This document shows, piece after piece, positions 1 to 64,000 of a DNA stretch of 64,000 nt. A program made the translations under genes and the position numbers. The DNA lies in NCBI RefSeq assembly GCF_015160855.1, contig NZ_CP063373.1:6572001-6636000 (forward strand), read 5' to 3'. This DNA is from Streptomyces ferrugineus. Its GTDB lineage: Bacteria > Actinomycetota > Actinomycetes > Streptomycetales > Streptomycetaceae. The notes under the pieces were generated by a model. That model was not told where the DNA came from and did no database searches. It was given only the letters and a program-made list of their open reading frames with translations. Numbering within the stretch: position 1 is the first letter of the stretch; each line of letters begins with the position of its first letter.

Positions 1-639
1 GCACCCCGCCTCGAGCACGGCGAGCAGTCCGATCACCATGTCGGCGCAGCGGCTGAGGGAGATGCCGACGACCTGTTCGGGGTCAAGTCCGCGTTCGATC
101 AGATGGTGAGCCAACTGGCTGGACAGCTCGGCCGCCTGACGGTAGGTCAGCGAGCGGTCCTCGTCGACGATGGCGACGGCGTCCGGCCTGGTCCGCGCCT
201 GCTCGCGGAACAACTCCACGATGGTCGGGCGGGCCCGGTCGGCCCTGGTGTCGTTCCACCGGGCCAGGATTTCGAGCCTCGACGCCATGCCGGACGGGCT
301 GATGGTGCCGATGGGCCGGTCAGGGAACTCTGCCAGGTCGTCCAGCGCCGGCTGGGCGTCGGCCGGCGCGACGCCCTCCGGGACGGTGATGCTCCGGCCG
401 TCCGCGCCGACCTCCCAACCGCCGGGCGCCGTCCCGCCGTTGTCGACCCAGCCGAGGACGTCGGCGAACAGGGTGCCGGGGGTGAGGTCGATGCCGTCGG
501 GGCTCCGGCCCGTCGCCCAGTACGACAGCCCGATGGCACACGCTTCGACGATGGTCTTGTCGGTGTAGTCGCCGATTCGCCGGCGTACGTCGGCCAGGCG
601 CGCGGGAGACAGCTGTATGAGACGAGCGCTCGGTTCCAT
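1..639 (-). CDS. cchH: Coelichelin-type non-ribosomal peptide synthetase, N-terminal part (cut by the window edge)
   Basis: This is the first 213 codons of a large NRPS that runs off the left edge. The opening about 130 residues are a leader with a WxDNGG..PGGWEV-like stretch. An adenylation domain then begins, with a typical 'LTYRQAAELSSQLAHHL' A1-region and 'VVGISLSRCADMVIGLLAVL'. The ATG at 637-639 is preceded by AGGGGCG, about ten bases upstream. In the known coelichelin pathway this synthetase assembles formyl-hydroxyornithine, threonine and hydroxyornithine into the siderophore. Neighbouring hydroxylase, formyltransferase and import genes in S. coelicolor order support the identification. 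The substrate code lies outside the window. An iron box sits directly upstream, so iron repression is expected. Confidence 0.85.
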   Translation of the reverse strand, partial: MEPSARLIQLSPARLADVRRRIGDYTDKTIVEACAIGLSYWATGRSPDGIDLTPGTLFADVLGWVDNGGTAPGGWEVGADGRSITVPEGVAPADAQPALDDLAEFPDRPIGTISPSGMASRLEILARWNDTRADRARPTIVELFREQARTRPDAVAIVDEDRSLTYRQAAELSSQLAHHLIERGLDPEQVVGISLSRCADMVIGLLAVLEAGC

Positions 640-666
640 CGACGACTCAACGCCCCTTCTGAGCAT

Positions 667-685
667 AAAAGTTAGTCGAACCTAA
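667..685 (-). promoter_or_regulatory. Iron box (DmdR/IdeR-type operator) in front of cchH
   Basis: Read on the minus strand this is TTAGGTTCGACTAACTTTT, which matches the left half and most of the right half of the actinobacterial iron box TTAGGTTAGGCTAACCTAA. A second, weaker TTAGGTAGTCCTAAG half-site overlaps it upstream, towards 699. It lies 28 bases before the cchH start, so a DtxR-family repressor bound here would block transcription when iron is plentiful. Confidence 0.75.
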
Positions 686-696
686 CTTAGGACTAC

Positions 697-2484
697 CTAA
701 CTACCTTCTCGCCAGGCGCGCCACAGTCGCGCGTACCGGCCGCCCAGGGCGACCAACTCCTCGTGCGTGCCCTGCTCGACGATGCGTCCCGCGTCCAGTA
801 CGGCGATCCGGTCCGCCGACATCGCCTGGGTCAGCCGGTGCGCCACGAACAAGGTGGTCCGGCCCGAGCAGGCGGCCAGCACGGCCCGTTCCAGCTCGGC
901 GGCGCCCTCACTGCCCGCCTCCGCGGTCGACTCGTCGAGCACCACCACCGGCGACCGGCGCAGCGCCAGCCGGGCCAGCGCGATCTGGGCGACCTTGGTG
1001 ACGTCCAGGCGTTCGCCGCCCTCGCCGACCAGGGTGTTCAGCCCGTCGGGCAGTGCCTCGGCCCACTCGCCCGCGCCGACGGTGCGCAACGCGTCCATCA
1101 GCTCGGCGTCGGTCGCAGCCGGTGCGGCCAGCCTCAGGTCGTCGGCGAGCGGACCGGAGAACACGTGTGTCTCCTGCGTCAGGATGCTCACCAGGGCACG
1201 CGCCCCGGCCTCGTCCAGACCGGCGAGGTCGGTCGGCCCGATGCGCACCGAACCGGCCTGCGGGGTCCCGATGCCCGCGATCAGCGCGGCCAGGGTCGTC
1301 TTGCCCGCACCCGTCGCCCCCACCAGCGCGAGCGAACCACCCGCCGGGATCGCCAGGTCGACGTCCCTGAGGACCGGCTCCTCGGTGCCGGGATAACTGA
1401 ACGTCAGCCCTTCCACCGTCACCGGCAGCGGCGCGGGTTCCGCGGACGCGACGTCCGGGTCGCCCACCAGCCGGCCCTCCGCGGCCTCCCCCAGGACGCC
1501 GACCAGGCGGGTCAGGCTCGCGCCCGACTTCTGCGCCTCGTCGAAGGTGAACATGATCAGGCCCAGCGGGGTGAACAGCCGGTGGAAGAGCAGCGGGGCC
1601 GCCGACACCTCGCCCAGGCTGGCGGCATCGGCCTCCAGCAGGGCGTACCCCACCAGCAGGATCAGCACCAGCCCGATGAACTCGGCGCGGTTCTCCCGGC
1701 CGACGAACCGGCCGAAGAACCGGAACACCTCGATGCCGAGATCGCGCACCCGCCACGACTCTTCGGTGACCTTCTCGCGAAAGGCATCCTCCAGGCGGTA
1801 CGCCCGGACCGTGTCGATCCCGTTCAGACCACTGATCAACGCCTGCGCACGGTCCGCCTGGGCCACCCGCTGCTTCCGGTAGAGCGGGGCGGAGCGCGGC
1901 AGATACCAGCGCAGGGCCAGCGCGTACGCGGGCAGCGCACCGGCCCCCGCCAGGCCGAGCCGCCAGTCCAGTCCGAACATGCCGAACGTGGCGATGGCGA
2001 CCAGCACTCCCGCGGAGAACACCGTGGGGATGGCCGTACGGATGCCCTTGGAGATGACGGCCACGTCGTCACCGACCCGCGAGAGCACGTCTCCTCGGCC
2101 GACCTGCTCGATCCGTGCGCTCGGCATCCCGAGGACCGCCCGTACGGCGCCTTCGCGCAGCCTCGCGAGCAGATCCGCGCCCAGCCGCCCGATCAGGTAC
2201 GTCGACACCGCGGTGGCCGCCGCGCCGAGCAGGGCGGCGGCCCCCATCAACACGCCGATCGTGACCAGGACCGAGCGCGCATCACCCTCGACCACCGCGT
2301 CGACCACCCGGCCGAGCAGGAGCACGGGGAGCACCTGGAGCGCCGCCCCGGCCACCGTGGTGAGCACGGTGGCGGCCGTCAGCCAGGGCACCTCGCGGCA
2401 GCGTGCCGCGACCCATCGGGTGCCCTCGCGTCCGGTCGCCGTGCGCAGGGTGGCCGGGGCCACCCGGGTGTCGGTCGTGCTCAC
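697..2484 (-). CDS. cchG: ABC half-transporter with fused membrane and ATPase domains, probable coelichelin exporter
   Basis: A 595-residue half-transporter. The first about 320 residues carry six hydrophobic segments of an ABC exporter membrane domain, and the rest is an ATPase domain. Walker A is GATGAGKTT and Walker B is VVVLDES. The usual LSGGQ signature is replaced by 'RLDVTKVAQIALAR', so the signature is degenerate. I chose the GTG at 2484; the frame stays open further upstream, but that extension is arginine/serine-rich and unlike coding sequence. In the coelichelin locus the gene at this position is taken to export the finished siderophore. It lies between the NRPS and the binding lipoprotein, both on the same strand. 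Confidence 0.75.
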   Translation of the reverse strand: MSTTDTRVAPATLRTATGREGTRWVAARCREVPWLTAATVLTTVAGAALQVLPVLLLGRVVDAVVEGDARSVLVTIGVLMGAAALLGAAATAVSTYLIGRLGADLLARLREGAVRAVLGMPSARIEQVGRGDVLSRVGDDVAVISKGIRTAIPTVFSAGVLVAIATFGMFGLDWRLGLAGAGALPAYALALRWYLPRSAPLYRKQRVAQADRAQALISGLNGIDTVRAYRLEDAFREKVTEESWRVRDLGIEVFRFFGRFVGRENRAEFIGLVLILLVGYALLEADAASLGEVSAAPLLFHRLFTPLGLIMFTFDEAQKSGASLTRLVGVLGEAAEGRLVGDPDVASAEPAPLPVTVEGLTFSYPGTEEPVLRDVDLAIPAGGSLALVGATGAGKTTLAALIAGIGTPQAGSVRIGPTDLAGLDEAGARALVSILTQETHVFSGPLADDLRLAAPAATDAELMDALRTVGAGEWAEALPDGLNTLVGEGGERLDVTKVAQIALARLALRRSPVVVLDESTAEAGSEGAAELERAVLAACSGRTTLFVAHRLTQAMSADRIAVLDAGRIVEQGTHEELVALGGRYARLWRAWREGS

Positions 2485-2530
2485 ACCGCAACCTGGGCAG
2501 GCCGGGGACGGGAAGTGTTGATCGACATCC

Positions 2531-3589
2531 TTAGCCGGCCGCCGACTTGACGAGCTCGTCGACCGCGTACGGCATGGACAGCAGCGTGCCCTGGGAGATG
2601 GCCGCGCCGACCGCCGGGCCCTCACTGTCCAGCAGGTAGGACACCTTGCCCTTCTTCACGGCGTCCAGGTTGGTGAACAGCTTGAACTTCTTCAGCGCGT
2701 CCGTGTCCGCCTTGTCGTTGATGACGAAGATGCGGTCGACGTCGACCAGGTCGATACGCTCGGGGGAGAGCTTGGTGTAGAAGCTGCCGTCCGCGATCTT
2801 GTCGATCCCGGTCTGGTACTTGAAGCCGATGCCCGACACCAGCCGTCCGCGCACGTCGGTCGAGGTGAACGGCGCCACCGAGTTCTCGTACCAGGACAGC
2901 GCGACGGCGGTCTGGCCGGCGAACTCCGGGTGCTCCTTCTTGGCCGCGTCGAGCTTGCCCTGGATGTCCGCCACCATCTTCTCGCCCTCCTCGGCCTTGC
3001 CGAGTGCCTTGGCGATGTGCAGCGCGTTGTCCTGCCAGGGCGCGCTGAAGGGCTCCTTCTCGGTCTTGGTACGGCCCACCGTCGGAGCGATCTTGGAGAG
3101 CTTGTCGTAGCCGTCCTGGTCGATCTCGGAGTAGACCGCGATGATCAGGTCCGGGCGCAGGGCGGCGATCTTCTCGTAGTTGGGGCCGTTGTCACCGTTC
3201 TTCATGATGACCTCGGGCTTGGTGTCGCCCCACTTGTCCTTGACCCAGGGCCACTGGGTGTTGATGTCGGGGCTCTGGCCCGCGGGGTTCGGGTACTGGT
3301 CGGTCATGCCGACCGGCTTGATGCCGAACGCCAGGACGGACTGGTCGTCCGTGTAGCCGACGGTGACGACCCGCTCCGGGGTCTTGGTGATCTTCGTGGA
3401 TCCGAAGGCGTGCTCCACAGTGACCGGGAAGGCGCCGGCCGCGGTGGTCGAGGTGTTGTCGCTCGCCTTGTCCGCCGAGTCCGAGTCGGAACCGCATCCT
3501 GCGAGGAGGCCGACGCCGAGCGTCGCGGCAGACAGTATCGCCGTCAGCCGCCGCCAGGTCCTCGTACGCGTCGTTCTGTGGAGGAGCAT
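2531..3589 (-). CDS. cchF: Ferric-siderophore-binding lipoprotein
   Basis: A 352-residue substrate-binding lipoprotein of the FhuD/FepB (periplasmic_binding_2) class. The N-terminus has a basic stretch (RTTRTRTWRR), a hydrophobic core and the lipobox LLAGC, so the mature protein is anchored outside the membrane at that cysteine. The body begins 'TVEHAFGSTKITKTPERVV', typical of siderophore binders, and continues with the two lobes of the clamshell. The ATG at 3589 has a strong AAGGAG site nine bases upstream. An open frame continues farther upstream but crosses the iron-regulated promoter and is not coding. It should deliver ferric coelichelin to the CchC/CchD permease. Confidence 0.85.
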   Translation of the reverse strand: MLLHRTTRTRTWRRLTAILSAATLGVGLLAGCGSDSDSADKASDNTSTTAAGAFPVTVEHAFGSTKITKTPERVVTVGYTDDQSVLAFGIKPVGMTDQYPNPAGQSPDINTQWPWVKDKWGDTKPEVIMKNGDNGPNYEKIAALRPDLIIAVYSEIDQDGYDKLSKIAPTVGRTKTEKEPFSAPWQDNALHIAKALGKAEEGEKMVADIQGKLDAAKKEHPEFAGQTAVALSWYENSVAPFTSTDVRGRLVSGIGFKYQTGIDKIADGSFYTKLSPERIDLVDVDRIFVINDKADTDALKKFKLFTNLDAVKKGKVSYLLDSEGPAVGAAISQGTLLSMPYAVDELVKSAAG

Positions 3590-3659
3590 TCGGAATCTCC
3601 TTGCTTTTTCGCGCTGTGAGCGCCCCGTCTGAGGGCAGGCAAACCGTATCGCAGGGAGG

Positions 3660-3678
3660 TAAGGCAAGCCTAGCCTAA
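3660..3678 (-). promoter_or_regulatory. Iron box in front of cchF
   Basis: On the minus strand this reads TTAGGCTAGGCTTGCCTTA. It differs from the consensus TTAGGTTAGGCTCACCTAA at about four positions and keeps the central AGGCT. It lies about 70 bases before the cchF start, next to an AT-rich stretch (TTATAAAAG) that could hold the -10 region. It fits a DmdR1-type iron-dependent repressor site. Confidence 0.8.
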
Positions 3679-3699
3679 CTTTTATAACTTTATTGCGAA

Positions 3700-4539
3700 C
3701 TAAGCCAGTTCGACGTGCGTTCGACCAATCGGCACGACCAGCGGCCGGTCGCCCACGGGGTCGTCGATCACCTTGGCGCGCAGTCCGAACGCCTCGTCGA
3801 GCAGCTCGGCGGTGATCACGTCGCGCGGGTGCCCCTGCGCCAGGATCGCCCCCTCCCTCATCACGATGAGGTTGTCGCTGTAGCGCGTCGCCAGATTGAG
3901 GTCGTGGAGCACCATGACCACCGTGCAGCCCGACTCGTGCAGGTCGTTCACCAGGTCGAGCACGTCGATGGCGTGCGCCAGGTCCAGGAAGGTGGTCGGC
4001 TCGTCCAGCAGCAGCAGGTCGGTGCCCTGGGCCAGGGTCATCGAGATCCACACGCGCTGACGCTGGCCGCCGGACAGCGTGTCGACCGGACGGTCGGCCA
4101 GGTCGGACACCCCCGTCATGGCCAGCGCCCGCTCCACGACGGTGACGTCGTCCGAGGACCACTGCCGCAGCCAACTCTGGTGCGGATGGCGGCCCCTGGC
4201 GACCAGGTCCGACACCGTCAGCCCGTCCGGCGCCACCGGCGACTGCGGCAGCAGGCCGAGCTTCTTCGCCACGTCCCTGGTCCTGAGCCTGGCGATGTCC
4301 TCGCCGTCGAGCACGACCGTCCCCTTGGCCGGCTTCAGCAGCCGCGACAGGGTCCGCAACAGGGTCGACTTCCCACAGCCGTTGGGGCCGATGATCGTGG
4401 TGATCACCCCTGGCGGTATCGCCACGTCGAGATCATCGATGACGGTCCGGGCGCCGTAGCCGACCGTGACCCCTCTGGCTGCCAGCCGTGAGGCGTCATC
4501 GACCTCGGGCTGAGTCTTGGTGATGGAGTGAGCGACCAC
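3700..4539 (-). CDS. cchE: Ferric-siderophore ABC importer, ATP-binding protein
   Basis: A 279-residue ATPase of the FecE/FhuC type that powers uptake through CchC and CchD. Walker A is GPNGCGKST, the signature is LSGGQRQR, Walker B is LLLLDEPT, and the H-loop is 'VMVLHDLN'. The GTG at 4539 follows AGGGGG by four bases. The open frame extends far upstream, but there it runs antisense-like through the permease gene and has no sensible product. It ends just before the cchF promoter and follows cchD by 38 bases on the same strand, forming a C-D-E import unit. Confidence 0.9.
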   Translation of the reverse strand: MVAHSITKTQPEVDDASRLAARGVTVGYGARTVIDDLDVAIPPGVITTIIGPNGCGKSTLLRTLSRLLKPAKGTVVLDGEDIARLRTRDVAKKLGLLPQSPVAPDGLTVSDLVARGRHPHQSWLRQWSSDDVTVVERALAMTGVSDLADRPVDTLSGGQRQRVWISMTLAQGTDLLLLDEPTTFLDLAHAIDVLDLVNDLHESGCTVVMVLHDLNLATRYSDNLIVMREGAILAQGHPRDVITAELLDEAFGLRAKVIDDPVGDRPLVVPIGRTHVELA

Positions 4540-4577
4540 AAGGCCCCCTTGTTTAGGCTTTCCTGACTCTGTACCAG

Positions 4578-5639
4578 CTATCTGCGGTTCGCCCGCACCA
4601 GCAGATAGACGAGGAAGGGGCCGCCGATCGCGGCGGTGACCACGCCGACCGGGACACTGACCGGGAGTGCCGTACGTGCGACCAGGTCCGAGCCGATCAG
4701 CAGCAGGGCACCCAGCAGGCCGGAGGCCGCCATCGGTGGTGTCGGGCACCGCGCCAGCCGCATCGCCACCTGCGGCGCCATCAGCGCGACGAACGTGACC
4801 GGACCCGCCGCGCTCACCGCCACGCCGGCCAGCAGGACGGCGCACAGGAGAAGGACCGCCCGCACCGCCGAGTAGCGAACGCCCAGGCCCGCGGCGACGT
4901 CGTCGCCGAGGTGCATGGGCTTGAACTGGAACGCGACACACGTCACGACGGCCAGGAGGACGAGCGTGCCCCAGAGCGCCACCCGGACCTCGTCCCACGA
5001 CCGGTTGTCCAGCGAACCGACCAGCCATGCCTGGGCCTGGGCCACGTCCCTGATGTCGGCTGTGGCCAGCAGCCAGGTCGTGATCGCCTCCATCACGGCG
5101 CTCACCGAGATGCCGATGAGAATGAGCCGGAAGCCCTCGATCCCGCGCCGCCACGCCAGGAAGTACACCAGCAGACCCGTGCAGAGACCGCCCGCGAGCG
5201 CCGCCGCGGACAGGCCCACGGAGTCGACGACCGCCGCGGCGGCTCCTCCCGACACCGTCACCCCGAACACCGCGACCGCGCTGGCGCCCCAGGTGATACC
5301 CAGGATGTCCGGGCTGGCCAGCGGATTGCGCGCGATGGACTGCGTGATCGCCCCCGACACCCCCAGCGCGATGCCCACGACGAGTCCGGCCAGGGCCCGC
5401 GGCATCCGCAGGTCCATGATCACGAACTCGTCGACCTGCTCGCCCCGGCCGAGGATCGTGGCGATCACCTGGGGCAGGCCGATGGGGAAGTCCCCGACGC
5501 CGATGGACAGGCAGAACACCAGGAAGGCCGCCGCCGCCAGCAGGCAGGTGACGAAGACGATCCAGGGCCGCCATACGAACGACACGCCGCCGAGCCGCAC
5601 GCCCGGCGCCACCGATGGCTTCACGTCTGTCCTGTTCAT
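4578..5639 (-). CDS. cchD: Ferric-siderophore ABC importer, permease (FecCD family)
   Basis: A 353-residue integral membrane protein of the FecCD/BtuC family. The hydrophobic pattern suggests about ten membrane helices, with the family motif 'ITQSIARNPLASPDILGI' near residue 95 and 'GPVTFVALMAPQVAMRLA' in the C-terminal half, where the coupling helix meets the ATPase. Its ATG overlaps the stop of cchC by four bases (ATGA), so the two are translationally coupled. It should pair with CchC to form the channel for ferric coelichelin. Confidence 0.88.
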   Translation of the reverse strand: MNRTDVKPSVAPGVRLGGVSFVWRPWIVFVTCLLAAAAFLVFCLSIGVGDFPIGLPQVIATILGRGEQVDEFVIMDLRMPRALAGLVVGIALGVSGAITQSIARNPLASPDILGITWGASAVAVFGVTVSGGAAAAVVDSVGLSAAALAGGLCTGLLVYFLAWRRGIEGFRLILIGISVSAVMEAITTWLLATADIRDVAQAQAWLVGSLDNRSWDEVRVALWGTLVLLAVVTCVAFQFKPMHLGDDVAAGLGVRYSAVRAVLLLCAVLLAGVAVSAAGPVTFVALMAPQVAMRLARCPTPPMAASGLLGALLLIGSDLVARTALPVSVPVGVVTAAIGGPFLVYLLVRANRR

Positions 5640-6694
5640 GCGCTCTTGAACTTTCCGCGCCAGACCAGAGCCGCGAAGAACGGGGCGCCGAGGAGGGCGA
5701 CGAGGACACCCGCGTCCAGCTCGCCCGGCCGCACCACCAAGCGCCCCACGATGTCACAGACCAGCAGGATGACGGCGCCGAGCAGACCCGCGTACGGCAC
5801 CAGCCAGCGGTAGTCCGGCCCGGTCAGATACCGGGCCACGTGGGCCACCATGAGCCCGAGGAACGCGATGGGTCCGCACGCCGCCGTCGCCGCGCCCGCC
5901 AGCAGGGTGATGGCGGCGATGCCGACGGTCCGGCTCCACGCGATGTTCACGCCCAGCCCTCGCGCCACGTCCTCACCCAGGTTCAGCAGATTGATGGCGG
6001 GCAGCGTCGTCAGCGCCAGCACTAGCCCGACCGCGATGAACGCGGTCACCGGCCAGATGACGTCGAAGCCGACACCCGCCAAGGAACCCGCGTTCCAGAA
6101 CCGCAGCGCGTTCAGCGACTTCTGGTCCGACAGCGCGACGGCCGTGGTCATCGCCGCGAGGAACACCGTGACCCCTTGCCCGGCCAGTGCGAGCGTCAGC
6201 GGGTTGCCGGCGCCCCGGCCGATGCTCGCCAGCCCGAACACGACGACGCCGGCGACGCCCGCTCCCAGGAAGGCGAACCAGACGTACTGGAACGGGTTGG
6301 AGAACCCGAACAGGGCGATCACCGACACCACGGTGAACGAGGCGCCGGAGTTCACCCCCAACAGGCCCGTGTCGGCGATCGGGTTGCGTGTGTACCCCTG
6401 GATCAGCGCCCCGCCGACCCCCAGCGCGATGCCCGCCACGATCCCGAGCACCGTCCGGGGCACCCGTACGGTCTGCACGATGAGCCTGATCTCGGTGAGC
6501 CGTTGGTCGGAGTCCGGAGCCGCGAACAACCCGTGCCACACCTCGGCGGGACTCAAGGCGCGCGCACCGACGGCCAACGACGCCGCCCCCGCGATCACAA
6601 GGATCACCACCAGCGCGCCCAGCCCCACAACCCGCCGTCGGCGGACCGGTGTTGTGGCCGTGGACGCGGGACGCTCAACTGCAGTCGTGCCCAT
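5636..6694 (-). CDS. cchC: Ferric-siderophore ABC importer, permease (FecCD family)
   Basis: A 352-residue FecCD-family permease, homologous to the next gene and its partner in the heterodimeric channel. It shows 'GALIQGYTRNPIADTGLLGV' and 'GPIAFLGLMVAHVARYLTG', the paired family signatures, within about ten hydrophobic segments. A basic N-terminal region (VRRRRVV) precedes the first helix. Its start lies 100 bases downstream of cchB; that gap has a strong hairpin but no recognisable iron box, so expression may come partly from readthrough out of cchB. Confidence 0.88.
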   Translation of the reverse strand: MGTTAVERPASTATTPVRRRRVVGLGALVVILVIAGAASLAVGARALSPAEVWHGLFAAPDSDQRLTEIRLIVQTVRVPRTVLGIVAGIALGVGGALIQGYTRNPIADTGLLGVNSGASFTVVSVIALFGFSNPFQYVWFAFLGAGVAGVVVFGLASIGRGAGNPLTLALAGQGVTVFLAAMTTAVALSDQKSLNALRFWNAGSLAGVGFDVIWPVTAFIAVGLVLALTTLPAINLLNLGEDVARGLGVNIAWSRTVGIAAITLLAGAATAACGPIAFLGLMVAHVARYLTGPDYRWLVPYAGLLGAVILLVCDIVGRLVVRPGELDAGVLVALLGAPFFAALVWRGKFKSA

Positions 6695-6729
6695 GTGGAC
6701 GTACGTTATCCCTTTGATCAGTGCCGCCC

Positions 6730-6760
6730 CGCCTGCCCGGTGGAGTTCACCGGGCGGGCG
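6730..6760 (-). terminator. Hairpin between cchB and cchC (terminator or attenuator)
   Basis: A 13-bp stem with one G-T pair around a five-base loop (gagtt), starting about 35 bases past the cchB stop and with no T-tract. It may end the cchB transcript or reduce readthrough into cchCDE. Confidence 0.5.
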
Positions 6761-6794
6761 CGGCGATGTAGCGGGGGCCGAAACGGTGGGGGGC

Positions 6795-8153
6795 CTAACG
6801 GGCGGTGCTGCCGGTTCCGTCGGCGACCGTCCGGGCCTCGTCGGAGGCGGATTTCAGGCCCCGGTCGAGGAGTGAGTCCAGGATCTCGCCGACCCTGATG
6901 GCGGTGTTGGACAGCAGGGACGATGTGATGCCGTGCGTGTGCTCCGTGCCGCCTTGCAGGTAGATGCCGCAGCGCAGATCGGAGTCGGTCGCGAGTCGGT
7001 AGTCGCGCTCGACGCGGACGCGGCCCTCGTCGTCGCGCAGGCAGCGGTCCGCGACCTCGCCGAGCAGGCCGGTCGGGTCGGCGGGGCTGTAGCCGGTGGC
7101 GAAGACCACGACGTCGGCGTCCAGACGGGTTTCCTCGCCGGTGACGAGGGACGTGACCGTGGCCCGGACCTGGCCCTGCTGCGTTTCCTTGACGTCGGTG
7201 AGCCGGGAGACGTTGAGGAAGCGCAGACGCTCGGTGCCGAGGACCTTCTCCTGGTACATCTGCCGGTACAGGTCGTCGATCAGGTCGATGTCCACCACGG
7301 AGTAGTTGGTGTTGCCGTGGTAGTCCATCAGCCGGCGCTTGACGTTCTCCGGCGCGGAGAAGAACTCGTCGACGGCCTCGGGGTCGAAGATCCGGTTGGC
7401 GAAGCTGCTGTCGTCGGCGGGGCTGTAGCCGTAGCGGGAGAAGACGGCGCAGACCTCGGCCTGGGGGAAGCGTCTGTGGAGGTAGGCGACGTTCTCCGCG
7501 GCGCTCTGTCCGGCGCCCACGACGATGAACCGGGACGGGGCCCCGGCCTCCAATCCATCGACCTTCGCCAGCAGTTCGGAGTTGTGCCAGACACGGTCGC
7601 CGCGCTCCACGCCCTCCGGCATGAGGGGACGCAGGCCGGTGCCGATGACGAGGTTGCGCGCCCGGTGTACGGCGAGCCCCTCCCCCGACCGGACCGTCAC
7701 GTCCAGATACTCCACGGCCCCGTCGCGAACGACCGGCATGACGCCGACGACCTCATGGCCGTAGGAGACCATGTCGTCGACTTTGCCGGCGGCCCACTCG
7801 AAGTAGTCGTGGAACTCCACCCGCAGCGGGAAGAGGTTCTTGTGGTTGATGAAGTCGATCAGCCGTCCCTTGCTCTGCAGGTAGCACAGGAAGCTGTACT
7901 CGCTGGCCGGGTTCCGGAGCGTCACCAGGTCCTTGAGGAAGGACACTTGCATGGTCGCGTCGTCGATGAGCATGCCTCGGTGCCAGCCGAAGCGCGGCTG
8001 CTGCTCGAAGAAGTGAGCCGTGATCACTTCCTCGCGGCCGACGCGTGCGTTGTGCTCGCTGAGCGCGATCGCCATGGCCACGTTGGACGGCCCGAAGCCG
8101 ATGCCAATGAGGTCGTGGATCAAAGGGGCGTCGCCGGGACGAGCCTGTGCCAT
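6795..8153 (-). CDS. cchB: L-ornithine N5-monooxygenase
   Basis: A 452-residue flavin-dependent N-hydroxylase of the SidA/PvdA family, which converts ornithine to N5-hydroxyornithine with NADPH and O2. The FAD-binding motif is GIGFGPSNVAMAIAL near residue 17, the NADPH-binding motif is VVGAGQSAAENVAYL near residue 215, and the C-terminal ATGYSPADPT matches the family's ATGY motif. The ATG at 8153 has GGGAG upstream; an in-frame upstream extension crosses the regulatory region and is rejected. Its product feeds the NRPS directly (hOrn) or after formylation by CchA. It is transcribed away from cchA across a region with two iron boxes. Confidence 0.92.
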   Translation of the reverse strand: MAQARPGDAPLIHDLIGIGFGPSNVAMAIALSEHNARVGREEVITAHFFEQQPRFGWHRGMLIDDATMQVSFLKDLVTLRNPASEYSFLCYLQSKGRLIDFINHKNLFPLRVEFHDYFEWAAGKVDDMVSYGHEVVGVMPVVRDGAVEYLDVTVRSGEGLAVHRARNLVIGTGLRPLMPEGVERGDRVWHNSELLAKVDGLEAGAPSRFIVVGAGQSAAENVAYLHRRFPQAEVCAVFSRYGYSPADDSSFANRIFDPEAVDEFFSAPENVKRRLMDYHGNTNYSVVDIDLIDDLYRQMYQEKVLGTERLRFLNVSRLTDVKETQQGQVRATVTSLVTGEETRLDADVVVFATGYSPADPTGLLGEVADRCLRDDEGRVRVERDYRLATDSDLRCGIYLQGGTEHTHGITSSLLSNTAIRVGEILDSLLDRGLKSASDEARTVADGTGSTAR

Positions 8154-8257
8154 GTCACTCCCATCGTGCGGGCGGCTGCCGTGCGGGGGCAGGCAGCCGT
8201 TGGTCGAGCATCGGGAAGTACGGAAGTTGGGCACGCCGAAGACCCACGGCCCAGAAC

Positions 8258-8276
8258 TTAGGTAAGGCTAAGCTCA
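8258..8276. promoter_or_regulatory. Iron box for cchB
   Basis: TTAGGTAAGGCTAAGCTCA, with an intact left half and the central AGGCTAAG. It lies about 105 bases upstream of the cchB start in the divergent cchB-cchA region, and is a likely DmdR/IdeR operator. Confidence 0.75.
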
Positions 8277-8360
8277 TCCCGCGCACCTGTCCATGGACAA
8301 AGTGGACACTCCGAAGGCGGACGACGGTCAACACACCTCCATGCACGCCCCGTTGACCAC

Positions 8361-8379
8361 TTAGGTAAGCCTTGCTTTA
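8361..8379. promoter_or_regulatory. Iron box for cchA
   Basis: TTAGGTAAGCCTTGCTTTA, closely matching the iron-box consensus, placed 37 bases before the cchA start. With the partner box 85 bases away it would allow coordinate repression of the divergent pair when iron is available. Confidence 0.75.
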
Positions 8380-8416
8380 CTGGCCACGGCCAACCCCTGC
8401 CTTGAGGAGGAACCCC

Positions 8417-9364
8417 ATGCGGGTCGTCATGTTCGGTTACCAGACCTGGGGGCACCGCACCCTGCAAGCCCTCCTGGACTCCGAGCACGACGTGGTCCTG
8501 GTCGTGACCCACCCCAAGAGCGAGCACGCCTACGAGAAGATCTGGAGCGACTCGGTCGCCGACCTCGCCGAGGAGAACGGCGTACCGGTCGTGATCCGCA
8601 ACCGCCCTGACGACGAAGAGCTGTTCGCGCGCCTCAAGGAGGCCGACGCGGACATCATCGTGGCCAACAACTGGCGTACCTGGATCCCCCCGCGCATCTT
8701 CAACCTGCCGCGCCACGGCACGCTGAACGTGCACGACTCTCTGCTGCCGAAGTACGCCGGCTTCTCCCCGCTCATCTGGGCCCTGATCAACGGCGAGCCC
8801 GAAGTGGGCGTCACCGCGCACATGATGAACGACGAGCTCGACGCCGGCGACATCGTGCGGCAGGAAGCGGTGCCGGTCGGGCCGACGGACACGGCCACCG
8901 ACCTGTTCCACAAGACCGTCGACCTCATCGCCCCGGTCACCATCGGCGCACTCGGCCTCATCGCCTCCGGGCAGACGGAGTTCACCCAGCAGGACCGCTC
9001 CCGGGCGAGCTTCTTCCACAAGCGGTCCATCGAGGACAGCCGCATCGACTGGACGTGGCCGGCGCAGGACCTGGAGCGCCTGGTCCGCGCCCAGTCCGAG
9101 CCGTACCCCAGCGCCTTCACCTTCCACAGGGGCAAGCGACTCGAGGTCCTCGCGGCCGTCGTCTCCGAGGGGCGATACGGCGGCACCCCCGGCCGCATCT
9201 TCTACCGCGAGGGCGACGGCGTGGTGATCGTCGCCGGCGCCGACGCCCGCTCCGGCCGCAACCACGGCCTGGCCATCACACGCGTACGGACCGAGGACGG
9301 CCGGGAGCTGCCCGCGGGCGAGTACTTCACCTCCATGGGCGGCTATCTGACCAACCGCGCCTGA
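8417..9364 (+). CDS. cchA: Hydroxyornithine formyltransferase (methionyl-tRNA formyltransferase-like)
   Basis: A 315-residue formyl-tetrahydrofolate-dependent transferase that formylates N5-hydroxyornithine for coelichelin. The N-terminal formyltransferase domain has the signature HGTLNVHDSLLPKYAGFSP around residue 107, with the Asn-His of the catalytic site, and the later Asp in 'HMMNDELDAGDIV'. A C-terminal Fmt-like domain follows from about residue 205. The ATG at 8417 is preceded by GAGGAGG seven bases upstream; an earlier in-frame start overlaps the iron box and is unlikely. It stands alone on the + strand, divergent from cchB. Confidence 0.9.
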   Translation: MRVVMFGYQTWGHRTLQALLDSEHDVVLVVTHPKSEHAYEKIWSDSVADLAEENGVPVVIRNRPDDEELFARLKEADADIIVANNWRTWIPPRIFNLPRHGTLNVHDSLLPKYAGFSPLIWALINGEPEVGVTAHMMNDELDAGDIVRQEAVPVGPTDTATDLFHKTVDLIAPVTIGALGLIASGQTEFTQQDRSRASFFHKRSIEDSRIDWTWPAQDLERLVRAQSEPYPSAFTFHRGKRLEVLAAVVSEGRYGGTPGRIFYREGDGVVIVAGADARSGRNHGLAITRVRTEDGRELPAGEYFTSMGGYLTNRA

Positions 9365-9529
9365 CGGTACGGTCCCGGGGCCGACAGGGCGTCGCCGTCA
9401 CGAACTTGGACATGAACGTGAGCGATCCGGCCCCGGTGCGCTTCATCGTGACCTCACCCATGTGCGCCGGGGCTGACGACCGGACAACGAGGGCTCCTTA
9501 TAGGCGGGTTCAGCGGCGTCGGCAAGCGT

Positions 9530-9959
9530 TCACACCCAGCCCGCGACAGCGGCGATGACGCGGGGCCATCCCACGGCATGCTGCAGGGCCGCCGATGCCA
9601 CGCGGGTGCGCGGGGCGACCAGCATCGAGCCCAGCACCTCGGCGAAGTCGTCGGCCTCGTCGGGGCGTACGAAGAAATCGCCGTTGTCGTCCTGGCCGAA
9701 GCACTCACCTGGGCGTACGACGACGGTCTCGGCACCCGCGAGGGCGAGCCGTTCGGCGAGGGCGGCGCCCCGCGGGTCGTCGGCGAGCACCCGCCGCCTC
9801 CAGCTCCTCCTCCGTCACCTGCCGCAGTCCGAGCTCTCCGGCGAGGAGGTTGCGCCACAGCTCGCCGACGTCGGCGGCGCCCGGGAAACGCCCGGACATG
9901 CCGATGAGCGCCACTGCGGACTCGTACTCGTCGTCTGTCGCCGCGTTCTCCCCATCCAC
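9530..9959 (-). pseudogene. Polyketide synthase remnant: KS start fused out of frame to a KR-region piece
   Basis: From a GTG at 9959 the minus strand encodes about 57 residues beginning with acidic linker and then 'ALIGMSGRFPGAADVGELW' and 'NLLAGELGLRQVTEEELEAAG', an unmistakable ketosynthase N-terminus. At about 9790 that similarity stops and, in another frame, 'LADDPRGAALAERLALAGAE' followed by 'VVVRPGECF' continues. That is the segment found just before a PKS ketoreductase. The rest of the KS, the whole acyltransferase and the KR body are missing. A multi-kilobase deletion between two parts of one PKS gene explains this best. It cannot make a working enzyme. Confidence 0.8.
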
Positions 9960-9998
9960 TGATTCACACGCACACGTCCGGCCGGACCGCGACCGCGG

Positions 9999-10751
9999 TC
10001 AGAGCAGGTGGCTGCGCCCCCAGCCGCGGGCCAGGCGGTAGGTCGCGAGCGCTCCGGCGGCGAACGCGATACCGAGACACACCAGCACCGGGGTCAGCAT
10101 GGCGCCGGCATCACCCTTCAGGGCGGTCCGCATCATGTCCATGGCCCAATAGCCGGGCGAGAACGGGGCGATGGCCTGGGCCCACCCCGGCATCAGGCTC
10201 ACCGGGACGAGCGCGCCGCCGAACGCGCTGACCGTCATGGCCCCCACGTCGGACACCAGGGCGAGGTCACCGCGGCTGCGGGCGACGGTCGCCAGCGCGG
10301 CGCCGATGGACAGGAGCGTGATGCCCCAGACCGCGACCGCGATCACGACGTAGCCCATGCTGCCGGGCACCGGAAGCCCGATGACCAGGCAGCCGAAGAA
10401 GAGCAGGATCACCTGCTGGAGCACCAGCACCACCAGGATCGGCACCGTCTTGCCGAGCAGCAGTTCCGCCCGCCCCGCCCTGCTGGAGCGCATCTGGTCC
10501 CAGGTGTGCCACTCGCGCTCGGCGAGGATCGAGTTGCCGACGATGGACAGCGCGAAGACGGAGAACATCACGAGCGGCCCGGTGACCGCCTGGGTCACTC
10601 CCCCGTCCAGGGCCTTCACGTACAGCTCCTTGAGCATCACCATCAGCACCATCGGCAGCGCGATGTAGGTGATCAGCTGGGCGGGGTCGCGCAGCCTGAG
10701 CACCGTGTTATGCCGGACGAGGAGGGACGTGCGGTGCAGGGCGTCAATCAT
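9999..10751 (-). CDS. ABC-2 type transporter, permease subunit
   Basis: A 250-residue permease of the ABC-2/DrrB class with about six hydrophobic segments. It includes 'LITYIALPMVLMVMLKELY' near the N-terminus and the conserved 'LVPVSLMPGWAQAIAPFSPG' loop before the last helices. I chose the ATG at 10751, which overlaps the stop of the ATPase gene (ATGATTGA); a TTG two codons earlier is also possible. It looks intact although its surroundings are decayed. Such pairs usually export a natural product or give self-resistance. The substrate is unknown and was probably the product of the lost cluster. Confidence 0.85.
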   Translation of the reverse strand: MIDALHRTSLLVRHNTVLRLRDPAQLITYIALPMVLMVMLKELYVKALDGGVTQAVTGPLVMFSVFALSIVGNSILAEREWHTWDQMRSSRAGRAELLLGKTVPILVVLVLQQVILLFFGCLVIGLPVPGSMGYVVIAVAVWGITLLSIGAALATVARSRGDLALVSDVGAMTVSAFGGALVPVSLMPGWAQAIAPFSPGYWAMDMMRTALKGDAGAMLTPVLVCLGIAFAAGALATYRLARGWGRSHLL

Positions 10752-11574
10752 GGTCAACCGCCAGGGCTCGGTAGAGGTCGTCGAGGTCGGGGTGGTGGAT
10801 GTCCACGGACTCGACGGGCTTCTGCGCGGTCTTCAGCAGCTCGACCAGCGTCGCGCTCTGGTTCGTGGTGGCCACCGAGACGGTTTCGTCGGGGAAGGTG
10901 ACCCGTACCTCGCCGGGCAGTCCCGCGAGGAGTTCCTCGCTGCTGCCTCGTGCGATGACCCGGCCCCGCTTGGCCACGGCTATGGTCGCCTGCAGCTCAC
11001 TGAGTTCGCTCAGATAGTGCGTCGTGTAGATGACCGCGGTCCCCTGTGCCGCCCGCTGTTTGACCACGTCGAGCAGTGCCTGCCGGGTCTCGGGGTCGGC
11101 GCCCGCGGTCGGTTCGTCGAGCAGGAGCAGCGCGGGACGGTGGATCAACGCGATGGCCGCCTGTGTCCTGCGCTGCTGGCCGCCCGAGAGGATGCCGACC
11201 CGCCGGTCGAGGAACTCCTCCAGGTGCATGGCCGCCGCCAGTTCGTCGATGGCGGCGCTCAGTTCGGCGCGGCGCAGGCCCGCGAGACCGCCGAACAACC
11301 TCAGGTGCTCCCGTACGGTGACCGGCAGGTAGAGCGCGATGTGCTGGGGCGACACCCCGACCTCGGCCCGTGCCGCAGCCGGTGGCCGGCCGTTGATGAG
11401 CACGGTGCCGGAGTCCTGGCGGATCAGCCCCGACACAATCTCGAGGAAGGTGCTCTTGCCTGCGCCGTTGTGACCCACCACGCCGACGATCTCTCCGGCG
11501 GCCACACTGAGGTCGAATCCGGCGAGCGCCTGTACCTCGCCGTACCTCTTCACGAGATGGTCGACTTCCAGCAT
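10744..11574 (-). CDS. ABC-2 type transporter, ATP-binding subunit (DrrA-like)
   Basis: A 276-residue ATPase with Walker A GHNGAGKST, signature LSGGQQRR, Walker B LLLLDEPT and the H-loop 'TTHYLSE'. About 70 C-terminal residues past the nucleotide domain resemble the accessory tail of drug-export ATPases. Two ATGs are close together; the one at 11574 has AAGGAG at seven bases, better than the one at 11580. It overlaps the permease start and is the natural partner for it. It lies directly downstream of the truncated NB-ARC gene. Confidence 0.85.
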   Translation of the reverse strand: MLEVDHLVKRYGEVQALAGFDLSVAAGEIVGVVGHNGAGKSTFLEIVSGLIRQDSGTVLINGRPPAAARAEVGVSPQHIALYLPVTVREHLRLFGGLAGLRRAELSAAIDELAAAMHLEEFLDRRVGILSGGQQRRTQAAIALIHRPALLLLDEPTAGADPETRQALLDVVKQRAAQGTAVIYTTHYLSELSELQATIAVAKRGRVIARGSSEELLAGLPGEVRVTFPDETVSVATTNQSATLVELLKTAQKPVESVDIHHPDLDDLYRALAVDHD

Positions 11575-11633
11575 GGTCATGCTCCTTCCTGGTGAGGCGG
11601 GGCGGTGCGCCCCCGTGGTCTGCTCCGTCGCTG

Positions 11634-13334
11634 TCAGTCGAGGTCCTGGCTCGCGGAGAGCTCCGCGAGCCAGCGGGGAGGAGCGGCCGCGCCGACGCGG
11701 GCCCGCTTGGCGGACTTGAGCTCCGCGAGCGATGCGGGCCGGCGCCGCGCACCGTCCGCAGTGCCCCGCACGATGCGCATCGGACGGGGTATCCGGGTGG
11801 CGGGGACGGTGCTCTGACCGACCGCCGGGTCGACGCGGCCGCGCGCGGTCGCCTCCTCGGCCGGAGGAGCCTGAGCGCGCCGGGCCTGACCGAGTTCCGC
11901 CAGCCGCTCCTCGGCGAGCCTGCTCCACTGGGTCTCACCGAGCATCTCGAACACCGCATGGGCGAGGCCCAGGCGCCCCCGGGCGTTGTCGGTGCGGCCT
12001 GCGCGCATGTCGAGCAGGGCCAGCGAGTACAGCAGCGTGGCCTCCCCCAGCCGGTCCTGGTCCTGGCGGGCCGCCCCCATGGCGTAGGTGCTGCTTTCGT
12101 GCCAGTCGGTGTGGCGGCCCAGCGCCTCGCAGATCGCCGCGATCCCCAGGGCGAGGTTCCAGCGGTAGGCGGCGTTGCCGACCAGATAGGGCTGCTCGAT
12201 CATGTTCAGGAGATTCGTCCGCTCGCCTTCGTACCAGTCGTGCGGATCGGTGAGCATCGCGTCGACGACGGGGGCCGACAGCGCCCAGCGCGGCGCGGGG
12301 CCGCACGGCAGGCTGGTGTCGCCGAAGTGGCGGCGGCACAGCGTGTCGGCGAGGTGCAGCCAGGCGCCGAGCAGCCTGGCCTGGGCCGCCGAGCGCTCAC
12401 TCGTGGATTCCGCGAGCGCGATGGCGTGACGCGCGTAGCTGCGGGTGAGGGGGCCGATCCGGTACCGTGCGCCGTTGCCGTCGCGGCTGACGACATCGAC
12501 CAGCCGCGCTTCGACCAGCGTCTCCAGGACGTCGACGGCCGAGCCGGTGTCCAGGTCGAGCAGCGGCTCGGCCACCCAGGCCGCGAACTCGTCGGTGGCG
12601 AGCAGCGCCAGCCGCCCGAGCAGCAGGCGGGCGAGCGGCGGCAGTTGTTCGCACATCGACTGGTGCAGTGAGGCCGCCAGTTCCTGGCCGGCCAGTGAGT
12701 CGAGCCGGCGCTGCTCGTCGCGGAGCCGGGCGACCAGGTCGGTCAGTCGCCAGTGCGGCCAGGCGTTGAGCCGGGCCGCCGCCACGTTCAGTGCGAGCGG
12801 CAGCCCTCCGCAGAACTCGACGAGGCCGATCGCCTCGCTCGGTTCCGAGGTCACCCGCTCGCGGCCGAGCGTGCTCTCCAGCAGTTGCAGCGCTTCGCCG
12901 AGCCGGAACGGGCCGAGTTCGAAGCCCGTGCCACAGTCCAGGGCGTCGGGGCGGATACGGCTGGTCACGACGAGCCGCCCGCCGGGCGCCCCGGGTGCCA
13001 GCAGCCGTATGTGGTCGGCCCGGGCGAGGTTCTCGACCAGGACGACCAACCGCCGTCCGGCGATCGTGTCGCGGTAGAGCGCGGCCCGCGGCGACAGGTC
13101 CTGCGGGAGGGACGTCGCGGGATGGCCGAGTTCCGTCAGCAGCTGGGCCGGCACATCGAGGAGCGCCTCGTCACAGCCGACGCCCCCGGCCGCCTCGGCA
13201 TGCAGTTGTCCGTCGGGATAGGCGTCGGCGACCGCGTGCACGGCCTCGAGTGCGCGTGCCGACTTGCCCGCTCCGGCCCGGCCCGTGATCACCGTCGTAC
13301 GGGCGAACGCCGGTCCCAGGGCACGACGCGCCAC
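11634..13334 (-). pseudogene. Headless AfsR-type regulator: NB-ARC ATPase and repeat region without the DNA-binding domain
   Basis: A 566-codon open frame. It starts abruptly at the P-loop (TVITGRAGAGKSA, residue 14 onward), keeps the NB-ARC features 'RRLVVLVENL', 'RLVVTSRIR' and 'GGLPLALNVAAARL', and runs on into a helical repeat region. Full-length relatives have an OmpR-like winged helix and a BTAD domain of about 250 residues before this point. Here the sequence just upstream of the P-loop is instead the AMP-ligase fragment, in another frame, so a deletion removed the regulator's head. The open frame may still be expressed, but it cannot act as a normal SARP regulator. Confidence 0.75.
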
Positions 13335-13747
13335 GGGACATCCGCCGACCGGTCCTCGCCGGAGGCGTTGACCAGCACCACGTGCCCGACCGTGGAGCCA
13401 TGGCCGAGCGCCTCGCCCACGGTGCAGCGGCGCTCGGCCGTGGTGATCACGACGCGGGCCTCGCAGTCCTCCACGATGTGCGCCAACTGACCTGCCTTCA
13501 AGGCAGGGTTGACCGGCACGAGCACTGCGCCGGCGGCCGGGACGGCAAGCAGCGGTCTCAGGCCCAGTGCGCGCAGACCGTTCGCCGCACGCTCCACGCG
13601 CTGCGCCAACTTCCCGTAGGTGAGCGTCTCGGCCCTGTAGGTCACGGCCGGACGCGCGGGATCACCACACGCGATCAGATGATCGACGCGGAACGGAGGT
13701 CGTCGCCAGGACGGGAGTGGGAGTGCGGCCGGATGCTCAGGCCTCAC
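13289..13747 (-). pseudogene. Truncated acyl-adenylating ligase, N-terminal fragment
   Basis: From a GTG at 13747 (overlapping the ACP stop), about 145 codons match the N-terminus of an AMP-dependent acyl-CoA/acyl-ACP ligase: 'AVTYRAETLTYGKLAQRVE', 'VPAAGAVLVPVNPALKAGQ', 'VVITTAER' and 'VPWRVVPWD'. A further in-frame deletion seems to have removed about 20 residues between 'ANGLRALGLRP' and 'LLAVPAAG'. After VPWD the ligase stops and sequence of the NB-ARC gene begins. All ATP-binding and catalytic parts are gone. Placed next to an ACP, the original enzyme probably loaded an acid onto it. Confidence 0.78.
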
Positions 13748-13985
13748 CAGACTCCACCGGTTCCACCAGGGCGGCCACCGTGGACCAGAGCGACCCGACC
13801 GTCGCGAAGGTCTCCTCGTTGAGGGCCTCGTCGGGGAAGTCCACGTAGGAGTGGTCCTCCAGAGCGGCAAGCGGCTGGACCACTCCCATGGAATCCAGGC
13901 CGAGAGACAGAAGTTCACCTTCCGCGTAAGGAAGGTGAACCAGCAGAACACCCTTGAAAGAGTCAGGTACCTTTACAGTCGCCAC
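13737..13985 (-). CDS. Small acyl carrier protein
   Basis: An 82-residue protein with the phosphopantetheine motif LLSLGLDSMGVV, the serine in DSM being the attachment site, followed by 'LEDHSYVDFPDEALNEETF', typical of discrete ACPs that work with acyl-ACP ligases. The GTG at 13985 has AGGGGGA upstream. The N-terminal half is slightly shorter than usual. It is probably intact, but its partner ligase, overlapping downstream, is broken. It belongs to the same lost pathway as its neighbours. Confidence 0.7.
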   Translation of the reverse strand: MATVKVPDSFKGVLLVHLPYAEGELLSLGLDSMGVVQPLAALEDHSYVDFPDEALNEETFATVGSLWSTVAALVEPVESGEA

Positions 13986-14328
13986 GCTTGTCCCCCTGGG
14001 CAGCGATAAGGCCGCAGACGCGCTACAGAAATACGTACGTTGGCCGGTTCCGTGCGGCGACTTCTCAGCCACACCCTGGAGCCAACCCCACCACGAGCCG
14101 CCCTCAAGCGGCTACCAACTCACCACCGGGCCCCGCAGCAAAGGCTTTCCATGCCGATCGCTGGACCGATAGTGGCTTCATACCCCCCTGGCATTCTGAA
14201 CTCCGAGCCACCGAAACGCTCAAGTTCTGCAGTTCCAGCGAACATTACACCGATGGCATGGCGTATTCGATCAAATGAGGGAAGTAACTCGATCACGACA
14301 GTGCCACTTCAGAAACCGGCGAGGTCCG
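13986..14328. other. Gap between ACP and HTH chimera
   Basis: About 340 bases, less GC-rich than the neighbours. It must hold the divergent promoters for the ACP and the chimera. I see no gene, no clear operator and no long repeat in it. Confidence 0.5.
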
Positions 14329-14894
14329 GTGACCGACACGCTGGTGAGCGACGTCTACCGCCTGGCGGCCCGAAGTGGCTGGATCGATTCACTGGAAGGC
14401 GCCGCCGACCAGTTGGGGCTCAGCACACGCGAGGTCTTCGCCGCGGTCACCCGGCTCATGGAACTGCGGGAGAGCGTCGAGGCGGTCGCCCGGGCACGCG
14501 AGGACTCCCCGGATCCGGTCGGCGCCATCGCCCGGCTTGGTCAAGGGCACCGAACTGGGACAAGCTCGGCTTCCACGAGTCCGCCTCCCTCGGCGGCACC
14601 GCCGGCCCGGCGGCCGCACAGCCCGAGCACTCCCTCGCCGACTCGGCCTCGTACCGGATCGGGTTCACCGGCCGCGACGACGAGCGGCAGCTCTCCGCCG
14701 TCGTCGCCGGATCGGGTGACGTCGGCTACGCCTCGGCTGCCCGCATGGCGCTCTGTGCCGCGGACTGCCTGCTGTGGAAGGCGCCCGACGCACCGGGCGG
14801 GATGTGGAGTCCAGGTGCGCTGCTGGGCGAGGAGCTGGTGAACCGGCTCCGGGAAGCGGCCGGGATGACGTTCACGGTGGAGGAGACCGCTTGA
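14329..14894 (+). pseudogene. Chimeric remnant: HTH protein start joined to a saccharopine-dehydrogenase-like tail
   Basis: From a GTG at 14329 about 70 codons encode 'VSDVYRLAARSGWIDSLEGA' and 'QLGLSTREVFAAVTRLMEL', a TrmB/LuxR-like winged-helix start. Near 14550 this stops making sense. In another frame, up to the stop at 14892-14894, the sequence encodes 'YRIGFTGRDDERQLSAVVAG', 'SGDVGYASAARMALCA' and 'GMWSPGALLGEELVNRL'. That is the C-terminal end of a saccharopine-dehydrogenase-like (trans-acting enoyl reductase-like) oxidoreductase. Both genes are truncated and fused out of frame by a deletion. No functional product is expected. Confidence 0.7.
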
Positions 14895-15090
14895 CGGCCG
14901 CCTCGCAACGGCATCATGGCCGGTCCACCTGAGCCGCCGCAAGCACCGCACAAACTCACACGCCCGAGCACGCTGAAGCACGCCAGGCGATCAAGGACTG
15001 CGAGCGACGACCCGCCCGCACCAAGCAGCCCCCGTCACTCAGTGGATCAACGAGACATTGCGCAGCTGCGAAGCCCTGTATTTGTATTTG

Positions 15091-15175
15091 TGTCCGAGGG
15101 GGGACTTGAACCCCCACGCCCGATAAAGGGCACTAGCACCTCAAGCTAGCGCGTCTGCCATTCCGCCACCCGGAC
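15091..15175 (-). tRNA. tRNA-Leu (anticodon GAG)
   Basis: An 85-base minus-strand cloverleaf with acceptor stem GTCCGGG/CTCGGAC, anticodon stem CTAGC/GCTAG with loop TTGAGGT (anticodon GAG), the long variable arm expected of tRNA-Leu, and the T-arm GGGGGTTCAAGTCCCCC. The 3' CCA is not encoded. It reads CUC and CUU codons. It lies at the boundary between the decayed cluster and the oxalate island. Confidence 0.95.
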
Positions 15176-15267
15176 CAGGTGTCTGCCGCCTTGCCGGGGG
15201 TCTTCCCCGCGGCGACGTGGACAACAATACCAAGGTTTCGCAGTGCCTTTCACCTGCATATCCGTGC

Positions 15268-15294
15268 GCCGGACGGCCGTGGGAGCCGTCCGGC
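15268..15294. terminator. Hairpin upstream of the tRNA
   Basis: A 10-bp stem (GCCGGACGGC/GCCGTCCGGC) with a seven-base loop and no T-tract. It may insulate the tRNA from readthrough out of the aldehyde dehydrogenase gene. Confidence 0.4.
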
Positions 15295-15360
15295 CGGGCG
15301 GCCCGAGGTGCCTCACGGCAGGTGACCGCGGGGTCACGCATGGGTGAGGGCGGCACCGGT

Positions 15361-15395
15361 ACCGGTGGCGCCCGCGTGCCGTGGGCGCCACCGGT
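15361..15395 (-). terminator. Terminator-like hairpin after the aldehyde dehydrogenase gene
   Basis: A perfect 13-bp inverted repeat (ACCGGTGGCGCCC/GGGCGCCACCGGT) around a nine-base loop, seven bases past the stop codon of the leftward aldehyde dehydrogenase gene. It has no T-run, as is common in Streptomyces. Confidence 0.65.
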
Positions 15396-15401
15396 GTTCC
15401 G

Positions 15402-16943
15402 TCACGGCATGAGGTGGTAGTCCGGGAAGTTCCCGGGCAGCCGCTCCCCCGCCGGACCTTGTGTCACCGCGCGCACCAGCAGCTCGCCGCCGACGAACGC
15501 CCCGCGCCAGGATGCGCCGAACCCGCCGAACAGCTCGTCGCGGTCGCCGCGGGAGCGCGGCTTGCCGTGGCCGACCTTGAACGCGCGGATCTGCGGGGCC
15601 AGGCGGTCGTACGTCGCCCGGTCGTCCGTGGACAGCGTGGCGACCAGCGCGCCGTTGGAGGCGTTCATCGCCGCCAGCAGCTCGGCCTCGGTGTCGACCA
15701 GGACGATGGTGTCGACCGGGCCGAACGGTTCCGCGTGGTGGAGGGGGGAGGACGGGGGCGGGTTGAGCAGCGTGACCGGCTGGACGTACGCCGAGGTGTC
15801 CTGGCCGGGCAGGAAGCGCGCGTCGCACAGCCTGCCCCGGTGCAGTGGGACGGCACCGCGGTCGATCGCCTCGGCGACCTGGTCCTCCAGCTCCTTGGCC
15901 TTGGCCGCGTTGATCACCGGCCCGAAGTCCAGCCGTGGATGGGGGTCGTCCCGCTCCTCGACGGCCAGGGGGTGGCCGACCCTGAGCGTGCGCACCGCCG
16001 GGAGGTACGCCGCGAGGAACTCGTCGAACAGCTCACGCTGGACGACGAAGCGCGGGTACGCCGTGCAGCGCTGTTTGCCGTAGTCGAAGAGCTTGGGGAC
16101 GACCGCCGTGAGCGCGTCCCAGTCCGTGTAGTTCCAGATGCCCCAGGTGTTCAGTCCCTCCTGTTCGAGTACATGTCGTTTGCCGAGGTCGGCGACGGCC
16201 GTGGCCACCGCGGCGCCGGTGTCGCGGCCGCCGACGAAGGAGACGCAGCCGATCTCGGGCGCCCGCACCAGCGCCTGGGACAGCTCGCCTCCGCTGCCGC
16301 TGACGAGGGTGACGGGGATCCCCTCGCGGGCGGCGAGCGCGCAGGCCAGGGTCAGACAGGCGACACCGCCGTCGGTCGGGGTCTTGGCGATGACCGCGTT
16401 GCCCGCCAGTGCTTGTACCAACACTGCGTGAACGAGCACGCTCATCGGGTAGTTCCAGCTCGCGATGTTGGAAACCGGGCCGTTCAGCGGGGCCCGCCCG
16501 GCGACCATCGGCTCGATGCCGTCGACGTACCAGCGCACGCCGTCGATGGCCCGGTCGACGTCCGCCTGCGCGAGCCGCCAGGGTTTGCCGATCTCCCAGA
16601 CGAGGAGCAGGGCGAGCAGCTCCCGGTGCTGGGTCAGGGCGTCGAGGGTGGCCGCGACGCGTGCCCGGCGTTCGTCCAGCGGGATGTGCCGCCATGCGCG
16701 GTGCTGGTCGAGTGAGGCGCGTACGGCCTGGTGGGCGGCGGCCCGGTCCAGGCGCGGCGGGCCGGCGATCGGGCTGCCGTCGACCGGGCTCATGGCGGGC
16801 AGGGCGCGGCCGTCCGCCTGCCAGGTGGAGTTCCAGAGGTTGAGGACTCGGTCGTCCCGGAATGCCTCCGGGGCGACGGTGAGGCAGCGCTGCCAGGCGT
16901 CGGCCCAGGAGGTGCCTGCTTTGAGGGTGAGGGTGGTGGCCAT
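15402..16943 (-). CDS. Aldehyde dehydrogenase family protein
   Basis: A 513-residue NAD(P)+-dependent aldehyde dehydrogenase. The catalytic cysteine is in KQRCTAYP (about residue 293), the general base Glu in 'HVLEQEGLN' (about residue 260), and the oxyanion Asn in 'ASWNYP' (about residue 164). The usual LELGGK motif is altered to LEQEGL, as in divergent acyl-semialdehyde dehydrogenases. The ATG at 16943 has GGAG five bases upstream. It is downstream of sucC/sucD-like genes on the same strand and next to oxalate genes. A C2 aldehyde such as glyoxylate or glycolaldehyde is a reasonable guess for the substrate, but nothing in the sequence proves it. Confidence 0.8.
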   Translation of the reverse strand: MATTLTLKAGTSWADAWQRCLTVAPEAFRDDRVLNLWNSTWQADGRALPAMSPVDGSPIAGPPRLDRAAAHQAVRASLDQHRAWRHIPLDERRARVAATLDALTQHRELLALLLVWEIGKPWRLAQADVDRAIDGVRWYVDGIEPMVAGRAPLNGPVSNIASWNYPMSVLVHAVLVQALAGNAVIAKTPTDGGVACLTLACALAAREGIPVTLVSGSGGELSQALVRAPEIGCVSFVGGRDTGAAVATAVADLGKRHVLEQEGLNTWGIWNYTDWDALTAVVPKLFDYGKQRCTAYPRFVVQRELFDEFLAAYLPAVRTLRVGHPLAVEERDDPHPRLDFGPVINAAKAKELEDQVAEAIDRGAVPLHRGRLCDARFLPGQDTSAYVQPVTLLNPPPSSPLHHAEPFGPVDTIVLVDTEAELLAAMNASNGALVATLSTDDRATYDRLAPQIRAFKVGHGKPRSRGDRDELFGGFGASWRGAFVGGELLVRAVTQGPAGERLPGNFPDYHLMP

Positions 16944-17051
16944 GGGGTCTCCGCTCTCGGTGCACAGTCGGGGGCGGTTGATGATGGCTACGGCGGGGCG
17001 AGCGAGGCGCCGGTATGCCTGAGAGTGACTTCGCTCGGACGTTGGGTGACG

Positions 17052-17936
17052 TCATGCCTCCGAGTCGAGGTGGTCCAGCACCAGGCGCGCGGTTTCGGTG
17101 GGCGTGCTCCCGACCCCGACGCCCACCGCTTCGAGCGCCTCCTTCTTCGCCGCGGCCGTACCGGACGATCCGGACACGATCGCGCCGGCGTGCCCCATGG
17201 TCTTGCCCTCGGGTGCGGTGAAGCCGGCGACGTAGCCGACGACCGGCTTGGTGACGTGGTCGCGGATGTACGCGGCCGCGCGTTCCTCCGCGTCGCCGCC
17301 GATCTCCCCGATGAGGACGATCAGTTCGGTGTCGGGGTCGTCCTGGAAGGCGGCCAGGCAGTCGATGTGGGTCGTGCCGACGACGGGGTCGCCGCCGATG
17401 CCGACGCAGGTGGAGAAGCCGATGTCACGCAGCTCGTACATGAGCTGGTAGGTGAGCGTGCCGGACTTGGAGACCAGGCCGATGCGGCCGGGCTTGGTGA
17501 TGTCGGGCGGGATGATGCCCGCGTTGGACTGGCCGGGGGTGATCAGGCCGGGGCAGTTGGGGCCGATGACGCGGGTGCCGCGCGCCTTCGCGTACGTGGT
17601 GAAGGCGACGGAGTCGTGGACCGGGATGCCCTCCGTGATCACGACGGCGAGTCCGATACCGGCGTCGGCGGCCTCGACGACGGCCGCCTTGGCGAAGGCG
17701 GGCGGCACGAAGACCACGGTCACGTCGGCGCCGGTCGCGCGCATGCCGTCGGCGACCGAGCCGAAGACGGGGACCGCTCGGTCATCGAAGTCGACGGTAC
17801 GGCCCGCCTTGCGCGGGTTGACGCCGCCGACGACGTTCGTGCCGGCGGCCAACATGCGCCGGGTGTGCTTCATGCCCTCGCCGCCGGTCATGCCCTGGAC
17901 GAGGACCTTGCTCTCCTTGGTGAGGTAGATGGCCAT
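17052..17936 (-). CDS. sucD: Succinyl-CoA-ligase-type CoA ligase, alpha subunit (accessory copy)
   Basis: A 294-residue alpha subunit. An N-terminal CoA-binding Rossmann fold has '[19 protein letters not shown]' and 'GGVNPRKAG', and the ligase domain carries the phosphohistidine in GHAGAIV and '[11 protein letters not shown]'. The enzyme interconverts succinate, CoA and NTP with succinyl-CoA, or acts on a similar dicarboxylate. Its ATG lies 14 bases after the beta-subunit stop. Since it is paired with oxalate genes it is probably a second, specialised copy rather than the TCA-cycle enzyme; whether it accepts oxalate is speculation. Confidence 0.88.
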
Positions 17937-17950
17937 GTCGTCGTGTCTCC

Positions 17951-19084
17951 TCAGGCTGCTGCGGCGGCGAGTTGGGCGGCACGCAGAGCGGCGCCGTCCA
18001 TGGTGGTGGCCTGCTGGACCAGGGGGTGGGCGCGGTCGTCGAGGATGGCGCGGCCGCGGGCGGCGTTGTTGCCGTCGAGGCGTACGACGAGCGGCTTGGT
18101 CAACTGGACGCTGTCCAGGGCCTGCACGATGCCGTCGGCGACCGCGTCGCATGCGGTGATCCCGCCGAAGACGTTGACGAAGACCGACTTCACGGCCGGG
18201 TCGGAGAGGATGACGGAGAGACCGTCGGCCATGATCTGGGCCGATGCGCCGCCGCCGATGTCGAGGAAGTTGGCGGGGCGGGCGCCGCAGCCCGCGACCA
18301 CGTCGAGGGTGGACATGACGAGCCCGGCGCCGTTGCCGATGATGCCGACCTCGCCGTCGAGCTTGACGTAGTTGAGGCCCTTGGCCGCGGCTGCCGCCTC
18401 CAGGGCGTCGTCGTGCTCCACGTCGTCGGCGCCCCAGCGTGCCTGCCGGAAGCGGGCGTTGTCGTCGAGGGTGACCTTGCCGTCGAGGGCGAGGATTGGG
18501 CCCTGCCGGGTGCGCACGAGCGGGTTCACCTCGACGAGGAGGGCGTCCTCGCGGACCAGCACCTCCCACAGTCGTACGAGGACGTCGACGGTCTGCGGCG
18601 GCAGTCCGGCCGCCTCGGCGATCTCGCCCGCCTTCGCGGACGTGACGCCCTCGGCCGGGTCGATCGGGATGCGCGCGACGGCCTCGGGCCGCTCGGCGGC
18701 GACCTCCTCGATCTCCATACCGCCCTCGGCGGAGGCGATCGCGAGGAAACCGCCCGCCGCGCGGTCGAGTACATAGGACACGTAGAACTCGGTCTCGATG
18801 TCCACGGGCTGGGCCATCATCACCTTGCCGACCGTGTGGCCCTTGATGTCCATGCCGAGGATCTGGCGTGCCGTGATCTCTGCGGCTGCCGGGTCCGCGG
18901 CGAGCTTCACGCCGCCCGCCTTGCCGCGGCCGCCGGTCTTCACCTGCGCCTTGACCACTACTCGGCCGCCGAGTCGGCGTGCGATCTCGCGGGCTTCCTT
19001 GGGTGAGTCCGTCACCTCTGCCCGTGGCACCAAGATGCCGTGTTCCTCGAAGAGTTCCCTTGCCTGGTGTTCGTACAGGTCCAT
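17951..19084 (-). CDS. sucC: Succinyl-CoA-ligase-type CoA ligase, beta subunit (accessory copy)
   Basis: A 377-residue ATP-grasp beta subunit. It begins '[20 protein letters not shown]', has '[18 protein letters not shown]' for nucleotide binding, 'LLVEVNPLV' for metal binding and '[19 protein letters not shown]' near the C-terminus. The ATG at 19084 was chosen because the protein start matches SucC exactly; the longer open frame upstream crosses the divergent promoter. It is divergently transcribed from the decarboxylase gene, with a 144-base shared regulatory region containing a palindrome. Confidence 0.9.
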
Positions 19085-19153
19085 TCCGGCTCCTGACTCA
19101 AAAGTGCCGCACGCCCCCTGGACACCACCCACCGGATGCGGGATAACAAGGTT

Positions 19154-19181
19154 CATACAGTATTCGTCGACTGTATGCAAT
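19154..19181. promoter_or_regulatory. Palindromic operator in the divergent oxalate promoter (candidate GntR site)
   Basis: CATACAGT and ACTGTATG form a perfect 8-bp inverted repeat with an eight-base spacer (19154-19177). The right arm extends to ACTGTATGCAAT (19170-19181), whose complement ATTGCATACAGT resembles motifs at 51075-51086 and 48326-48337. It lies between the divergent sucC-like and decarboxylase genes, about 50-75 bases from the latter. Such an arrangement fits an FCD-type GntR dimer controlling both directions. Confidence 0.55.
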
Positions 19182-19228
19182 GTACCGCGAGAGCCGTTCC
19201 ACCCCCTACGAAGGGACAGGACTTCGCC

Positions 19229-20911
19229 ATGCCCGACGACACCCAGGACGTCATTTCCGGTGGTCATCTCGTTGCCAAGGCGCTGAAGGCCGAGGGGGTC
19301 GACCGCATCTACACGTTGTGCGGCGGCCACATCATCGACATCTACGACGGCTGCGTCGACGAGGGCATCGAGGTCGTCGACGTCCGTCACGAGCAGGTCG
19401 CCGCCCACGCCGCCGACGGCTACGCACGCATCACCGGCAAGCCCGGCTGCGCGGTCGTCACCGCCGGCCCCGGCACCACCGACGCCGTCACCGGCGTCGC
19501 CAACGCCTTCCGCGCCGAGTCACCGATGCTGCTCATCGGCGGCCAGGGCGCCCTCACCCAGCACAAGATGGGGTCCCTGCAGGACCTGCCGCACGTCGAC
19601 ATGATGACGCCGATCACCAAGTTCGCGGCGGCCGTGCCGGACACGGCGCGCGCGGCGGACATGGTGTCCATGGCGTTCCGTGAGTGCTACCACGGCGCGC
19701 CCGGGCCCTCCTTCCTGGAGATCCCGCGCGACGTCCTCGACGCCAAGGTGCCCGCCGCCAAGGCGCGCGTGCCGAAGCAGGGCGCCTACCGCGCCTCCAC
19801 CCGCTCGGCCGGTGACCCCGAGGCCATCGAGAAGCTGGCCGACCTGCTGGTCCACGCCGAGAAGCCGGCCATCCTGCTCGGCAGCCAGGTGTGGACGACA
19901 CGCGGCACCGAGGCGGCCATCGAGCTGGTGCGCACCCTCAACATCCCCGCCTACATGAACGGCGCCGGCCGCGGCACCCTGGCGCCCGGCGACCCGCACC
20001 ACTTCCAGCTCTCGCGCCGGTACGCCTTCTCAGGCGCCGATGTCATCGTCATCGTCGGCACGCCCTTCGACTTCCGCATGGGCTACGGCAAGCGGCTGTC
20101 GCCGGACGCCACCGTCGTGCAGATCGACCTCGACTACCGCACCGTCGGCAAGAACCGCGACATCGACCTCGGGATCGTGGGCGACGCCGGGCTGGTGCTG
20201 AAGTCGGTGACCGAGGCGGCCTCCGGGCGTGTGAACGGCGGCGCGTCGAAGCGCAAGGAGTGGCTCGACGAGTTGCGCGCGGCCGAGCAGACCGCCATCG
20301 AGAAGCGGCTGCCGAGCCTCAAGTCGGACGCCTCGCCGATCCACCCGTACCGGCTGGTCAGCGAGATCAACGACTTCCTCACCGAGGACTCGATCTACAT
20401 CGGCGACGGCGGCGACATCGTCACCTTCTCCGGCCAGGTCGTGCAGCCCAAGTCGCCGGGCCACTGGATGGACCCGGGCCCGCTGGGCACGCTCGGCGTC
20501 GGGGTGCCGTTCGTGCTCGCGGCCAAGCAGGCGCGGCCCGACAAGGAGGTCGTCGCGCTCTTCGGCGACGGCGCGTTCTCCCTCACCGGCTGGGACTTCG
20601 AGACGCTCGTCCGCTACAACCTCCCCTTCGTCGGCATCGTCGGCAACAACTCCTCCATGAACCAGATCCGCTACGGCCAGGCCCAGAAGTACGGCATGGA
20701 GCGCGAGCGGGTCGGCAACACCCTCGGCGACGTCCACTACGACAAGTTCGCGCAGATGCTGGGCGGTTACGGCGAGGAGGTCCGTGACCCCGCCGACATC
20801 GGCCCGGCACTCAGGCGCGCCCGTGAGTCGGGCAAGCCGTCGCTGATCAACGTCTGGGTCGACCCGGACGCGTACGCCCCCGGAACCATGAACCAGACCA
20901 TGTACAAGTGA
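19229..20911 (+). CDS. oxc: Thiamine-diphosphate-dependent decarboxylase, probable oxalyl-CoA decarboxylase
   Basis: A 560-residue enzyme of the acetolactate-synthase superfamily with three domains. The N-terminal Pyr domain has the catalytic Glu in '[17 protein letters not shown]', then comes a central domain, and the C-terminal TPP domain has '[19 protein letters not shown]' to 'GNNSSMNQI' (the GDG...NN metal motif). The ATG at 19229 follows AAGGGACAGG. Family membership alone does not fix the substrate. Its 10-base spacing to a very convincing formyl-CoA:oxalate CoA-transferase makes oxalyl-CoA to formyl-CoA plus CO2 the best proposal. Other 2-oxoacyl substrates are possible. Confidence 0.72.
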
Positions 20912-20921
20912 GGTGGCCTGC

Positions 20922-22172
20922 ATGACCGGCACGACGGGTACTCCGTCCAAGGCTCTCGAAGGCATCCGCGTCCTGGACATGACGCACGTCCAGTCCGGGC
21001 CCTCCGCGACCCAACTGCTCGCCTGGCTCGGCGCGGACGTCGTCAAGCTGGAGGCGCCGTCCGGGGACATCACGCGCAAGCAGTTGCGCGACCTCCCGGA
21101 CGTCGACTCGCTCTACTTCACGATGCTCAACTGCAACAAGCGGAGCATCACCCTCAACACCAAGACCGAGCGCGGCAAGGAGATCCTCACCGAGCTGATC
21201 CGGCGCTCCGACGTCATGGTCGAGAACTTCGGACCGGGCGCGGTCGACCGCATGGGCTTCACCTGGGACCGCATCCAGGAGATCAATCCGCGTATCGTCT
21301 ATGCCTCCATCAAGGGGTTCGGCGAGGGCCCGTACACCAACTTCAAGGCGTACGAGGTCGTCGCGCAGGCCATGGGCGGGTCGATGTCGACCACCGGTTT
21401 CGAGGACGGGCCGCCGCTGGCGACCGGAGCCCAGATCGGGGACTCGGGGACGGGTGTGCACGCCGTCGCGGGGATTCTCGCGGCGCTGTTCCAGCGCGAG
21501 AACACCGGGCGTGGGCAGCGGGTCAACGTGGCCATGCAGCACGCTGTACTCAACCTGTGCCGGGTGAAGCTGAGGGACCAGCAACGCCTGGCACACGGGC
21601 CGCTCGCTGAATATCCCAACGAGGACTTCGGCACCGAAGTTCCCCGCTCGGGAAACGCGTCCGGCGGCGGTCAGCCCGGCTGGGCGGTCAAGTGCGCGCC
21701 GGGCGGGCCCAACGACTACGTGTACGTCATCGTGCAGCCCGTCGGCTGGCAGCCGATCAGCGAGCTCATCGGCCGGCCCGAACTCGCCGACGACCCCGAG
21801 TGGGCGACGCCGGAGGCCCGGCTGCCCAAGCTCAACAAGATGTTCCAGCTGATCGAGGAGTGGTCCTCGACCCTGCCCAAGTGGGAGGTGCTGGAGAAGC
21901 TCAACGCCCACAACATCCCGTGCGGGCCGATCCTGTCCACCAAGGAGATCATCGAGGACTCCTCGCTGGTCGCCAACGAGATGGTCGTCACCGTGCCGCA
22001 CCCCGAGCGGGGCGAGTTCATGACCGTCGGCAGCCCGCTCAAGCTCTCCGACTCCCCCGTCGAGGTGTCCAGTTCGCCGCTGCTCGGCCAGCACAACGAA
22101 GAGGTCTACATCGGCGAGCTCGGCCTCGGCGACGAGGAAGTGCGCCTGCTCAAGTCGAACGGAGTGATCTGA
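20922..22172 (+). CDS. frc: Formyl-CoA:oxalate CoA-transferase
   Basis: A 416-residue family III CoA-transferase that moves CoA from formyl-CoA to oxalate. It closely follows the Oxalobacter enzyme along its length: '[20 protein letters not shown]', '[17 protein letters not shown]', '[19 protein letters not shown]', the catalytic Asp in '[12 protein letters not shown]' and the glycine loop 'GGGQPGW'. The ATG at 20922 has AGGTGG five bases upstream. It is in an operon with the TPP decarboxylase before it and the acyl-CoA ligase one base after it. Confidence 0.92.
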
Positions 22173-22173
22173 C

Positions 22174-24321
22174 GTGATGGCCGAAGACCGGGTCCTGAGG
22201 GTGCGCACGCTCCTCGACTCCGTGCGGGCCGAGGGCCGTACGGCGCTGACCGCACCCGAGGGCAAGGTGATCGCCGACGCGTACGGGATCGCCGTACCGG
22301 GCGAGGAGCTCGCCACGGACGTCGACGAGGCGGTGGCCTACGCGGCGCGCTTCGGCGGGCCCGTGGTGATGAAGATCGTCTCGCCGGACATCCTGCACAA
22401 GACCGACGCGGGCGGCGTGATCGTCGGTGTCGAGGGGGCGACGGACGTACGGGCCGCCTTCCACAAGATCATCGACAACGCGCGCACCTACAACGCGGAT
22501 GCCCGCATCGAGGGCGTGCAGGTGCAGGAGCTGCTGCCGCAGGGGCAGGAGGTCATCGTCGGCGCGGTCACCGATCCGACGTTCGGCAAGGTCGTCGCCT
22601 TCGGCCTCGGCGGGGTCCTGGTCGAGGTCCTCAAGGACGTCACCTTCCGGCTCGCACCCGTGACCGCTGACGAGGCGCTGTCCATGCTGGACTCGATCCG
22701 GTCGGCGGAGATCCTGCGCGGGGTGCGCGGCCAGGCGGCGGTGGACCGGTGGGCGGTCGCCGAGCAGATCCGCCGGGTGTCGCAGCTGGTCGCGGACTTC
22801 CCGCAGATCGCCGAGGTCGACCTCAACCCGGTGATCGCCACCGCGGACGGCGCGGTCGCGGCCGACATCCGCGTGATCCTCTCCGAGACGCCCGTGAAGC
22901 CGCGCCGCCGCTACACGCGCGAGGAGATCCTCACCTCCATGCGCCGACTGATGCAGCCGTCGTCGGTCGCCGTCATCGGCGCGTCCAACGAGCAGGGCAA
23001 GATCGGCAACTCGGTCATGCGCAACCTCATCGACGGCGGCTTCGCCGGGGACATCCACCCGGTGAACCCCAAGGCCGATGACATTCTGGGCCGCAAGGCG
23101 TACAAGAGTGTCACGGACGTTCCCGGTGAGGTGGATGTGGCGGTCTTCGCTATCCCCGCCAAGTTCGTGGCCTCGGCCCTGGAGGAGGTGGGACGCAAGG
23201 GGATCCCGAACGCCGTGCTGATCCCCTCCGGGTTCGCGGAGACCGGTGAGCACGAACTCCAGGCGGAGATCGTCGCCATCGCCGAGCGGCACGGCGTCCG
23301 GCTGCTGGGCCCTAACATCTACGGCTACTACTCGACGTGGCAGGACCTGTGCGCCACGTTCTGCACGCCGTACGACGTCAAGGGCGGGGTGGCCCTGACC
23401 TCGCAGTCCGGCGGCATCGGGATGGCCATCCTGGGCTTCGCGCGGACCACGAAGACGGGTGTGTCGGCGATCGTCGGCCTCGGCAACAAGTCGGACCTGG
23501 ACGAGGACGATCTGCTGACCTGGTTCGGCGAGGACCCGCACACCGAGTGCATCGCGATGCACCTGGAGGACCTCAAGGACGGGCGTGCCTTCGTCGAGGC
23601 CGCGCGCGCGACCGTACCGAAGAAGCCGGTCGTCGTCCTCAAGGCGGGCCGCACGGCGGCGGGCGCCAAGGCGGCCGGCTCGCACACCGGAGCCCTCGCC
23701 GGCGACGACGCCGTGTACGACGACATCCTCCGGCAGGCCGGTGTCATCCGGGCGCCGGGGCTGAACGAGATGCTGGAGTACGCGCGCGCGTTGCCGGTGC
23801 TTCCCGCTCCCAAGGGCGACAACGTCGTGATCATCACCGGCGCCGGCGGCAGCGGGGTGCTGCTGTCGGACGCGGTGACCGACAACGGCCTGTCCCTGAT
23901 GGAGATCCCGCCGGACCTGGACGAGGCGTTCCGGAAGTTCATCCCGCCCTTCGGGGCGGCGGGCAACCCGGTCGACATCACGGGCGGCGAGCCGCCGTCG
24001 ACGTACGAGGCGACGATCCGGCTCGGTCTGGAGGATCCGCGCATCCACGCGCTGGTCCTGGGCTACTGGCACACGATCGTCACTCCCCCGATGGTCTTCG
24101 CGGAGCTCACCGCGCGCGTGGTGGCCGAATTCCGGGAGCGCGGCGTGCAGAAGCCCGTCGTCGCCTCGCTCGCGGGTGATGTCGAGGTCGAGGAGGCCTG
24201 CCAGTACCTGTACGAGCGGGGGGTCGTGGCGTACCCGTACACGACCGAGAAGCCGGTGGCCGTGCTGGGCGCCAAGTACCGGTGGGCGCGGGCGGCCGGA
24301 CTCCTGGGGGGCGGTTCATGA
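22174..24321 (+). CDS. Fused NDP-forming acyl-CoA ligase (acetate-CoA ligase type)
   Basis: A 715-residue fusion of the two subunits of ADP-forming acyl-CoA synthetase. First comes an ATP-grasp beta part (residues about 15-235, with 'VVMKIVSPDILHKTDAGGV' and 'EVDLNPV'). The CoA-binding/ligase alpha part follows (from about 265, with 'SSVAVIGASNEQGKIGN', 'LTSQSGGIGMAILGFA' and the phosphohistidine in 'GSHTGALAGDD'). Start is GTG 22174 or the adjacent ATG 22177. It would activate a carboxylic acid with ATP and CoA. In this operon it could make the first oxalyl-CoA or formyl-CoA to prime the transferase cycle, but that is inferred from context only. Confidence 0.82.
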   Translation: MMAEDRVLRVRTLLDSVRAEGRTALTAPEGKVIADAYGIAVPGEELATDVDEAVAYAARFGGPVVMKIVSPDILHKTDAGGVIVGVEGATDVRAAFHKIIDNARTYNADARIEGVQVQELLPQGQEVIVGAVTDPTFGKVVAFGLGGVLVEVLKDVTFRLAPVTADEALSMLDSIRSAEILRGVRGQAAVDRWAVAEQIRRVSQLVADFPQIAEVDLNPVIATADGAVAADIRVILSETPVKPRRRYTREEILTSMRRLMQPSSVAVIGASNEQGKIGNSVMRNLIDGGFAGDIHPVNPKADDILGRKAYKSVTDVPGEVDVAVFAIPAKFVASALEEVGRKGIPNAVLIPSGFAETGEHELQAEIVAIAERHGVRLLGPNIYGYYSTWQDLCATFCTPYDVKGGVALTSQSGGIGMAILGFARTTKTGVSAIVGLGNKSDLDEDDLLTWFGEDPHTECIAMHLEDLKDGRAFVEAARATVPKKPVVVLKAGRTAAGAKAAGSHTGALAGDDAVYDDILRQAGVIRAPGLNEMLEYARALPVLPAPKGDNVVIITGAGGSGVLLSDAVTDNGLSLMEIPPDLDEAFRKFIPPFGAAGNPVDITGGEPPSTYEATIRLGLEDPRIHALVLGYWHTIVTPPMVFAELTARVVAEFRERGVQKPVVASLAGDVEVEEACQYLYERGVVAYPYTTEKPVAVLGAKYRWARAAGLLGGGS

Positions 24322-24334
24322 GGTGAGGCAGCGG

Positions 24335-24367
24335 GGGGCCGGCCGACGGTGCGCGTCGGCCGGCCCC
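24335..24367 (+). terminator. Strong hairpin between acyl-CoA ligase and transporter genes
   Basis: A perfect 14-bp stem (GGGGCCGGCCGACG/CGTCGGCCGGCCCC) with a five-base loop, 14 bases after the ligase stop. It probably ends most of the oxc-frc-ligase transcript, so the transporter gene may have its own promoter in the 75 bases that follow. Confidence 0.7.
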
Positions 24368-24442
24368 GGGACCCGCGCGCGCACGAAAGGCAATGGACAG
24401 GGGGCGCTGGCCAGAACTTTCGACGCAAGGGGTGCAACTAAC

Positions 24443-25831
24443 GTGACAACCACCGACGTTACAAGGGTCGCCACCTACCGGGAGGTGACCGACAAGAACG
24501 GACGCGTCTACCGCATCGGCGAGTCCGACATCGACATCATGGGCCGCAAGCGCAAGTGGATGGTGATCCTGCCCTGGGTCGGCATGATGGGCATCTCCTC
24601 CGCCGAGTACGCGTTCGCGTCCGCCGAGGACACCCTGCACACGGCGCATCACTGGAACAGCATGCACATCTTCTGGATGATGACCGTGTGGGTCTTCTTC
24701 CAGGCCGCGGTGGCCTTCCCCGCGGGAAAACTGCGTGAGAGCGGCAAGCTGCCGGCCCGCTGGGCGATGATGTTCGGCGCGACGGGCACCCTGCTGGGCT
24801 ATCTGTCGCTGGCCTTCGCACCGCACGTCGTCGTCGCCTACATCGGCTTCAGCGTCTTCAGCGGCATGGGCGCGGGCATGGTGTACGCCACCTGCGTCAA
24901 CATGGTGGGCAAGTGGTATCCCGAGCGCAAGGGCGGCAAGACCGGCTTCGTCAACGGCGGTTTCGCCTACGGCTCGGTGCCCTTCGTCTTCATCTTCAAC
25001 GGCTACATGGACCTGACCAACTTCCGCTGGGTGCTGGTCTCGGTGGGCGTGTTCCTGGCCGGGATCGTCGCGTTCTCCGGCTTCTTCTTCAGGGACCCGC
25101 CGAAGAACTGGTGGCCCGCCGCGATCGACCCGCTCAACCCGCCGAAGGACCCGCGCGCGGCCCGCTCGCTGCGGATGAACCCGCCCGCGGTCCACCAGTA
25201 CTCCCCCAAGGAGGCGTGGAAGACCGGCCGGGTGGCCCTGATGTGGTTCTGTCTGGCGTGCACGTCCGGCGTGAACATCTTCGGTATCGCCTTCCAGGTG
25301 GACATCGGCGAGGAGGCCGGATTCGCGGGCGGGATCGTGGCCACGGCCATGTCCCTGAAGGCGATCGTCAACGGCACCGGCCGCGGTGTCATCGGCTGGC
25401 TCTCCGACCTGTACGGCCGCAAGCGGTGCCTGCTCTTCGTATGCCTCGTCCTGGGCCTCTCCCAGTACGGCATCCTCTGGTCGGCCGAGGCCAAGAACCT
25501 TCCGCTGTTCCTGGTCTTCTCCTCGGTCTCCGGCTTCGGCGGCGGCGCCATCTTCCCGATGTTCGCCGCGCTCACCGCCGACTACTTCGGTGAGAACAAC
25601 AACGCGTCCAACTACGGCATGGTCTACAGCGCCAAGCTGGTCTCCGGTCTGGGCGCCGGCATGGGTGCCGTGGTCGTCGGCGCCTGGGGACACTCCGGCG
25701 CGTTCATCCTGGCGGGCTCCATCTCGCTCTTCGCCGGCTGCATGGCGCTGTTCCTCAGCCCACCGGGACGCGACAAGGAAACGCGCCGTATCGCTCCCAA
25801 CCCGCAACCGCTCGGCGAGGACATGTCCTGA
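24443..25831 (+). CDS. OFA-family major facilitator transporter (oxalate/formate antiporter type)
   Basis: A 462-residue membrane carrier with twelve predicted helices in two halves. It shows 'MTVWVFFQAAVAFPAGKLRE', 'GMGAGMVYATCVNMVGKWYP' (the OFA-type GxGxG..Y.....KWFP element) and a charged middle loop with 'RDPPKNWWP', then a conserved 'GWLSDLYGRKR' turn. The GTG start follows AAGGGG. It probably exchanges external oxalate for internal formate, as the Oxalobacter OxlT model suggests. Its N-terminal cytoplasmic 'YREVTDKNGRVYRIGE' stretch is repeated in the broken copy just downstream. Confidence 0.85.
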   Translation: MTTTDVTRVATYREVTDKNGRVYRIGESDIDIMGRKRKWMVILPWVGMMGISSAEYAFASAEDTLHTAHHWNSMHIFWMMTVWVFFQAAVAFPAGKLRESGKLPARWAMMFGATGTLLGYLSLAFAPHVVVAYIGFSVFSGMGAGMVYATCVNMVGKWYPERKGGKTGFVNGGFAYGSVPFVFIFNGYMDLTNFRWVLVSVGVFLAGIVAFSGFFFRDPPKNWWPAAIDPLNPPKDPRAARSLRMNPPAVHQYSPKEAWKTGRVALMWFCLACTSGVNIFGIAFQVDIGEEAGFAGGIVATAMSLKAIVNGTGRGVIGWLSDLYGRKRCLLFVCLVLGLSQYGILWSAEAKNLPLFLVFSSVSGFGGGAIFPMFAALTADYFGENNNASNYGMVYSAKLVSGLGAGMGAVVVGAWGHSGAFILAGSISLFAGCMALFLSPPGRDKETRRIAPNPQPLGEDMS

Positions 25832-25832
25832 T

Positions 25833-26538
25833 ATGACGGCAGATCCATGCGCAGCAGACAGCTCGTCCGTCCCACCCGACGCCGCACACCGTCCCTACCG
25901 TGAGGTGACCGACGCGCGCGGGCGCGTCTACCGTGTCGGCGAGACCGACCGGGACATCCTCGGCCACTCCCGCACGTTCATGGTGTATCTCCCGTGGATC
26001 GCCATGATGGCCATCAGCGTCTTCGCATACGCGTACGGCTCCGCGCCGGACACCCTGTCCCACGCGCACGGCTGGACGCAGAGCAACACCTTCTGGATCC
26101 TCAGCGTCTGGGTGTTCTTCCAGGCCGGTGTCGCCTTCCCGGCGGGCCGGCTGCGGGAGAAGGCCATCCTGACGGCCCGCAGGGCCAGGTACCTGGGCTC
26201 GGGCATGTGTCTGCCATCAACATGGTCGGCCGCCGCTACATCATGATCGTCGTCCTCGGATGCGCGTTCTTCTTCAAGGACCCGCCGAAGAACTGGTGGC
26301 CCGCGGACGTCGATCCGCTGACCTACGCGGGCCGGGCATGCTGCCGCTGATGTGGCTGTCCGTCGTACTGACCGCAGGGGTGTCGATCTTCGGCGGCGGC
26401 CTGGGCTCCATGGTCGTCGCGGCCTGGGGCTACGACGGCGCCTGCGCGCTGGCCGGCGGCGTGTCGCTGGTGGCGGCGGCGATCGCGCTGCTGCTGCGGC
26501 AGCCGGGGCGGGCGGCGGCGCCGCATCCAGCGGGTTGA
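25833..26538 (+). pseudogene. Decayed second copy of the OFA transporter
   Basis: Starting two bases after the intact transporter, about 125 codons read 'YREVTDARGRVYRVGETDRD', 'FMVYLPWIAMMAISVFAYAY' and 'ILSVWVFFQAGVAFPAGRL', clearly parallel to the intact gene. Around 26200 the frame breaks. Further on, short stretches in other frames match later parts: 'INMVGRRY', 'CAFFFKDPPKNWWPADVDPL', and a last piece with 'MVVAAWGYDGACALAGGVSL'. Only about 700 of the expected about 1,400 bases remain, so several internal deletions have occurred. It is a tandem duplicate in decay and non-functional. Confidence 0.85.
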
Positions 26539-26549
26539 ACGATCGCGAA

Positions 26550-26590
26550 CCTGAGGAGGCCCTCCCCACCCCGGGGAGGGCCTCCTCAGG
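26550..26590. terminator. Bidirectional terminator closing the oxalate operon
   Basis: A perfect 18-bp stem (26550-26567 with 26573-26590) around the loop acccc. It lies between convergent genes, so it can terminate both the rightward transporter region and the leftward sugar-isomerase gene. Confidence 0.85.
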
Positions 26591-26602
26591 TCAGTACGGC
26601 CG

Positions 26603-27661
26603 TCAGCACTTCTCCCGCAGCGAGTGCAGATGCTCGCTGGAACGCCGGGCGAACGTGAAGGACTCGGTCGGGTTGTCGTGCTCCGCCTGCCAGTGGTGGG
26701 CGAATCGCCGGCCCCGCAGTCTCGTCACCGCGGAGATGAACCGCTTGTAGTCGATGTCACCGTCGCCGACGTCGACCATCTGGTAGCCGTACTGGTTGGC
26801 CGGGTCGCTCACGCCGTCCTTGACATGGAACAGCGGGTAGCGGTGGGGCTGCTTCAGCACGTAGTCCAGGGGTTCGAAGGGGGCGGGTGAGCCGTCCGGC
26901 CGCTTCGAGAAGCGGAACTGGCCGGAGTACGCCCAGAAGATGTCCATCTCCAGGTAGACGAGGTCGGGGTCGGTCTCGGCGAGCAGCACGTCGTAGAGGC
27001 GGACCTTGGGGTTGTCGGTGGCGAAGGAGAACTCCTCGGAGTGGTTGTGCTGGTAGAACTTCATGCCGCGCGCCTTCGCCGCGGCGCCGTAGGTGTTGAA
27101 CTCCTCGGCGGCGCGCTTCCAGGCGTCGACGGTGGAGCCGTACCGGAACGGCCCGGACGCGGTGCCTATGTGCTTCAGGCCGAGGGCCTCGGCGTCGTCC
27201 AGGACCTTGGTGAGGTTCTGGGCGAAGGTGTAGGCGCCCGGGTCGTTGGAGTAGTAGCCGACGTGGCTGCCGATCGGGTTCAGACCATAATTCCTGGCCA
27301 GCCGCTTGAGCTGGGCGAGGGTGATCGGGCCGGCCGAGCCCTGGGTGTATCCGGCGAACTCCACCTCGTCGTAGCCGCACTTCGCCAGTTCGGCGAAGAC
27401 GGGGGCGAAGCCGAGCGTGGAGACCTTGTCGCGCAGGCTGTAGAGCTGGATGCCGAGGCGGCCGGGCGGCAGGACGGGACGGCCGCGGCCGTGCCCGCGG
27501 GAGGCCGTGTCCGGGGCGGGCGCGGTGCCGGGGGCGGCGGTCGCGGGGGCCGCGGCGGCGCCCAGCAGGGCGGCGGCCGTGGTGCCCGCGGCCACACCGA
27601 GCATGCCTCGTCTGGTGAGGCGGTGGGTGAGTTCGGGATCCGTCGGGGAAAAGCGGCTCAT
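26603..27661 (-). CDS. Secreted (Tat) TIM-barrel sugar isomerase/epimerase-like protein
   Basis: A 352-residue protein with a twin-arginine signal (LTRRGMLGVAAG, then a long alanine-rich core ending near 'ATAAPG'), so it is exported folded. The mature part is a xylose-isomerase-like barrel: 'LGIQLYSLRDKV', 'YDEVEFAGYTQG', 'FYQHNHSEEF', 'LVYLEMDIFWAY' and 'PLFHVKDGVSD' contain the usual His/Glu/Asp metal ligands. The substrate is unknown. It is the last gene of the long leftward series and lies 46 bases after the eboF-like gene. Confidence 0.8.
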   Translation of the reverse strand: MSRFSPTDPELTHRLTRRGMLGVAAGTTAAALLGAAAAPATAAPGTAPAPDTASRGHGRGRPVLPPGRLGIQLYSLRDKVSTLGFAPVFAELAKCGYDEVEFAGYTQGSAGPITLAQLKRLARNYGLNPIGSHVGYYSNDPGAYTFAQNLTKVLDDAEALGLKHIGTASGPFRYGSTVDAWKRAAEEFNTYGAAAKARGMKFYQHNHSEEFSFATDNPKVRLYDVLLAETDPDLVYLEMDIFWAYSGQFRFSKRPDGSPAPFEPLDYVLKQPHRYPLFHVKDGVSDPANQYGYQMVDVGDGDIDYKRFISAVTRLRGRRFAHHWQAEHDNPTESFTFARRSSEHLHSLREKC

Positions 27662-27707
27662 GCCTGGAACTCCCTGTGATCGAAGGCCGTTGTCAGTGGT
27701 GAGTGCT

Positions 27708-29189
27708 TCACTTGGGACCAGTCGGAAGAGACGGGTCGGTGAGACCGGCGAGTTGGAGCAGGAGTGACTTCACATCGGTGGCCGCGACGCGGTCGCCGAC
27801 AGCGCGGGGGGTGGAGCAGATGAGGAGCGGACCGTCGTCGTCGCTCATGGGAAGGCGGCCGTGGCTGCCGCGAATAGGTGACGGATCCAGGGGCACGACC
27901 GCCATGCGATAGCGCATGCCGAGTTTCTTGCGCGCGAGCGCGGTCGCGGCCTTGACCTTGACGTAGGGGTCGAGGGGATCCATGAAGAGTTCGACCGGGT
28001 CGTAGCCGGGTTTGCGATGGATCTCGACGAGTCGCGCGAAGTCGGGCGCGCGGGCGTCATCGAGCCAGTAGTAGTACGTGAACCAGGCGTCCGGCTCCGC
28101 CACGGCGACGAGTTCGCCGGAGCGCGGATGGTCGAGATGGTGGTTCTTCTTGCCCTCGTCGTCGAGGAGTTGCTCAATGCCGGGCAGTCCGTCGAGTGCG
28201 GCCCGGGTCGCGTCGAGATCCTCCGGGCGGCGCACATAGACGTGGGCGATCTGGTGATCGGCGACCGCGAAGGCACGTGAGGCCATCGGGTCCAGGTACT
28301 CCATGCCGTCCTGGGTGTGCACTTCGAGCAGTCCCGCGCGGCGCAGGGCCCGGTTGATGTCGACGGGGCGGTCCGCGCGGGTGATGCCGTACTCGGACAG
28401 CGCCACCACGGTACGGCCCTCCGCTCGGGCGTCGTCCAGGAGCGGGGCCATGGCCGCATCCAGGTCGGCGGCCGCCTTCAGCGAACGTGGGTCGCCGGGG
28501 CCGAAGCGCTGCAGGTCGTAGTCGAGATGAGGGAGGTAGCAGAGCGTCAGATCCGGGTGCCGGGTGCGGTTGATGTGGCGGGTCGCGTCGATGATCCAGC
28601 GGCTGGAGACGAGGTCCGCGCCGGGGCCCCAGAAGTGGAAGAGCGGGAAGGTGCCGAATGTGTCGGTGAGTTCGTCGTGGAGAGCGGGTGGACGGGTGTA
28701 GCAGTCGGGTTCCTTGCGGCCGTCGGAGTAGTAGATCGGACGGGGGGTGACGGTGATGTCGGTGTCGGCGCCCATGGCGTACCACCAGCAGATGTTGGCG
28801 ACGGTGTAGCCGGGGTGGGCGCGGCGGGCGGCGTCCCAGAGTTTGTCGCCGGTGACCAGGCCGTTGTGCTGGCGCCACAGGAGTACGTCGCCGAGGTCGC
28901 GGAAGTACCAGCCGTTGCCGACGATGCCGTGCTCCGACGGGTGGGTGCCGGTGAGGAAGGTGGACTGGGCGGCGCAGGTGACGGCGGGCAGGACGGTGCC
29001 GAGCGGGGCGCGGGAGCCGGACTGGGCGAGGGCCTTGAGGTGAGGCATGTGGTCGAGCAGACGGGGGGTGAGGCCCACGACGTCCAGGACGAGGAGCGGG
29101 GTGGGACGGTGCGCGGCGGTGGCGTCCGGCCGGGGCGCTGGGCGGGTGGCCGGGGCTGCCGGGACCGTGGGGTCCGATGGCTCGGTCAT
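27708..29189 (-). CDS. Alkaline-phosphatase-fold nucleotide pyrophosphatase/phosphodiesterase, EboF-like
   Basis: A 493-residue protein of the type I phosphodiesterase/nucleotide pyrophosphatase family. 'LLVLDVVGLTPRLL' supplies the first metal Asp, 'PAVTCAAQSTFLTGTHPSEH' the nucleophile region with Thr, and 'YLPHLDYDLQRFGP' and 'VADHQIAHVYV' further metal ligands. No signal peptide is evident; the N-terminus is proline/alanine-rich. The ATG at 29189 overlaps the stop of the eboE-like gene (ATGA). In ebo operons the last gene, eboF, is of this family, which supports the assignment by both fold and position. The substrate is unknown. Confidence 0.78.
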   Translation of the reverse strand: MTEPSDPTVPAAPATRPAPRPDATAAHRPTPLLVLDVVGLTPRLLDHMPHLKALAQSGSRAPLGTVLPAVTCAAQSTFLTGTHPSEHGIVGNGWYFRDLGDVLLWRQHNGLVTGDKLWDAARRAHPGYTVANICWWYAMGADTDITVTPRPIYYSDGRKEPDCYTRPPALHDELTDTFGTFPLFHFWGPGADLVSSRWIIDATRHINRTRHPDLTLCYLPHLDYDLQRFGPGDPRSLKAAADLDAAMAPLLDDARAEGRTVVALSEYGITRADRPVDINRALRRAGLLEVHTQDGMEYLDPMASRAFAVADHQIAHVYVRRPEDLDATRAALDGLPGIEQLLDDEGKKNHHLDHPRSGELVAVAEPDAWFTYYYWLDDARAPDFARLVEIHRKPGYDPVELFMDPLDPYVKVKAATALARKKLGMRYRMAVVPLDPSPIRGSHGRLPMSDDDGPLLICSTPRAVGDRVAATDVKSLLLQLAGLTDPSLPTGPK

Positions 29190-30355
29190 GGCAGCTCCTT
29201 CAGGCCCAGGTCGGTCAACAGGTCGCGGGCGAGGGTGAGTTCGGCGGCGATGCCGTCGGCGAGCTGGCTGCGGGCGCGGGGCCGCAGTTCGGCCGGGAGG
29301 GCCTGCCAGGTGTATGTCTCCACCTCCAGGTGGCGGGTGAGCGGCTGCGGGCCGCCGACGAGACGGGCCAGGGCGGCCTTCAGGACATCGAGTGTGGAGG
29401 TGAGGGGCGCGGCGGGGGCCGCGTGCAGCGGGACGTGGAAGTGGGCGCGCCACGGGGAGGCGTCGGGGAGGGCGTCGCCGTTGAGGGCCTGGCCGAGGTC
29501 GTCGGTGCAGCGCAGGCCGGCGGCGGTGGCCGTGCGGGTCTGGTGCAGGAAGCGGGGTTCGTCGAAGGCGGCGAGGGCCTCGCGGACATCGGGGAGGTGC
29601 GGGTGTTCGGCGTGCAGTGCGGCCGACAGCTGGGACTTGACGACGGGGACGCGGGCTGCGGTGAGCGCGTCCAGGGCGGTGTGCGGATCTTCGAAGGAGG
29701 TGGCGAGGTGGCAGGTGTCGACGCAGATGCCGATGCGGTCGTGGCCGATCGCGGTGAGCGGGGCGATGGCGTCGCCGGTGGTCTCGACGGTGCAGCCCGG
29801 TTCGGGTTCGAGGCCGACGCGGATGTCGCGGCCGGTCAGCTCCCGCAGGGCGTCGAGGCGTTCGGCGAGGGTGCGCAGGGCCGTGCGGGCGGTCCCGGCG
29901 CGGTCCTCGTCATAGGCGGTGCGCCAGGTGAGGGGCAGGGTCGAGATGCTGCCCTCGGTGACGTCGTCGGGGAGGAGTCCGGCGAGGACACGGGCCAGGG
30001 CCGTGGTGTGGTCGAGGCGTTCGGGGTCGGCCCAGTCCGGCTTGTAGACGCGGTACTTGACCTCTTCGGCGCCGAACCCCTCGTACGGGAAGCCGTTGAG
30101 GGTGACGACCTCGAGGCCACGCCGGTCGAGTTCGGTGCGCAGGCCGCGCAGGGCGGAGGGGTCGGTGACGAGGGAGTGCGCGGCGTCCTTGGCGAGCCAC
30201 AGGCCGATGCCGAGGCGGTCGCGGCCGAGCCGTCGGCGGACGGGTTCGCAGTGGTCGCGGAGTTGGGCGAGGACGCCGTCGAGGGTCTCGGCCGGGTGGA
30301 CGTTGGTGCAGTAGGCGAGGTGGATGGTGGAGCCGTCGGGGTGGCGGAAGCGCAT
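29186..30355 (-). CDS. EboE-like TIM-barrel protein (metabolite traffic protein family)
   Basis: A 389-residue protein starting 'HLAYCTNVHPAETLDGVLAQ', the characteristic opening of EboE. It has 'TLNGFPYEGFGAEEVKYRVY', 'RVGLEPEPGCTVETTGDAI' and 'IGICVDTCHLATSFEDP', the barrel strands with Glu/Asp/His ligands typical of sugar-phosphate isomerases. It starts three bases after the eboB-like stop and overlaps eboF. EboE is one of six proteins that in cyanobacteria are needed to move a scytonemin precursor across the inner membrane; its chemistry has not been defined as far as I know. Confidence 0.8.
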   Translation of the reverse strand: MRFRHPDGSTIHLAYCTNVHPAETLDGVLAQLRDHCEPVRRRLGRDRLGIGLWLAKDAAHSLVTDPSALRGLRTELDRRGLEVVTLNGFPYEGFGAEEVKYRVYKPDWADPERLDHTTALARVLAGLLPDDVTEGSISTLPLTWRTAYDEDRAGTARTALRTLAERLDALRELTGRDIRVGLEPEPGCTVETTGDAIAPLTAIGHDRIGICVDTCHLATSFEDPHTALDALTAARVPVVKSQLSAALHAEHPHLPDVREALAAFDEPRFLHQTRTATAAGLRCTDDLGQALNGDALPDASPWRAHFHVPLHAAPAAPLTSTLDVLKAALARLVGGPQPLTRHLEVETYTWQALPAELRPRARSQLADGIAAELTLARDLLTDLGLKELP

Positions 30356-30358
30356 GGC

Positions 30359-31279
30359 TCACGCCCCCGGGGACGGGGCGGCGGCCCGGGTGTCCGACTC
30401 ACCCGGTGCGGCTGCCGGTCCGTCCGGGTCCTTGGGGGCGCCGCGGAGGATGGAGTTGCCCTCGTGGGTGGCCTCCGGAGTGGCGACATCGAGGGTGAGG
30501 CGGCCGCTGAGCCCGTAGAAGGCGACGGGGTTGCGCCACAGCACCAGGTCGACGTCGTCCTCGCCGAAGCCCTCGGCCAGCATCAGGTCCGCGACCTTGC
30601 GGGTCTTCAGGGGGTCGCTCCTGCCCCAGTCGGCGGCGGAGTTCACCAGGACCTGCTCGGGTCCGTACGCGCGGAGGATCGCGATCATCCGCTCCTCGTC
30701 CATCTTGGTGTCGGGATAGACGGAGAAGCCGAGCCAGCAGCCGCTGTCCTTGGCCTCCTTCACCGTGGTCTCGTTGAGGTGGTCGACGAGGACACGCTCT
30801 GGGGGCAGCGCGGACTCCCGGACGACGTCGAGGGTGCGGCGCAGGCCCGCCAGCTTGTCGCGGTGCGGGGTGTGGACGAGCGCGGGCAGTTCATGGTCGG
30901 CGGCGAGCTGGAGCTGGGCGGCGAGGGCGGTGTCCTCGGCGGGCGTCATCGAGTCATAGCCGATCTCGCCGACGGCGACGACCTGGTCCTTGACGAGATA
31001 GCGGGGCAGCTCGTCGAGGACGGGGACACAGCGGGGGTCGTTCGCCTCCTTGGGATTGAGGGCGAGCGTGCAGTGGTGCGCGATGCCGTACTGCGCGGCG
31101 CGGAAGGGCTCCCAGCCGAGGAGCGAGTCGAAGTAGTCGAGGAAGGAGGCGGGAGAGGTGCGGGGCTGGCCGAGCCAGAAGGAGGGCTCGACGACGGCGC
31201 GGACGCCGGAGGCGTGCATGGCCTCGTAGTCGTCGGTGGTGCGGGACGTCATGTGGATGTGGGGGTCGAAGAGGCGCAT
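30359..31279 (-). CDS. TatD-type metal-dependent hydrolase, EboB-like
   Basis: A 306-residue amidohydrolase-fold protein with the N-terminal metal motif FDPHIHMTSR, 'VVAVGEIGYDS' (bridging Glu), 'PALVHTPHRDK', 'VLVDHLNETT' and a late Asp in 'LVNSAADWGRSD'. This matches TatD-family hydrolases, and EboB in the ebo operon is of this family. The last about 40 residues are a disordered proline/alanine tail. Its ATG overlaps the last base of the eboA-like stop codon (TGATG). The start at 31279 is fixed by the MRLFDPHIHM motif. Confidence 0.82.
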   Translation of the reverse strand: MRLFDPHIHMTSRTTDDYEAMHASGVRAVVEPSFWLGQPRTSPASFLDYFDSLLGWEPFRAAQYGIAHHCTLALNPKEANDPRCVPVLDELPRYLVKDQVVAVGEIGYDSMTPAEDTALAAQLQLAADHELPALVHTPHRDKLAGLRRTLDVVRESALPPERVLVDHLNETTVKEAKDSGCWLGFSVYPDTKMDEERMIAILRAYGPEQVLVNSAADWGRSDPLKTRKVADLMLAEGFGEDDVDLVLWRNPVAFYGLSGRLTLDVATPEATHEGNSILRGAPKDPDGPAAAPGESDTRAAAPSPGA

Positions 31280-32229
31280 CAGGACTCCTTGCCGTCGGTG
31301 CCGCGGCTGCCGCGCTCGGCGGCGGGTGCGGGCGGGATGGCCGTGGGGTCGGTCAGGGTCAGGACGCGGTGCAGGTCTTCGGGCACGGGACGGCCCGCGG
31401 CGGTGCGTTCGGCGGCGTAGTCGCCGAGCATGCGGGCGAGTTCGGCGTCGCGGTGGGCGCGGCGGTCCAGGTCGGCCACGGTGTCGACGCGGACACCGGT
31501 GAACAGGCACTTCAGGACGGCGTGCCGCCACTGGTGGGGGTCGAGGTGCCGGGCGGCGTAGGGGCCGACGGCGGCGGCGAGGAGGCGGGTGTCGTTGGTG
31601 CGCAGGGCGTCCTCGACGAGCGGGAGTGCCTCCGGGCCGGGTACGAGGTGGGGCAGCGCGTGCAGGACGGCGCGGCGTTCGGCGGCGGTGCCCTGGAAGT
31701 AGACCCGGGTGAGGGCGTCCGTGTCGGCGCGGGCCGCGTGCAGGATCAGGACGCGGGCGGCGTCGGCGTACTCGGAGCCGCAGCGACGCCCGGCCTCGGC
31801 GATGCGCAACTCCCAGACGGAGATGGGGCCGTGGGTCCCGGGATGTGCGGCAGCCTCGTCGAGGGCTCGGTGGAGCCAGGCGCCGGCGGCCGAGCCCAGG
31901 TGCGCGGTGAGATCGGCGCGCAGGTCGGGGGGTGGGGTGAGGGCGAGGGCGAGGGGTGTGCCCGGGGTGGCTGACGGGTGCGGGGCGTGTGCCTGGCCTT
32001 CGGTGGCCGCTCGGTCCTGGGTGCTCGCCCGACCCGCGGTGCTCGCCCGACCCCCGGTGCTCGCCCGGCCCTGGGTGCTCGCCCGACCCTCTGTGCTCGC
32101 CCGGTCCTGGGTGCCGTCGGTTCGGCTCTCGGCGTCGGCTCGCTTCTCGGCGGGCGTTCCGGGCTCGGCGCGCGTTCGAGGCTCGGTGTCCGCGCCCGGG
32201 GTCGCCGGGCTGGTGCGGGGGCGGGTCAT
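31279..32229 (-). CDS. EboA-domain protein with a repetitive disordered N-terminus
   Basis: A 316-residue protein. Residues about 1-95 are low-complexity with repeated RAST-G/Q units. From about residue 105 it has the EboA features 'WLHRALDEAAAHP', 'ISVWELRIAEAGRRCG', 'DALTRVYFQGTAAERRAVL' and 'RTNDTRLLAAAVGPYAARHL', then 'LDPHQWRHAVLKCLFTGV'. The function of EboA is unknown; it defines the ebo gene set. It is coupled on both sides (ATGA with the upstream TIM gene, TGATG with eboB). Confidence 0.8.
   Translation of the reverse strand: MTRPRTSPATPGADTEPRTRAEPGTPAEKRADAESRTDGTQDRASTEGRASTQGRASTGGRASTAGRASTQDRAATEGQAHAPHPSATPGTPLALALTPPPDLRADLTAHLGSAAGAWLHRALDEAAAHPGTHGPISVWELRIAEAGRRCGSEYADAARVLILHAARADTDALTRVYFQGTAAERRAVLHALPHLVPGPEALPLVEDALRTNDTRLLAAAVGPYAARHLDPHQWRHAVLKCLFTGVRVDTVADLDRRAHRDAELARMLGDYAAERTAAGRPVPEDLHRVLTLTDPTAIPPAPAAERGSRGTDGKES
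32021..32110. repeat. Five tandem 18-bp units within the eboA-like gene
   Basis: The unit is approximately gtgctcgcccgaccctgg, repeated five times in register with a further degenerate partial copy upstream. In the minus strand it encodes RASTxG/Q hexapeptides. Because 18 is divisible by three, copy changes stay in frame. Confidence 0.85.
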
Positions 32230-33293
32230 GAGGTGCTCCCTTCGGGGGTGGCGGAGGGATCGCCATGGGGTGGGACGAGTGCGGGTGATCGGGTGGCCGT
32301 TGCCTCGGCGCGGCGGAGGAACGGCAGGGAGAGTTCGGCGAAGTGGGGGCCCGCGTGGGAGTGGCGGGGCAGTTCGACGACGGTCAGGCCCCGGTAGCCG
32401 GAGGCGGAGAGGGCGGCGAGGACGGGTGGGAAGTCGATCTCGCCGTCGCCGAAGGGGAGGTGTTCATGGATGCCGCGGCGCATGTCCTCGATCTGGACGT
32501 GGCGCAGCCAGGGGGCGGCGGCGCGTACGCAGTCGGCGGGAGAGAGGGGTTCGAGGCACTGGCAGTGGCCGATGTCGAGGGTCAGGCCGAGGTGTTCGGG
32601 GTCGCCGAGTGCCCGGCGGAGTCGGTGGAAGTCGGCGAGGGTGGCGAGGAGGTGGCCGGGTTCGGGTTCGACGGCGAGCGGGATGCCGGTCGCGGTGGCG
32701 ACGTCCAGGACCGGGGCGAGCGCGTCGGCCAGACGCTGCCAGGCGGTGTCCTGGTCCGTGCCCGGCGGTGTGAGTCCGCTGAAGCAGTGGACGGCGTGGG
32801 CACCGAGGTCGGCGGCCACCCGGACGGCGCGGAGCAGCAGGTCGACGCGGCGGGCGCGGTCGTCCGGGTCGGGGTCCAGCAGGGAGGGGCCGTGCTTGCG
32901 GCGCGGGTCGAGCACATAGCGGGCGCCCGTCTCCACGGTGGCGCCCAGGCCGAGCGCGTCCAGCCGCTGCGCGAGGCGGCGGGTGCGGGCGGCGAGATCC
33001 AGGGCGAGCGGGTCGAGGTGCATGTGGTCGAGGGTCAGGCCGACTCCGTCGTAGCCGAGGTCGGCGAGGAGGGCCAGGGCGTCGTCGAGGCGGAGGTCGG
33101 CGAGGCCGTTGGTGCCGTAGCCGAAGCGGAGGACGGCACCGGGCTGCCCGATGCCGGTGCCGTGCAGCAGGCGGGCGTCGGTGCCCGAGGCTTCGGCGGG
33201 ACGCGCCGGGACAGCCGTCGCCCGGCTCGGCGGGGTGGCGCTGCGGCCCGACGCCCCGTTGGACCTGCCCGGATCGGTCGTCGCGTCGCTCAT
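32226..33293 (-). CDS. TIM-barrel sugar phosphate isomerase/epimerase in the ebo-like operon
   Basis: A 355-residue protein with a disordered first about 50 residues and then a xylose-isomerase-like barrel: 'LRFGYGTNGLADLRLDDAL', 'YDGVGLTLDHMHLDP', 'IPLAVEPEPGHLLATLADF', 'LGLTLDIGHCQCLEP' and 'VQIEDMRRGIHEHLPFGDG' give the Glu-Asp-His-Glu metal set. It overlaps both neighbours by four bases (ATGA). It is an extra member compared with the six-gene ebo set and may be a partner or paralogue of EboE. The substrate is unknown. Confidence 0.8.
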   Translation of the reverse strand: MSDATTDPGRSNGASGRSATPPSRATAVPARPAEASGTDARLLHGTGIGQPGAVLRFGYGTNGLADLRLDDALALLADLGYDGVGLTLDHMHLDPLALDLAARTRRLAQRLDALGLGATVETGARYVLDPRRKHGPSLLDPDPDDRARRVDLLLRAVRVAADLGAHAVHCFSGLTPPGTDQDTAWQRLADALAPVLDVATATGIPLAVEPEPGHLLATLADFHRLRRALGDPEHLGLTLDIGHCQCLEPLSPADCVRAAAPWLRHVQIEDMRRGIHEHLPFGDGEIDFPPVLAALSASGYRGLTVVELPRHSHAGPHFAELSLPFLRRAEATATRSPALVPPHGDPSATPEGSTS

Positions 33294-34306
33294 GTGACGC
33301 TCACCTTCCTTCCGAATCTCCGGCCGAGCGCGGTGAGTCCGGCGACGAACAGGGCGGTGCGGGCGGCGCCGGATCGGGCGCACAGAGCGGCCTGGAGCGG
33401 GATGGTGGCGCGGATGCCGCCGCCGACGGCTCGTTGGGTGAGCGGGGGTGAGGGGTTGAGCGTGGCGTGGAGGTAAGGGCGGGCGGCGGTCGCGGCGTAA
33501 GCCGCGGCCAGGGCAGTACTCAGGGCGCGGGCGCCCGGCGAGCCGGCACCGCCAACCGCGAGGGCGGCGGCGTGCCGACGGCCCTCCAGGCCATGGGCGT
33601 CCGCAGACCCACCGCCCGCCGGAGATCCCGTGGGTCGGCGTGACAGAAGCCGGCTCAGGAGTGCCGTCGTGGTCAGCGCCGCGAGCGGTGCCAGGGGCGA
33701 ACCGCCCCTGGTCTCCTGGCGGGACACCGCGGTGACCGCCAGCGTGTGGGTGCCGAGCAGGGCGGCTGACGGGAGGGCCTCGCGGGTGTGGCCGGTCGTT
33801 GCCGCTGCGCCCAGGAGGAGGTCCAGTGCACGGGCCGTGGCCATGGCCGCGGGTCCGGCGGGCGTGTGTTTCAGGGCGAGGTCGTAAGCCCAGACGGTGG
33901 CCGCGAGCGGCGCGGCAACCGTGAGGGCGGGGCGGCCGGCGCGGGCGGCGAGTGCGAGGCCCGCGCCGGTCAGGGCGCAGGCCGCGGTGAGGGCGGCTGC
34001 GGGGTGGACGCGGCCGGACGGGAGGGGGCGATGGGGGCGCTCGGCGGCGTCCTCCGCGCGGTCCGCCCAGTCGTTGAGGGCCATTCCGGCCTCGTACAGA
34101 CAGAGGGAGGAACCGATGGCGAGCAGGGTGCGGGAATTGGGGCGGGCCGCGGTCGTGGCGGCGCCTGCGAGGGCGTCGCCGGGGACGGTGAACAGGGCGG
34201 GGAGGCGGAGCAGTTCGGCCCAGGCGAGTGCCGTACGGCGCGGCTCTCCCGTAGCGCCGATGGCCGGCGGCGTGGACGTCGCCCTGCGCCGCCGGTGCCG
34301 GTTCAC
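33290..34306 (-). CDS. UbiA-like membrane prenyltransferase, EboC-like
   Basis: A 338-residue integral membrane protein. The first aspartate motif lies in 'MALNDWADRAEDAAERPHRP', followed by 'LPSGRV', the hallmark of the UbiA family. About seven to nine hydrophobic segments follow. A clear second DxxxD motif is not visible, so catalysis may be altered. The GTG at 34306 overlaps the stop of the preceding gene (GTGA). EboC is the UbiA-like member of ebo operons; a role in attaching or handling a prenyl carrier at the membrane is possible but unproven. Confidence 0.78.
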   Translation of the reverse strand: MNRHRRRRATSTPPAIGATGEPRRTALAWAELLRLPALFTVPGDALAGAATTAARPNSRTLLAIGSSLCLYEAGMALNDWADRAEDAAERPHRPLPSGRVHPAAALTAACALTGAGLALAARAGRPALTVAAPLAATVWAYDLALKHTPAGPAAMATARALDLLLGAAATTGHTREALPSAALLGTHTLAVTAVSRQETRGGSPLAPLAALTTTALLSRLLSRRPTGSPAGGGSADAHGLEGRRHAAALAVGGAGSPGARALSTALAAAYAATAARPYLHATLNPSPPLTQRAVGGGIRATIPLQAALCARSGAARTALFVAGLTALGRRFGRKVSVT

Positions 34307-35475
34307 CGGCGCTCCTCGTCGGAGCCGGAGTGCGGCGCCGGCTCTCCCGGGCGCTCCACCCTCAATCGTTGCGCGAAGCCCGCCAGGGCCGCGTACTGCT
34401 CCCCGAGCGCCGCCGGCCCCTCCCCCGCCGGGTCCTTGAAGTAGAAGCCGAGTTCGGAGAGCGGGCCGGACAGGCCGGCCTCGTGGGCGCGTGCCGTCAA
34501 GCGGGCCAGGTCGAGGACCAGGGGTGCCGCGAGGGACGAGTCGCAGCCCTGCCAGGTGGTCTGGAGGACCATGCGGGTGCCGAGGAAGCCGTCGAAGGCG
34601 ATGTGGTCCCAGGCGGTCTTCCAGTCGCCGAGGGCGGGGACGTCGTCGATGTGGACCTCGCCCTCGGGAGCGGTGCCGAGGGTGTCGGCCAGGACCCTCT
34701 CCTTGCCGGCGTTCTTCGCCGCCGCCGCGGCCGGGTCGGCGAGAGAGGCGCCGTCGCCGCCGCCCAGCAGGTTGGTGCCGGACCAGGCGCGGACGGCCAG
34801 CGCGCGTTGGGCGAACATCGGGCCCAGCACGGACCGCAGCAGCGTCTGGCCCGTCTTGCCGTCGCGCCCCGCGAAGGGCAGCCCGGCCGACGCAAGCAGG
34901 GGTGCCAGCGCGGGGTGGTCCAGGCCGGTCGAGGGGGTGAAGTTCACGTAGGGGCAGCCCGCTCGCAGGGCCGCCGCCGCGTACAGCGAACTCGGGGGCA
35001 GTGCGGTGCCGGTGGGCGGCGGCTCGGTGGAGGCGACGTTGACCACGACCGCGCGGGTGAGGTCGTAGCGCCGTATGAAGTCCTGGATGTCGTCCGCGAA
35101 GGCGGTGATCAGGTCGGGATCGCCGCGCGTGTCGCCGGGGAGCGGGCCGCCGGGCCTGATCTCCGCGTCCGCCGTGGCGAGTTCGGCGCGTACCGCCGTG
35201 GGCAGGCCCGGGGGCAGCACACCGCCCGCTGCCAGGGCTTCCGCGCGTTTGGGCAGGGGGCAGTCCACCGTGTCGTGGCCGCCGAAGACCAGGGACGACA
35301 GCGCGGGCAGGCCGCTGTCCGCGAACATGGGCGTCTCGGTGACCAGGCCCGTCGGCGGGTGCAGTCCCGCGGTGACGGCGGCGCACCCGGCGACGACGGT
35401 CGTGGCGACGGAGCCGCGCGCCCCGATCAGCCAGACGCCGACGCGCGCCACGGACGGGGAAACGGACGCGGACAT
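34303..35475 (-). CDS. Inositol-3-phosphate-synthase-like enzyme
   Basis: A 390-residue member of the myo-inositol-1-phosphate synthase family, which cyclises a hexose phosphate by NAD-dependent oxidation and internal aldol closure. NAD-binding 'LIGARGSVATTVVAG' is at residues about 16-30. Further conserved blocks are 'PYVNFTPSTG', 'GRDGKTGQTLLRSVL', 'WSGTNLLGGGDG' and 'LSELGFYFKDP'. It is the first gene of a seven-gene overlapping series and lies where ebo operons usually have the dehydroquinate-synthase-like eboD. It is divergent from housekeeping Ino1 in several loops, so the product may not be plain inositol phosphate. Confidence 0.85.
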   Translation of the reverse strand: MSASVSPSVARVGVWLIGARGSVATTVVAGCAAVTAGLHPPTGLVTETPMFADSGLPALSSLVFGGHDTVDCPLPKRAEALAAGGVLPPGLPTAVRAELATADAEIRPGGPLPGDTRGDPDLITAFADDIQDFIRRYDLTRAVVVNVASTEPPPTGTALPPSSLYAAAALRAGCPYVNFTPSTGLDHPALAPLLASAGLPFAGRDGKTGQTLLRSVLGPMFAQRALAVRAWSGTNLLGGGDGASLADPAAAAAKNAGKERVLADTLGTAPEGEVHIDDVPALGDWKTAWDHIAFDGFLGTRMVLQTTWQGCDSSLAAPLVLDLARLTARAHEAGLSGPLSELGFYFKDPAGEGPAALGEQYAALAGFAQRLRVERPGEPAPHSGSDEERR

Positions 35476-35548
35476 GGCAGCCTCCTTGTCGAACGCGTCG
35501 TATGTGAGCCCCTTGGGCCGGGCCTCGCCGGAGGCCCGGTGGGGTGAA

Positions 35549-35586
35549 GACGGCGGGCGGGAGTCCGGCGTCGCCCGCCCGCCGTC
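35549..35586 (-). terminator. Hairpin between the ThuA-type gene and the ebo-like operon
   Basis: A perfect 13-bp stem (GACGGCGGGCGGG/CCCGCCCGCCGTC) with a 12-base loop, just past the stop of the ThuA/DUF1080 gene. A second 9-bp hairpin lies at 35518-35539. Together they suggest the ebo-like operon starts anew in the roughly 40 bases before 35475, or is read through at a reduced level. Confidence 0.6.
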
Positions 35587-35588
35587 GC

Positions 35589-37001
35589 TCAGTCGCCCTG
35601 CGAAGCCGTGGGTCCGGCGGAGTCCGCGGACTCGGTCGGCCTCGTGGGCTTCGTGGGCAGTTCCTTGATCCGGATGTCACGGAAGGACACCTCGTCGTCG
35701 GCTCCGTGGTTCTGGATGCCGATGTGTCCGTCGGTGAGGCTCCGGGCCGGGTCGGTGTTGGTGAAGTCGTTGATCTTCACACCGTTGAGATAGACGCGGA
35801 GGCGCTCGCCCTCCACGCGGATCTCGTAGGTGTTCCACTCACCCGGCGGGTTCAGCGCGCGGTCACGTTTCTTCAGGTCGGCGGACTTGAAGCCGTACAC
35901 CGCGCCGGTGGTGCGGTCGGCGGCGTCGGTCGCGTCGATCTGGATCTCATAACCGTTGTTGACGGCCGACCACGGGTCGTCCGAGGGCGGGAAGCCCACG
36001 AACACACCGGAGTTGTCGTCGCCGGCCATCTTCCAGTCGAGCTTCACGGAGTACGACCCGAAGCCTGATCCGGCGTACCAGAGCATCCCCATCCCGCCGG
36101 TCGAGGTGAGGGTGCCGTCGGCGGCCAGGGTGAAGGAGCCGGGGCCCGCCTGTCGCCAGTCGTCCAGCGAGGCCTGTGTGCCGTCGAAGAGGGGGCGGTA
36201 GCCCGTCTCGGGGCGGCAGTCGGCCTGTGCGTCGCCGATCGCCCAGCGGATTCCGCCGAGCAGGTGCTCGCGGAACAGGGGCTCGGCGTAGGACTCCTTG
36301 GTGTGGCCGCCCCCGGTGTAGAAGGCGCGGCCGCCCTGGTAGTTCTGGCACCAGGCGATCGGGTGGTCGCCGTTCATGGTGCCGCCGGTGTACGAGGACT
36401 CGTCGAGGGACGCCAGGACATGGGCCCGCTCACGGGGGTTCGAGCGGTAGTTGTACCACTCGTCCGTGCGGTTCCAGGTCTGGGCGAGACCCGAGGTCGC
36501 CGGGTGGGCGTGGTCCTCGACGTCCACCGTCGCGGGCTGGATCGCCGGGTGCGACTGGAAGTAGGCGCCGGCGAGGCCGCCGTAGAACTCCCAGTCGTAC
36601 TCGGTGTCGGCGGCCGCGTGGATGCCGACGTACGCCCCGCCCTGCCGGATGTATCCCTCGAACGCCCGCTGCTGGGCGTCGTTCAGGACGTCTCCGGTCG
36701 TGGACAGGAACACGACCGCGGCGTAGCGGCCGAGGTTGCCGGCGGTGAAGGCGGCGGCGTCCTCGGTCGCGTCGACCGTGAAGCCGCCCTGCTCGCCGAG
36801 CTGCTTGACCGCGGCGACGCCGTCGGGGATGGAGTCGTGGCGGAAGCCGGCCGTCTTGGAGAAGACCAGCACCCGCTCGGCCTTGGCCCCCGGGCGCGGG
36901 TCGCGGGTGGACTGTGACGCGGCCGGTCCCGAGACGCAGCCGAGGAGTACGGCCGCTCCCACGACTGCCGTTGTCAGTCGTCCGGTTGGACGCATACGCA
37001 T
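35589..37001 (-). CDS. Secreted ThuA-domain lipoprotein fused to a DUF1080 (3-keto-disaccharide hydrolase-like) domain
   Basis: A 470-residue exported protein with a lipobox-like VLLGC near residue 22. Residues about 40-250 are a ThuA glutamine-amidotransferase-like fold ('RVLVFSKTAGFRHDSIPDGV', 'GGAYVGIHAAADTEYDW', 'PIAWCQNYQGGRAFYTGGGH'). Residues about 265-450 are a DUF1080 jelly roll ('YRPLFDGTQASLDDW', 'DDNSGVFVGFP', 'GEWNTYEIRVEGERLRVYLN'). DUF1080 proteins have been linked to cleavage of 3-keto-glycosides, and ThuA to trehalose/keto-sugar metabolism, so it may act on oxidised disaccharides at the cell surface. Confidence 0.82.
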   Translation of the reverse strand: MRMRPTGRLTTAVVGAAVLLGCVSGPAASQSTRDPRPGAKAERVLVFSKTAGFRHDSIPDGVAAVKQLGEQGGFTVDATEDAAAFTAGNLGRYAAVVFLSTTGDVLNDAQQRAFEGYIRQGGAYVGIHAAADTEYDWEFYGGLAGAYFQSHPAIQPATVDVEDHAHPATSGLAQTWNRTDEWYNYRSNPRERAHVLASLDESSYTGGTMNGDHPIAWCQNYQGGRAFYTGGGHTKESYAEPLFREHLLGGIRWAIGDAQADCRPETGYRPLFDGTQASLDDWRQAGPGSFTLAADGTLTSTGGMGMLWYAGSGFGSYSVKLDWKMAGDDNSGVFVGFPPSDDPWSAVNNGYEIQIDATDAADRTTGAVYGFKSADLKKRDRALNPPGEWNTYEIRVEGERLRVYLNGVKINDFTNTDPARSLTDGHIGIQNHGADDEVSFRDIRIKELPTKPTRPTESADSAGPTASQGD

Positions 37002-37016
37002 GCTTCGTTCCTCCTC

Positions 37017-39536
37017 TCAGCCCGTCGTGAAGGTGAAGTCGTCCACGTCGTACAGGGCTCCGGTGCCGCTGCCCTTGAAGACCAGGTAGAGCGTGGTGGT
37101 GCCCCTGGGCGCGCGGGACAGGTCGGCGCTGACGTCCTGGAAGGTCTCCCAGCCGCCGGTCACCGGGACGGTCGCCTTGCCGAGCAGGGTGCCCGTCGAG
37201 GATCCCGCACGGACCTCGAGCGTGCCGCCCGCGCCGCCGGAGGAGATGCGCGCGGTGATCTTCTTGGCGTTGCTCAGGGCGTACGGCGTGAAGGAGATCC
37301 AGTCGCCGTTGTTGATGTTGCCGACCGTCCGGCCGCCGTGCGCGGCGTCCTTGGTGATGACGGAGACGCCGGAGCCGTTGCCGAAGTGCTCGGCCTGGCG
37401 GTGCTTGGGCTGGGTGACGTTCTGGTCGTGGGTGGTGAGCGGGGCCTGGCCGCCGCCGCCGTTGTCGGTGTACTCGGCGTCGATGACGCCGAAGATGTTG
37501 GCGTCCTCGTCATGGCCGCCGTCGGCGCTGGTCTGGAGGGTGCCGGTGCAGCCGTTGGCCGAGGTCAGCGGGTGGCCGTGGCTGTCGTGGCCGAGGATGA
37601 AGCTGACCTTGACCTTGGAGCAGTCGATGGTCCGGTCCTCGGGGTCACTGACCTTCACCTTGAACGGGATCCCGTCACCGAAGCTGAACAGCTGTCCGTC
37701 CTGCGGGAGTTCCAGCGTCACCTTGGGCGCGGTGTTGCCGACCACGATCTGCACGCTCGCGCTGCCGGTGCGGCCCGAGGGGTCCTTGGCGGTCAGGGTC
37801 GCGGTGTAGGTGCCGTTCTTCTTGTAGCGGTGCGTCGGGTTGGCCGCCGTGGACTTGCCGCCGTCGCCGAAGTCCCAGCTGTAGGTCAGGGCGTCGCCGT
37901 CCTGGTCGGACGTGCCCTCCGAGGAGAACCGGACCCTGAACGGGGCCTTCCCGGACGTCCTGCTCGCCGCGGCCTGCGCGACCGGCGAGTGTCCGTCGGT
38001 GGCGTTCTCGATGCGGTACAGGGCCGAGTTCTCGTCGCCGCCGAACCAGGCGGTGCCGTAGTCGAGGACGTACAGCGCGCCGTCCGGGCCGAAGGCCATG
38101 TCCATGATCTGGGTGCCGGTCCACGGGACGTCGTTGATCGACTGCACGGTCCCGGCGTCGTCGCTGACGATCCGCTTGATCCAGCGGCGGCCGAACTCCC
38201 CGGCGAAGAAGTTCCCGTCGTAGGCCTCGGGGAACTTCACCGGCGAGTCGAGCGCGGCGTCGTAGTGGTAGACCGGGCCGCCCATCGGCGACTCGGAGCC
38301 GGTGCCGAACTCGGGCACGGATCCGCCGTCGTAGGGGATCCAGGCGGCCTGGGCCGGGGGAAGGTCGGTCAGGCCGGTGTTGTTCGGTGAGGTGTTCTTC
38401 GGGGCGGCGCAGTCGAAGGCCGCGCCGGACTGGCCGGTGGCGAAGTCGTAGTCGACGTAGGCGTCGTTGTCACCGGTGCAGTACGGCCACCCGAAGTTGC
38501 CGGGGCCGGTGACGCGGGCGAACTCGACCTGTCCCGCCGGGCCGCGCGCCGGGTCGGCGGCGCCGGCGTCGGGGCCGTAGTCGCCGACGTAGAGGATCCC
38601 CGTCTCCTTGTCGACGCTGAAGCGGAACGGGTTGCGGAAGCCCATCGCGTAGATCTCGGGCCGTGTCTTGTCGGTGCCGGGCGCGAAGAGGTTCCCGTCC
38701 GGGATCGAGTAGGAGCCGTCGGCGTTCACCTTGATGCGCAGGATCTTGCCCCGCAGGTCGTTGGTGTTGCCGGAGGAGCGCTGGGCGTCGAAGGCCGGGT
38801 TGCGGTTGGCGCGCTCGTCGATCGGGGTGAAGCCGTCCGACTGGAACGGATTGGTGTCGTCGCCCGTTGAGAGATACAGGTTGCCCGCCGCGTCGAAGTC
38901 GATGTCACCGCCGACATGGCAGCACAGGCCGCGGGAGGCGGGGATGTCGAGGATCTTCGTCTCGCTGGCCGTGTCGAGCGTGCCGTCGGTCTTCAGGACG
39001 AAGCGGGAGAGGCGGTTGACGCCGTCGAAGGGGGCGAAGTCGGCCGCCGTCCCGGTCTCGGGGGCGTCGCCGGCGGGGGTGTCGAGCGGGGGTGCGTAGT
39101 AGAGGTAGATGAAGCGGTTCTCGGCGAATCCGGGGTCGACGCCGACGCCCTGCAGGCCTTCCTCGTCGTGGGTGTACACGTCGAGCTTGCCCGCGAGTTC
39201 GGTGTTGCCGGCCGCGTCGGTGAGGCGCAGTTCGCCGTCGCGGGAGGTGTGCAGGACCGAGCGGTCCGGGAGGACGGCGAGCGACATGGGCTCGCCGACC
39301 TCCGGTTCGCCCTTGGCGAGGGTGACCTGCTGGAAGTCCTCGGCCGCGGCGGCCTCAGCGGCAGCCGCGGCGGTCCCCTCGCCGGCGACGGCTGCGCCGG
39401 CCTGGGGTGCGGTGAAGGTGAGTGTCGCGCCCGCCAGCAGCGCGCCGCTCAGCAGTGCCACCGCCTTGCGGAAGGACGGGCGTCGTCTGTGGGTCTCGCT
39501 TCTGCCGGTGCTGGTGATGCGGTCGTTCCCGTGCAC
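37017..39536 (-). CDS. Secreted PQQ-dependent sugar dehydrogenase-like protein with PKD and CBM6-type domains
   Basis: An 839-residue exported protein with a signal peptide in about the first 48 residues (RKAVALLSGALLAGATLTF). Next is a six-bladed propeller like soluble glucose dehydrogenase ('DEEGLQGVGVDPGF', 'LCCHVGGDIDFDAAGNLYL', 'PEIYAMGFRNPFRFSVD'). A PKD domain follows ('LTYSWDFGDGGKSTAANPTH'), then a CBM6-like carbohydrate-binding module at the C-terminus ('INNGDWISFTPYAL'). The GTG at 39536 is the likely start. It could oxidise sugars outside the cell; no PQQ synthesis genes are in the window. It precedes the ThuA/DUF1080 gene by 15 bases. Confidence 0.82.
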   Translation of the reverse strand: MHGNDRITSTGRSETHRRRPSFRKAVALLSGALLAGATLTFTAPQAGAAVAGEGTAAAAAEAAAAEDFQQVTLAKGEPEVGEPMSLAVLPDRSVLHTSRDGELRLTDAAGNTELAGKLDVYTHDEEGLQGVGVDPGFAENRFIYLYYAPPLDTPAGDAPETGTAADFAPFDGVNRLSRFVLKTDGTLDTASETKILDIPASRGLCCHVGGDIDFDAAGNLYLSTGDDTNPFQSDGFTPIDERANRNPAFDAQRSSGNTNDLRGKILRIKVNADGSYSIPDGNLFAPGTDKTRPEIYAMGFRNPFRFSVDKETGILYVGDYGPDAGAADPARGPAGQVEFARVTGPGNFGWPYCTGDNDAYVDYDFATGQSGAAFDCAAPKNTSPNNTGLTDLPPAQAAWIPYDGGSVPEFGTGSESPMGGPVYHYDAALDSPVKFPEAYDGNFFAGEFGRRWIKRIVSDDAGTVQSINDVPWTGTQIMDMAFGPDGALYVLDYGTAWFGGDENSALYRIENATDGHSPVAQAAASRTSGKAPFRVRFSSEGTSDQDGDALTYSWDFGDGGKSTAANPTHRYKKNGTYTATLTAKDPSGRTGSASVQIVVGNTAPKVTLELPQDGQLFSFGDGIPFKVKVSDPEDRTIDCSKVKVSFILGHDSHGHPLTSANGCTGTLQTSADGGHDEDANIFGVIDAEYTDNGGGGQAPLTTHDQNVTQPKHRQAEHFGNGSGVSVITKDAAHGGRTVGNINNGDWISFTPYALSNAKKITARISSGGAGGTLEVRAGSSTGTLLGKATVPVTGGWETFQDVSADLSRAPRGTTTLYLVFKGSGTGALYDVDDFTFTTG

Positions 39537-39639
39537 GAGTGCCTCCAGAAAGGGGCCGGTTGTACGGGCGGGTGCGTGCGCCGGGATGCGCCGTCATCCC
39601 GGAGAGCGAAGGCAGGGCTCGACGAGCCCTTGGGACGGG

Positions 39640-40638
39640 TCAGTTGCCGAACGCCGCGTCGAAGGAGGCGGACGGCGGCTCGAAGTCGTAGGCCTTGAGA
39701 CGGGTCAGCGCCTCGGGGGCGCCCTGGAGCCGGTCCATGCCGGCGTCCTCCCACTCGACGGAGATCGGTCCCTGGTAGCCGATGGAGCGCAGCATCCGGA
39801 AGACGTCCTCCCAGGGCACGTCGCCGTGCCCGGCCGACACGAAGTCCCAGCCCCGGCGCGGGTCGCCCCACGGCAGATGGGAGCCGAGGCGGCCGTTGCG
39901 TCCGTCGAGGCGCTTGCGGGCCTCCTTGCAGTCGACGTGGTAGATGCGGTCGCGGAAGTCCCAGAGGAAGCCGACCGGGTCGAGGTCCTGCCACACGAAG
40001 TGCGAGGGGTCGAAGTTCAGCCCGAAGGCCGGGCGGTGGTCGACGGCTTCGAGGGTGCGTACGGTCGTCCAGTAGTCGTAGGCGATCTCGCTCGGGTGGA
40101 CCTCGTGCGCGAACAGCACACCCTCCGCGTCGAAGACGTCGAGGATCGGGTTCCAGCGCTCGGCGAAGTCCGCGTAGCCGCGTTCGATCATCGACTCGGG
40201 CGCGGGCGGGAACATGGCGACCAGATGCCAGATGGCGGAGCCGGTGAAGCCGATCACGGTGTCGACGCCGAAGGCGGCCGCGGCGCGCGCGGTGTCCTTC
40301 ATACGGTCCGCGGCGCGCCGCCGTACCCCCTCCGGGTCGCCGTCGGCCCACACCTCGCCCGGCAGGATGGCCTGGTGGCGTTCGTCGATGATGGCGTCGC
40401 AGACGGCCTGGCCGACCAGGTGGTTGGAGATCGCCCAGCACTTGAGGCCGTACTTGTCGAGCAGGGCCTTCCTGGAGTCGATGTACGACGGGTCCGCCAG
40501 GGCCTTGTCGACCTCGAAGTGGTCGCCCCAGCAGGCGAGTTCGAGCCCGTCGTAGCCGAAGTCGCGGGCGAGCCGACAGACCTCCTCCAGCGGCAGGTCG
40601 GCCCACTGGCCGGTGAACAGCGTGAACGTACGCGGCAT
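39640..40638 (-). CDS. Sugar phosphate isomerase/epimerase (TIM barrel)
   Basis: A 332-residue cytosolic xylose-isomerase-like barrel with '[20 protein letters not shown]', '[17 protein letters not shown]', '[18 protein letters not shown]', '[20 protein letters not shown]' and a final '[11 protein letters not shown]', giving the Glu/Asp/His/Glu metal ligands. It lies 15 bases after the Gfo/Idh/MocA gene, a very common pair in sugar and keto-sugar catabolism in which the barrel protein epimerises or isomerises what the oxidoreductase makes. There is no signal peptide. Confidence 0.82.
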
Positions 40639-40653
40639 GGCGCGTCAGCCTCC

Positions 40654-41913
40654 TCAGACCGCGATCGGGGTGTAGACGGAGTTCTTCTCGGCGCTCTCCT
40701 CCACCGCCGCGAGCACGCGCTGCACCTGCAGCCCGTCGGCGAAGGAGGGCTCGGGCCGGCGGCCCTCGGCGATGGCGTGGACCAGGTCGCGGGCCTGGTG
40801 GACGAAGGTGTGCTCGTAGCCGAGGCCGTGGCCCGGGGGCCACCAGGCCTCCAGGTAGGGGTGGTCGGGTTCGGTGACGAGGATGCGGCGGAAGCCGGCG
40901 TGCGCTCCCGGTTCCGTGCCGTCGTGGTAGGCGAGTTCGTTGAGCCGCTCCAGGTCGAAGGCGATCGAGCCGTGTTCGCCGTTGAGCTCGATGCGCAGGG
41001 CGTTCTTGCGGCCGGTGGCGTAGCGGGTGGCCTCGAAGGAGGCGAGGGCGCCGGAGCCGAAGCGGCCGGTGAACACGGCGGCGTCGTCGACGGTGACCTG
41101 GCCGGTGGCGCCCTCGGCCGAGACGGCGGACAGGCCCTTGACGGCCCCGCCGGGCAGCGGACGTTCCCGTACGAAGGTCTCGGTCAGGGCGGACACGCCG
41201 CTCAGCCGCTCCCCCGCCAGGTACTGCGCGAGGTCGATGATGTGCGCGCCCAGGTCGCCGAGCGCGCCCGAGCCGGCCAGCTCCTTGCGCAGCCGCCAGG
41301 TGAGCGGGAACTGCGGGTCAACCAGCCAGTCCTGGAGGTAGGTCACCCGTACGTGGCGCAGGCTGCCGAGGCGGCCCTCGGCGACCATGCTGCGGGCGAG
41401 GGCGGTGGCGGGCACCCGGCGGTAGTTGAAGCCGACCATCGCCAACTGGCCGCGCCCGTACGCCTCTTCGGCCGCCGCGACCATCGCCTCGGCCTCCTCG
41501 ACGCTGTTCGCGAGGGGCTTCTCGCACAGCACGTGCTTGCCCGCGGCCAGCGCGGCGAGGGCGATCTCGGCGTGGCTGTCGCCGGGGGTGCAGATGTCGA
41601 CGAGGTCGATGTCGTCCCGCTCGATCAGAGCCCGCCAGTCGGTCTCCGCGGTCGCCCAGCCGTGCCGGTCGGCCGCCGCGCGCACCGCCGCCGCGTCCCG
41701 TCCGCAGATCGCGGCCAGGACCGGGGTGCGGGGGAGGTCGAAGACACGGCCCGCGGTGCGCCAGCCCTGCGAGTGGGCGGCGCCCATGAAGGCGTAGCCG
41801 ACCATGCCGACGCGCAGTGGTGGCTTCCCGGCCCCCGTGCCCGGTGCTCCCGCCTCGCCGGCCGTGGCCCGTGCCTCCGCCTCGGCCTCTTCGGGCTGCT
41901 GCGGCTGTCCCAT
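40654..41913 (-). CDS. Gfo/Idh/MocA-family oxidoreductase
   Basis: A 419-residue NAD(P)-dependent sugar oxidoreductase. After an unstructured first about 30 residues comes the Rossmann motif 'LRVGMVGYAFMGAAHSQGW', then 'DLVDICTPGDSHAEIALAAL' and the catalytic Lys of 'HVLCEKPLA', and a C-terminal substrate domain with 'GALGDLGAHIIDLAQYL'. Such enzymes often oxidise a sugar or glycoside at C3 or act on inositols. It heads the leftward carbohydrate gene series, facing a 578-base gap and a sugar importer beyond it on the same strand. Confidence 0.85.
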   Translation of the reverse strand: MGQPQQPEEAEAEARATAGEAGAPGTGAGKPPLRVGMVGYAFMGAAHSQGWRTAGRVFDLPRTPVLAAICGRDAAAVRAAADRHGWATAETDWRALIERDDIDLVDICTPGDSHAEIALAALAAGKHVLCEKPLANSVEEAEAMVAAAEEAYGRGQLAMVGFNYRRVPATALARSMVAEGRLGSLRHVRVTYLQDWLVDPQFPLTWRLRKELAGSGALGDLGAHIIDLAQYLAGERLSGVSALTETFVRERPLPGGAVKGLSAVSAEGATGQVTVDDAAVFTGRFGSGALASFEATRYATGRKNALRIELNGEHGSIAFDLERLNELAYHDGTEPGAHAGFRRILVTEPDHPYLEAWWPPGHGLGYEHTFVHQARDLVHAIAEGRRPEPSFADGLQVQRVLAAVEESAEKNSVYTPIAV

Positions 41914-42491
41914 GCGATGGTCCTCCTCGTCGTCGTGGAGCGGTGGGGGGTTGGGGCGTCCTGCGCACGTCGCGGTCGGGTCGTCCGGGCGTTGACCGCC
42001 TGGCGCACGGGTCTCGCGGTCGTCACCGCCGTGCCCGTGACCACCAGGGCCGTGTCCGGAGCGGCCGGAGCCGTGTCACAGGCGGCGCGGTGGCCATGAC
42101 CCGGGCTGCGGCACCGGCCGGACTGCGGCACCGGCTCGACCGCGGTGCCGGCTCGCTCACCGGCCCGAGGCCCGCGCACCGACCGGGACCCGGATCCGAC
42201 CGAGGCCCGGATCCGACCGAGGCCCGGATCCAGCCGGAGCCAACGCACCGGCATCGACCGGCGCACCCGCCGAGCCCCGCCCACCGGCGTTGCCCCGGAC
42301 CGGCGCCCTGCTCCGATCCCCCGGCACCGGCCCACCCGCGAAATCCGTCCGCCATGTGGCCGGCCCGGCCGCGCAGGTACGACAGCCCCGGCCGCGGCAC
42401 AGCCCGCCCGGCGACGTCCCCGGCTCGATCCGCTGGACGCTCCCGGCTGCCCTGCCCGACGACCCCTCGGCCCCGTCGGGCAGGGTGCGCC
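41914..42491. other. Non-coding gap with short tandem repeats
   Basis: This 578-base stretch between the oxidoreductase and the sugar-binding lipoprotein has open frames, but none resembles a known protein. At 42191-42231 a 17-base unit (cggatccgaccgaggcc) occurs twice plus a partial third copy, and variants of 'accggc' recur throughout. It must contain the promoter of the leftward oxidoreductase operon unless that is read through from the importer. Confidence 0.6.
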
Positions 42492-43541
42492 TCACTTGAA
42501 GCCGGTGGACATGTACTGGTCGACGTTGGTCTTGTCGACGACCGCCGAGTAGAGCGTGATCGAGGCGGGGATCTCGAACTCCGCCATGCCGCCGACGCCC
42601 TTGCCCTGGCCCAGCGCACGGGCCAGGTCGATGGCCGACGCGGCCATGGTCGGCGGGTACAGGACGGTGGCCTTGAGGACACCGTCGTCCTGCTTGATGG
42701 CCTGGAACGCGGACAGCGCGCCCGCGCCGCCGACCATCAGGAAGTCGTCGCGTCCGGCCTGGTCGATGGCGCGCAGCGCGCCCACGCCCTGGTCGTCGTC
42801 GTGGTTCCACAGCGCGTCGAACTTCGACTGCGCCTGGAGCAGTTGGGCCATCTTGGCCTGTCCGGACTCGACGGTGAACTCGGCTGCCTGACGGGCCACC
42901 TTCTTGATGTTGGGGTAGTTCTTCAGCGCGTCGTCGAAGCCCTGGGTACGCTGCTTGGTCAGCTCCAGGTTGTCCAGGCCGGCCAGTTCGATGACCGTGG
43001 CATTGGACTTGCCCTTGAGCTTCTCGCCGATGTAGTGCCCGGCGTTGAGGCCCATGCCGTAGTTGTCGCCGCCGATCCAGCAGCGGTACGCCTGCGGGGT
43101 GTTGAAGATCCGGTCGAGGTTGATGACCGGGATGTCCGCGCGCATCGCCTTCAGGCCGACCTGGGTGAGGGCCTTGCCGTCGGCGGGCAGCACCACCAGC
43201 ACGTCGACCTTCTTGTTGATCAGTGTCTCTATCTGGCCGATCTGCGCGGCGGTGTCGTTCGACCCCTCGGTGATCTCCAGCGTCACGTCGGAGTACTTCT
43301 TCGCCCGGCTCTTGGCGTTGTCGTTGATCGCGTTGAGCCAGCCGTGGTCGGCCTGCGGTCCGGCGAAGCCGATGGTGACCTGCTTGCCGGGCTTGTCGTC
43401 GGCGGCCGGCTGGTCGTTCGCGGCCGGCTCGTCCTTGGACTCGTTGCTCGTGCAACCCGTGAGGAGGGCACCGGCGCCTACGGCGGCGGTCCCGAAGAGC
43501 AGCCCTCTGCGACTGGTGAAGCGGCTCATGGTCTCTGGCAT
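42492..43541 (-). CDS. Sugar-binding lipoprotein of a ribose-type ABC importer
   Basis: A 349-residue substrate-binding protein. The N-terminus combines a twin-arginine-like SRRGLLFG with a lipobox ALLTGC, followed by a short disordered linker rich in Asp and Pro. The mature part has the periplasmic-binding fold of RbsB/XylF: 'VTIGFAGPQADHGWLNAIND', 'NKKVDVLVVLPADGKAL', 'DIPVINLDRIF' and 'FDALWNHDDDQGVGALRAID'. The ATG at 43541 has AAAGGG nine bases upstream. It captures an unknown monosaccharide or inositol-like sugar for the permease and ATPase encoded just upstream in the same operon. Confidence 0.88.
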   Translation of the reverse strand: MPETMSRFTSRRGLLFGTAAVGAGALLTGCTSNESKDEPAANDQPAADDKPGKQVTIGFAGPQADHGWLNAINDNAKSRAKKYSDVTLEITEGSNDTAAQIGQIETLINKKVDVLVVLPADGKALTQVGLKAMRADIPVINLDRIFNTPQAYRCWIGGDNYGMGLNAGHYIGEKLKGKSNATVIELAGLDNLELTKQRTQGFDDALKNYPNIKKVARQAAEFTVESGQAKMAQLLQAQSKFDALWNHDDDQGVGALRAIDQAGRDDFLMVGGAGALSAFQAIKQDDGVLKATVLYPPTMAASAIDLARALGQGKGVGGMAEFEIPASITLYSAVVDKTNVDQYMSTGFK

Positions 43542-43558
43542 GGCGGTGAACCCTTTCC

Positions 43559-44578
43559 TCAGGTCGTGCTCGCGGTACGGCGCTGGACCAGCACGGCGGC
43601 GACGATGATCGCGCCCTTGGCGATCTGCTGGACGTCGCTCTGCAGGTTGTTCAGGGCGAAGATGTTGGTGATCGTGGTGAAGATCAGGACGCCGAGCACG
43701 GAGCCGGTGATGGTGCCGCGGCCCCCGCTGAGCAGCGTGCCGCCGATGATCGCGGCCGCGATGGCGTCGAGTTCGTAGAGGTTGCCGTTGGTGTTCTGAC
43801 CGGAGCCGGACAGGATGATCAGCAGGAAGGCGGCGATGCCGCAGCACAGTCCGGACAGCAGGTAGAGGTAGAGCCGCTGGCGGCGTACGTCGATGCCGGC
43901 GAGGCGGGCGGCCTCCGCGTTGCCGCCGACGGCGACCGTGCGCCGCCCGAAGGTGGTGCGGTTCAGCACCAGCCAGCCGATGATCGTCACGACCGCGAAC
44001 ACCATGACCAGCGGCGGGATGCCGAGCACATAGGCGTCGCGCTCGCCGAGGTCCAGCACGGAGGGGATGGTGACGATCTGTGTCTTGCCGTCGGTGATCT
44101 GGAGGGCCAGGCCGCGCGCGGAGGCCAGCATGGCGAGCGTGGCGATGAACGGGACCATGCCGCCGTACGCGATCAGCAGGCCGTTGACCAGTCCGCACCC
44201 CACGCCGACCAGTACGGCCGTGAAGAGGATGCCGCCGAAGCCGTACTCCTGGGTGGCCACCGTCGTCGCCCACACCGAGGCGAGCGCGACGATCGCGCCG
44301 ACGGACAGGTCGATGCCGCCGGAGGTGATGACGAAGGTCATGCCGACGGTGACGACGCCGATCACGGAGGCCTGGGTGAGGACGAGTTGGAGGTTGCGGG
44401 TGTCCAGGAACTGGTCCGGCTTGGTGATGCCGCCGATGATGATCAGCGCGGCGAGGACGCCGAGCAGGGAGAGCGTGCGCACGTCGGCGCGGGCGATCAG
44501 GCCCCGCCAGGCGGGGGGTCCGTCGGCCGACGGCACCTTGCCGGTGCTGTCCCGCGGCGGGGAGGCGTGCTGCGTCAT
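43559..44578 (-). CDS. Ribose-type ABC importer, permease
   Basis: A 339-residue membrane protein of the RbsC family with about nine hydrophobic segments. It has 'VGMTFVITSGGIDLSVGAIV', 'LLIAYGGMVPFIATLAML', the coupling-helix region 'GGNAEAARLAGIDVRR' and 'LDAIAAAIIGGTLLSGGRGT', all family hallmarks. It overlaps the ATPase gene by four bases and precedes the binding protein by 17 bases, so the three form one operon. Confidence 0.9.
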   Translation of the reverse strand: MTQHASPPRDSTGKVPSADGPPAWRGLIARADVRTLSLLGVLAALIIIGGITKPDQFLDTRNLQLVLTQASVIGVVTVGMTFVITSGGIDLSVGAIVALASVWATTVATQEYGFGGILFTAVLVGVGCGLVNGLLIAYGGMVPFIATLAMLASARGLALQITDGKTQIVTIPSVLDLGERDAYVLGIPPLVMVFAVVTIIGWLVLNRTTFGRRTVAVGGNAEAARLAGIDVRRQRLYLYLLSGLCCGIAAFLLIILSGSGQNTNGNLYELDAIAAAIIGGTLLSGGRGTITGSVLGVLIFTTITNIFALNNLQSDVQQIAKGAIIVAAVLVQRRTASTT

Positions 44579-46095
44579 GACGCCGGGCTTCCTTCCATGA
44601 CGAGGTCGAGTACGCGGTGTTCGTCGAGTTCACGCGCGGGCGCCGTGTGCACGACACGGCCCTCGCGCAGCACCAGGACGCGGTCGGCGAGGCCGAGCAC
44701 CTCGGGCACCTCGCTGGAGACCAGCAGCACGGCGAGGCCTTCGTCGGCCAGTCGGCGTACCACCGCGTACAGTTCGGCGCGGGCGCCGACGTCGACGCCG
44801 CGGGTGGGTTCGTCGAGCAGCAGGACGCGGCAGCCGCGCAGCAGCCAGCGGGCCAGGACGGCCTTTTGCTGGTTGCCGCCGGAGAGCGTGCGTACCGGCA
44901 CCGACGGGTTGTCGGGGCGCAGCGACAGCTCGCGTGTCGCGGCCCGCGCCGCGCCCAGTTCGGCGGTGCGGTCGATCCAGCCGCCGCGTGAGAAGCGGGA
45001 CATGGAGGACACCGAGACATTGCGGGTGACGGACTCCAGCATCAGCAGGGCCTGCGCCTTGCGTTCCTCGGGGGCGAGCCCGAGTCCGGCGCGCACGGCG
45101 GCCCGTACGCTGCCCGGCTTCAGCGCCCGGCCGTCCACGAGGACCTGGCCCGCGGTGGGCTTCCTGGCGCCGTAGATCGTCTCCAGGATCTCGGAGCGCC
45201 CCGAGCCGACCAGTCCGGCGAGCCCGACGATCTCCCCGGGCCGCACGCTCAGGTCGAGGGGCTCGAACTCCCCGTCGCGGGCGAGTCCGCGCACCTCCAG
45301 CAGCGGTTTGTCGGCCGTCGCGTCCTTCATCGGCCGCTCGGGGAACACGTACTCGACGTTGCGTCCCGTCATCATCGCCACGACGTCACGCGTCGGCGTC
45401 GTCTTCGCCGGGAGCCCGCCCGCCACGGCCCGCCCGTCCTTCAGCACGGTCACCCGGTCGCCGATCCGGCGGATCTCCTCCAGCCGGTGCGAGATGTAGA
45501 CGACGGCGACTCCGGCGGCGGTGAGGTCGCCGACGATGCGGAAGAGGTTGTCGACCTCGTCGGGGTCGAGGGCGGCGGACGGCTCGTCCATCACGATCAG
45601 CCGTACGTCGTGGGAGAGCGCCCGGGCCATCGACACGATCTGCTGCTGGGCCGCCGACAAGTCCCCGACCAGGCGCCCCGGTTGGATCTCGGGATGCCCA
45701 AGCCGCTTGAGCAGCTGGGCGGTTGAATCTCTGGCGGCCTTTCCGCGTACGACGAATCCGGCGGCCGTGGGTTCATGGCCGAGGTGGACGTTCTCGGCCA
45801 CCGACAGGTGTTCCACCAGGTCGAGTTCCTGGTAGATGGTGGCGATGCCGAGGCGCATCGCGGCGATCGGCGAGCGGAGGGTGACCTCGTCGCCGCGCCA
45901 GCGGATGGTGCCGGTGTCGGGCTGGTGGGCGCCGGCCAGGACCTTGATGAGGGTGGACTTGCCGGCGCCGTTCTGGCCGAGCAGGCAGTGCACTTCACCG
46001 GCCTGGACGTCGAGGTCGACGCCGTCGAGGGCGCGGACTCCGGGGAACGACTTGGTGATGCCGTTCATGGTGAGCAGCGGTGGTTCTGGTGCCAT
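44575..46095 (-). CDS. Ribose-type ABC importer, tandem ATPase
   Basis: A 506-residue protein with two ATPase domains like RbsA. The first has Walker A GQNGAGKST, signature variant DLSAAQQQ and Walker B LIVMDEPS. The second has the typical degenerate P-loop GLVGSGRSE, signature LSGGNQQKA and LLLDEPTRG. As in other RbsA proteins the second site is probably less active. It is the first gene of the sugar importer operon, downstream of a 20-bp direct repeat and the ROK regulator. Confidence 0.9.
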   Translation of the reverse strand: MAPEPPLLTMNGITKSFPGVRALDGVDLDVQAGEVHCLLGQNGAGKSTLIKVLAGAHQPDTGTIRWRGDEVTLRSPIAAMRLGIATIYQELDLVEHLSVAENVHLGHEPTAAGFVVRGKAARDSTAQLLKRLGHPEIQPGRLVGDLSAAQQQIVSMARALSHDVRLIVMDEPSAALDPDEVDNLFRIVGDLTAAGVAVVYISHRLEEIRRIGDRVTVLKDGRAVAGGLPAKTTPTRDVVAMMTGRNVEYVFPERPMKDATADKPLLEVRGLARDGEFEPLDLSVRPGEIVGLAGLVGSGRSEILETIYGARKPTAGQVLVDGRALKPGSVRAAVRAGLGLAPEERKAQALLMLESVTRNVSVSSMSRFSRGGWIDRTAELGAARAATRELSLRPDNPSVPVRTLSGGNQQKAVLARWLLRGCRVLLLDEPTRGVDVGARAELYAVVRRLADEGLAVLLVSSEVPEVLGLADRVLVLREGRVVHTAPARELDEHRVLDLVMEGSPAS

Positions 46096-46160
46096 GAGGT
46101 CCCCTTGGCGGGCGTGCGGGCCGGTTCAGGGCAGGGCGAGGCGGGGCGCGGTGCTGGTAC

Positions 46161-46200
46161 AGCCGTACTGAACTGAGTGCTGCCGTACTGAGCTGAGTGC
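46161..46200. repeat. Tandem 20-bp repeat upstream of the sugar importer
   Basis: agccgtactgaactgagtgc is followed directly by tgccgtactgagctgagtgc, two 20-bp copies with two mismatches, the second ending at the ROK gene's stop codon. The position, 66 bases before the ATPase start, would suit a regulator-binding site or a promoter spacer. The ROK protein next door is the obvious candidate binder, but this is inference. Confidence 0.6.
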
Positions 46201-47391
46201 TTACGCGGGTGAGAACAGGTGGTCGCTGATGAGCCGGGCCGCGCCGATGACTCCGGCGGTGGGGCCCAACTCACCCAGGACGATGGGGAGGTTGCCGGTC
46301 GCCAGGGGCAGCGACTGGCGGTAGACCTGGGTGCGGATCGCGGCGAGCAGGTTGTGGCCGAGGCCGGTCACCCCGCCGCCGATCACCACCAGGCCGGGGT
46401 TGAAGAAGCTGACGAGTCCGGCGATGACCTGGCCGACGCGGTTGCCGCCCTCGCGGATCAGGTCGAGTGCGGTGGCGTCGCCGGCGGCGGCCGCGGCGGC
46501 GACGTCTACGGCGGTCAGGGTGCCGTTCGCCGCCAGCCGCGAGGCGAGTTCCTCCGACCGCCCCTGCTGGGCCGCCTCGATGGCGTCCCGGGCGAGGGCC
46601 GCCCCGCTGAAGTGGGCCTCCAGACAGCCCCGGTTGCCGCAGGCGCAGGGGCGGCCGTCGGGCACGGCCTGGATGTGCCCGATGTCGCCCGCGCTGCCGG
46701 TGACACCGCGGTGGACGTCACCGCCCGCGACGATGCCGCAGCCGATGCCGGTGCCGATCTTGACGCAGAGGAAGTCGCCCACGGAGCGTGCGACGCCCGC
46801 GTGCTGCTCCCCCATCGCCATGAGGTTCACGTCGTTGTCGACCATGACCGGGCAGCCCAGTTCCTGGCTGAGCGCCTCCCGCACCGGGAAGCCGTCCCAG
46901 CCCGGCATGATCGGCGGGGCCACCGGGACGCCCTCGGGGAAGCGGACGGGGCCGGGGACGCCGATGCCGGCGCCGTCGAACCCCTCCGCGAGCCCGGAGG
47001 CCTTCAACTTCGCGGCCATGGACAGGACTTGCTCGAAGACCGCGACCGGGCCCTCGCGTACGTCCATGGGCTGGTTGAGGTGGCCCAGGATCTCCAGTTC
47101 GGCGTTGGTGACGGCGACGTCGACCGAGGTCGCGCCGATGTCGACGCCGAGGAAGCGCAGCCCGGGATTGAGCCGGATGTTGTGGGAGCGGCGGCCACCG
47201 CGCGAGGCGGCGAGTCCGTCGGCCACGGCCAGGCCCGTCTCCAGCAGGCGGTCCACCTCCACGGCCAGCTTGGACCGTGAGAGGTCGATCTGATCGCCCA
47301 GCTGGGCCCGGGAGTTGGGCCCCGCGTCACGCAGCAGCCGGAGCAGCTTGGCCTGATGGGCGTTCGCGGGTCGCGCCGTCATGCGTCTCAC
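46201..47391 (-). CDS. ROK-family transcriptional regulator
   Basis: A 396-residue protein with an N-terminal winged helix (residues about 10-75, 'NSRAQLGDQIDLSRSKLAVE') and a ROK sugar-kinase-like domain. The ROK domain has 'FLGVDIGATSVDVAVTNAE', 'GIGVPGPVRFPEG', the DNDVN element and the zinc motif CACGNRGCLEAH. The GTG at 47391 or the ATG at 47382 may be used. Such NagC/XylR-like repressors sense a sugar or sugar phosphate. It lies directly upstream of the ribose-type importer on the same strand and probably regulates it and perhaps the sugar genes beyond. Confidence 0.86.
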   Translation of the reverse strand: MRRMTARPANAHQAKLLRLLRDAGPNSRAQLGDQIDLSRSKLAVEVDRLLETGLAVADGLAASRGGRRSHNIRLNPGLRFLGVDIGATSVDVAVTNAELEILGHLNQPMDVREGPVAVFEQVLSMAAKLKASGLAEGFDGAGIGVPGPVRFPEGVPVAPPIMPGWDGFPVREALSQELGCPVMVDNDVNLMAMGEQHAGVARSVGDFLCVKIGTGIGCGIVAGGDVHRGVTGSAGDIGHIQAVPDGRPCACGNRGCLEAHFSGAALARDAIEAAQQGRSEELASRLAANGTLTAVDVAAAAAAGDATALDLIREGGNRVGQVIAGLVSFFNPGLVVIGGGVTGLGHNLLAAIRTQVYRQSLPLATGNLPIVLGELGPTAGVIGAARLISDHLFSPA

Positions 47392-47571
47392 GAGCCCCTC
47401 CCCGCCTCAATCGGCCTGAGCGCGCCGGGTTTCGGCCACTTCCGTGACCTGCTTTCGAGGGGAACGTAGCAGCGGCTGCCGGGGGTGGGAAGAACTTGCG
47501 CAGAGATTGCCGTCAACTTTCTCCACTCACAGGACAAAGCCGAGGGCGCACCGGATCACATGTGGCTGCGC

Positions 47572-48249
47572 TCAGGACTTGGCGCGCTCGTGATACGACC
47601 GGCGCGTGTGCTCCGTGTGCTCCCGCATGAGCTGGGTGGCCTGTTGTTCGTCGCGGGCGGTGATCGCGGCGATCATGCCGCGGTGCTCGATCCAGGACTG
47701 GTGGCCGCGCTGGCGGGCGACCGGCGTGTAGTACCAGCGGACGCGGCGGTCGACCTGGGCCGCGAGGCCCGCGAGGACCGCGTTGCCGGCCAGCTCCATG
47801 ATCTTCGCGTGGAAGCGGGCGTTGAGGGCGACGGCGGCGTCCACATCATCGGCGGCGACGGCCTTCTCGCCCTCGGCGCACAGCTCTTCCAGGGCCTTGA
47901 TGCCGGCGCTGTCGGCGTTCGCGGCGGCCAGCCGGGCGGCCTCGGCCTCCAGCAGGGTGCGGACGGTGAGGAGCTGATCGGCCTCCGCCTCCGTCGGCTC
48001 GTGCACGAACGCGCCCTGCGCGGGCCGCAGATCGACCCAGCCCTCGGTGTTCAGCCGCTGCAGCGCCTCACGCACCGGCTGGCGCGACACGCCGAGGTGA
48101 CCTGCCAGTTCGCTCTCGACCAGATGCTGGCCGGGCTGGAGGGCGCGGGTGGTGATCAGTTCGAGCAGCGCCTCGTAGACACGGTCGCGCAGCGGGCCGG
48201 GCCGTTCGAGCTTGGGCACCGCGCCCTGCGGCAGTCCTGTCGACAACAT
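47572..48249 (-). CDS. GntR-family regulator, FCD subfamily
   Basis: A 225-residue regulator. The N-terminal winged helix has 'LRDRVYEALLELITTRALQP' and 'ESELAGHLGVSRQPVREALQ', and the C-terminal FCD helical domain has 'VRTLLEAEAARLAA', 'NARFHAKIMELAGN' and 'WIEHRGMIAAITARDEQQA', whose His/Asp residues usually bind a metal and a carboxylate ligand. The ATG at 48249 has GGAGG seven bases upstream. Such proteins typically respond to organic acids. A motif shared with the oxalate and formate dehydrogenase promoters lies 77-88 bases upstream, suggesting autoregulation and control of those operons. Confidence 0.88.
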   Translation of the reverse strand: MLSTGLPQGAVPKLERPGPLRDRVYEALLELITTRALQPGQHLVESELAGHLGVSRQPVREALQRLNTEGWVDLRPAQGAFVHEPTEAEADQLLTVRTLLEAEAARLAAANADSAGIKALEELCAEGEKAVAADDVDAAVALNARFHAKIMELAGNAVLAGLAAQVDRRVRWYYTPVARQRGHQSWIEHRGMIAAITARDEQQATQLMREHTEHTRRSYHERAKS

Positions 48250-48318
48250 CGGTTCCCCTCCTGGGCGAACGCCGGGCGACTGCGTCCGGTAGCCGACCGT
48301 CACTGAAAGCCAGTATCG

Positions 48319-48341
48319 ATTGTCTTTCGTCTACAGTCTAC
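48319..48341. promoter_or_regulatory. Candidate GntR operator upstream of the GntR gene
   Basis: attgtctttcgtctacagtctac contains TTCGTCTACAGT (48326-48337), ten of twelve positions identical to the complement of the site at 51075-51086, and a separate ATTGTC half. It is 70-90 bases before the GntR start. Confidence 0.5.
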
Positions 48342-48402
48342 GGCGCACAAAGGCCAGGGAACGGGGAAGTCGGCCACGTCACACCGCGGCCTCGCACCGG
48401 TG

Positions 48403-49341
48403 TCAGGGGCAGCGCACGACCTGGCCCGCATACGACAGGTTCCCGCCGAACCCGAACAGCAGCACCGGGTCCCCGGTCGAGATCCGCCCCTGCTCCACCA
48501 GCTTGGACAGCGCCAGCGGGATGCTCGCCGCCGAGGTGTTCCCGGACTCGGCGACATCCCGCGCGACCACGGCGCTGACCGCGCCGAGCTTGAGGGCGAG
48601 GGGCTCGATGATGCGCAGGTTGGCCTGGTGCAGCACGACCCCGGCGAGGTCCTCGGGCGCGAGGCCCGCCCGCTCGCAGGCCCTGCGGGCGATGGCCGGC
48701 AGCTGGGTCGTCGCCCAGCGGTAGACGCTCTGCCCCTCCTGCGCGAACCGCGCCGGCTGCCCCTCGATGCGCACCGCGTGCCCCATCTCGGGCACCGAAC
48801 CCCACAGCACCGGTCCGATGCGGGCCTCCTCGGCCGCCTCCACGACGGCGGCGCCGGCCCCGTCGCCGACCAGCACACAGGTAGTGCGGTCGCTCCAGTC
48901 CGTCACGTCGGACATCTTGTCGGCGCCGATCACCAGCGCCCGGGCCGCGGCCCCCGCCCGCACCGCGTGGTCGGCGGTGGCCAGGGCGTGGGTGAAGCCG
49001 GCGCACACGACATTGACGTCCATCGCGGCGGGCGAGGGGATGCCGAGCCGGGCCGCGACGCGCGCGGCCATGTTCGGGGAGCGGTCGATGGCGGTGGAGG
49101 TGGCGACCAGGACCAGGTCGATGTCGCCGGGAGCGAGGCCGGCCGCCGCGAGCGCCTTGGCGGCGGCGTGCGCGGCGAGCTCGTCGACCGGCTCGTCGGG
49201 CCCGGCGATGTGGCGCGTACGGATGCCCACCCGGGACGTGATCCACTCGTCACTGGTGTCGACCATGCCCGCGAGGTCCTCGTTGGTGAGTACCTTCGCG
49301 GGCTGATAGTGGCCGACTGCGGCGATGCGCGAGCCGTTCAT
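48403..49341 (-). CDS. FabH-like 3-oxoacyl-ACP synthase III
   Basis: A 312-residue thiolase-fold condensing enzyme. The catalytic triad is visible: Cys in 'NVVCAGFTHAL' (about residue 113), His in 'VVLHQANLRIIEPL', and Asn in 'ESGNTSAASIPLA'. 'SDEWITSRVGIRTRHIA' and the C-terminal 'GDPVLLFGFGGNLSYAG' are FabH hallmarks. The ATG at 49341 was preferred to a start 13 codons upstream because the family begins at this point. It is unlikely to be the housekeeping FabH, which sits with the fatty-acid genes elsewhere; its link to the oxalate/formate transporter beside it is unclear. Confidence 0.85.
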   Translation of the reverse strand: MNGSRIAAVGHYQPAKVLTNEDLAGMVDTSDEWITSRVGIRTRHIAGPDEPVDELAAHAAAKALAAAGLAPGDIDLVLVATSTAIDRSPNMAARVAARLGIPSPAAMDVNVVCAGFTHALATADHAVRAGAAARALVIGADKMSDVTDWSDRTTCVLVGDGAGAAVVEAAEEARIGPVLWGSVPEMGHAVRIEGQPARFAQEGQSVYRWATTQLPAIARRACERAGLAPEDLAGVVLHQANLRIIEPLALKLGAVSAVVARDVAESGNTSAASIPLALSKLVEQGRISTGDPVLLFGFGGNLSYAGQVVRCP

Positions 49342-49490
49342 CGATGGTGATCCCCTCGGGCCTCGGGTAGCGGGATTCACCAGTCTGATCAGTGACTCAC
49401 GGGTATGACGGCACGTGATGCCACAGGAATCGGGCGCCCGCGTTGTCGGCTTCCATCAGGCCCTCGGACGCCCGGACAACTCCCGAACAC

Positions 49491-49625
49491 CTACCCGGTG
49501 AACAGCTGCGTCGCCTTTCGTACGAGTTCGTAGACCCCGTAGGCGAGCGGAATCCCCACCCACACCCAGGCGAACGCGATCAGCCCACGTCGGCCGGGCG
49601 GACTGCTACTGCTGTCGCTGGACAT
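49491..49625 (-). CDS. Small single-helix protein partnering the MFS transporter
   Basis: A 44-residue protein: a serine/proline-rich start, a twin-arginine 'GRRG', one membrane helix (LIAFAWVWVGIPLAYGVYEL) and a short charged tail. Its ATG overlaps the last 20 bases of the transporter gene, so it is co-translated. Small proteins of this kind recur directly after OFA-type transporters in actinomycetes and are annotated as a small MFS subunit. It probably stabilises or modulates the carrier; its exact role is unknown. Confidence 0.75.
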   Translation of the reverse strand: MSSDSSSSPPGRRGLIAFAWVWVGIPLAYGVYELVRKATQLFTG

Positions 49626-50946
49626 CGGCGGCCTCCTTCTCCTGCTGCGCGTTCGACGCCGGGGCGGGAACGTGATGGCGCGGGTGGACGGGCCGGACGA
49701 GTTCGTTGGCGACGAATCCGATGGCGAGCAGCCCGATCATGATGAACAGGGACAGGGTGTACAGGGACGAGCCGTCCTTGCCGGCCTCCTCCTGCCGGTC
49801 GGCGATCCAGTTCACGATCAGCGGCCCGAGGACGCCGGCCGTGGACCAGGCGGTGAGCAGCCGGCCATGGATGGCGCCCACCTGGTAGGTGCCGAAGAGG
49901 TCCTTCAGATAGGCGGGGATGGTCGCGAAGCCGCCGCCGTAGAAGGACAGGATCACCAGCGCGCACAGGATGAACAGCGGCTTGGAGGAGTCGCCGGCCA
50001 GGGCGATGAGCCCGTACATCAGCGCGCCGACGCCCAGGTACACCCGGTAGATGTTCTTGCGCCCGATCAGGTCGGAGGTCGACGACCAGGCGATGCGGCC
50101 CGCCATGTTGGCGGCGGACAGCAGGGCGACGAAGCCGGCGGCGGCCGACGCCGACACCGTTGTCGAGGTGTTCGCGAAGAAGTCCGTGATCATCGGCGCG
50201 GCCTTCTCCAGGATGCCGATGCCGGCGGTCACGTTCATGCAGAGCACGACCCACAGACACCAGAACTGCGGGGTGCGCACGGCGTTGCGGGCGGACACCT
50301 GCGGCCCGTCGAGGGCGCTGGGCCCGTCGCCGACCGGCTTCTCGGTGCGCGGCACGCGGACCAGCAGCACGCCGAGCAGCATGAACACGGCGTACGACAG
50401 ACCGTGCACCAGGAACGCCATCGCGATCCCGGAGCTGTCGCTGCCGAACGACTCCAGCATCTGTGCCGACCAGGGCGAGGCGATCAGCGCGCCGCCGCCG
50501 AAGCCCATGATGGCGATGCCGGTGGCCATGCCGGGCCGGTCCGGGAACCACTTGATCAGCGTGGAGACCGGCGAGATGTAGCCGATGCCCAGGCCGATGC
50601 CGCCGACGAAGCCGTAGCCGAAAACGATCAGCCAGTACTGCTCGGTGGCCGCGCCGAGGGCGGAGAGCAGGAAGCCGGACGAGAAGCAGATCAGGGCGAC
50701 GGTCATGGCCCAGCGCGGGCCGTTGCGCTCCACCAGCGTGCCGCCGAACGCGGCCGACAGCCCGAGCATGACGATGCCGAGCTGGAAGGGCAGCGCGCTC
50801 TGCGTGCCGCTGAGGCCGAGGGCGGATTCGAGCGGCGGCTTGAACACGCTCCACGCGTAGGCCTGGCCGATGGACAGATGGACCGACAGAGCGGCGGGCG
50901 GAACCAGCCAGCGGCTCCATCCCGGGGGAGCTACAGGGGGACTCAT
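49606..50946 (-). CDS. OFA-family major facilitator transporter (second intact copy)
   Basis: A 446-residue carrier with twelve predicted helices. It starts near 'VHLSIGQAYAWSVFKPPLES', the OxlT-like first helix, with 'GGIGLGIGYISPVSTLIKWF' (OFA signature) and 'RIAWSSTSDLIGRKNIYRVY' in the second half; a charged C-terminal tail follows. It is more OxlT-like than the copy at 24443. It is divergent from the formate dehydrogenase operon, so oxalate uptake or formate exchange is likely, but other monocarboxylates are possible. The ATG at 50946 is chosen; the longer upstream frame covers the operator region. Confidence 0.85.
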   Translation of the reverse strand: MSPPVAPPGWSRWLVPPAALSVHLSIGQAYAWSVFKPPLESALGLSGTQSALPFQLGIVMLGLSAAFGGTLVERNGPRWAMTVALICFSSGFLLSALGAATEQYWLIVFGYGFVGGIGLGIGYISPVSTLIKWFPDRPGMATGIAIMGFGGGALIASPWSAQMLESFGSDSSGIAMAFLVHGLSYAVFMLLGVLLVRVPRTEKPVGDGPSALDGPQVSARNAVRTPQFWCLWVVLCMNVTAGIGILEKAAPMITDFFANTSTTVSASAAAGFVALLSAANMAGRIAWSSTSDLIGRKNIYRVYLGVGALMYGLIALAGDSSKPLFILCALVILSFYGGGFATIPAYLKDLFGTYQVGAIHGRLLTAWSTAGVLGPLIVNWIADRQEEAGKDGSSLYTLSLFIMIGLLAIGFVANELVRPVHPRHHVPAPASNAQQEKEAADVQRQQ

Positions 50947-51074
50947 GATCCCGAACGGTAAGGAGCGGCGGGGGAGTTGAGAAGGCGGCGCGTCGACCGT
51001 ATGCGATGAGCGGTATGCAGGACGCGATGAACGGTCGAACGCCGTGCGCGAACCCTTGCTGCGCCCCAATCCAT

Positions 51075-51086
51075 ACTGTAGACAAT
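51075..51086. promoter_or_regulatory. Candidate GntR operator between OFA transporter and formate dehydrogenase operon
   Basis: ACTGTAGACAAT, a near-palindrome (complement ATTGTCTACAGT) of the sort bound by FCD-type GntR proteins. A CAGTCGACGA that also occurs, inverted, in the oxalate operator follows at 51090. It sits about 130 bases from the transporter start and 107 from the first gene of the dehydrogenase operon. Confidence 0.55.
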
Positions 51087-51192
51087 ATTCAGTCGACGAG
51101 ATTTCGACCTGCTCGACCCATGGATCTGATCGTCGACCCCAACTTCCCAGCCACCTCCGCGGTACTCCCTCGACCGAACGGAGCGTTCCGAA

Positions 51193-52164
51193 GTGAAAGT
51201 TGCAGTCCTCGGCGCCGGTGCCATCGGCGCCTACGTCGGAGCCGCGCTCCATCGCGCCGGCGCCGACGTGCACCTGATCGCCCGTGGACCGCATCTGGCG
51301 GCCATGAGGCAGCACGGAGTGCGGGTGCTCAGTCCGCGCGGCGACTTCACCGCCCGCGCCCACGCCACCGACGACCCGGTCGAGATCGGCCCGGTCGACT
51401 ATGTCTTCCTGGGGCTGAAGGCCAACTCGTACGCGGCGTGCGGGCCGCTGATCGAGCCTCTTCTCCACGATCGCACCGCGGTCGTGGCCGCCCAGAACGG
51501 CATCCCCTGGTGGTACTTCCACCGGCACGGCGGCCCGCACGACGGCCACCGCGTCGAGAGCGTGGACCCCGACGGCGCGGTCAGTGCGGTGATCGCGCCC
51601 GAAAGGGCCGTCGGCTGCGTCGTCTACGCCGCCACCGAACTCGAAGGCCCAGGTGTCGTACGGCACTTGGAAGGCACCCGGTTCTCCATCGGCGAACCCG
51701 ACCGCAGTGTGTCCAAGCGCTGTCTGGACCTCAGCGAGGCCATGATCGCCGGTGGCCTGAAATGCCCGGTCGAACCCGACCTGCGCAACGACATCTGGCT
51801 CAAGCTGCTCGGCAACATCTCCTTCAACCCGATCAGCGCGCTGGCCCGCGCCACCATGCGGCAGATGTGTCTGCACGGCGGCACCCGCAAGGTCATCGAG
51901 ATCATGATGACCGAGACGCTCTCGGTCGCCGAGGCCCTCGGCTGCGAGGTCGGCGTCTCCATCGAGCGCCGGCTCGCGGGCGCCGAGCGGGTCGGCGACC
52001 ACCGCACCTCCACGCTCCAGGACCTGGAGCGCGGCAAGCCGCTCGAACTCGACGTACTCCTCGCGGCGGTCGTCGAGTTGGCGGAGATCACCGGCGTCCA
52101 GGTGCCCACCCTGCGCACCGTGCACGCCATCTCGGACCTGCTCGCGCTGAGGAGCGCCGCATGA
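51193..52164 (+). CDS. 2-dehydropantoate 2-reductase-like oxidoreductase
   Basis: A 323-residue NAD(P)-dependent reductase of the ApbA/PanE family. 'VAVLGAGAIGAYVGAALHRA' binds the dinucleotide, 'FLGLKANSYA' provides the Lys, and 'LLGNISFNPISALARAT' the Asn of the active site. It starts with GTG at 51193 and ends overlapping the dehydrogenase ATG (ATGA). Its place as first gene of a formate dehydrogenase operon suggests it reduces a 2-oxo acid with the NADH formed from formate, perhaps glyoxylate-like, rather than making pantoate; this is inference. Confidence 0.82.
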   Translation: MKVAVLGAGAIGAYVGAALHRAGADVHLIARGPHLAAMRQHGVRVLSPRGDFTARAHATDDPVEIGPVDYVFLGLKANSYAACGPLIEPLLHDRTAVVAAQNGIPWWYFHRHGGPHDGHRVESVDPDGAVSAVIAPERAVGCVVYAATELEGPGVVRHLEGTRFSIGEPDRSVSKRCLDLSEAMIAGGLKCPVEPDLRNDIWLKLLGNISFNPISALARATMRQMCLHGGTRKVIEIMMTETLSVAEALGCEVGVSIERRLAGAERVGDHRTSTLQDLERGKPLELDVLLAAVVELAEITGVQVPTLRTVHAISDLLALRSAA

Positions 52165-54080
52165 GGAAGCGTGAACCGAAGACCTACACCCGTCTGACCC
52201 ACCCCCTGGTGCGGGACTCCCGCGACGAGCCGTTCCGGCAGGCGACCTGGGAGGAGGCCCTGACCCGCGCGGCCGAGGGACTGGCCCGCAACCGAGGCGC
52301 CTTCGGCATGTTCTCCTGCGCCCGTGCCACCAACGAGATGAACTACGTGGCGCAGAAGTTCGCCCGCGTCGTCATGGGCACCAACAACGTCGACTCCTGC
52401 AACCGCACCTGCCACGCGCCGAGCGTGGCGGGCCTGTCGGCGGCCTTCGGCTCGGGCGGTGGCACCTCCTCGTACGAGGAGATCGAGCACACCGACGTCA
52501 TCGTGATGTGGGGCTCCAACGCCCGCTTCGCACACCCGATCTTCTTCCAGCACGTGCTCAAGGGCATCAGGAACGGCGCCCGGATGTACGCGGTGGATCC
52601 GCGCCGCACCTCCACCGCCGAGTGGGCGGAGAGCTGGCTCGGCCTCAACGTCGGCACCGACATCCCGATGGCCCACGCGATCGGCCGCGAGATCATCCAC
52701 GCGGGCCTGGCGAACGAGGCGTTCATCGAGCGGGCGACCAGCGGCTTCGAGGAGTACAAGGCGCTGGTGGAGCCGTGGACGCTGTCTCTCGCCGAGAAGG
52801 TCACGGGCGTACCCGCCGCCGCCATACGGGAGTTGGCGCACGCCTACGCCCGCGCCGAGCGCGCCCAGCTGTGCTGGACCCTCGGCATCACCGAGCACCA
52901 CAACGGCACCGACAACGTCCGCGCACTGATCAACCTGTCCCTGCTGACCGGCCACGTCGGCCGTTACGGCAGCGGGCTCCAGCCCCTGCGCGGCCAGAAC
53001 AACGTCCAGGGTGGCGGCGACATGGGCGCGATCCCCAACCGCCTCCCCGGCTTCCAGGACATCCTCGACCCCGACACCCGCCTGAAGTTCGAGTCGGCCT
53101 GGGACACCGTGATCCAGCCGCACTACGGCCTCAACCTCACCCAGATGTTCGAGGCGATGGAGGAGGGCACGCTCAAGGCCGTCTACTGCATCGGCGAGAA
53201 CCCGGCGCAGTCGGAGGCGGACAGCGAGCAGGCCGTACGGCGCATGGGGCAGCTCGACTTCCTCGTCGTCCAGGACATCTTCCTGACGAGGACGGCCGAG
53301 CTGGCCGACGTCGTCCTCCCCGCGACCGCCGGGTGGGCCGAGACCGAGGGCACCACCACCAACAGCGAGCGCCGGGTCCAGCGGGTGCGCCGGGCCGTCA
53401 CCGCACCCGGCGAGGCGCGCGAGGACATCGACATCATCTGCGAGCTGGCGGCACGGCTCGGCCACGAGTGGAAGTACGCGGACGCCGAGGCGGTGTGGAA
53501 CGAGCTGCGCTCGGTCTCCCCCGACCACTACGGGATGACGTACGAACGCCTGGCGGAGCACCAGGGCATCCAGTGGCCGTGCCCGAGCACCGAGCAGCTC
53601 GAACCGACGTACCTGCACGGCCGGTTGTGGGAGGGGGATCCGGCGCGGCGCGGCAGGCCGGCGCCGTTCGGGATCGTCCAGCACGATCCGCCGGTCGACC
53701 TCACCGACGAGGAGTACCCCGTCCGGCTCACCACCGGGCGACGGCTCGACTCGTACAACACCGGGGTGCAGAGCGGGAGTTTCGCCTCCCCGCTGCGGCG
53801 CGGCGAGTACGTCGAGCTCAGCCCGGAGGACGCCGAGCGCTACGGGGTCGTCGTCGGCGAGGAGGTCCAGGTGACCTCGCGGCGCGGTGCGGTCGTGGCA
53901 CCGGTGTGGGTCGACACGGCGCTGCGGCCCGGGCTCGCCTTCATGACCATGCACTTTCCCGACGAGGTGGACACCAACCAGCTCACGATCGAGGCGAACT
54001 GCCCGATCGCGGGCACGGCGGAGTTCAAGGCGTCGGCGATCCGGATCGAGAAGCTCCCCGTCGCGACCATCGTGAGGTGA
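52161..54080 (+). CDS. Formate dehydrogenase alpha subunit, catalytic molybdopterin part (lacks its iron-sulfur N-terminus)
   Basis: A 639-residue protein with the Mo-bis-MGD catalytic domain. 'NVDSCNRTCHAPSVAGLSAA' carries the Mo-ligand Cys (about residue 84) and the adjacent His; Cys stands in place of selenocysteine. 'IVMWGSNARFAHP', 'LQPLRGQNNVQGGGDMG' and a C-terminal aspartate-decarboxylase-like fold ('VRLTTGRRLDSYNTGV', 'ELSPEDAERYGV') complete it. The normal N-terminal [4Fe-4S] module of FdhA is absent; the missing part is encoded at the end of the gene at 55900. The ATG at 52161 overlaps the upstream stop. Confidence 0.85.
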   Translation: MRKREPKTYTRLTHPLVRDSRDEPFRQATWEEALTRAAEGLARNRGAFGMFSCARATNEMNYVAQKFARVVMGTNNVDSCNRTCHAPSVAGLSAAFGSGGGTSSYEEIEHTDVIVMWGSNARFAHPIFFQHVLKGIRNGARMYAVDPRRTSTAEWAESWLGLNVGTDIPMAHAIGREIIHAGLANEAFIERATSGFEEYKALVEPWTLSLAEKVTGVPAAAIRELAHAYARAERAQLCWTLGITEHHNGTDNVRALINLSLLTGHVGRYGSGLQPLRGQNNVQGGGDMGAIPNRLPGFQDILDPDTRLKFESAWDTVIQPHYGLNLTQMFEAMEEGTLKAVYCIGENPAQSEADSEQAVRRMGQLDFLVVQDIFLTRTAELADVVLPATAGWAETEGTTTNSERRVQRVRRAVTAPGEAREDIDIICELAARLGHEWKYADAEAVWNELRSVSPDHYGMTYERLAEHQGIQWPCPSTEQLEPTYLHGRLWEGDPARRGRPAPFGIVQHDPPVDLTDEEYPVRLTTGRRLDSYNTGVQSGSFASPLRRGEYVELSPEDAERYGVVVGEEVQVTSRRGAVVAPVWVDTALRPGLAFMTMHFPDEVDTNQLTIEANCPIAGTAEFKASAIRIEKLPVATIVR

Positions 54081-54085
54081 CGTAA

Positions 54086-55903
54086 GTGGACCTGCACTTC
54101 GGCGACAGCAAACCGACGGACGACGAACGGGCGGCCGTCGACGCCCTGTTGGGCCCACCGGAGTCGTCGTGGGAGGGTGCCGACCGCTCCGACGCGGACC
54201 TCAGGTGGGCGCGCGGCGGACGCGAGGCCCGGGACCGCCGCGACCTGCTGTTGCCGGGGCTGCACGCCATCAACGACCGGATCGGCTGGATCAGCGAGGG
54301 CGCCCTCGACTACCTGTGCCGGCGCCTGACGGTGCCGCCGTCGGAGGCGTACGGGGTGGCCACCTTCTACGCCATGTTCTCCGTGAAGCCGCGTCCGGCC
54401 ACGGTGCTGCACGTCTGCACCGACCTGGCGTGCGCGGCCACGGGGGCGTCCGAGCTGTGCGCCGGGATCGAGTCGGCTCTCGGTCCCGGTGTCCATGTCG
54501 AGCGCAGCCCCTGTCTGGGCCTGTGCGAACGGGCTCCGGCCGCGCTCGCGATCAAGGCCGGGGATCCGGTGCGTACGGCGGTCTCGGCGCCGGCGACCGT
54601 GCACGACGCCGTCCTCGCCGCCAGCGCACCGGACTCGGCGCCGCAGGAGCCGCCGGCGGCGATGGCGGTACCGCAGGCCGGGGATCCCGGACTGACCCTG
54701 CTGAGCCGGGTCGGGGTCGTCGACCCTTCCTCGCTGGACGACTACCGCGCCCACGGCGGCTACACCGCGCTGCGCCGGGCCTTCGAGATCGGTCCCGCCG
54801 GAGTCATCCGTGAGGTCACCGACTCCGGCCTGGTCGGGCGCGGCGGCGCCGCCTTCCCCACCGGCCGCAAATGGCAGGCCACGGCGTCCCAGCCCGACCA
54901 TCCGCACTACCTCGTCTGCAACGCCGACGAATCGGAGCCGGGCACCTTCAAGGACCGCGTGATCATGGAGGGCGACCCCTATGCGCTGATCGAGGCGATG
55001 ACGATCGCGGCGTATGCGACGGGCGCCCACAAGGGCTACCTGTATCTGCGCGGCGAGTATCCACGGGCGCTGGCGCGCCTGGAGCACGCCATCGCGCAGG
55101 CACGCGCGCGTGGGCTGCTCGGGGACGACGTCCTCGGGCAGGGATACGCCTTCGACATCGAGATCAGGCGAGGGGCGGGGGCGTACATCTGCGGCGAGGA
55201 GACGGCCCTGTTCAACTCCATCGAGGGCTACCGGGGCGAGCCGCGCTCGAAGCCGCCGTTCCCGGTGGAGAAGGGGCTGTTCGGCAAGCCGACCGTCGAG
55301 AACAACGTGGAGACGCTGGTCAATGTGCTGCCGATCCTGACCATGGGCGCCCCGGCGTACGCGGCGATCGGAACGGAGCGGTCCACCGGGCCGAAGCTGT
55401 TCTGCGTGTCAGGGAGTGTGGCGCGGCCCGGGATCTACGAGCTGCCCTTCGGCGCGACACTGGGCGAGCTGCTGGAGCTGGCCGGGGTCCGGGACGGGCT
55501 GCGTGCGGTGCTGCTGGGCGGGGCGGCCGGCGGCTTCGTACGGCCGGACGAGCTCGGCATCCCGCTGACCTTCGAGGGCACGCGCGAGGCGGGCACGACG
55601 CTCGGCTCGGGTGTGGTCATGGCCTTCGACGACACCGTCCCGCTGCCCCGGCTGCTGCTGCGCATCGCCGAGTTCTTCCGGGACGAGTCGTGCGGGCAGT
55701 GCGTGCCGTGCCGGGTCGGGACCGTACGGCAGGAGGAGGCGCTGCACCGGATCGCCGAGCGCACGGGTGCGGCGGCCGCCGATGACATCGCCCTGCTCAG
55801 GGAGGTCGGCCGCGCGATGCGGGACGCCTCGATCTGCGGTCTGGGGCAGACCGCGTGGAACGCCGTGGAATCCGCCATCGACCGTCTGGGGGCGTACGAA
55901 TGA
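54086..55903 (+). CDS. NADH-binding diaphorase subunit, NuoE-NuoF fusion (formate dehydrogenase beta/gamma)
   Basis: A 605-residue fusion. The NuoE-like thioredoxin-fold part (about 1-165) has 2Fe-2S cysteines in 'VCTDLACAATG' and 'SPCLGLCERAPA'. The NuoF-like part (about 215-600) has 'GLVGRGGAAFPTGRKW' (NADH/FMN), 'NADESEPGTFKDR', 'GAYICGEETALFNSIEG' and the [4Fe-4S] motif 'ESCGQCVPCRVGT'. It passes electrons from formate to NAD+. The GTG start lies five bases after the catalytic subunit, and its stop overlaps the next ATG. Such fusions are seen in soluble NAD-dependent formate dehydrogenases. Confidence 0.88.
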   Translation: MDLHFGDSKPTDDERAAVDALLGPPESSWEGADRSDADLRWARGGREARDRRDLLLPGLHAINDRIGWISEGALDYLCRRLTVPPSEAYGVATFYAMFSVKPRPATVLHVCTDLACAATGASELCAGIESALGPGVHVERSPCLGLCERAPAALAIKAGDPVRTAVSAPATVHDAVLAASAPDSAPQEPPAAMAVPQAGDPGLTLLSRVGVVDPSSLDDYRAHGGYTALRRAFEIGPAGVIREVTDSGLVGRGGAAFPTGRKWQATASQPDHPHYLVCNADESEPGTFKDRVIMEGDPYALIEAMTIAAYATGAHKGYLYLRGEYPRALARLEHAIAQARARGLLGDDVLGQGYAFDIEIRRGAGAYICGEETALFNSIEGYRGEPRSKPPFPVEKGLFGKPTVENNVETLVNVLPILTMGAPAYAAIGTERSTGPKLFCVSGSVARPGIYELPFGATLGELLELAGVRDGLRAVLLGGAAGGFVRPDELGIPLTFEGTREAGTTLGSGVVMAFDDTVPLPRLLLRIAEFFRDESCGQCVPCRVGTVRQEEALHRIAERTGAAAADDIALLREVGRAMRDASICGLGQTAWNAVESAIDRLGAYE

Positions 55904-56760
55904 CCGTGGTACCGCTGGGGATCCCGCGCCGGCTGCTGGAGTTCACGATCGACGGGGAGCCCGTGCGCACGACGGAGGGCTCCACGATCCTGGACGCCTG
56001 CCGGGCGGCGGGGAAGGACATCCCGACCCTGTGCGAAGGGGACACGCTCAGGCCCAAGAACGCCTGCCGGGTGTGCGTGGTGGAGGTCGAGGGGTCCCGG
56101 ACCCTGGTACCCGCCTGCTCACGCAAGGCCGAGGCCGGCATGGAGGTGCGGACCGGCACCGAGCGGGCCCGGCACAGCCGCAAGATCGTGCTGGAACTGC
56201 TCGCCTCGTCGGTGGATCTGTCGACGACCTCGCAGGTCGCCGGATGGATCAAGGAGTACGAGGCGAAGCCGGACCGGTTCGGCCCGGACGCGGCGCGGCT
56301 CAACGAGGAGCCGAAGGTCGACAACGAGCTGTATGTGCGGGACTACGACAAGTGCATCCTCTGTTACAAGTGCGTGGACGCGTGTGGGGACCAGTGGCAG
56401 AACAGCTTCGCGATCTCCGTGGCCGGACGCGGGTTCGACGCGCGGATCGCGGTGGAGCACGACGCGCCGCTGACCGATTCGGCGTGCGTGTACTGCGGGA
56501 ACTGCATCGAGGTGTGCCCGACGGGGGCCCTGTCCTTCAAGTCCGAGTTCGACATGCGGGCGGCGGGCACCTGGGACGAGAGCGCGCAGACCGAGACGAC
56601 GACCGTGTGCGCGTACTGCGGTGTGGGCTGCAACCTCACGCTTCACGTGCAGGACAATGAGATTGTCAAGGTCACCTCGCCGCACGACAACCCGGTGACC
56701 CACGGCAACCTCTGTATCAAGGGCCGCTTCGGCTACCAGCACGTACAGAACCGGGACTGA
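55900..56760 (+). CDS. Iron-sulfur subunit corresponding to the detached N-terminus of formate dehydrogenase alpha
   Basis: A 286-residue electron-transfer protein with four metal sites: a 2Fe-2S plant-type cluster (Cys about 45, 56, 59, 73), two [4Fe-4S] ferredoxin clusters (CILCYKCVDAC and CVYCGNCIEVCP), and at the C-terminus the molybdopterin-oxidoreductase [4Fe-4S] motif CAYCGVGC...LCIKGRFGY (Cys about 237, 240, 244, 272). It ends at 'FGYQHVQNRD', exactly where the catalytic protein at 52161 begins. Together they make about 925 residues, the size of an intact FdhA. Its ATG overlaps the preceding stop. Confidence 0.88.
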   Translation: MTVVPLGIPRRLLEFTIDGEPVRTTEGSTILDACRAAGKDIPTLCEGDTLRPKNACRVCVVEVEGSRTLVPACSRKAEAGMEVRTGTERARHSRKIVLELLASSVDLSTTSQVAGWIKEYEAKPDRFGPDAARLNEEPKVDNELYVRDYDKCILCYKCVDACGDQWQNSFAISVAGRGFDARIAVEHDAPLTDSACVYCGNCIEVCPTGALSFKSEFDMRAAGTWDESAQTETTTVCAYCGVGCNLTLHVQDNEIVKVTSPHDNPVTHGNLCIKGRFGYQHVQNRD

Positions 56761-56768
56761 GACACGAC

Positions 56769-57617
56769 ATGGGACGAGTCACGGAACGACGCAAGGTGAT
56801 CCGGATCCGGGACGGGGCGATCTCGACCCGGCCGGACACCCTCGTCGCCGAGGAACCGCTGGAGATCCGGCTCAACGGCAAGCCGCTGGCGATCACGATG
56901 CGCACGCCGGGTGACGACTTCGCGCTGGCCGCCGGGTTCCTGGTGAGCGAGGGGGTGCTCGGCGCGGCCGGGGACCTCCAGAACATCGTCTACTGCGCGG
57001 GCGCCACGGTGGACGGCTCGAACACCTACAACGTGGTGGACGTGAAGACGGCGCCGGACGTGACCGTCCCCGACATCACCCTCGAACGGAACGTGTACAC
57101 GACGTCGTCCTGCGGCCTGTGCGGCAAGGCGTCACTCGATGCCGTCCGTACGACGGCCCGCTGGCCGATAGCCGACACTCCCCCGGTCCGGGTCGACCCC
57201 GAACTGCTCGCGAGCCTCCCCGACCGGCTGCGCGCGGCCCAGCGGGTCTTCGACCGGACCGGGGGCCTGCACGCGGCGGCCCTGTTCACCGAGGACGGCG
57301 AGCTGCTGGACATACGGGAGGACGTGGGCCGGCACAACGCGGTCGACAAGCTGGTCGGCCGCGCCCTGCAGAACGGCGACCTGCCGCTGTCCCGGACGCT
57401 CCTGCTGGTCTCGGGGCGGGCCAGCTTCGAGCTGGCGCAGAAGGCGGTGATGGCGGGGATCCCGGTGCTCGCGGCGGTCTCGGCGCCGTCCTCGCTGGCG
57501 GTGGATCTCGCCGCGGAGACCGGGCTGACGCTGGTGGGCTTCCTGCGCGGCAGCTCCATGAACGTGTACGCGGGCGAACACCGGCTCGCTCTGCGGACCG
57601 CGGCCGCCCAGGCCTGA
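56769..57617 (+). CDS. fdhD: Formate dehydrogenase accessory sulfurtransferase
   Basis: A 282-residue FdhD protein, which transfers sulfur to the molybdenum cofactor of formate dehydrogenase. The redox-active CxxC is in 'TTSSCGLCGKASLDAVRTT'. Also present are 'EEPLEIRLNGKPLAITMRTP', 'REDVGRHNAVDKLVGRAL' and 'LVSGRASFELAQKAVMAGIP'. It lies eight bases after the iron-sulfur subunit and closes the operon before a strong terminator. Its presence supports a functional formate dehydrogenase. Confidence 0.93.
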   Translation: MGRVTERRKVIRIRDGAISTRPDTLVAEEPLEIRLNGKPLAITMRTPGDDFALAAGFLVSEGVLGAAGDLQNIVYCAGATVDGSNTYNVVDVKTAPDVTVPDITLERNVYTTSSCGLCGKASLDAVRTTARWPIADTPPVRVDPELLASLPDRLRAAQRVFDRTGGLHAAALFTEDGELLDIREDVGRHNAVDKLVGRALQNGDLPLSRTLLLVSGRASFELAQKAVMAGIPVLAAVSAPSSLAVDLAAETGLTLVGFLRGSSMNVYAGEHRLALRTAAAQA

Positions 57618-57636
57618 CCGGCTCCCCGCGACACGG

Positions 57637-57695
57637 CGGCGGGGCCCCGACCGGCGGGGAGCGCCCCCTGCGCCGTGCTGGGGCCCCGCCGTTTT
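57637..57695 (+). terminator. Terminator after fdhD
   Basis: A 12-bp perfect stem (CGGCGGGGCCCC at 57637-57648 with GGGGCCCCGCCG at 57680-57691) followed by TTTT. The loop is 31 bases and itself GC-rich. It separates the fdh operon from the convergent hydrolase gene. Confidence 0.8.
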
Positions 57696-57729
57696 GACAG
57701 CTCGGTGGCCTACGGGGTGCGCCGGCCGC

Positions 57730-58257
57730 TCAGCCACTGGTGAGCGACACGTCCGCGGCCCGGGCCACCGATCCCAGCCGGGGAAAGTCCAGGCGCACCG
57801 ACGCGTCGTGCTCCGCCGCCGTGAACGCCGTCATCGCGTCCTCCACGAAGACCAGGTCGTAGCCGAGGTCGCCGGCCGCGCGGGCCGTGGACTCGACGCC
57901 CAGGTTGGTGGCGATGCCGCCGAGCACCAGGGTGGTGACGCCGCGTTCGCGGAGGCGGTCGTCCAGGCCCGTGCCCTGGAAGCCGCCGATGGTCCGCTTC
58001 ACGATCTCGACGTCGCCGTCCTTCAGCAGGCCGGCCACCAGGCCGCTGCCGGGCGGTTGCTCGGCGACGCCGGGGCGTTCGACGCGGACGAGGACGACGG
58101 TGGCGCCGCGGGAGCGGAAGGCCGCCGCCAACTCCTCGCAGGTCGCGAGGACTTCGGTGCCCTTACGGGGCTCCAGGGGCAGCGCGACGATGCGGTCCAT
58201 GAGATCGACTAGCACGAGGGCGGTGCGTGCGGCTTCGAGCACGAGGGGTGCGGTCAT
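57730..58257 (-). CDS. Isochorismatase-fold hydrolase with Gly in place of the catalytic Cys
   Basis: A 175-residue protein of the cysteine-hydrolase/isochorismatase superfamily. The Asp of the triad is in 'ALVLVDLMDRIVAL' and the Lys in 'VKRTIGGFQGTGLDD', but the segment that normally carries the nucleophile reads 'GGIATNLGVESTARAA', with Gly where most hydrolases have Cys. Isochorismatases such as PhzD also lack that Cys, so it may act on a vinyl ether or be a divergent member. It is convergent with the fdh operon and has no obvious partner. Confidence 0.8.
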   Translation of the reverse strand: MTAPLVLEAARTALVLVDLMDRIVALPLEPRKGTEVLATCEELAAAFRSRGATVVLVRVERPGVAEQPPGSGLVAGLLKDGDVEIVKRTIGGFQGTGLDDRLRERGVTTLVLGGIATNLGVESTARAAGDLGYDLVFVEDAMTAFTAAEHDASVRLDFPRLGSVARAADVSLTSG

Positions 58258-58798
58258 GACGGAACGTTATCCGCCATCAGCTCTGCGTACCGGAAATCCG
58301 GATCAACGGGTCCAGGAATCGGTCACGTTCAGCGGGCGAGAGAAGCCGGGGAGGGGGGCCGTTGGTGTTCCCCATGGCTCCTGGAGGTGTGATGCGTCGC
58401 GTCCGCTGCGAATCCAGGCTCGGGGCGCTGGGGGCCGCCCGGCCTCGGGAGGGGGAGGCGGCGCTGGTCACCGCCGCGGCGAGCGGCGCCCTCGCGTCGC
58501 TCACGCCCGGCGGGCGGCTCGTGGCCTACAGTTCGGACGGCGGAACAATTCAGACATATGACCTTCTTGTCGGCGCCGAGTCCGTCATCGGATTCCAGCC
58601 GGCCCGGATCGCTCGCGGCGATCGAGTCGCGGGGCAACAGAGGGAAAGTGGTACTCCATCCGTGATGTGACACGTGCACGGTTCTTGTGATGTGTGCGAT
58701 AGCCCAACTAACGTCTGTGATGCGCACTTTGGACGTGGGATGTCCGAATGTTCAGATGCCTGGACGGATGACCAGACGATGAAAGGGCGGGCCGCACC
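58258..58798. other. Gap with a degraded gene piece and the sialidase promoter region
   Basis: 541 bases. The left end holds the promoter of the leftward hydrolase. A fragment of a zinc-type alcohol dehydrogenase is at 58488-58622. From about 58680 to 58798 the sequence is less GC-rich and includes TGTGATG repeats, probably the sialidase promoter. I see no other gene. Confidence 0.55.
58488..58622 (+). pseudogene. Fragment of an MDR-family (quinone reductase-like) dehydrogenase
   Basis: About 45 codons encode 'ALASLTPGGRLVAYSSDGGT' then 'IQTYDLLVGAESVIGFQPAR', the C-terminal Rossmann segment of NADPH:quinone reductase-type proteins. Nothing before or after matches, so only about one-seventh of a gene remains. 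It is a relic with no function expected. Confidence 0.65.
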
Positions 58799-60682
58799 AT
58801 GCCTTCAAGAGTTCGCGCACGTCTCAGAGCCGCCCTCGTCACGGCCGTCGCCACCTCGGCGACGGCCGTGGCGTTAAGTCCCGCGGAGTCCCAACCGGCC
58901 AAGACGGCGCCGGTGTTCGAGCAACAGGTGCTGTTCCGGGCGTCCCAGGATCCCGGGTACGCCTGCTTCCGCATCCCCGCGATCGTGAAGACCAAGGACG
59001 GCACGCTGCTGGCGTTCGCCGAGGGGCGGGTGCTCAACTGCGGCGACGCCGCCGACATCGACATCGTGCTGAAGCGGTCGACGGACGGCGGCCGCACCTG
59101 GGGTCCGCTCCAGGTCGTCAACGAGGGCGGCGGCGACACGCACGGCAACCCGGCGCCGATCGTGGACCGCGAGACCGGCCGCATCCTGCTGGCGGAGACG
59201 TACAACACGGGGCGTACGGACAGCGGCAGTTGCTCGGTGCCATGTGATCGCACACCGCATCTGCAGTACAGCGACGACGACGGCCGGACCTGGTCCCGGC
59301 CACGCGATCTGAGCGGCTCGATACTGCCCCCGAACTGGAACTCCTGGTACGCCACCGGCCCCGTGCACGGTATCCAGCTCACCAAGGGCAAGCACGCCGG
59401 GCGTCTGGTCTTCGGCGTCAACACCGAGACCTGGGACGGCAGTCGGGTCACCGCCAACCACGCCGCCCTCATCGTCAGCGACGACGGCGGTGACAACTGG
59501 CGGATCGGCGCGACCGACTCCTGGCCCATCTCCGCCGCCGACGGCACCTTCCGGCAGAAGCCGTCCGAGGTGACCCTCACCGAGCGCGCGGACGGCACGA
59601 TCCTCATCAGCGGCCGGGAGCAGGACGGCACCGACCTCGGGCACCGCGCGCAGACGTACAGCAGCGACGGCGGCGACAGCTTCACCGGGCCCTTCCGCGA
59701 CCTTCCGGACCTCTACACGCCCCAGGTGCAGGGCGCCACGCTCCGCCTGGGCGACCGCATCCTGCTGTCCGCCCCGGGCGACCCGGACCGGCGCCGGACG
59801 ATGATGATCCGCAGCTCCTACGACGGCGGCGCCGGCTGGGACAGCGTGGACCGCGGCAAGGTCGTCACCACCGACTGGTCCGGCTACTCCGACATGGTGG
59901 ACATCGACGCGTCCACGGTGGGCCTGATGTACGAGGGCGGTGCGGTCGACGCGCGGGACGAGATCCGCTTCGCGCGGTTCAACGAGGACTGGCTCGGGCC
60001 TCGGCGCGGCCCGGACCCGACCACCCCCGACCTCGCCATCGGCGCACCCCGCGCGACCGTGCTCGGCGGCCCCGAGGTGACGGACGGCGTGCTCGGCAAC
60101 GCCCTGCAGTTCGACGGGGACGACGACGCCGTACGCCTGCCGTATCGGACGAGTCTGCCGCTCGGGACCCGTGAGTTCACGGTGTCGCTGTTCTTCCGGT
60201 ACTCCGCCACCAGCGGTGAGCAGCCGTTCCTGTGGATGGGCGGGATCGGCGCCAGTCAGCCCCAGGTCTGGCTGCGCGGCGAGCCCGGCAACGACCGGGT
60301 GCGCGCCCTGATCACCACGCGGGAGGGGTTCGGGACGGTGCGCACCTCCTCCGTGTGGGCCGGCGGCGCCGCCAACGACGGCCAGTGGCATCACCTCGCC
60401 CTGCGGCGCGGCGGCGGGCGGCTGACGCTGTTCCTCGACGGACGGGCGATCAGCACCACGGACGTGCCCGGGTCGGTCAGCCGGAACTCACCGTTCGGCG
60501 TGCACATCGGGCAGCGCATGGACAGCCGGGCCTTTCTCACCGGCGCGATCGACGACGTACGCGTGTGGAACCGGGCGCTCGGCGACGAGGAGCTCAGCGC
60601 CGCGGCGCTGCGGGCCACCCCCCGCGAGAAGGTGAACACCCGCGACACCGTCCTGTGGCTGCCCATGGACCAAGTGGGCTGA
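58799..60682 (+). CDS. Secreted exo-alpha-sialidase with a C-terminal LamG-type domain
   Basis: A 627-residue exported GH33 enzyme that removes terminal sialic acids. A signal peptide covers about residues 1-30. The propeller shows the arginine motif CFRIPAIV (about 56-63) and Asp boxes 'STDGGRTW', 'SDDDGRTW', 'SDDGGDNW' and 'SSDGGDSF'. From about residue 430 a concanavalin-like LamG domain follows ('QFDGDDDAVRLPYRTSLPLG', 'DGQWHHLALRRGGGRLTLFL', 'GAIDDVRVWNRALGDEEL'), probably for carbohydrate binding. No sialic-acid uptake genes are nearby, so it may serve to expose other sugars. Confidence 0.9.
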   Translation: MPSRVRARLRAALVTAVATSATAVALSPAESQPAKTAPVFEQQVLFRASQDPGYACFRIPAIVKTKDGTLLAFAEGRVLNCGDAADIDIVLKRSTDGGRTWGPLQVVNEGGGDTHGNPAPIVDRETGRILLAETYNTGRTDSGSCSVPCDRTPHLQYSDDDGRTWSRPRDLSGSILPPNWNSWYATGPVHGIQLTKGKHAGRLVFGVNTETWDGSRVTANHAALIVSDDGGDNWRIGATDSWPISAADGTFRQKPSEVTLTERADGTILISGREQDGTDLGHRAQTYSSDGGDSFTGPFRDLPDLYTPQVQGATLRLGDRILLSAPGDPDRRRTMMIRSSYDGGAGWDSVDRGKVVTTDWSGYSDMVDIDASTVGLMYEGGAVDARDEIRFARFNEDWLGPRRGPDPTTPDLAIGAPRATVLGGPEVTDGVLGNALQFDGDDDAVRLPYRTSLPLGTREFTVSLFFRYSATSGEQPFLWMGGIGASQPQVWLRGEPGNDRVRALITTREGFGTVRTSSVWAGGAANDGQWHHLALRRGGGRLTLFLDGRAISTTDVPGSVSRNSPFGVHIGQRMDSRAFLTGAIDDVRVWNRALGDEELSAAALRATPREKVNTRDTVLWLPMDQVG

Positions 60683-60701
60683 GGCCACTAACGTCCCGGG
60701 C

Positions 60702-61937
60702 GTGCCCGACGACGCACGAGCACGGCAGCGCACGGGAACCGGCCTGGGACTTCTGCTGGCCCTGGTTCTCGCGGCCGTGCTGCTCACCGCCCTCCCGGAC
60801 GACGGCGAACGGGAGGGCGGTGACGCGTGCGTGCCTCGTTCGGTGGCGTCCTGGTCGGCGGACAAGGACCTCACGGGCGAGTTCGCCCGCTACGGCGACG
60901 ATCCCTCCCGTGCGGACGACTGGACCGGCGGTGACGGTACGCACTCGGTGCGGCTGCCGGACGGCCGGGTGCTGTGGCTGTTCTCGGACACCTATCTGGG
61001 CCGGGTGCACGCCCCGCCCAACCCGTTCGGCGAGTCCTACACCTGGCGGGAGGCGTCCGCCCCGCTGGTGCGCAACTCGGCGGTCGTCATGCGTGACGGC
61101 CGCCTGGAGCGCACCCTGTCCACCCCGCTCTTCCCGGACCCCGCCCCGAACCAGTGGCGCTGGCCGGTCGCGGCCCGCGTCGAGCCCCGTTCCCCCGGTT
61201 CGTCGCAGCAGGTGCTGCGGGTGCTGCTGTGGGTGCGCACGGCCGGGCAGGCGCCCTGGATCTACGGGGTGCCGACCGCGACCGAGGTCGCCACGCTCTC
61301 GCTGCCCGATCTGCGGGTCGAGTCGGTGGTGAAGGTCCTCGACCAGCAGCTGGTGCCGGACGCGTCCCGGCGGGTGCTGTTCGGGACGACGCTGGTCGAG
61401 GAGGACGGCTGGACGTACGTCTTCGGCGGCGACGACGGCCAGGCGGCCTCCCGGCCGGTCTCGCACGCGTACGTCGCGCGCGTGCCGGAGGGCCGGCTCG
61501 CCGAGCCGGGCGCCTGGCAGTACTGGAACGGGTCGGAGTGGGGGAAGGCCGGAGCCCGGCTGCCCCCGGTGCTGGGGGACGGACAGCGCACGGGGGTGGG
61601 CAGCGCCTTCTCGGTGGCGCGGGTGCGCGGGACGTACGTGCTGTTCACGATGGCCGCCGGCAGCAGCGGGCTGACGACCGTGACCTCGTACTGGGCCTGC
61701 TCCCCCGCCGGCCCGTGGCACGGGCCGGCCAAGGGCTTCAGCCCGTCGCTGCCGGCGGGCGGCCAGGTCGCCGCCTACAACCCTCAGGTGCACCCCGAGC
61801 TGAGCGGCGACGGGCGCCTGGTGCTCAGCTACGACGTCAACTGGCTGGACACCGGCGATGCGGCGGCGCAGCTCAGCCGGAACGTGTCCCTGTACCGACC
61901 GCGGTTCGTGACGCTGCGGGCGGCGCCGACACGTTGA
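60702..61937 (+). CDS. Membrane-anchored or secreted DUF4185/DUF5005-like protein
   Basis: A 411-residue protein with one N-terminal hydrophobic segment (GLGLLLALVLAAVLLTALP). The body looks like a five-bladed propeller with glycosidase-like strands: 'GGDGTHSVRLPDGRVLWLFS', then DTYLG, 'DGWTYVFGGDDG', 'AFSVARVRGTYVLFTMAAGS' and 'VHPELSGDGRLVLSYDVNW'. This resembles DUF4185/DUF5005 proteins of unknown function that often accompany secreted glycosidases. It starts 19 bases after the sialidase gene, so co-expression is likely. Its 3' end overlaps the convergent transporter gene by 65 bases. Confidence 0.65.
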   Translation: MPDDARARQRTGTGLGLLLALVLAAVLLTALPDDGEREGGDACVPRSVASWSADKDLTGEFARYGDDPSRADDWTGGDGTHSVRLPDGRVLWLFSDTYLGRVHAPPNPFGESYTWREASAPLVRNSAVVMRDGRLERTLSTPLFPDPAPNQWRWPVAARVEPRSPGSSQQVLRVLLWVRTAGQAPWIYGVPTATEVATLSLPDLRVESVVKVLDQQLVPDASRRVLFGTTLVEEDGWTYVFGGDDGQAASRPVSHAYVARVPEGRLAEPGAWQYWNGSEWGKAGARLPPVLGDGQRTGVGSAFSVARVRGTYVLFTMAAGSSGLTTVTSYWACSPAGPWHGPAKGFSPSLPAGGQVAAYNPQVHPELSGDGRLVLSYDVNWLDTGDAAAQLSRNVSLYRPRFVTLRAAPTR

Positions 61938-62913
61938 CCGTCTCCTGGGCGTCGTGGGCGCGGCGCCTGGCGATGACCGCGCACACCATGAGCTGCATCT
62001 GGTGGAAGAGCATCAGCGGCAGCACGGCCAGTGAGGCGTGCGCGCCGAACAGGACGCTCGCCATGGGCAGCCCGGCGGCGAGGGACTTCTTCGAGCCGGC
62101 GAACTGGATGGCGATGCGGTCCTCGCGGTTGAAGCGCAGCGCCTTGGCGCCGTACCAGGACAGGGCGAGCATCACGGCCAGCAGCACCGCCTCGACGGCG
62201 AGCAGGCCGCCCAGCCGGACCGGGCTCACCTGGTGCCAGATGCCCTGGACCATGCCCGCGCTGAACGCGGTGTAGACGACCAGCAGGATCGAGCCGCGGT
62301 CGACGAGCCCGAGGACCTTCTTGTGCCGGGCGACGAAACCGCCGATCCAGCGGCGCAGCACCTGCCCGGCGACGAACGGCACGAGCAGTTGCAGCACGAT
62401 CTTGACGAGCGAGTCGGCGGAGAAGCCGCCCGCGCTGCCGCCGAGCACGGCCGCCGCGAGCAGCGGGGTGATGACGATGCCGACCAGGGAGGAGAAGGAG
62501 CCCGCGCAGATCGCGGCGGGCACGTTGCCGCGGGCCATCGAGGTGAAGGCGATCGACGACTGGATGGTCGACGGGACGAGGGTGAGGAACAGCAGGCCCT
62601 GGTAGAGCGGGTGGGTCAGGATCACCGGGACGAGGCCGCGCGCCGCCAGGCCCAGCAGCGGGAAGGCGACGAAGGTGCAGACCAGGACGGTGACATGGAG
62701 CCGCCAGTGCTTCAGTCCGTCCAGTGCGTCACGGGTGGACAGCCGGGCGCCGTAGAGGAAGAAGAGGAAGGCGATCGCGGCCGTGGAGGCACCGGACGCC
62801 ACGTCGGAGGCCGTCCCGCGCGCCGGGAACAGGGCCGCGAGGCCCACGGTCCCGAGCAGCAGCAGGATGTACGGGTCGATGGGCATCCAACGCGGCCATT
62901 GCAGGCGTTTCAC
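61873..62913 (-). CDS. Sodium/bile-acid-symporter-like transporter (SBF-like family)
   Basis: A 346-residue membrane protein with about nine to ten helices. 'AFLFFLYGARLSTRDALDGL', 'TLVPSTIQSSIAFTSMARGN' and 'IAIQFAGSKKSLAAGLPMAS' are typical of the SBF-like (PF13593-type) branch of the BASS superfamily, where the crossing helices bind sodium. The C-terminal 25 residues are disordered and lie in the overlap with the convergent gene. The substrate is unknown; an organic anion is likely. It is divergent from the LysR gene, which may regulate it. Confidence 0.85.
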   Translation of the reverse strand: MKRLQWPRWMPIDPYILLLLGTVGLAALFPARGTASDVASGASTAAIAFLFFLYGARLSTRDALDGLKHWRLHVTVLVCTFVAFPLLGLAARGLVPVILTHPLYQGLLFLTLVPSTIQSSIAFTSMARGNVPAAICAGSFSSLVGIVITPLLAAAVLGGSAGGFSADSLVKIVLQLLVPFVAGQVLRRWIGGFVARHKKVLGLVDRGSILLVVYTAFSAGMVQGIWHQVSPVRLGGLLAVEAVLLAVMLALSWYGAKALRFNREDRIAIQFAGSKKSLAAGLPMASVLFGAHASLAVLPLMLFHQMQLMVCAVIARRRAHDAQETVNVSAPPAASRTAVGTGTRSG

Positions 62914-63079
62914 TGTGCTCCACTACTTCGCTTGCTTCGCTGAACATCCGGGCTGATCTTCCGGTTGCGGACACGGACGTGCCCTCTCCATCGTCCTCCG
63001 GCGGTCCGCGATCGGGAATCCGGCATACCACTCTGACTGTCATCACGTTTCGCGATAACGGCGGGGTAGCCTGATCGAC

Positions 63080-63949
63080 GTGTACGACCCCTCCCACCTC
63101 CGTACGTTCCTGGCGGTGGCCCAGACGCTGAGCTTCACACAGGCCGCCAGACGGCTCGGCCTGCGGCAGTCGACCGTCAGCCAGCACGTACGGCGACTGG
63201 AGGACGCGACCGGACGGCCGCTGTTCTCCCGGGACACCCACTCCGTGGAGCTCACCGAGGACGGCGAGGCGATGCTCGGCTTCGCCCGCCGGATCCTGGA
63301 GGTGCACGACCAGGCGGCGGCGTTCTTCACCGGCACCCGGCTGCGCGGCCGGCTCCGCTTCGGCGCGTCCGAGGACTTCGTCCTGACCCGGCTGCCGGAG
63401 ATCCTGGAGGGCTTCCGCTACGACCATCCCGAGGTCGATCTGGAGCTGACGGTCGAGCTCTCGGGCACCCTGCACGAGCAGCTCGCCGCCGGAAAGCTGG
63501 ACCTGGTGCTGGCCAAGCGGCGTCCGGAGGACCCTCGCGGGGAGCTGGTCTGGCACGACCGGCTGGTGTGGATCGGCGCGGAGCGGCTGCGCCTGGAGCC
63601 GGATCGTCCGGTGCCGTTGATCGTCTATCCGCCGCCGGGCATCACCAGGGCGCTGGCCCTGGAGGCGCTGGAGCGGCAGGGGCGCGAGTGGCGGATCGTG
63701 TGCACCAGCGGCAGCCTCAACGGGCTGATCGCCGCCGCGCGGGCCGGGCTCGGGGTGATGGCGCACTCGCGGGGGCTGATTCCGCCGGGGCTGCTGCGGG
63801 TGCCGGACCGGTCGGGGCTGCCGGAGCTGGGGCGGGTCGACTTCGTGCTGGTGCACGGGGGGCGGCGCACGGCCGCGCAGGGGGCGGCGGACGCGCTGGC
63901 GGCGACGATTCTGGCGGGCGGGGACCGGTTGCACCGGCGTCAGCCGTGA
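63080..63949 (+). CDS. LysR-family transcriptional regulator
   Basis: A 289-residue LTTR. The N-terminal winged helix reads 'HLRTFLAVAQTLSFTQAARR' and 'LGLRQSTVSQHVRRLEDATG', and the effector domain spans about residues 90-280 ('LRGRLRFGASEDFVLTRLPE'). The GTG at 63080 is used. It is divergent from the SBF-like transporter with 166 bases between, which is the usual arrangement for control of the neighbouring gene. Confidence 0.88.
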   Translation: MYDPSHLRTFLAVAQTLSFTQAARRLGLRQSTVSQHVRRLEDATGRPLFSRDTHSVELTEDGEAMLGFARRILEVHDQAAAFFTGTRLRGRLRFGASEDFVLTRLPEILEGFRYDHPEVDLELTVELSGTLHEQLAAGKLDLVLAKRRPEDPRGELVWHDRLVWIGAERLRLEPDRPVPLIVYPPPGITRALALEALERQGREWRIVCTSGSLNGLIAAARAGLGVMAHSRGLIPPGLLRVPDRSGLPELGRVDFVLVHGGRRTAAQGAADALAATILAGGDRLHRRQP

Positions 63950-63960
63950 AGGAGACCGGA

Positions 63961-64000
63961 GTGACAGATTCAGCCACTTGGACGCTGACGGAAGAGGCGA
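63961..64000 (+). CDS. Start of a further gene, cut by the window edge
   Basis: A GTG at 63961 is preceded by AAGGAG at seven bases, directly after the LysR stop. The first 13 codons read 'VTDSATWTLTEEA'. Too little is visible to name it. It is probably in an operon with the LysR gene. Confidence 0.6.
   Translation, partial: MTDSATWTLTEEA

Follow-up and report, generated by a model that had tools for sequence, protein, structure and literature searches.

What does an ebo operon make when its sugar-phosphate cyclase, EboD, has given way to an enzyme of another family? The question of the ebo product spans bacteria and algal plastids and, with the ebo-like clusters found in this work, extends to haloarchaea. 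It is raised here by a locus of Streptomyces ferrugineus, located in a 64,000-nt stretch of DNA (the window, whose numbering is used for all coordinates), in which a protein of the myo-inositol-1-phosphate synthase (MIPS) family stands in the place of EboD.

Gene content of the operon

An earlier note, made from the DNA sequence alone, had described seven leftward genes in a defined order, and all of them were found at 27708–35475 on the minus strand. The first gene encodes the MIPS-family cyclase (34303–35475, 390 amino acids), which exceeded the cut-offs of both profiles of its family (PF01658, 101.5 bits; PF07994, 116.3 bits). It is followed by an EboC-like UbiA-type prenyltransferase with a GTG start (33290–34306), a xylose-isomerase-like TIM barrel (32226–33293; PF01261, 152.6 bits), an EboA-domain protein, whose N-terminal ~100 residues appear by eye to be of low complexity (31279–32229), the TatD-like metal-dependent hydrolase EboB (30359–31279; PF01026, 49.1 bits, cut-off 27), the TIM barrel EboE (29186–30355), and EboF of the nucleotide pyrophosphatase/phosphodiesterase family (27708–29189; PF01663, 235.2 bits, cut-off 23). 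The near-universal overlap claimed for these genes was borne out at five of the six junctions (4, 4, 4, 1 and 4 nt, from the coordinates); EboB and EboE are separated by 3 nt. A promoter scan revealed no sigma-70-like site, and a terminator scan gave two terminator-like sites versus 2.4 expected.

The EboA and EboE profiles, which the note had named as a check, were both matched above their curated cut-offs: EboE scored 425.5 bits (NF035939, cut-off 250) and the EboA domain 163.1 bits (NF035938, cut-off 50). Together with EboB and EboF, also over their cut-offs, they support the assignment as an ebo-type operon. The narrower EboA family (NF035937) was not reached (61.1 bits, cut-off 320). The UbiA protein lies within the UbiA superfamily (PF01040, 77.9 bits, cut-off 34.2) and passes the ‘SCO3242 family prenyltransferase’ profile (NF045897, 390.2 bits, cut-off 260), but stays under the EboC cut-off (NF035940, 123.4 versus 250 bits). 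The main motifs of EboB, EboC (UbiA) and EboF are common to MIPS-type and EboD-type clusters. For an EboA relative from another locus (L059) an all-helical structure was predicted (pLDDT 95.4). Compared with the PDB, the model matched nothing at E ≤ 0.001, so EboA may be called no more than scaffold-like; several of the best PDB rows (E ~0.5–1) were helical-repeat proteins.

In the eboA–F operon of cyanobacteria, Bacteroidota and eustigmatophyte plastids, as portrayed in the relevant passages of two papers (PMC5133447, PMC6282210), homologues of the EboA domain, EboB, UbiA, EboE and EboF likewise occur in one operon. The window differs by having MIPS and an extra TIM barrel for EboD, by the order MIPS-C-TIM-A-B-E-F, and by a UbiA protein of the other curated family, SCO3242. 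Because EboD is not universal among published ebo clusters, according to the part of PMC5133447 that treats them, we filed the operon as an ebo variant. The seven-gene ebo set proposed earlier stands as to gene order, but its second TIM barrel is not an eboA–F gene. This protein is a near-constant partner of MIPS: it was present in 29 of 30 MIPS-type loci and in all 11 loci that lack a cyclase, and matched once in 89 EboD-type loci, among the matches listed.

Among the titles and abstract openings listed, mainly of literature outside subscription, none named an inositol-type ebo operon. In S. coelicolor the genes just before SCO3242 are presumably ebo genes. The UbiA family of the window takes its name from SCO3242, which in the calcium-dependent antibiotic cluster is tagged ‘putative transferase’ next to SCO3243, ‘myo-inositol phosphate synthase’; the passage in print notes only these two (PMC3610822). 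The word ‘inositol’ has no occurrence in PMC5133447, PMC6282210 or PMC9235831. The last of these describes an ebo-linked UbiA enzyme of marine Flavobacteria that farnesylated quinolines, and its relevant passages leave cyclitols unmentioned.

The MIPS-family protein in the place of EboD

The MIPS fold of the protein was confirmed and its six catalytic positions are kept; all twelve positions compared match ordinary MIPS, with one S/T difference. From the Archaeoglobus fulgidus type synthase (1u1i) it differs by its place in an ebo operon. It shares the MIPS fold with Ari2 (6k96), listed in the PDB as a five-membered-cyclitol-phosphate synthase, a name which shows that a different cyclitol is within the reach of this family. 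The classical reaction of the family, from glucose 6-phosphate to 1L-myo-inositol 1-phosphate, may also be that of the window protein.

The possibility that this gene is the sole housekeeping Ino1, raised in the note, was ruled out: a separate Ino1 scoring 734.1 bits with TIGR03450 lies elsewhere in the genome (C1:266641-267693), and the window gene scored about 30.6–30.8 bits (cut-off 638). A hidden EboD elsewhere was rejected as well, the search of the genome giving a single PF01761 match, ~3.3 Mb from the operon and taken to be AroB. The placement of a MIPS-family enzyme in the EboD slot is supported; its catalytic set is intact, and no EboD was found in the genome. A second MIPS gene is no peculiarity of ebo: two are listed for eight genomes in the phylum draw that were negative for EboE.

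Distribution of the inositol-type operon

The exact order MIPS-C-TIM-A-B-E-F recurred in 27 of the 30 MIPS-type actinobacterial loci. The order is therefore not confined to one genome, a point the note had left to be checked, and its conservation rules out a chance neighbourhood. EboD was in none of the 30, whereas the 89 EboD-type loci contained EboD in 84 cases and MIPS in none, among the matches listed. The EboD-type loci were chosen, among the matches listed, for the resemblance of their EboE to one of EboD type, and the sample may therefore contain too few MIPS-type clusters from other bacteria. EboD is present, and MIPS, TIM and EboA are absent, in one cluster of the Solirubrobacteraceae. 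Among 150 Streptomyces genomes, scored with cut-offs of at least 300 bits for EboE and at least 250 bits for ebo-MIPS, 100 had both proteins, 44 neither, three only EboE and three only MIPS; an EboE fragment was present in two of the MIPS-only genomes. In 89 of 116 EboE loci the ebo-MIPS gene lay 3.3–5.7 kb upstream of EboE on the same strand. The displacement of EboD by MIPS is well supported, and the inositol-type ebo operon is a recurrent variant of the ebo pathway.

Eleven related Streptomyces clusters keep C-TIM-A-B-E-F without EboD or MIPS. A second ebo cluster of the S. ferrugineus genome, which the first reading had missed, likewise has no cyclase. In two genomes with such clusters (G405 and G456) no ebo-MIPS was found, from which we infer that the ebo cyclase is dispensable or replaceable, e.g. 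by housekeeping Ino1. IMPase, CrtO and GGT, encoded beside the cyclase-less clusters, were rejected as a MIPS replacement, CrtO and IMPase being present in only 8 of the 11; IMPase and GGT could be bystanders.

Outside actinobacteria, an ebo-like cluster with MIPS and TIM and without EboA was found on a plasmid of Gemmatirosa (Gemmatimonadota), and its 25-kb stretch contained no EboD. Gemmatirosa EboB and EboF group, at support 1.0, with 11 members of the EboD-type set, ten of which have EboD (L117 does not); the Gemmatirosa MIPS branches apart from actinobacterial MIPS (support 0.76–0.78). MIPS was also present in three haloarchaeal clusters, which are ebo-like at most because neither EboA nor EboE was matched in them. 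As MIPS occurs in both these groups, the exchange of EboD for MIPS probably happened more than once. Such an exchange, probably in more than one lineage, suggests that EboD serves to provide a ring of the cyclitol type, and the well-understood MIPS family offers a handle on the ebo product.

These data bear on the view that the protein is an ordinary second synthase, serving general inositol needs (mycothiol, phosphatidylinositol) and located in the operon by chance. The near-identity to ordinary MIPS at the compared positions and the two genomes that do without ebo-MIPS would agree with it. We consider it very improbable given the near-complete co-occurrence with EboE, the first position in the ebo operon, the distance from TIGR03450 (about 30.6 bits versus a cut-off of 638), and the MIPS genes in the clusters of Gemmatirosa and haloarchaea.

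Genes flanking the operon

Beside the operon lies a conserved module for sugar oxidation, which was absent from the first reading and comprises an ABC importer, Gfo/Idh/MocA, GSDH and ThuA/3-keto-disaccharide hydrolase; all the genes lie on the minus strand. Downstream is a TIM barrel with an apparent export signal, judged by eye (26603–27661; PF01261, 57.5 bits), relatives of which are found downstream in window-type Streptomyces loci. The conserved upstream neighbour is a ThuA and 3-keto-disaccharide hydrolase protein, likewise with an apparent export signal by eye (35589–37001; PF06283, 277.8 bits; PF06439, 152.5 bits), followed by a GSDH, PKD and CBM6 protein (37017–39536; PF07995, 119.4 bits; PF18911, 79.1 bits; PF03422, 115 bits). 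Farther upstream are a xylose-isomerase-like TIM barrel, TIMu (39640–40638; PF01261, 149.6 bits), with a relative beside the Gemmatirosa cluster (429 bits), and a Gfo/Idh/MocA oxidoreductase (40654–41913), whose nearest curated family is levoglucosan dehydrogenase (NF052479, 376 bits, below the cut-off of 650); with inositol 2-dehydrogenase it scored 117.8 bits (cut-off 355). An ABC permease, an ABC ATPase and a ROK regulator occupy 43559–47391 (PF02653, 123 bits; PF00005, 182.4 bits; PF00480, 199.3 bits).

ROK, ABC ATPase, permease and Gfo were present in all 13 window-type upstream stretches fetched, GSDH in 12. In family f6 the module genes surround the operon in a different order (2 of 2 genomes). 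GSDH, DUF1080, ThuA, Gfo, TIM or ABC genes are near ebo in Natronococcus, Halocatena and Haladaptatus, Gfo and TIM adjoin ebo in Gemmatirosa and Ketogulonicigenium, and ThuA-GSDH-PKD-cytochrome c proteins stand beside ebo in three Bacteroidota loci. GSDH was found in 3 of 89 EboD-type loci, among the matches listed, in none of the 11 cyclase-less loci, and not near MIPS-type loci of families f8 and f3 or the L042/L051 group; seven of nine fetched non-actinobacterial EboD-type plasmid loci had, by annotation, no GSDH, PQQ dehydrogenase or Gfo/TIM pair. The sole background for the GSDH–ebo link is the four GSDH genes in this genome of 9.96 Mb. As to synthesis by this genome of PQQ, on which the neighbouring GSDH may depend, PqqE reached at best 74.6 bits (cut-off 381) and PqqC had no match, in searches where no control genome passed the cut-off either. 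The conserved sugar-oxidation genes give ebo a concrete biological context, and because Streptomyces is genetically tractable, the ebo question becomes directly testable.

The module could suggest a catabolic operon. MIPS, the phosphodiesterase and the TIM barrels would then belong to sugar use, and the ebo genes, instead of building a product, would act on a sugar or cyclitol brought into the cell. The conserved ABC importer, ROK regulator, levoglucosan-dehydrogenase-like Gfo/Idh/MocA protein and TIM barrels nearby fit this view; levoglucosan pathways, in the relevant passages of PMC10066097, similarly join the LgdA Gfo/Idh/MocA dehydrogenase, PF01261 TIM barrels and an ABC transporter, but there without ebo genes, and the window Gfo is below the curated cut-off. 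We regard the catabolic reading as improbable: the module is absent at the cyclase-less and L042/L051 group Streptomyces clusters, ebo adjoins scytonemin genes in a cyanobacterium (L111), and both MIPS and the UbiA prenyltransferases belong to families with biosynthetic roles.

Possible function of the operon

We give an even chance to a MIPS-type ebo pathway that makes a prenylated inositol-derived product serving secreted oxidative sugar chemistry. Starting from a hexose phosphate, for which glucose 6-phosphate is the likeliest candidate, the MIPS-family enzyme would form an inositol-type cyclitol phosphate and thereby provide the ring for which other ebo clusters rely on EboD. The extra TIM barrel, of the inosose-dehydratase/isomerase-like superfamily, may help to convert this ring for the shared enzymes. 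EboC would prenylate it in the membrane and EboB, EboE and EboF would process it, EboF probably acting on a phosphate, with EboA as a putative helical scaffold. Outside the cell, the GSDH and ThuA/3-keto-disaccharide hydrolase proteins encoded next to the operon might use the product to oxidise sugars, with import and 3-keto-type catabolism as the next steps. Counting against this reading are the cyclase-less clusters, the scarcity of GSDH at EboD-type loci and its absence near some MIPS-type ones, the haloarchaeal clusters lacking EboA and EboE matches, the second MIPS genes of EboE-negative genomes, the UbiA score under the EboC cut-off, the farnesylation of quinolines by the flavobacterial enzyme and the interpretation of the Nostoc mutants as export mutants.

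The ebo mutants of Nostoc were interpreted as export mutants in the section of PMC6282210 devoted to them. By analogy, the Ebo proteins might jointly carry a small molecule through the membrane, a cyclitol-prenyl unit serving as carrier. EboC, a membrane protein to which the source passage ascribes seven transmembrane domains, would suit such a machine, which we think unlikely, if worth keeping in mind. The operon encodes no transporter-family protein, and six of its seven proteins resemble, by family, soluble enzymes or a scaffold. Moreover, ebo and scyE deletions were reported to be biochemically identical, scytonemin being absent and the monomer accumulating; a missing periplasmic partner would therefore also fit part of the Nostoc data.

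A further reading, which we hold to be quite improbable, would make ebo the biosynthesis of an unrecognised, exported redox cofactor, a prenylated ring supplied by EboD or MIPS, for secreted beta-propeller oxidoreductases. In the MIPS variant, oxidation and dehydration of the inositol, catalysed by the dehydrogenase and by TIM barrels of IolE-like type, would yield a quinone or a polyhydroxylated aromatic compound. In Nostoc, periplasmic oxidative dimerisation fails in every ebo mutant tested, which could reflect loss of the ScyE cofactor, instead of or besides loss of transport. Users of the cofactor could be ScyE in cyanobacteria, a PQQ-family dehydrogenase in Salipiger, and the GSDH proteins of Streptomyces, haloarchaea and Bacteroidota, those of the last two groups carrying fused cytochrome c or cupredoxin domains.

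Gene content of the operon

The operon lies on the minus strand, running from 35475 down to 27708 in the window, and encodes proteins of 390, 338, 355, 316, 306, 389 and 493 residues in the order MIPS-C-TIM-A-B-E-F: an inositol-phosphate-synthase-family cyclase (MIPS), a UbiA-type EboC-like protein, a TIM barrel, and EboA, EboB, EboE and EboF. Five of the six junctions overlap (by 4, 4, 4, 1 and 4 nt) and the sixth is a 3-nt gap, so one translation-coupled operon, as an earlier note had proposed, is the natural reading. EboF (27708-29189) carries the motifs SEYG and HLDYDLQ, similar in MIPS-type and EboD-type clusters, at positions that hold the metal ligands in typical nucleotide pyrophosphatases; its metal site may therefore be altered. 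The segment 28001-36000 has the highest GC content of the window (0.73-0.75), with a GC skew of +0.16 to +0.24.

The earlier note had described the set as ebo-like and had made this depend on the EboA and EboE profiles. In the profile search EboE and the EboA domain passed the curated cut-offs, and MIPS, EboB and EboF were clearly identified by Pfam. The UbiA protein exceeded the 'SCO3242 family' cut-off and stayed below the one for EboC. SCO3242 and SCO3243 are described as members of the calcium-dependent antibiotic cluster (PMC3610822).

The MIPS-family cyclase

In the source genome (9.96 Mb, one contig) PF01658 has two matches, an Ino1 scoring 734.1 bits against TIGR03450 (cut-off 638) and the window gene scoring 30.8. 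The possibility that the window gene is the sole housekeeping Ino1 was thus ruled out. PF01761 (EboD/AroB) has a single match in the genome, about 3.3 Mb from the operon.

Catalytic positions were mapped through the gap-free part of an alignment with A. fulgidus MIPS. The positions of its PDB mutants N255A, K278A and K367A correspond to N235, K258 and K347 in the window protein, and K274, K306 and D332, which we take to be catalytic, to K254, K286 and D312. All six residues are invariant in the MIPS alignments and are common to the housekeeping enzymes too. A. fulgidus MIPS was also the best structural match of the predicted model (pLDDT 79.6, lower confidence in the catalytic domain).

MIPS and EboD exclude each other

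The seven-gene order, which the earlier note had allowed might be confined to this genome, was exact in 27 of the 30 MIPS-type loci. The exceptions are L051 (no TIM match), L065 (no separate EboA match) and L181 (contig edge before MIPS). L067 was excluded from the counts: its cluster is disrupted and its stretch contains no MIPS, although two MIPS genes are listed for its genome (G244). EboD was found in none of the 30 MIPS-type loci, and MIPS in none of 89 EboD-type loci, 84 of which have EboD; the remaining five (L097, L117, L118, L121, L150) had neither in the stretch examined. Displacement of EboD by a MIPS-family enzyme, as the earlier note had it, is well supported. The 89 comprise nine selected plasmid records and the best 80 of 580 EboE matches, among them L088, the Solirubrobacteraceae contig that supplied the query; since the 80 were ranked by likeness to an EboD-type EboE, absence of the MIPS type from those phyla does not follow from the sample. 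The Solirubrobacteraceae cluster reads EboD-B-E-C-F and has no MIPS, TIM or EboA. The main motifs of EboB, UbiA and EboF are the same across both types, which leaves ring supply as their chief difference.

In L046 (genome G335), one of the 27, MIPS is reduced to a short piece, GSDH and ThuA are absent and the other ebo genes are kept; this looks like a natural deletion.

A second, cyclase-less cluster

The source genome has a second cluster, C-TIM-A-B-E-F, without MIPS or EboD, at about 6.862-6.869 Mb (with its flanking genes L005:3307-15235; contig G000:C1, about 6.861-6.873 Mb). A P450 gene lies after EboF, and EboC is preceded by genes for a CrtO-like protein, a member of the inositol-monophosphatase family and a gamma-glutamyltransferase. 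Among the 11 cyclase-less Streptomyces clusters, P450 accompanies 10, and CrtO and the monophosphatase eight.

In a tree of concatenated EboB, EboE and EboF (107 loci, 1116 columns) the 27 MIPS-type and 11 cyclase-less loci formed one clade, separate from 69 EboD-type loci (support 0.98-1.0). The cyclase-less loci were a single group (1.0) nested within the MIPS clade, which argues that MIPS was probably lost in them.

Origin of the MIPS gene

With more taxa (EboB+F, 115 loci, midpoint root) three haloarchaea were set apart, and Gemmatirosa, represented by one unannotated plasmid, grouped, at support 1.0, with 11 members of the EboD-type set; EboD is present in 10 of these, and none of the 11 gave an EboA match. 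The Gemmatirosa cluster has MIPS and TIM, and neither EboD nor an EboA match within 25 kb; EboA and EboE matches were likewise sought and not found in the haloarchaeal clusters. In the MIPS tree the 27 actinobacterial ebo-MIPS (0.936) joined haloarchaeal MIPS (0.999), three from ebo-like clusters and two standing alone, and Gemmatirosa MIPS fell outside this group with lower support (0.76-0.78). Taken together, the two trees make more than one entry of MIPS into ebo probable.

Distribution

EboE occurs in 27 of 396 Actinomycetota genomes (26 above the cut-off) and PF01658 in 278. Among the Streptomyces of this set, 16 with EboE carry two or three MIPS genes and four without it carry one. Within f8, the genome that carries EboE has a single MIPS gene, and none is present in the seven relatives listed. 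Speaking against a strict tie, eight genomes from other families (G008, G011, G041, G062, G108, G145, G170, G208) lack EboE and list two MIPS genes.

Across 150 Streptomyces genomes EboE (at least 300 bits) was found in 103 and the ebo-MIPS profile (at least 250 bits, scored on 12 first-look candidates per genome) in 103, with both in 100. MIPS without EboE was seen in three genomes, all assembled into ~700-1010 contigs; EboE fragments scoring 39.7 and 79.2 bits occur in two of them. Neither was found in 44, of which G457 has one 84-bit and G474 two 122-bit profile matches. By these searches G405 and G456 have the cyclase-less type only. For 89 of the 116 EboE loci, MIPS is found upstream in the same orientation, 3.3-5.7 kb from EboE. 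Of the other 27, 17 were inspected: 11 are cyclase-less, four are truncated by a contig end ahead of MIPS, and two belong to one scrambled tandem in G452. There, L179 (G452:C78) has two interleaved A, B, E and F sets within a few kb, apparently either a recent tandem or an assembly artefact.

Product and earlier work

Yurchenko et al. proposed an isoprenoid-cyclitol product for ebo, assigned EboD to the sugar-phosphate-cyclase superfamily and reported TIM-EboA fusions in Actinobacteria (PMC5133447). Klicki et al. describe all tested ebo deletions as scytonemin-less, with the monomer in the cytoplasm only, and propose translocation (PMC6282210). An ebo-linked UbiA enzyme is reported to farnesylate quinolines (Amiri Moghaddam et al., PMC9235831). 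Of the readings considered, a prenylated cyclitol is the likeliest product of the operon. In the literature searched we found no prior description of MIPS-type ebo, its haloarchaeal and Gemmatimonadota occurrence or its sugar-oxidation neighbourhood.

Neighbouring genes

Upstream of the operon, on the same strand, lie genes for ThuA+PF06439, GSDH+PKD+CBM6, a TIM barrel, Gfo/Idh/MocA, ABC components and ROK. In the stretches upstream of window-type Streptomyces loci ROK, ATPase, permease and Gfo were present in 13/13 and GSDH in 12/13, the exception being G335. Family f6 (2/2 genomes) has the same genes rearranged, with ebo between Gfo and GSDH. GSDH was inside the fetched stretch in families f33 (2/2) and f18 (2/3), and was not found in those of f8 (1), f3 (1) and the L042/L051 group. 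In shorter stretches, where GSDH was counted only if it was a reading frame's top label, it occurred in 14/30 MIPS-type, 0/11 cyclase-less and 3/89 EboD-type loci. The source genome has four GSDH genes in total.

Beyond Actinobacteria, the Natronococcus ebo-like cluster adjoins a GSDH that carries a cupredoxin domain, a PF06439-TIM protein, and ABC genes. In Halocatena the neighbours are ThuA, TIM and ABC genes; in Haladaptatus, where no MIPS lies in the cluster's stretch, they are DUF1080, Gfo, TIM and ABC genes. Halobaculum showed no such genes apart from its TIM genes. Gemmatirosa has two Gfo genes and a protein related, at 429 bits, to the TIM barrel encoded upstream of the window operon. 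In Ketogulonicigenium two Gfo genes abut EboD and TIM follows EboB, and in one of two Salipiger plasmids a PQQ-family dehydrogenase follows EboB; the remaining seven EboD-type plasmid loci have no such neighbour by annotation, Azospirillum having a sugar ABC operon. A ThuA-GSDH-PKD-cytochrome c protein occurs in three Bacteroidota loci, and ScyD/ScyE-family and ScyF proteins precede EboA in Fortiea (L111). The GSDH-ebo link is recurrent and, being absent from most EboD-type and all 11 cyclase-less loci, not general. The tie of ebo to secreted oxidoreductases is a new, testable lead.

A small membrane protein, whose single profiled member matched the TMEM220 family (PF15071), lies near ebo at L098:5505-5912 and in 26 further loci, none of the 27 actinobacterial or cyanobacterial. 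In Mycetohabitans and Aureibacter, members of two phyla, ebo is directly preceded by a large hypothetical protein and a ferritin-like one (L191:6051-9069 and L194:5043-8103), the latter recognised through PF12902 in L191 and from its annotation in L194. By eye, the gene after EboF in G383's second MIPS-type cluster (L051:7062-7850) encodes a TrpC-like protein, and trp-like genes follow ebo in cyanobacterial L111 too. A Hymenobacter plasmid (L203:4779-10945), with no ebo annotated in the stretch, carries inositol-3-phosphate synthase with Gfo/Idh/MocA, YcaO and a sugar isomerase.
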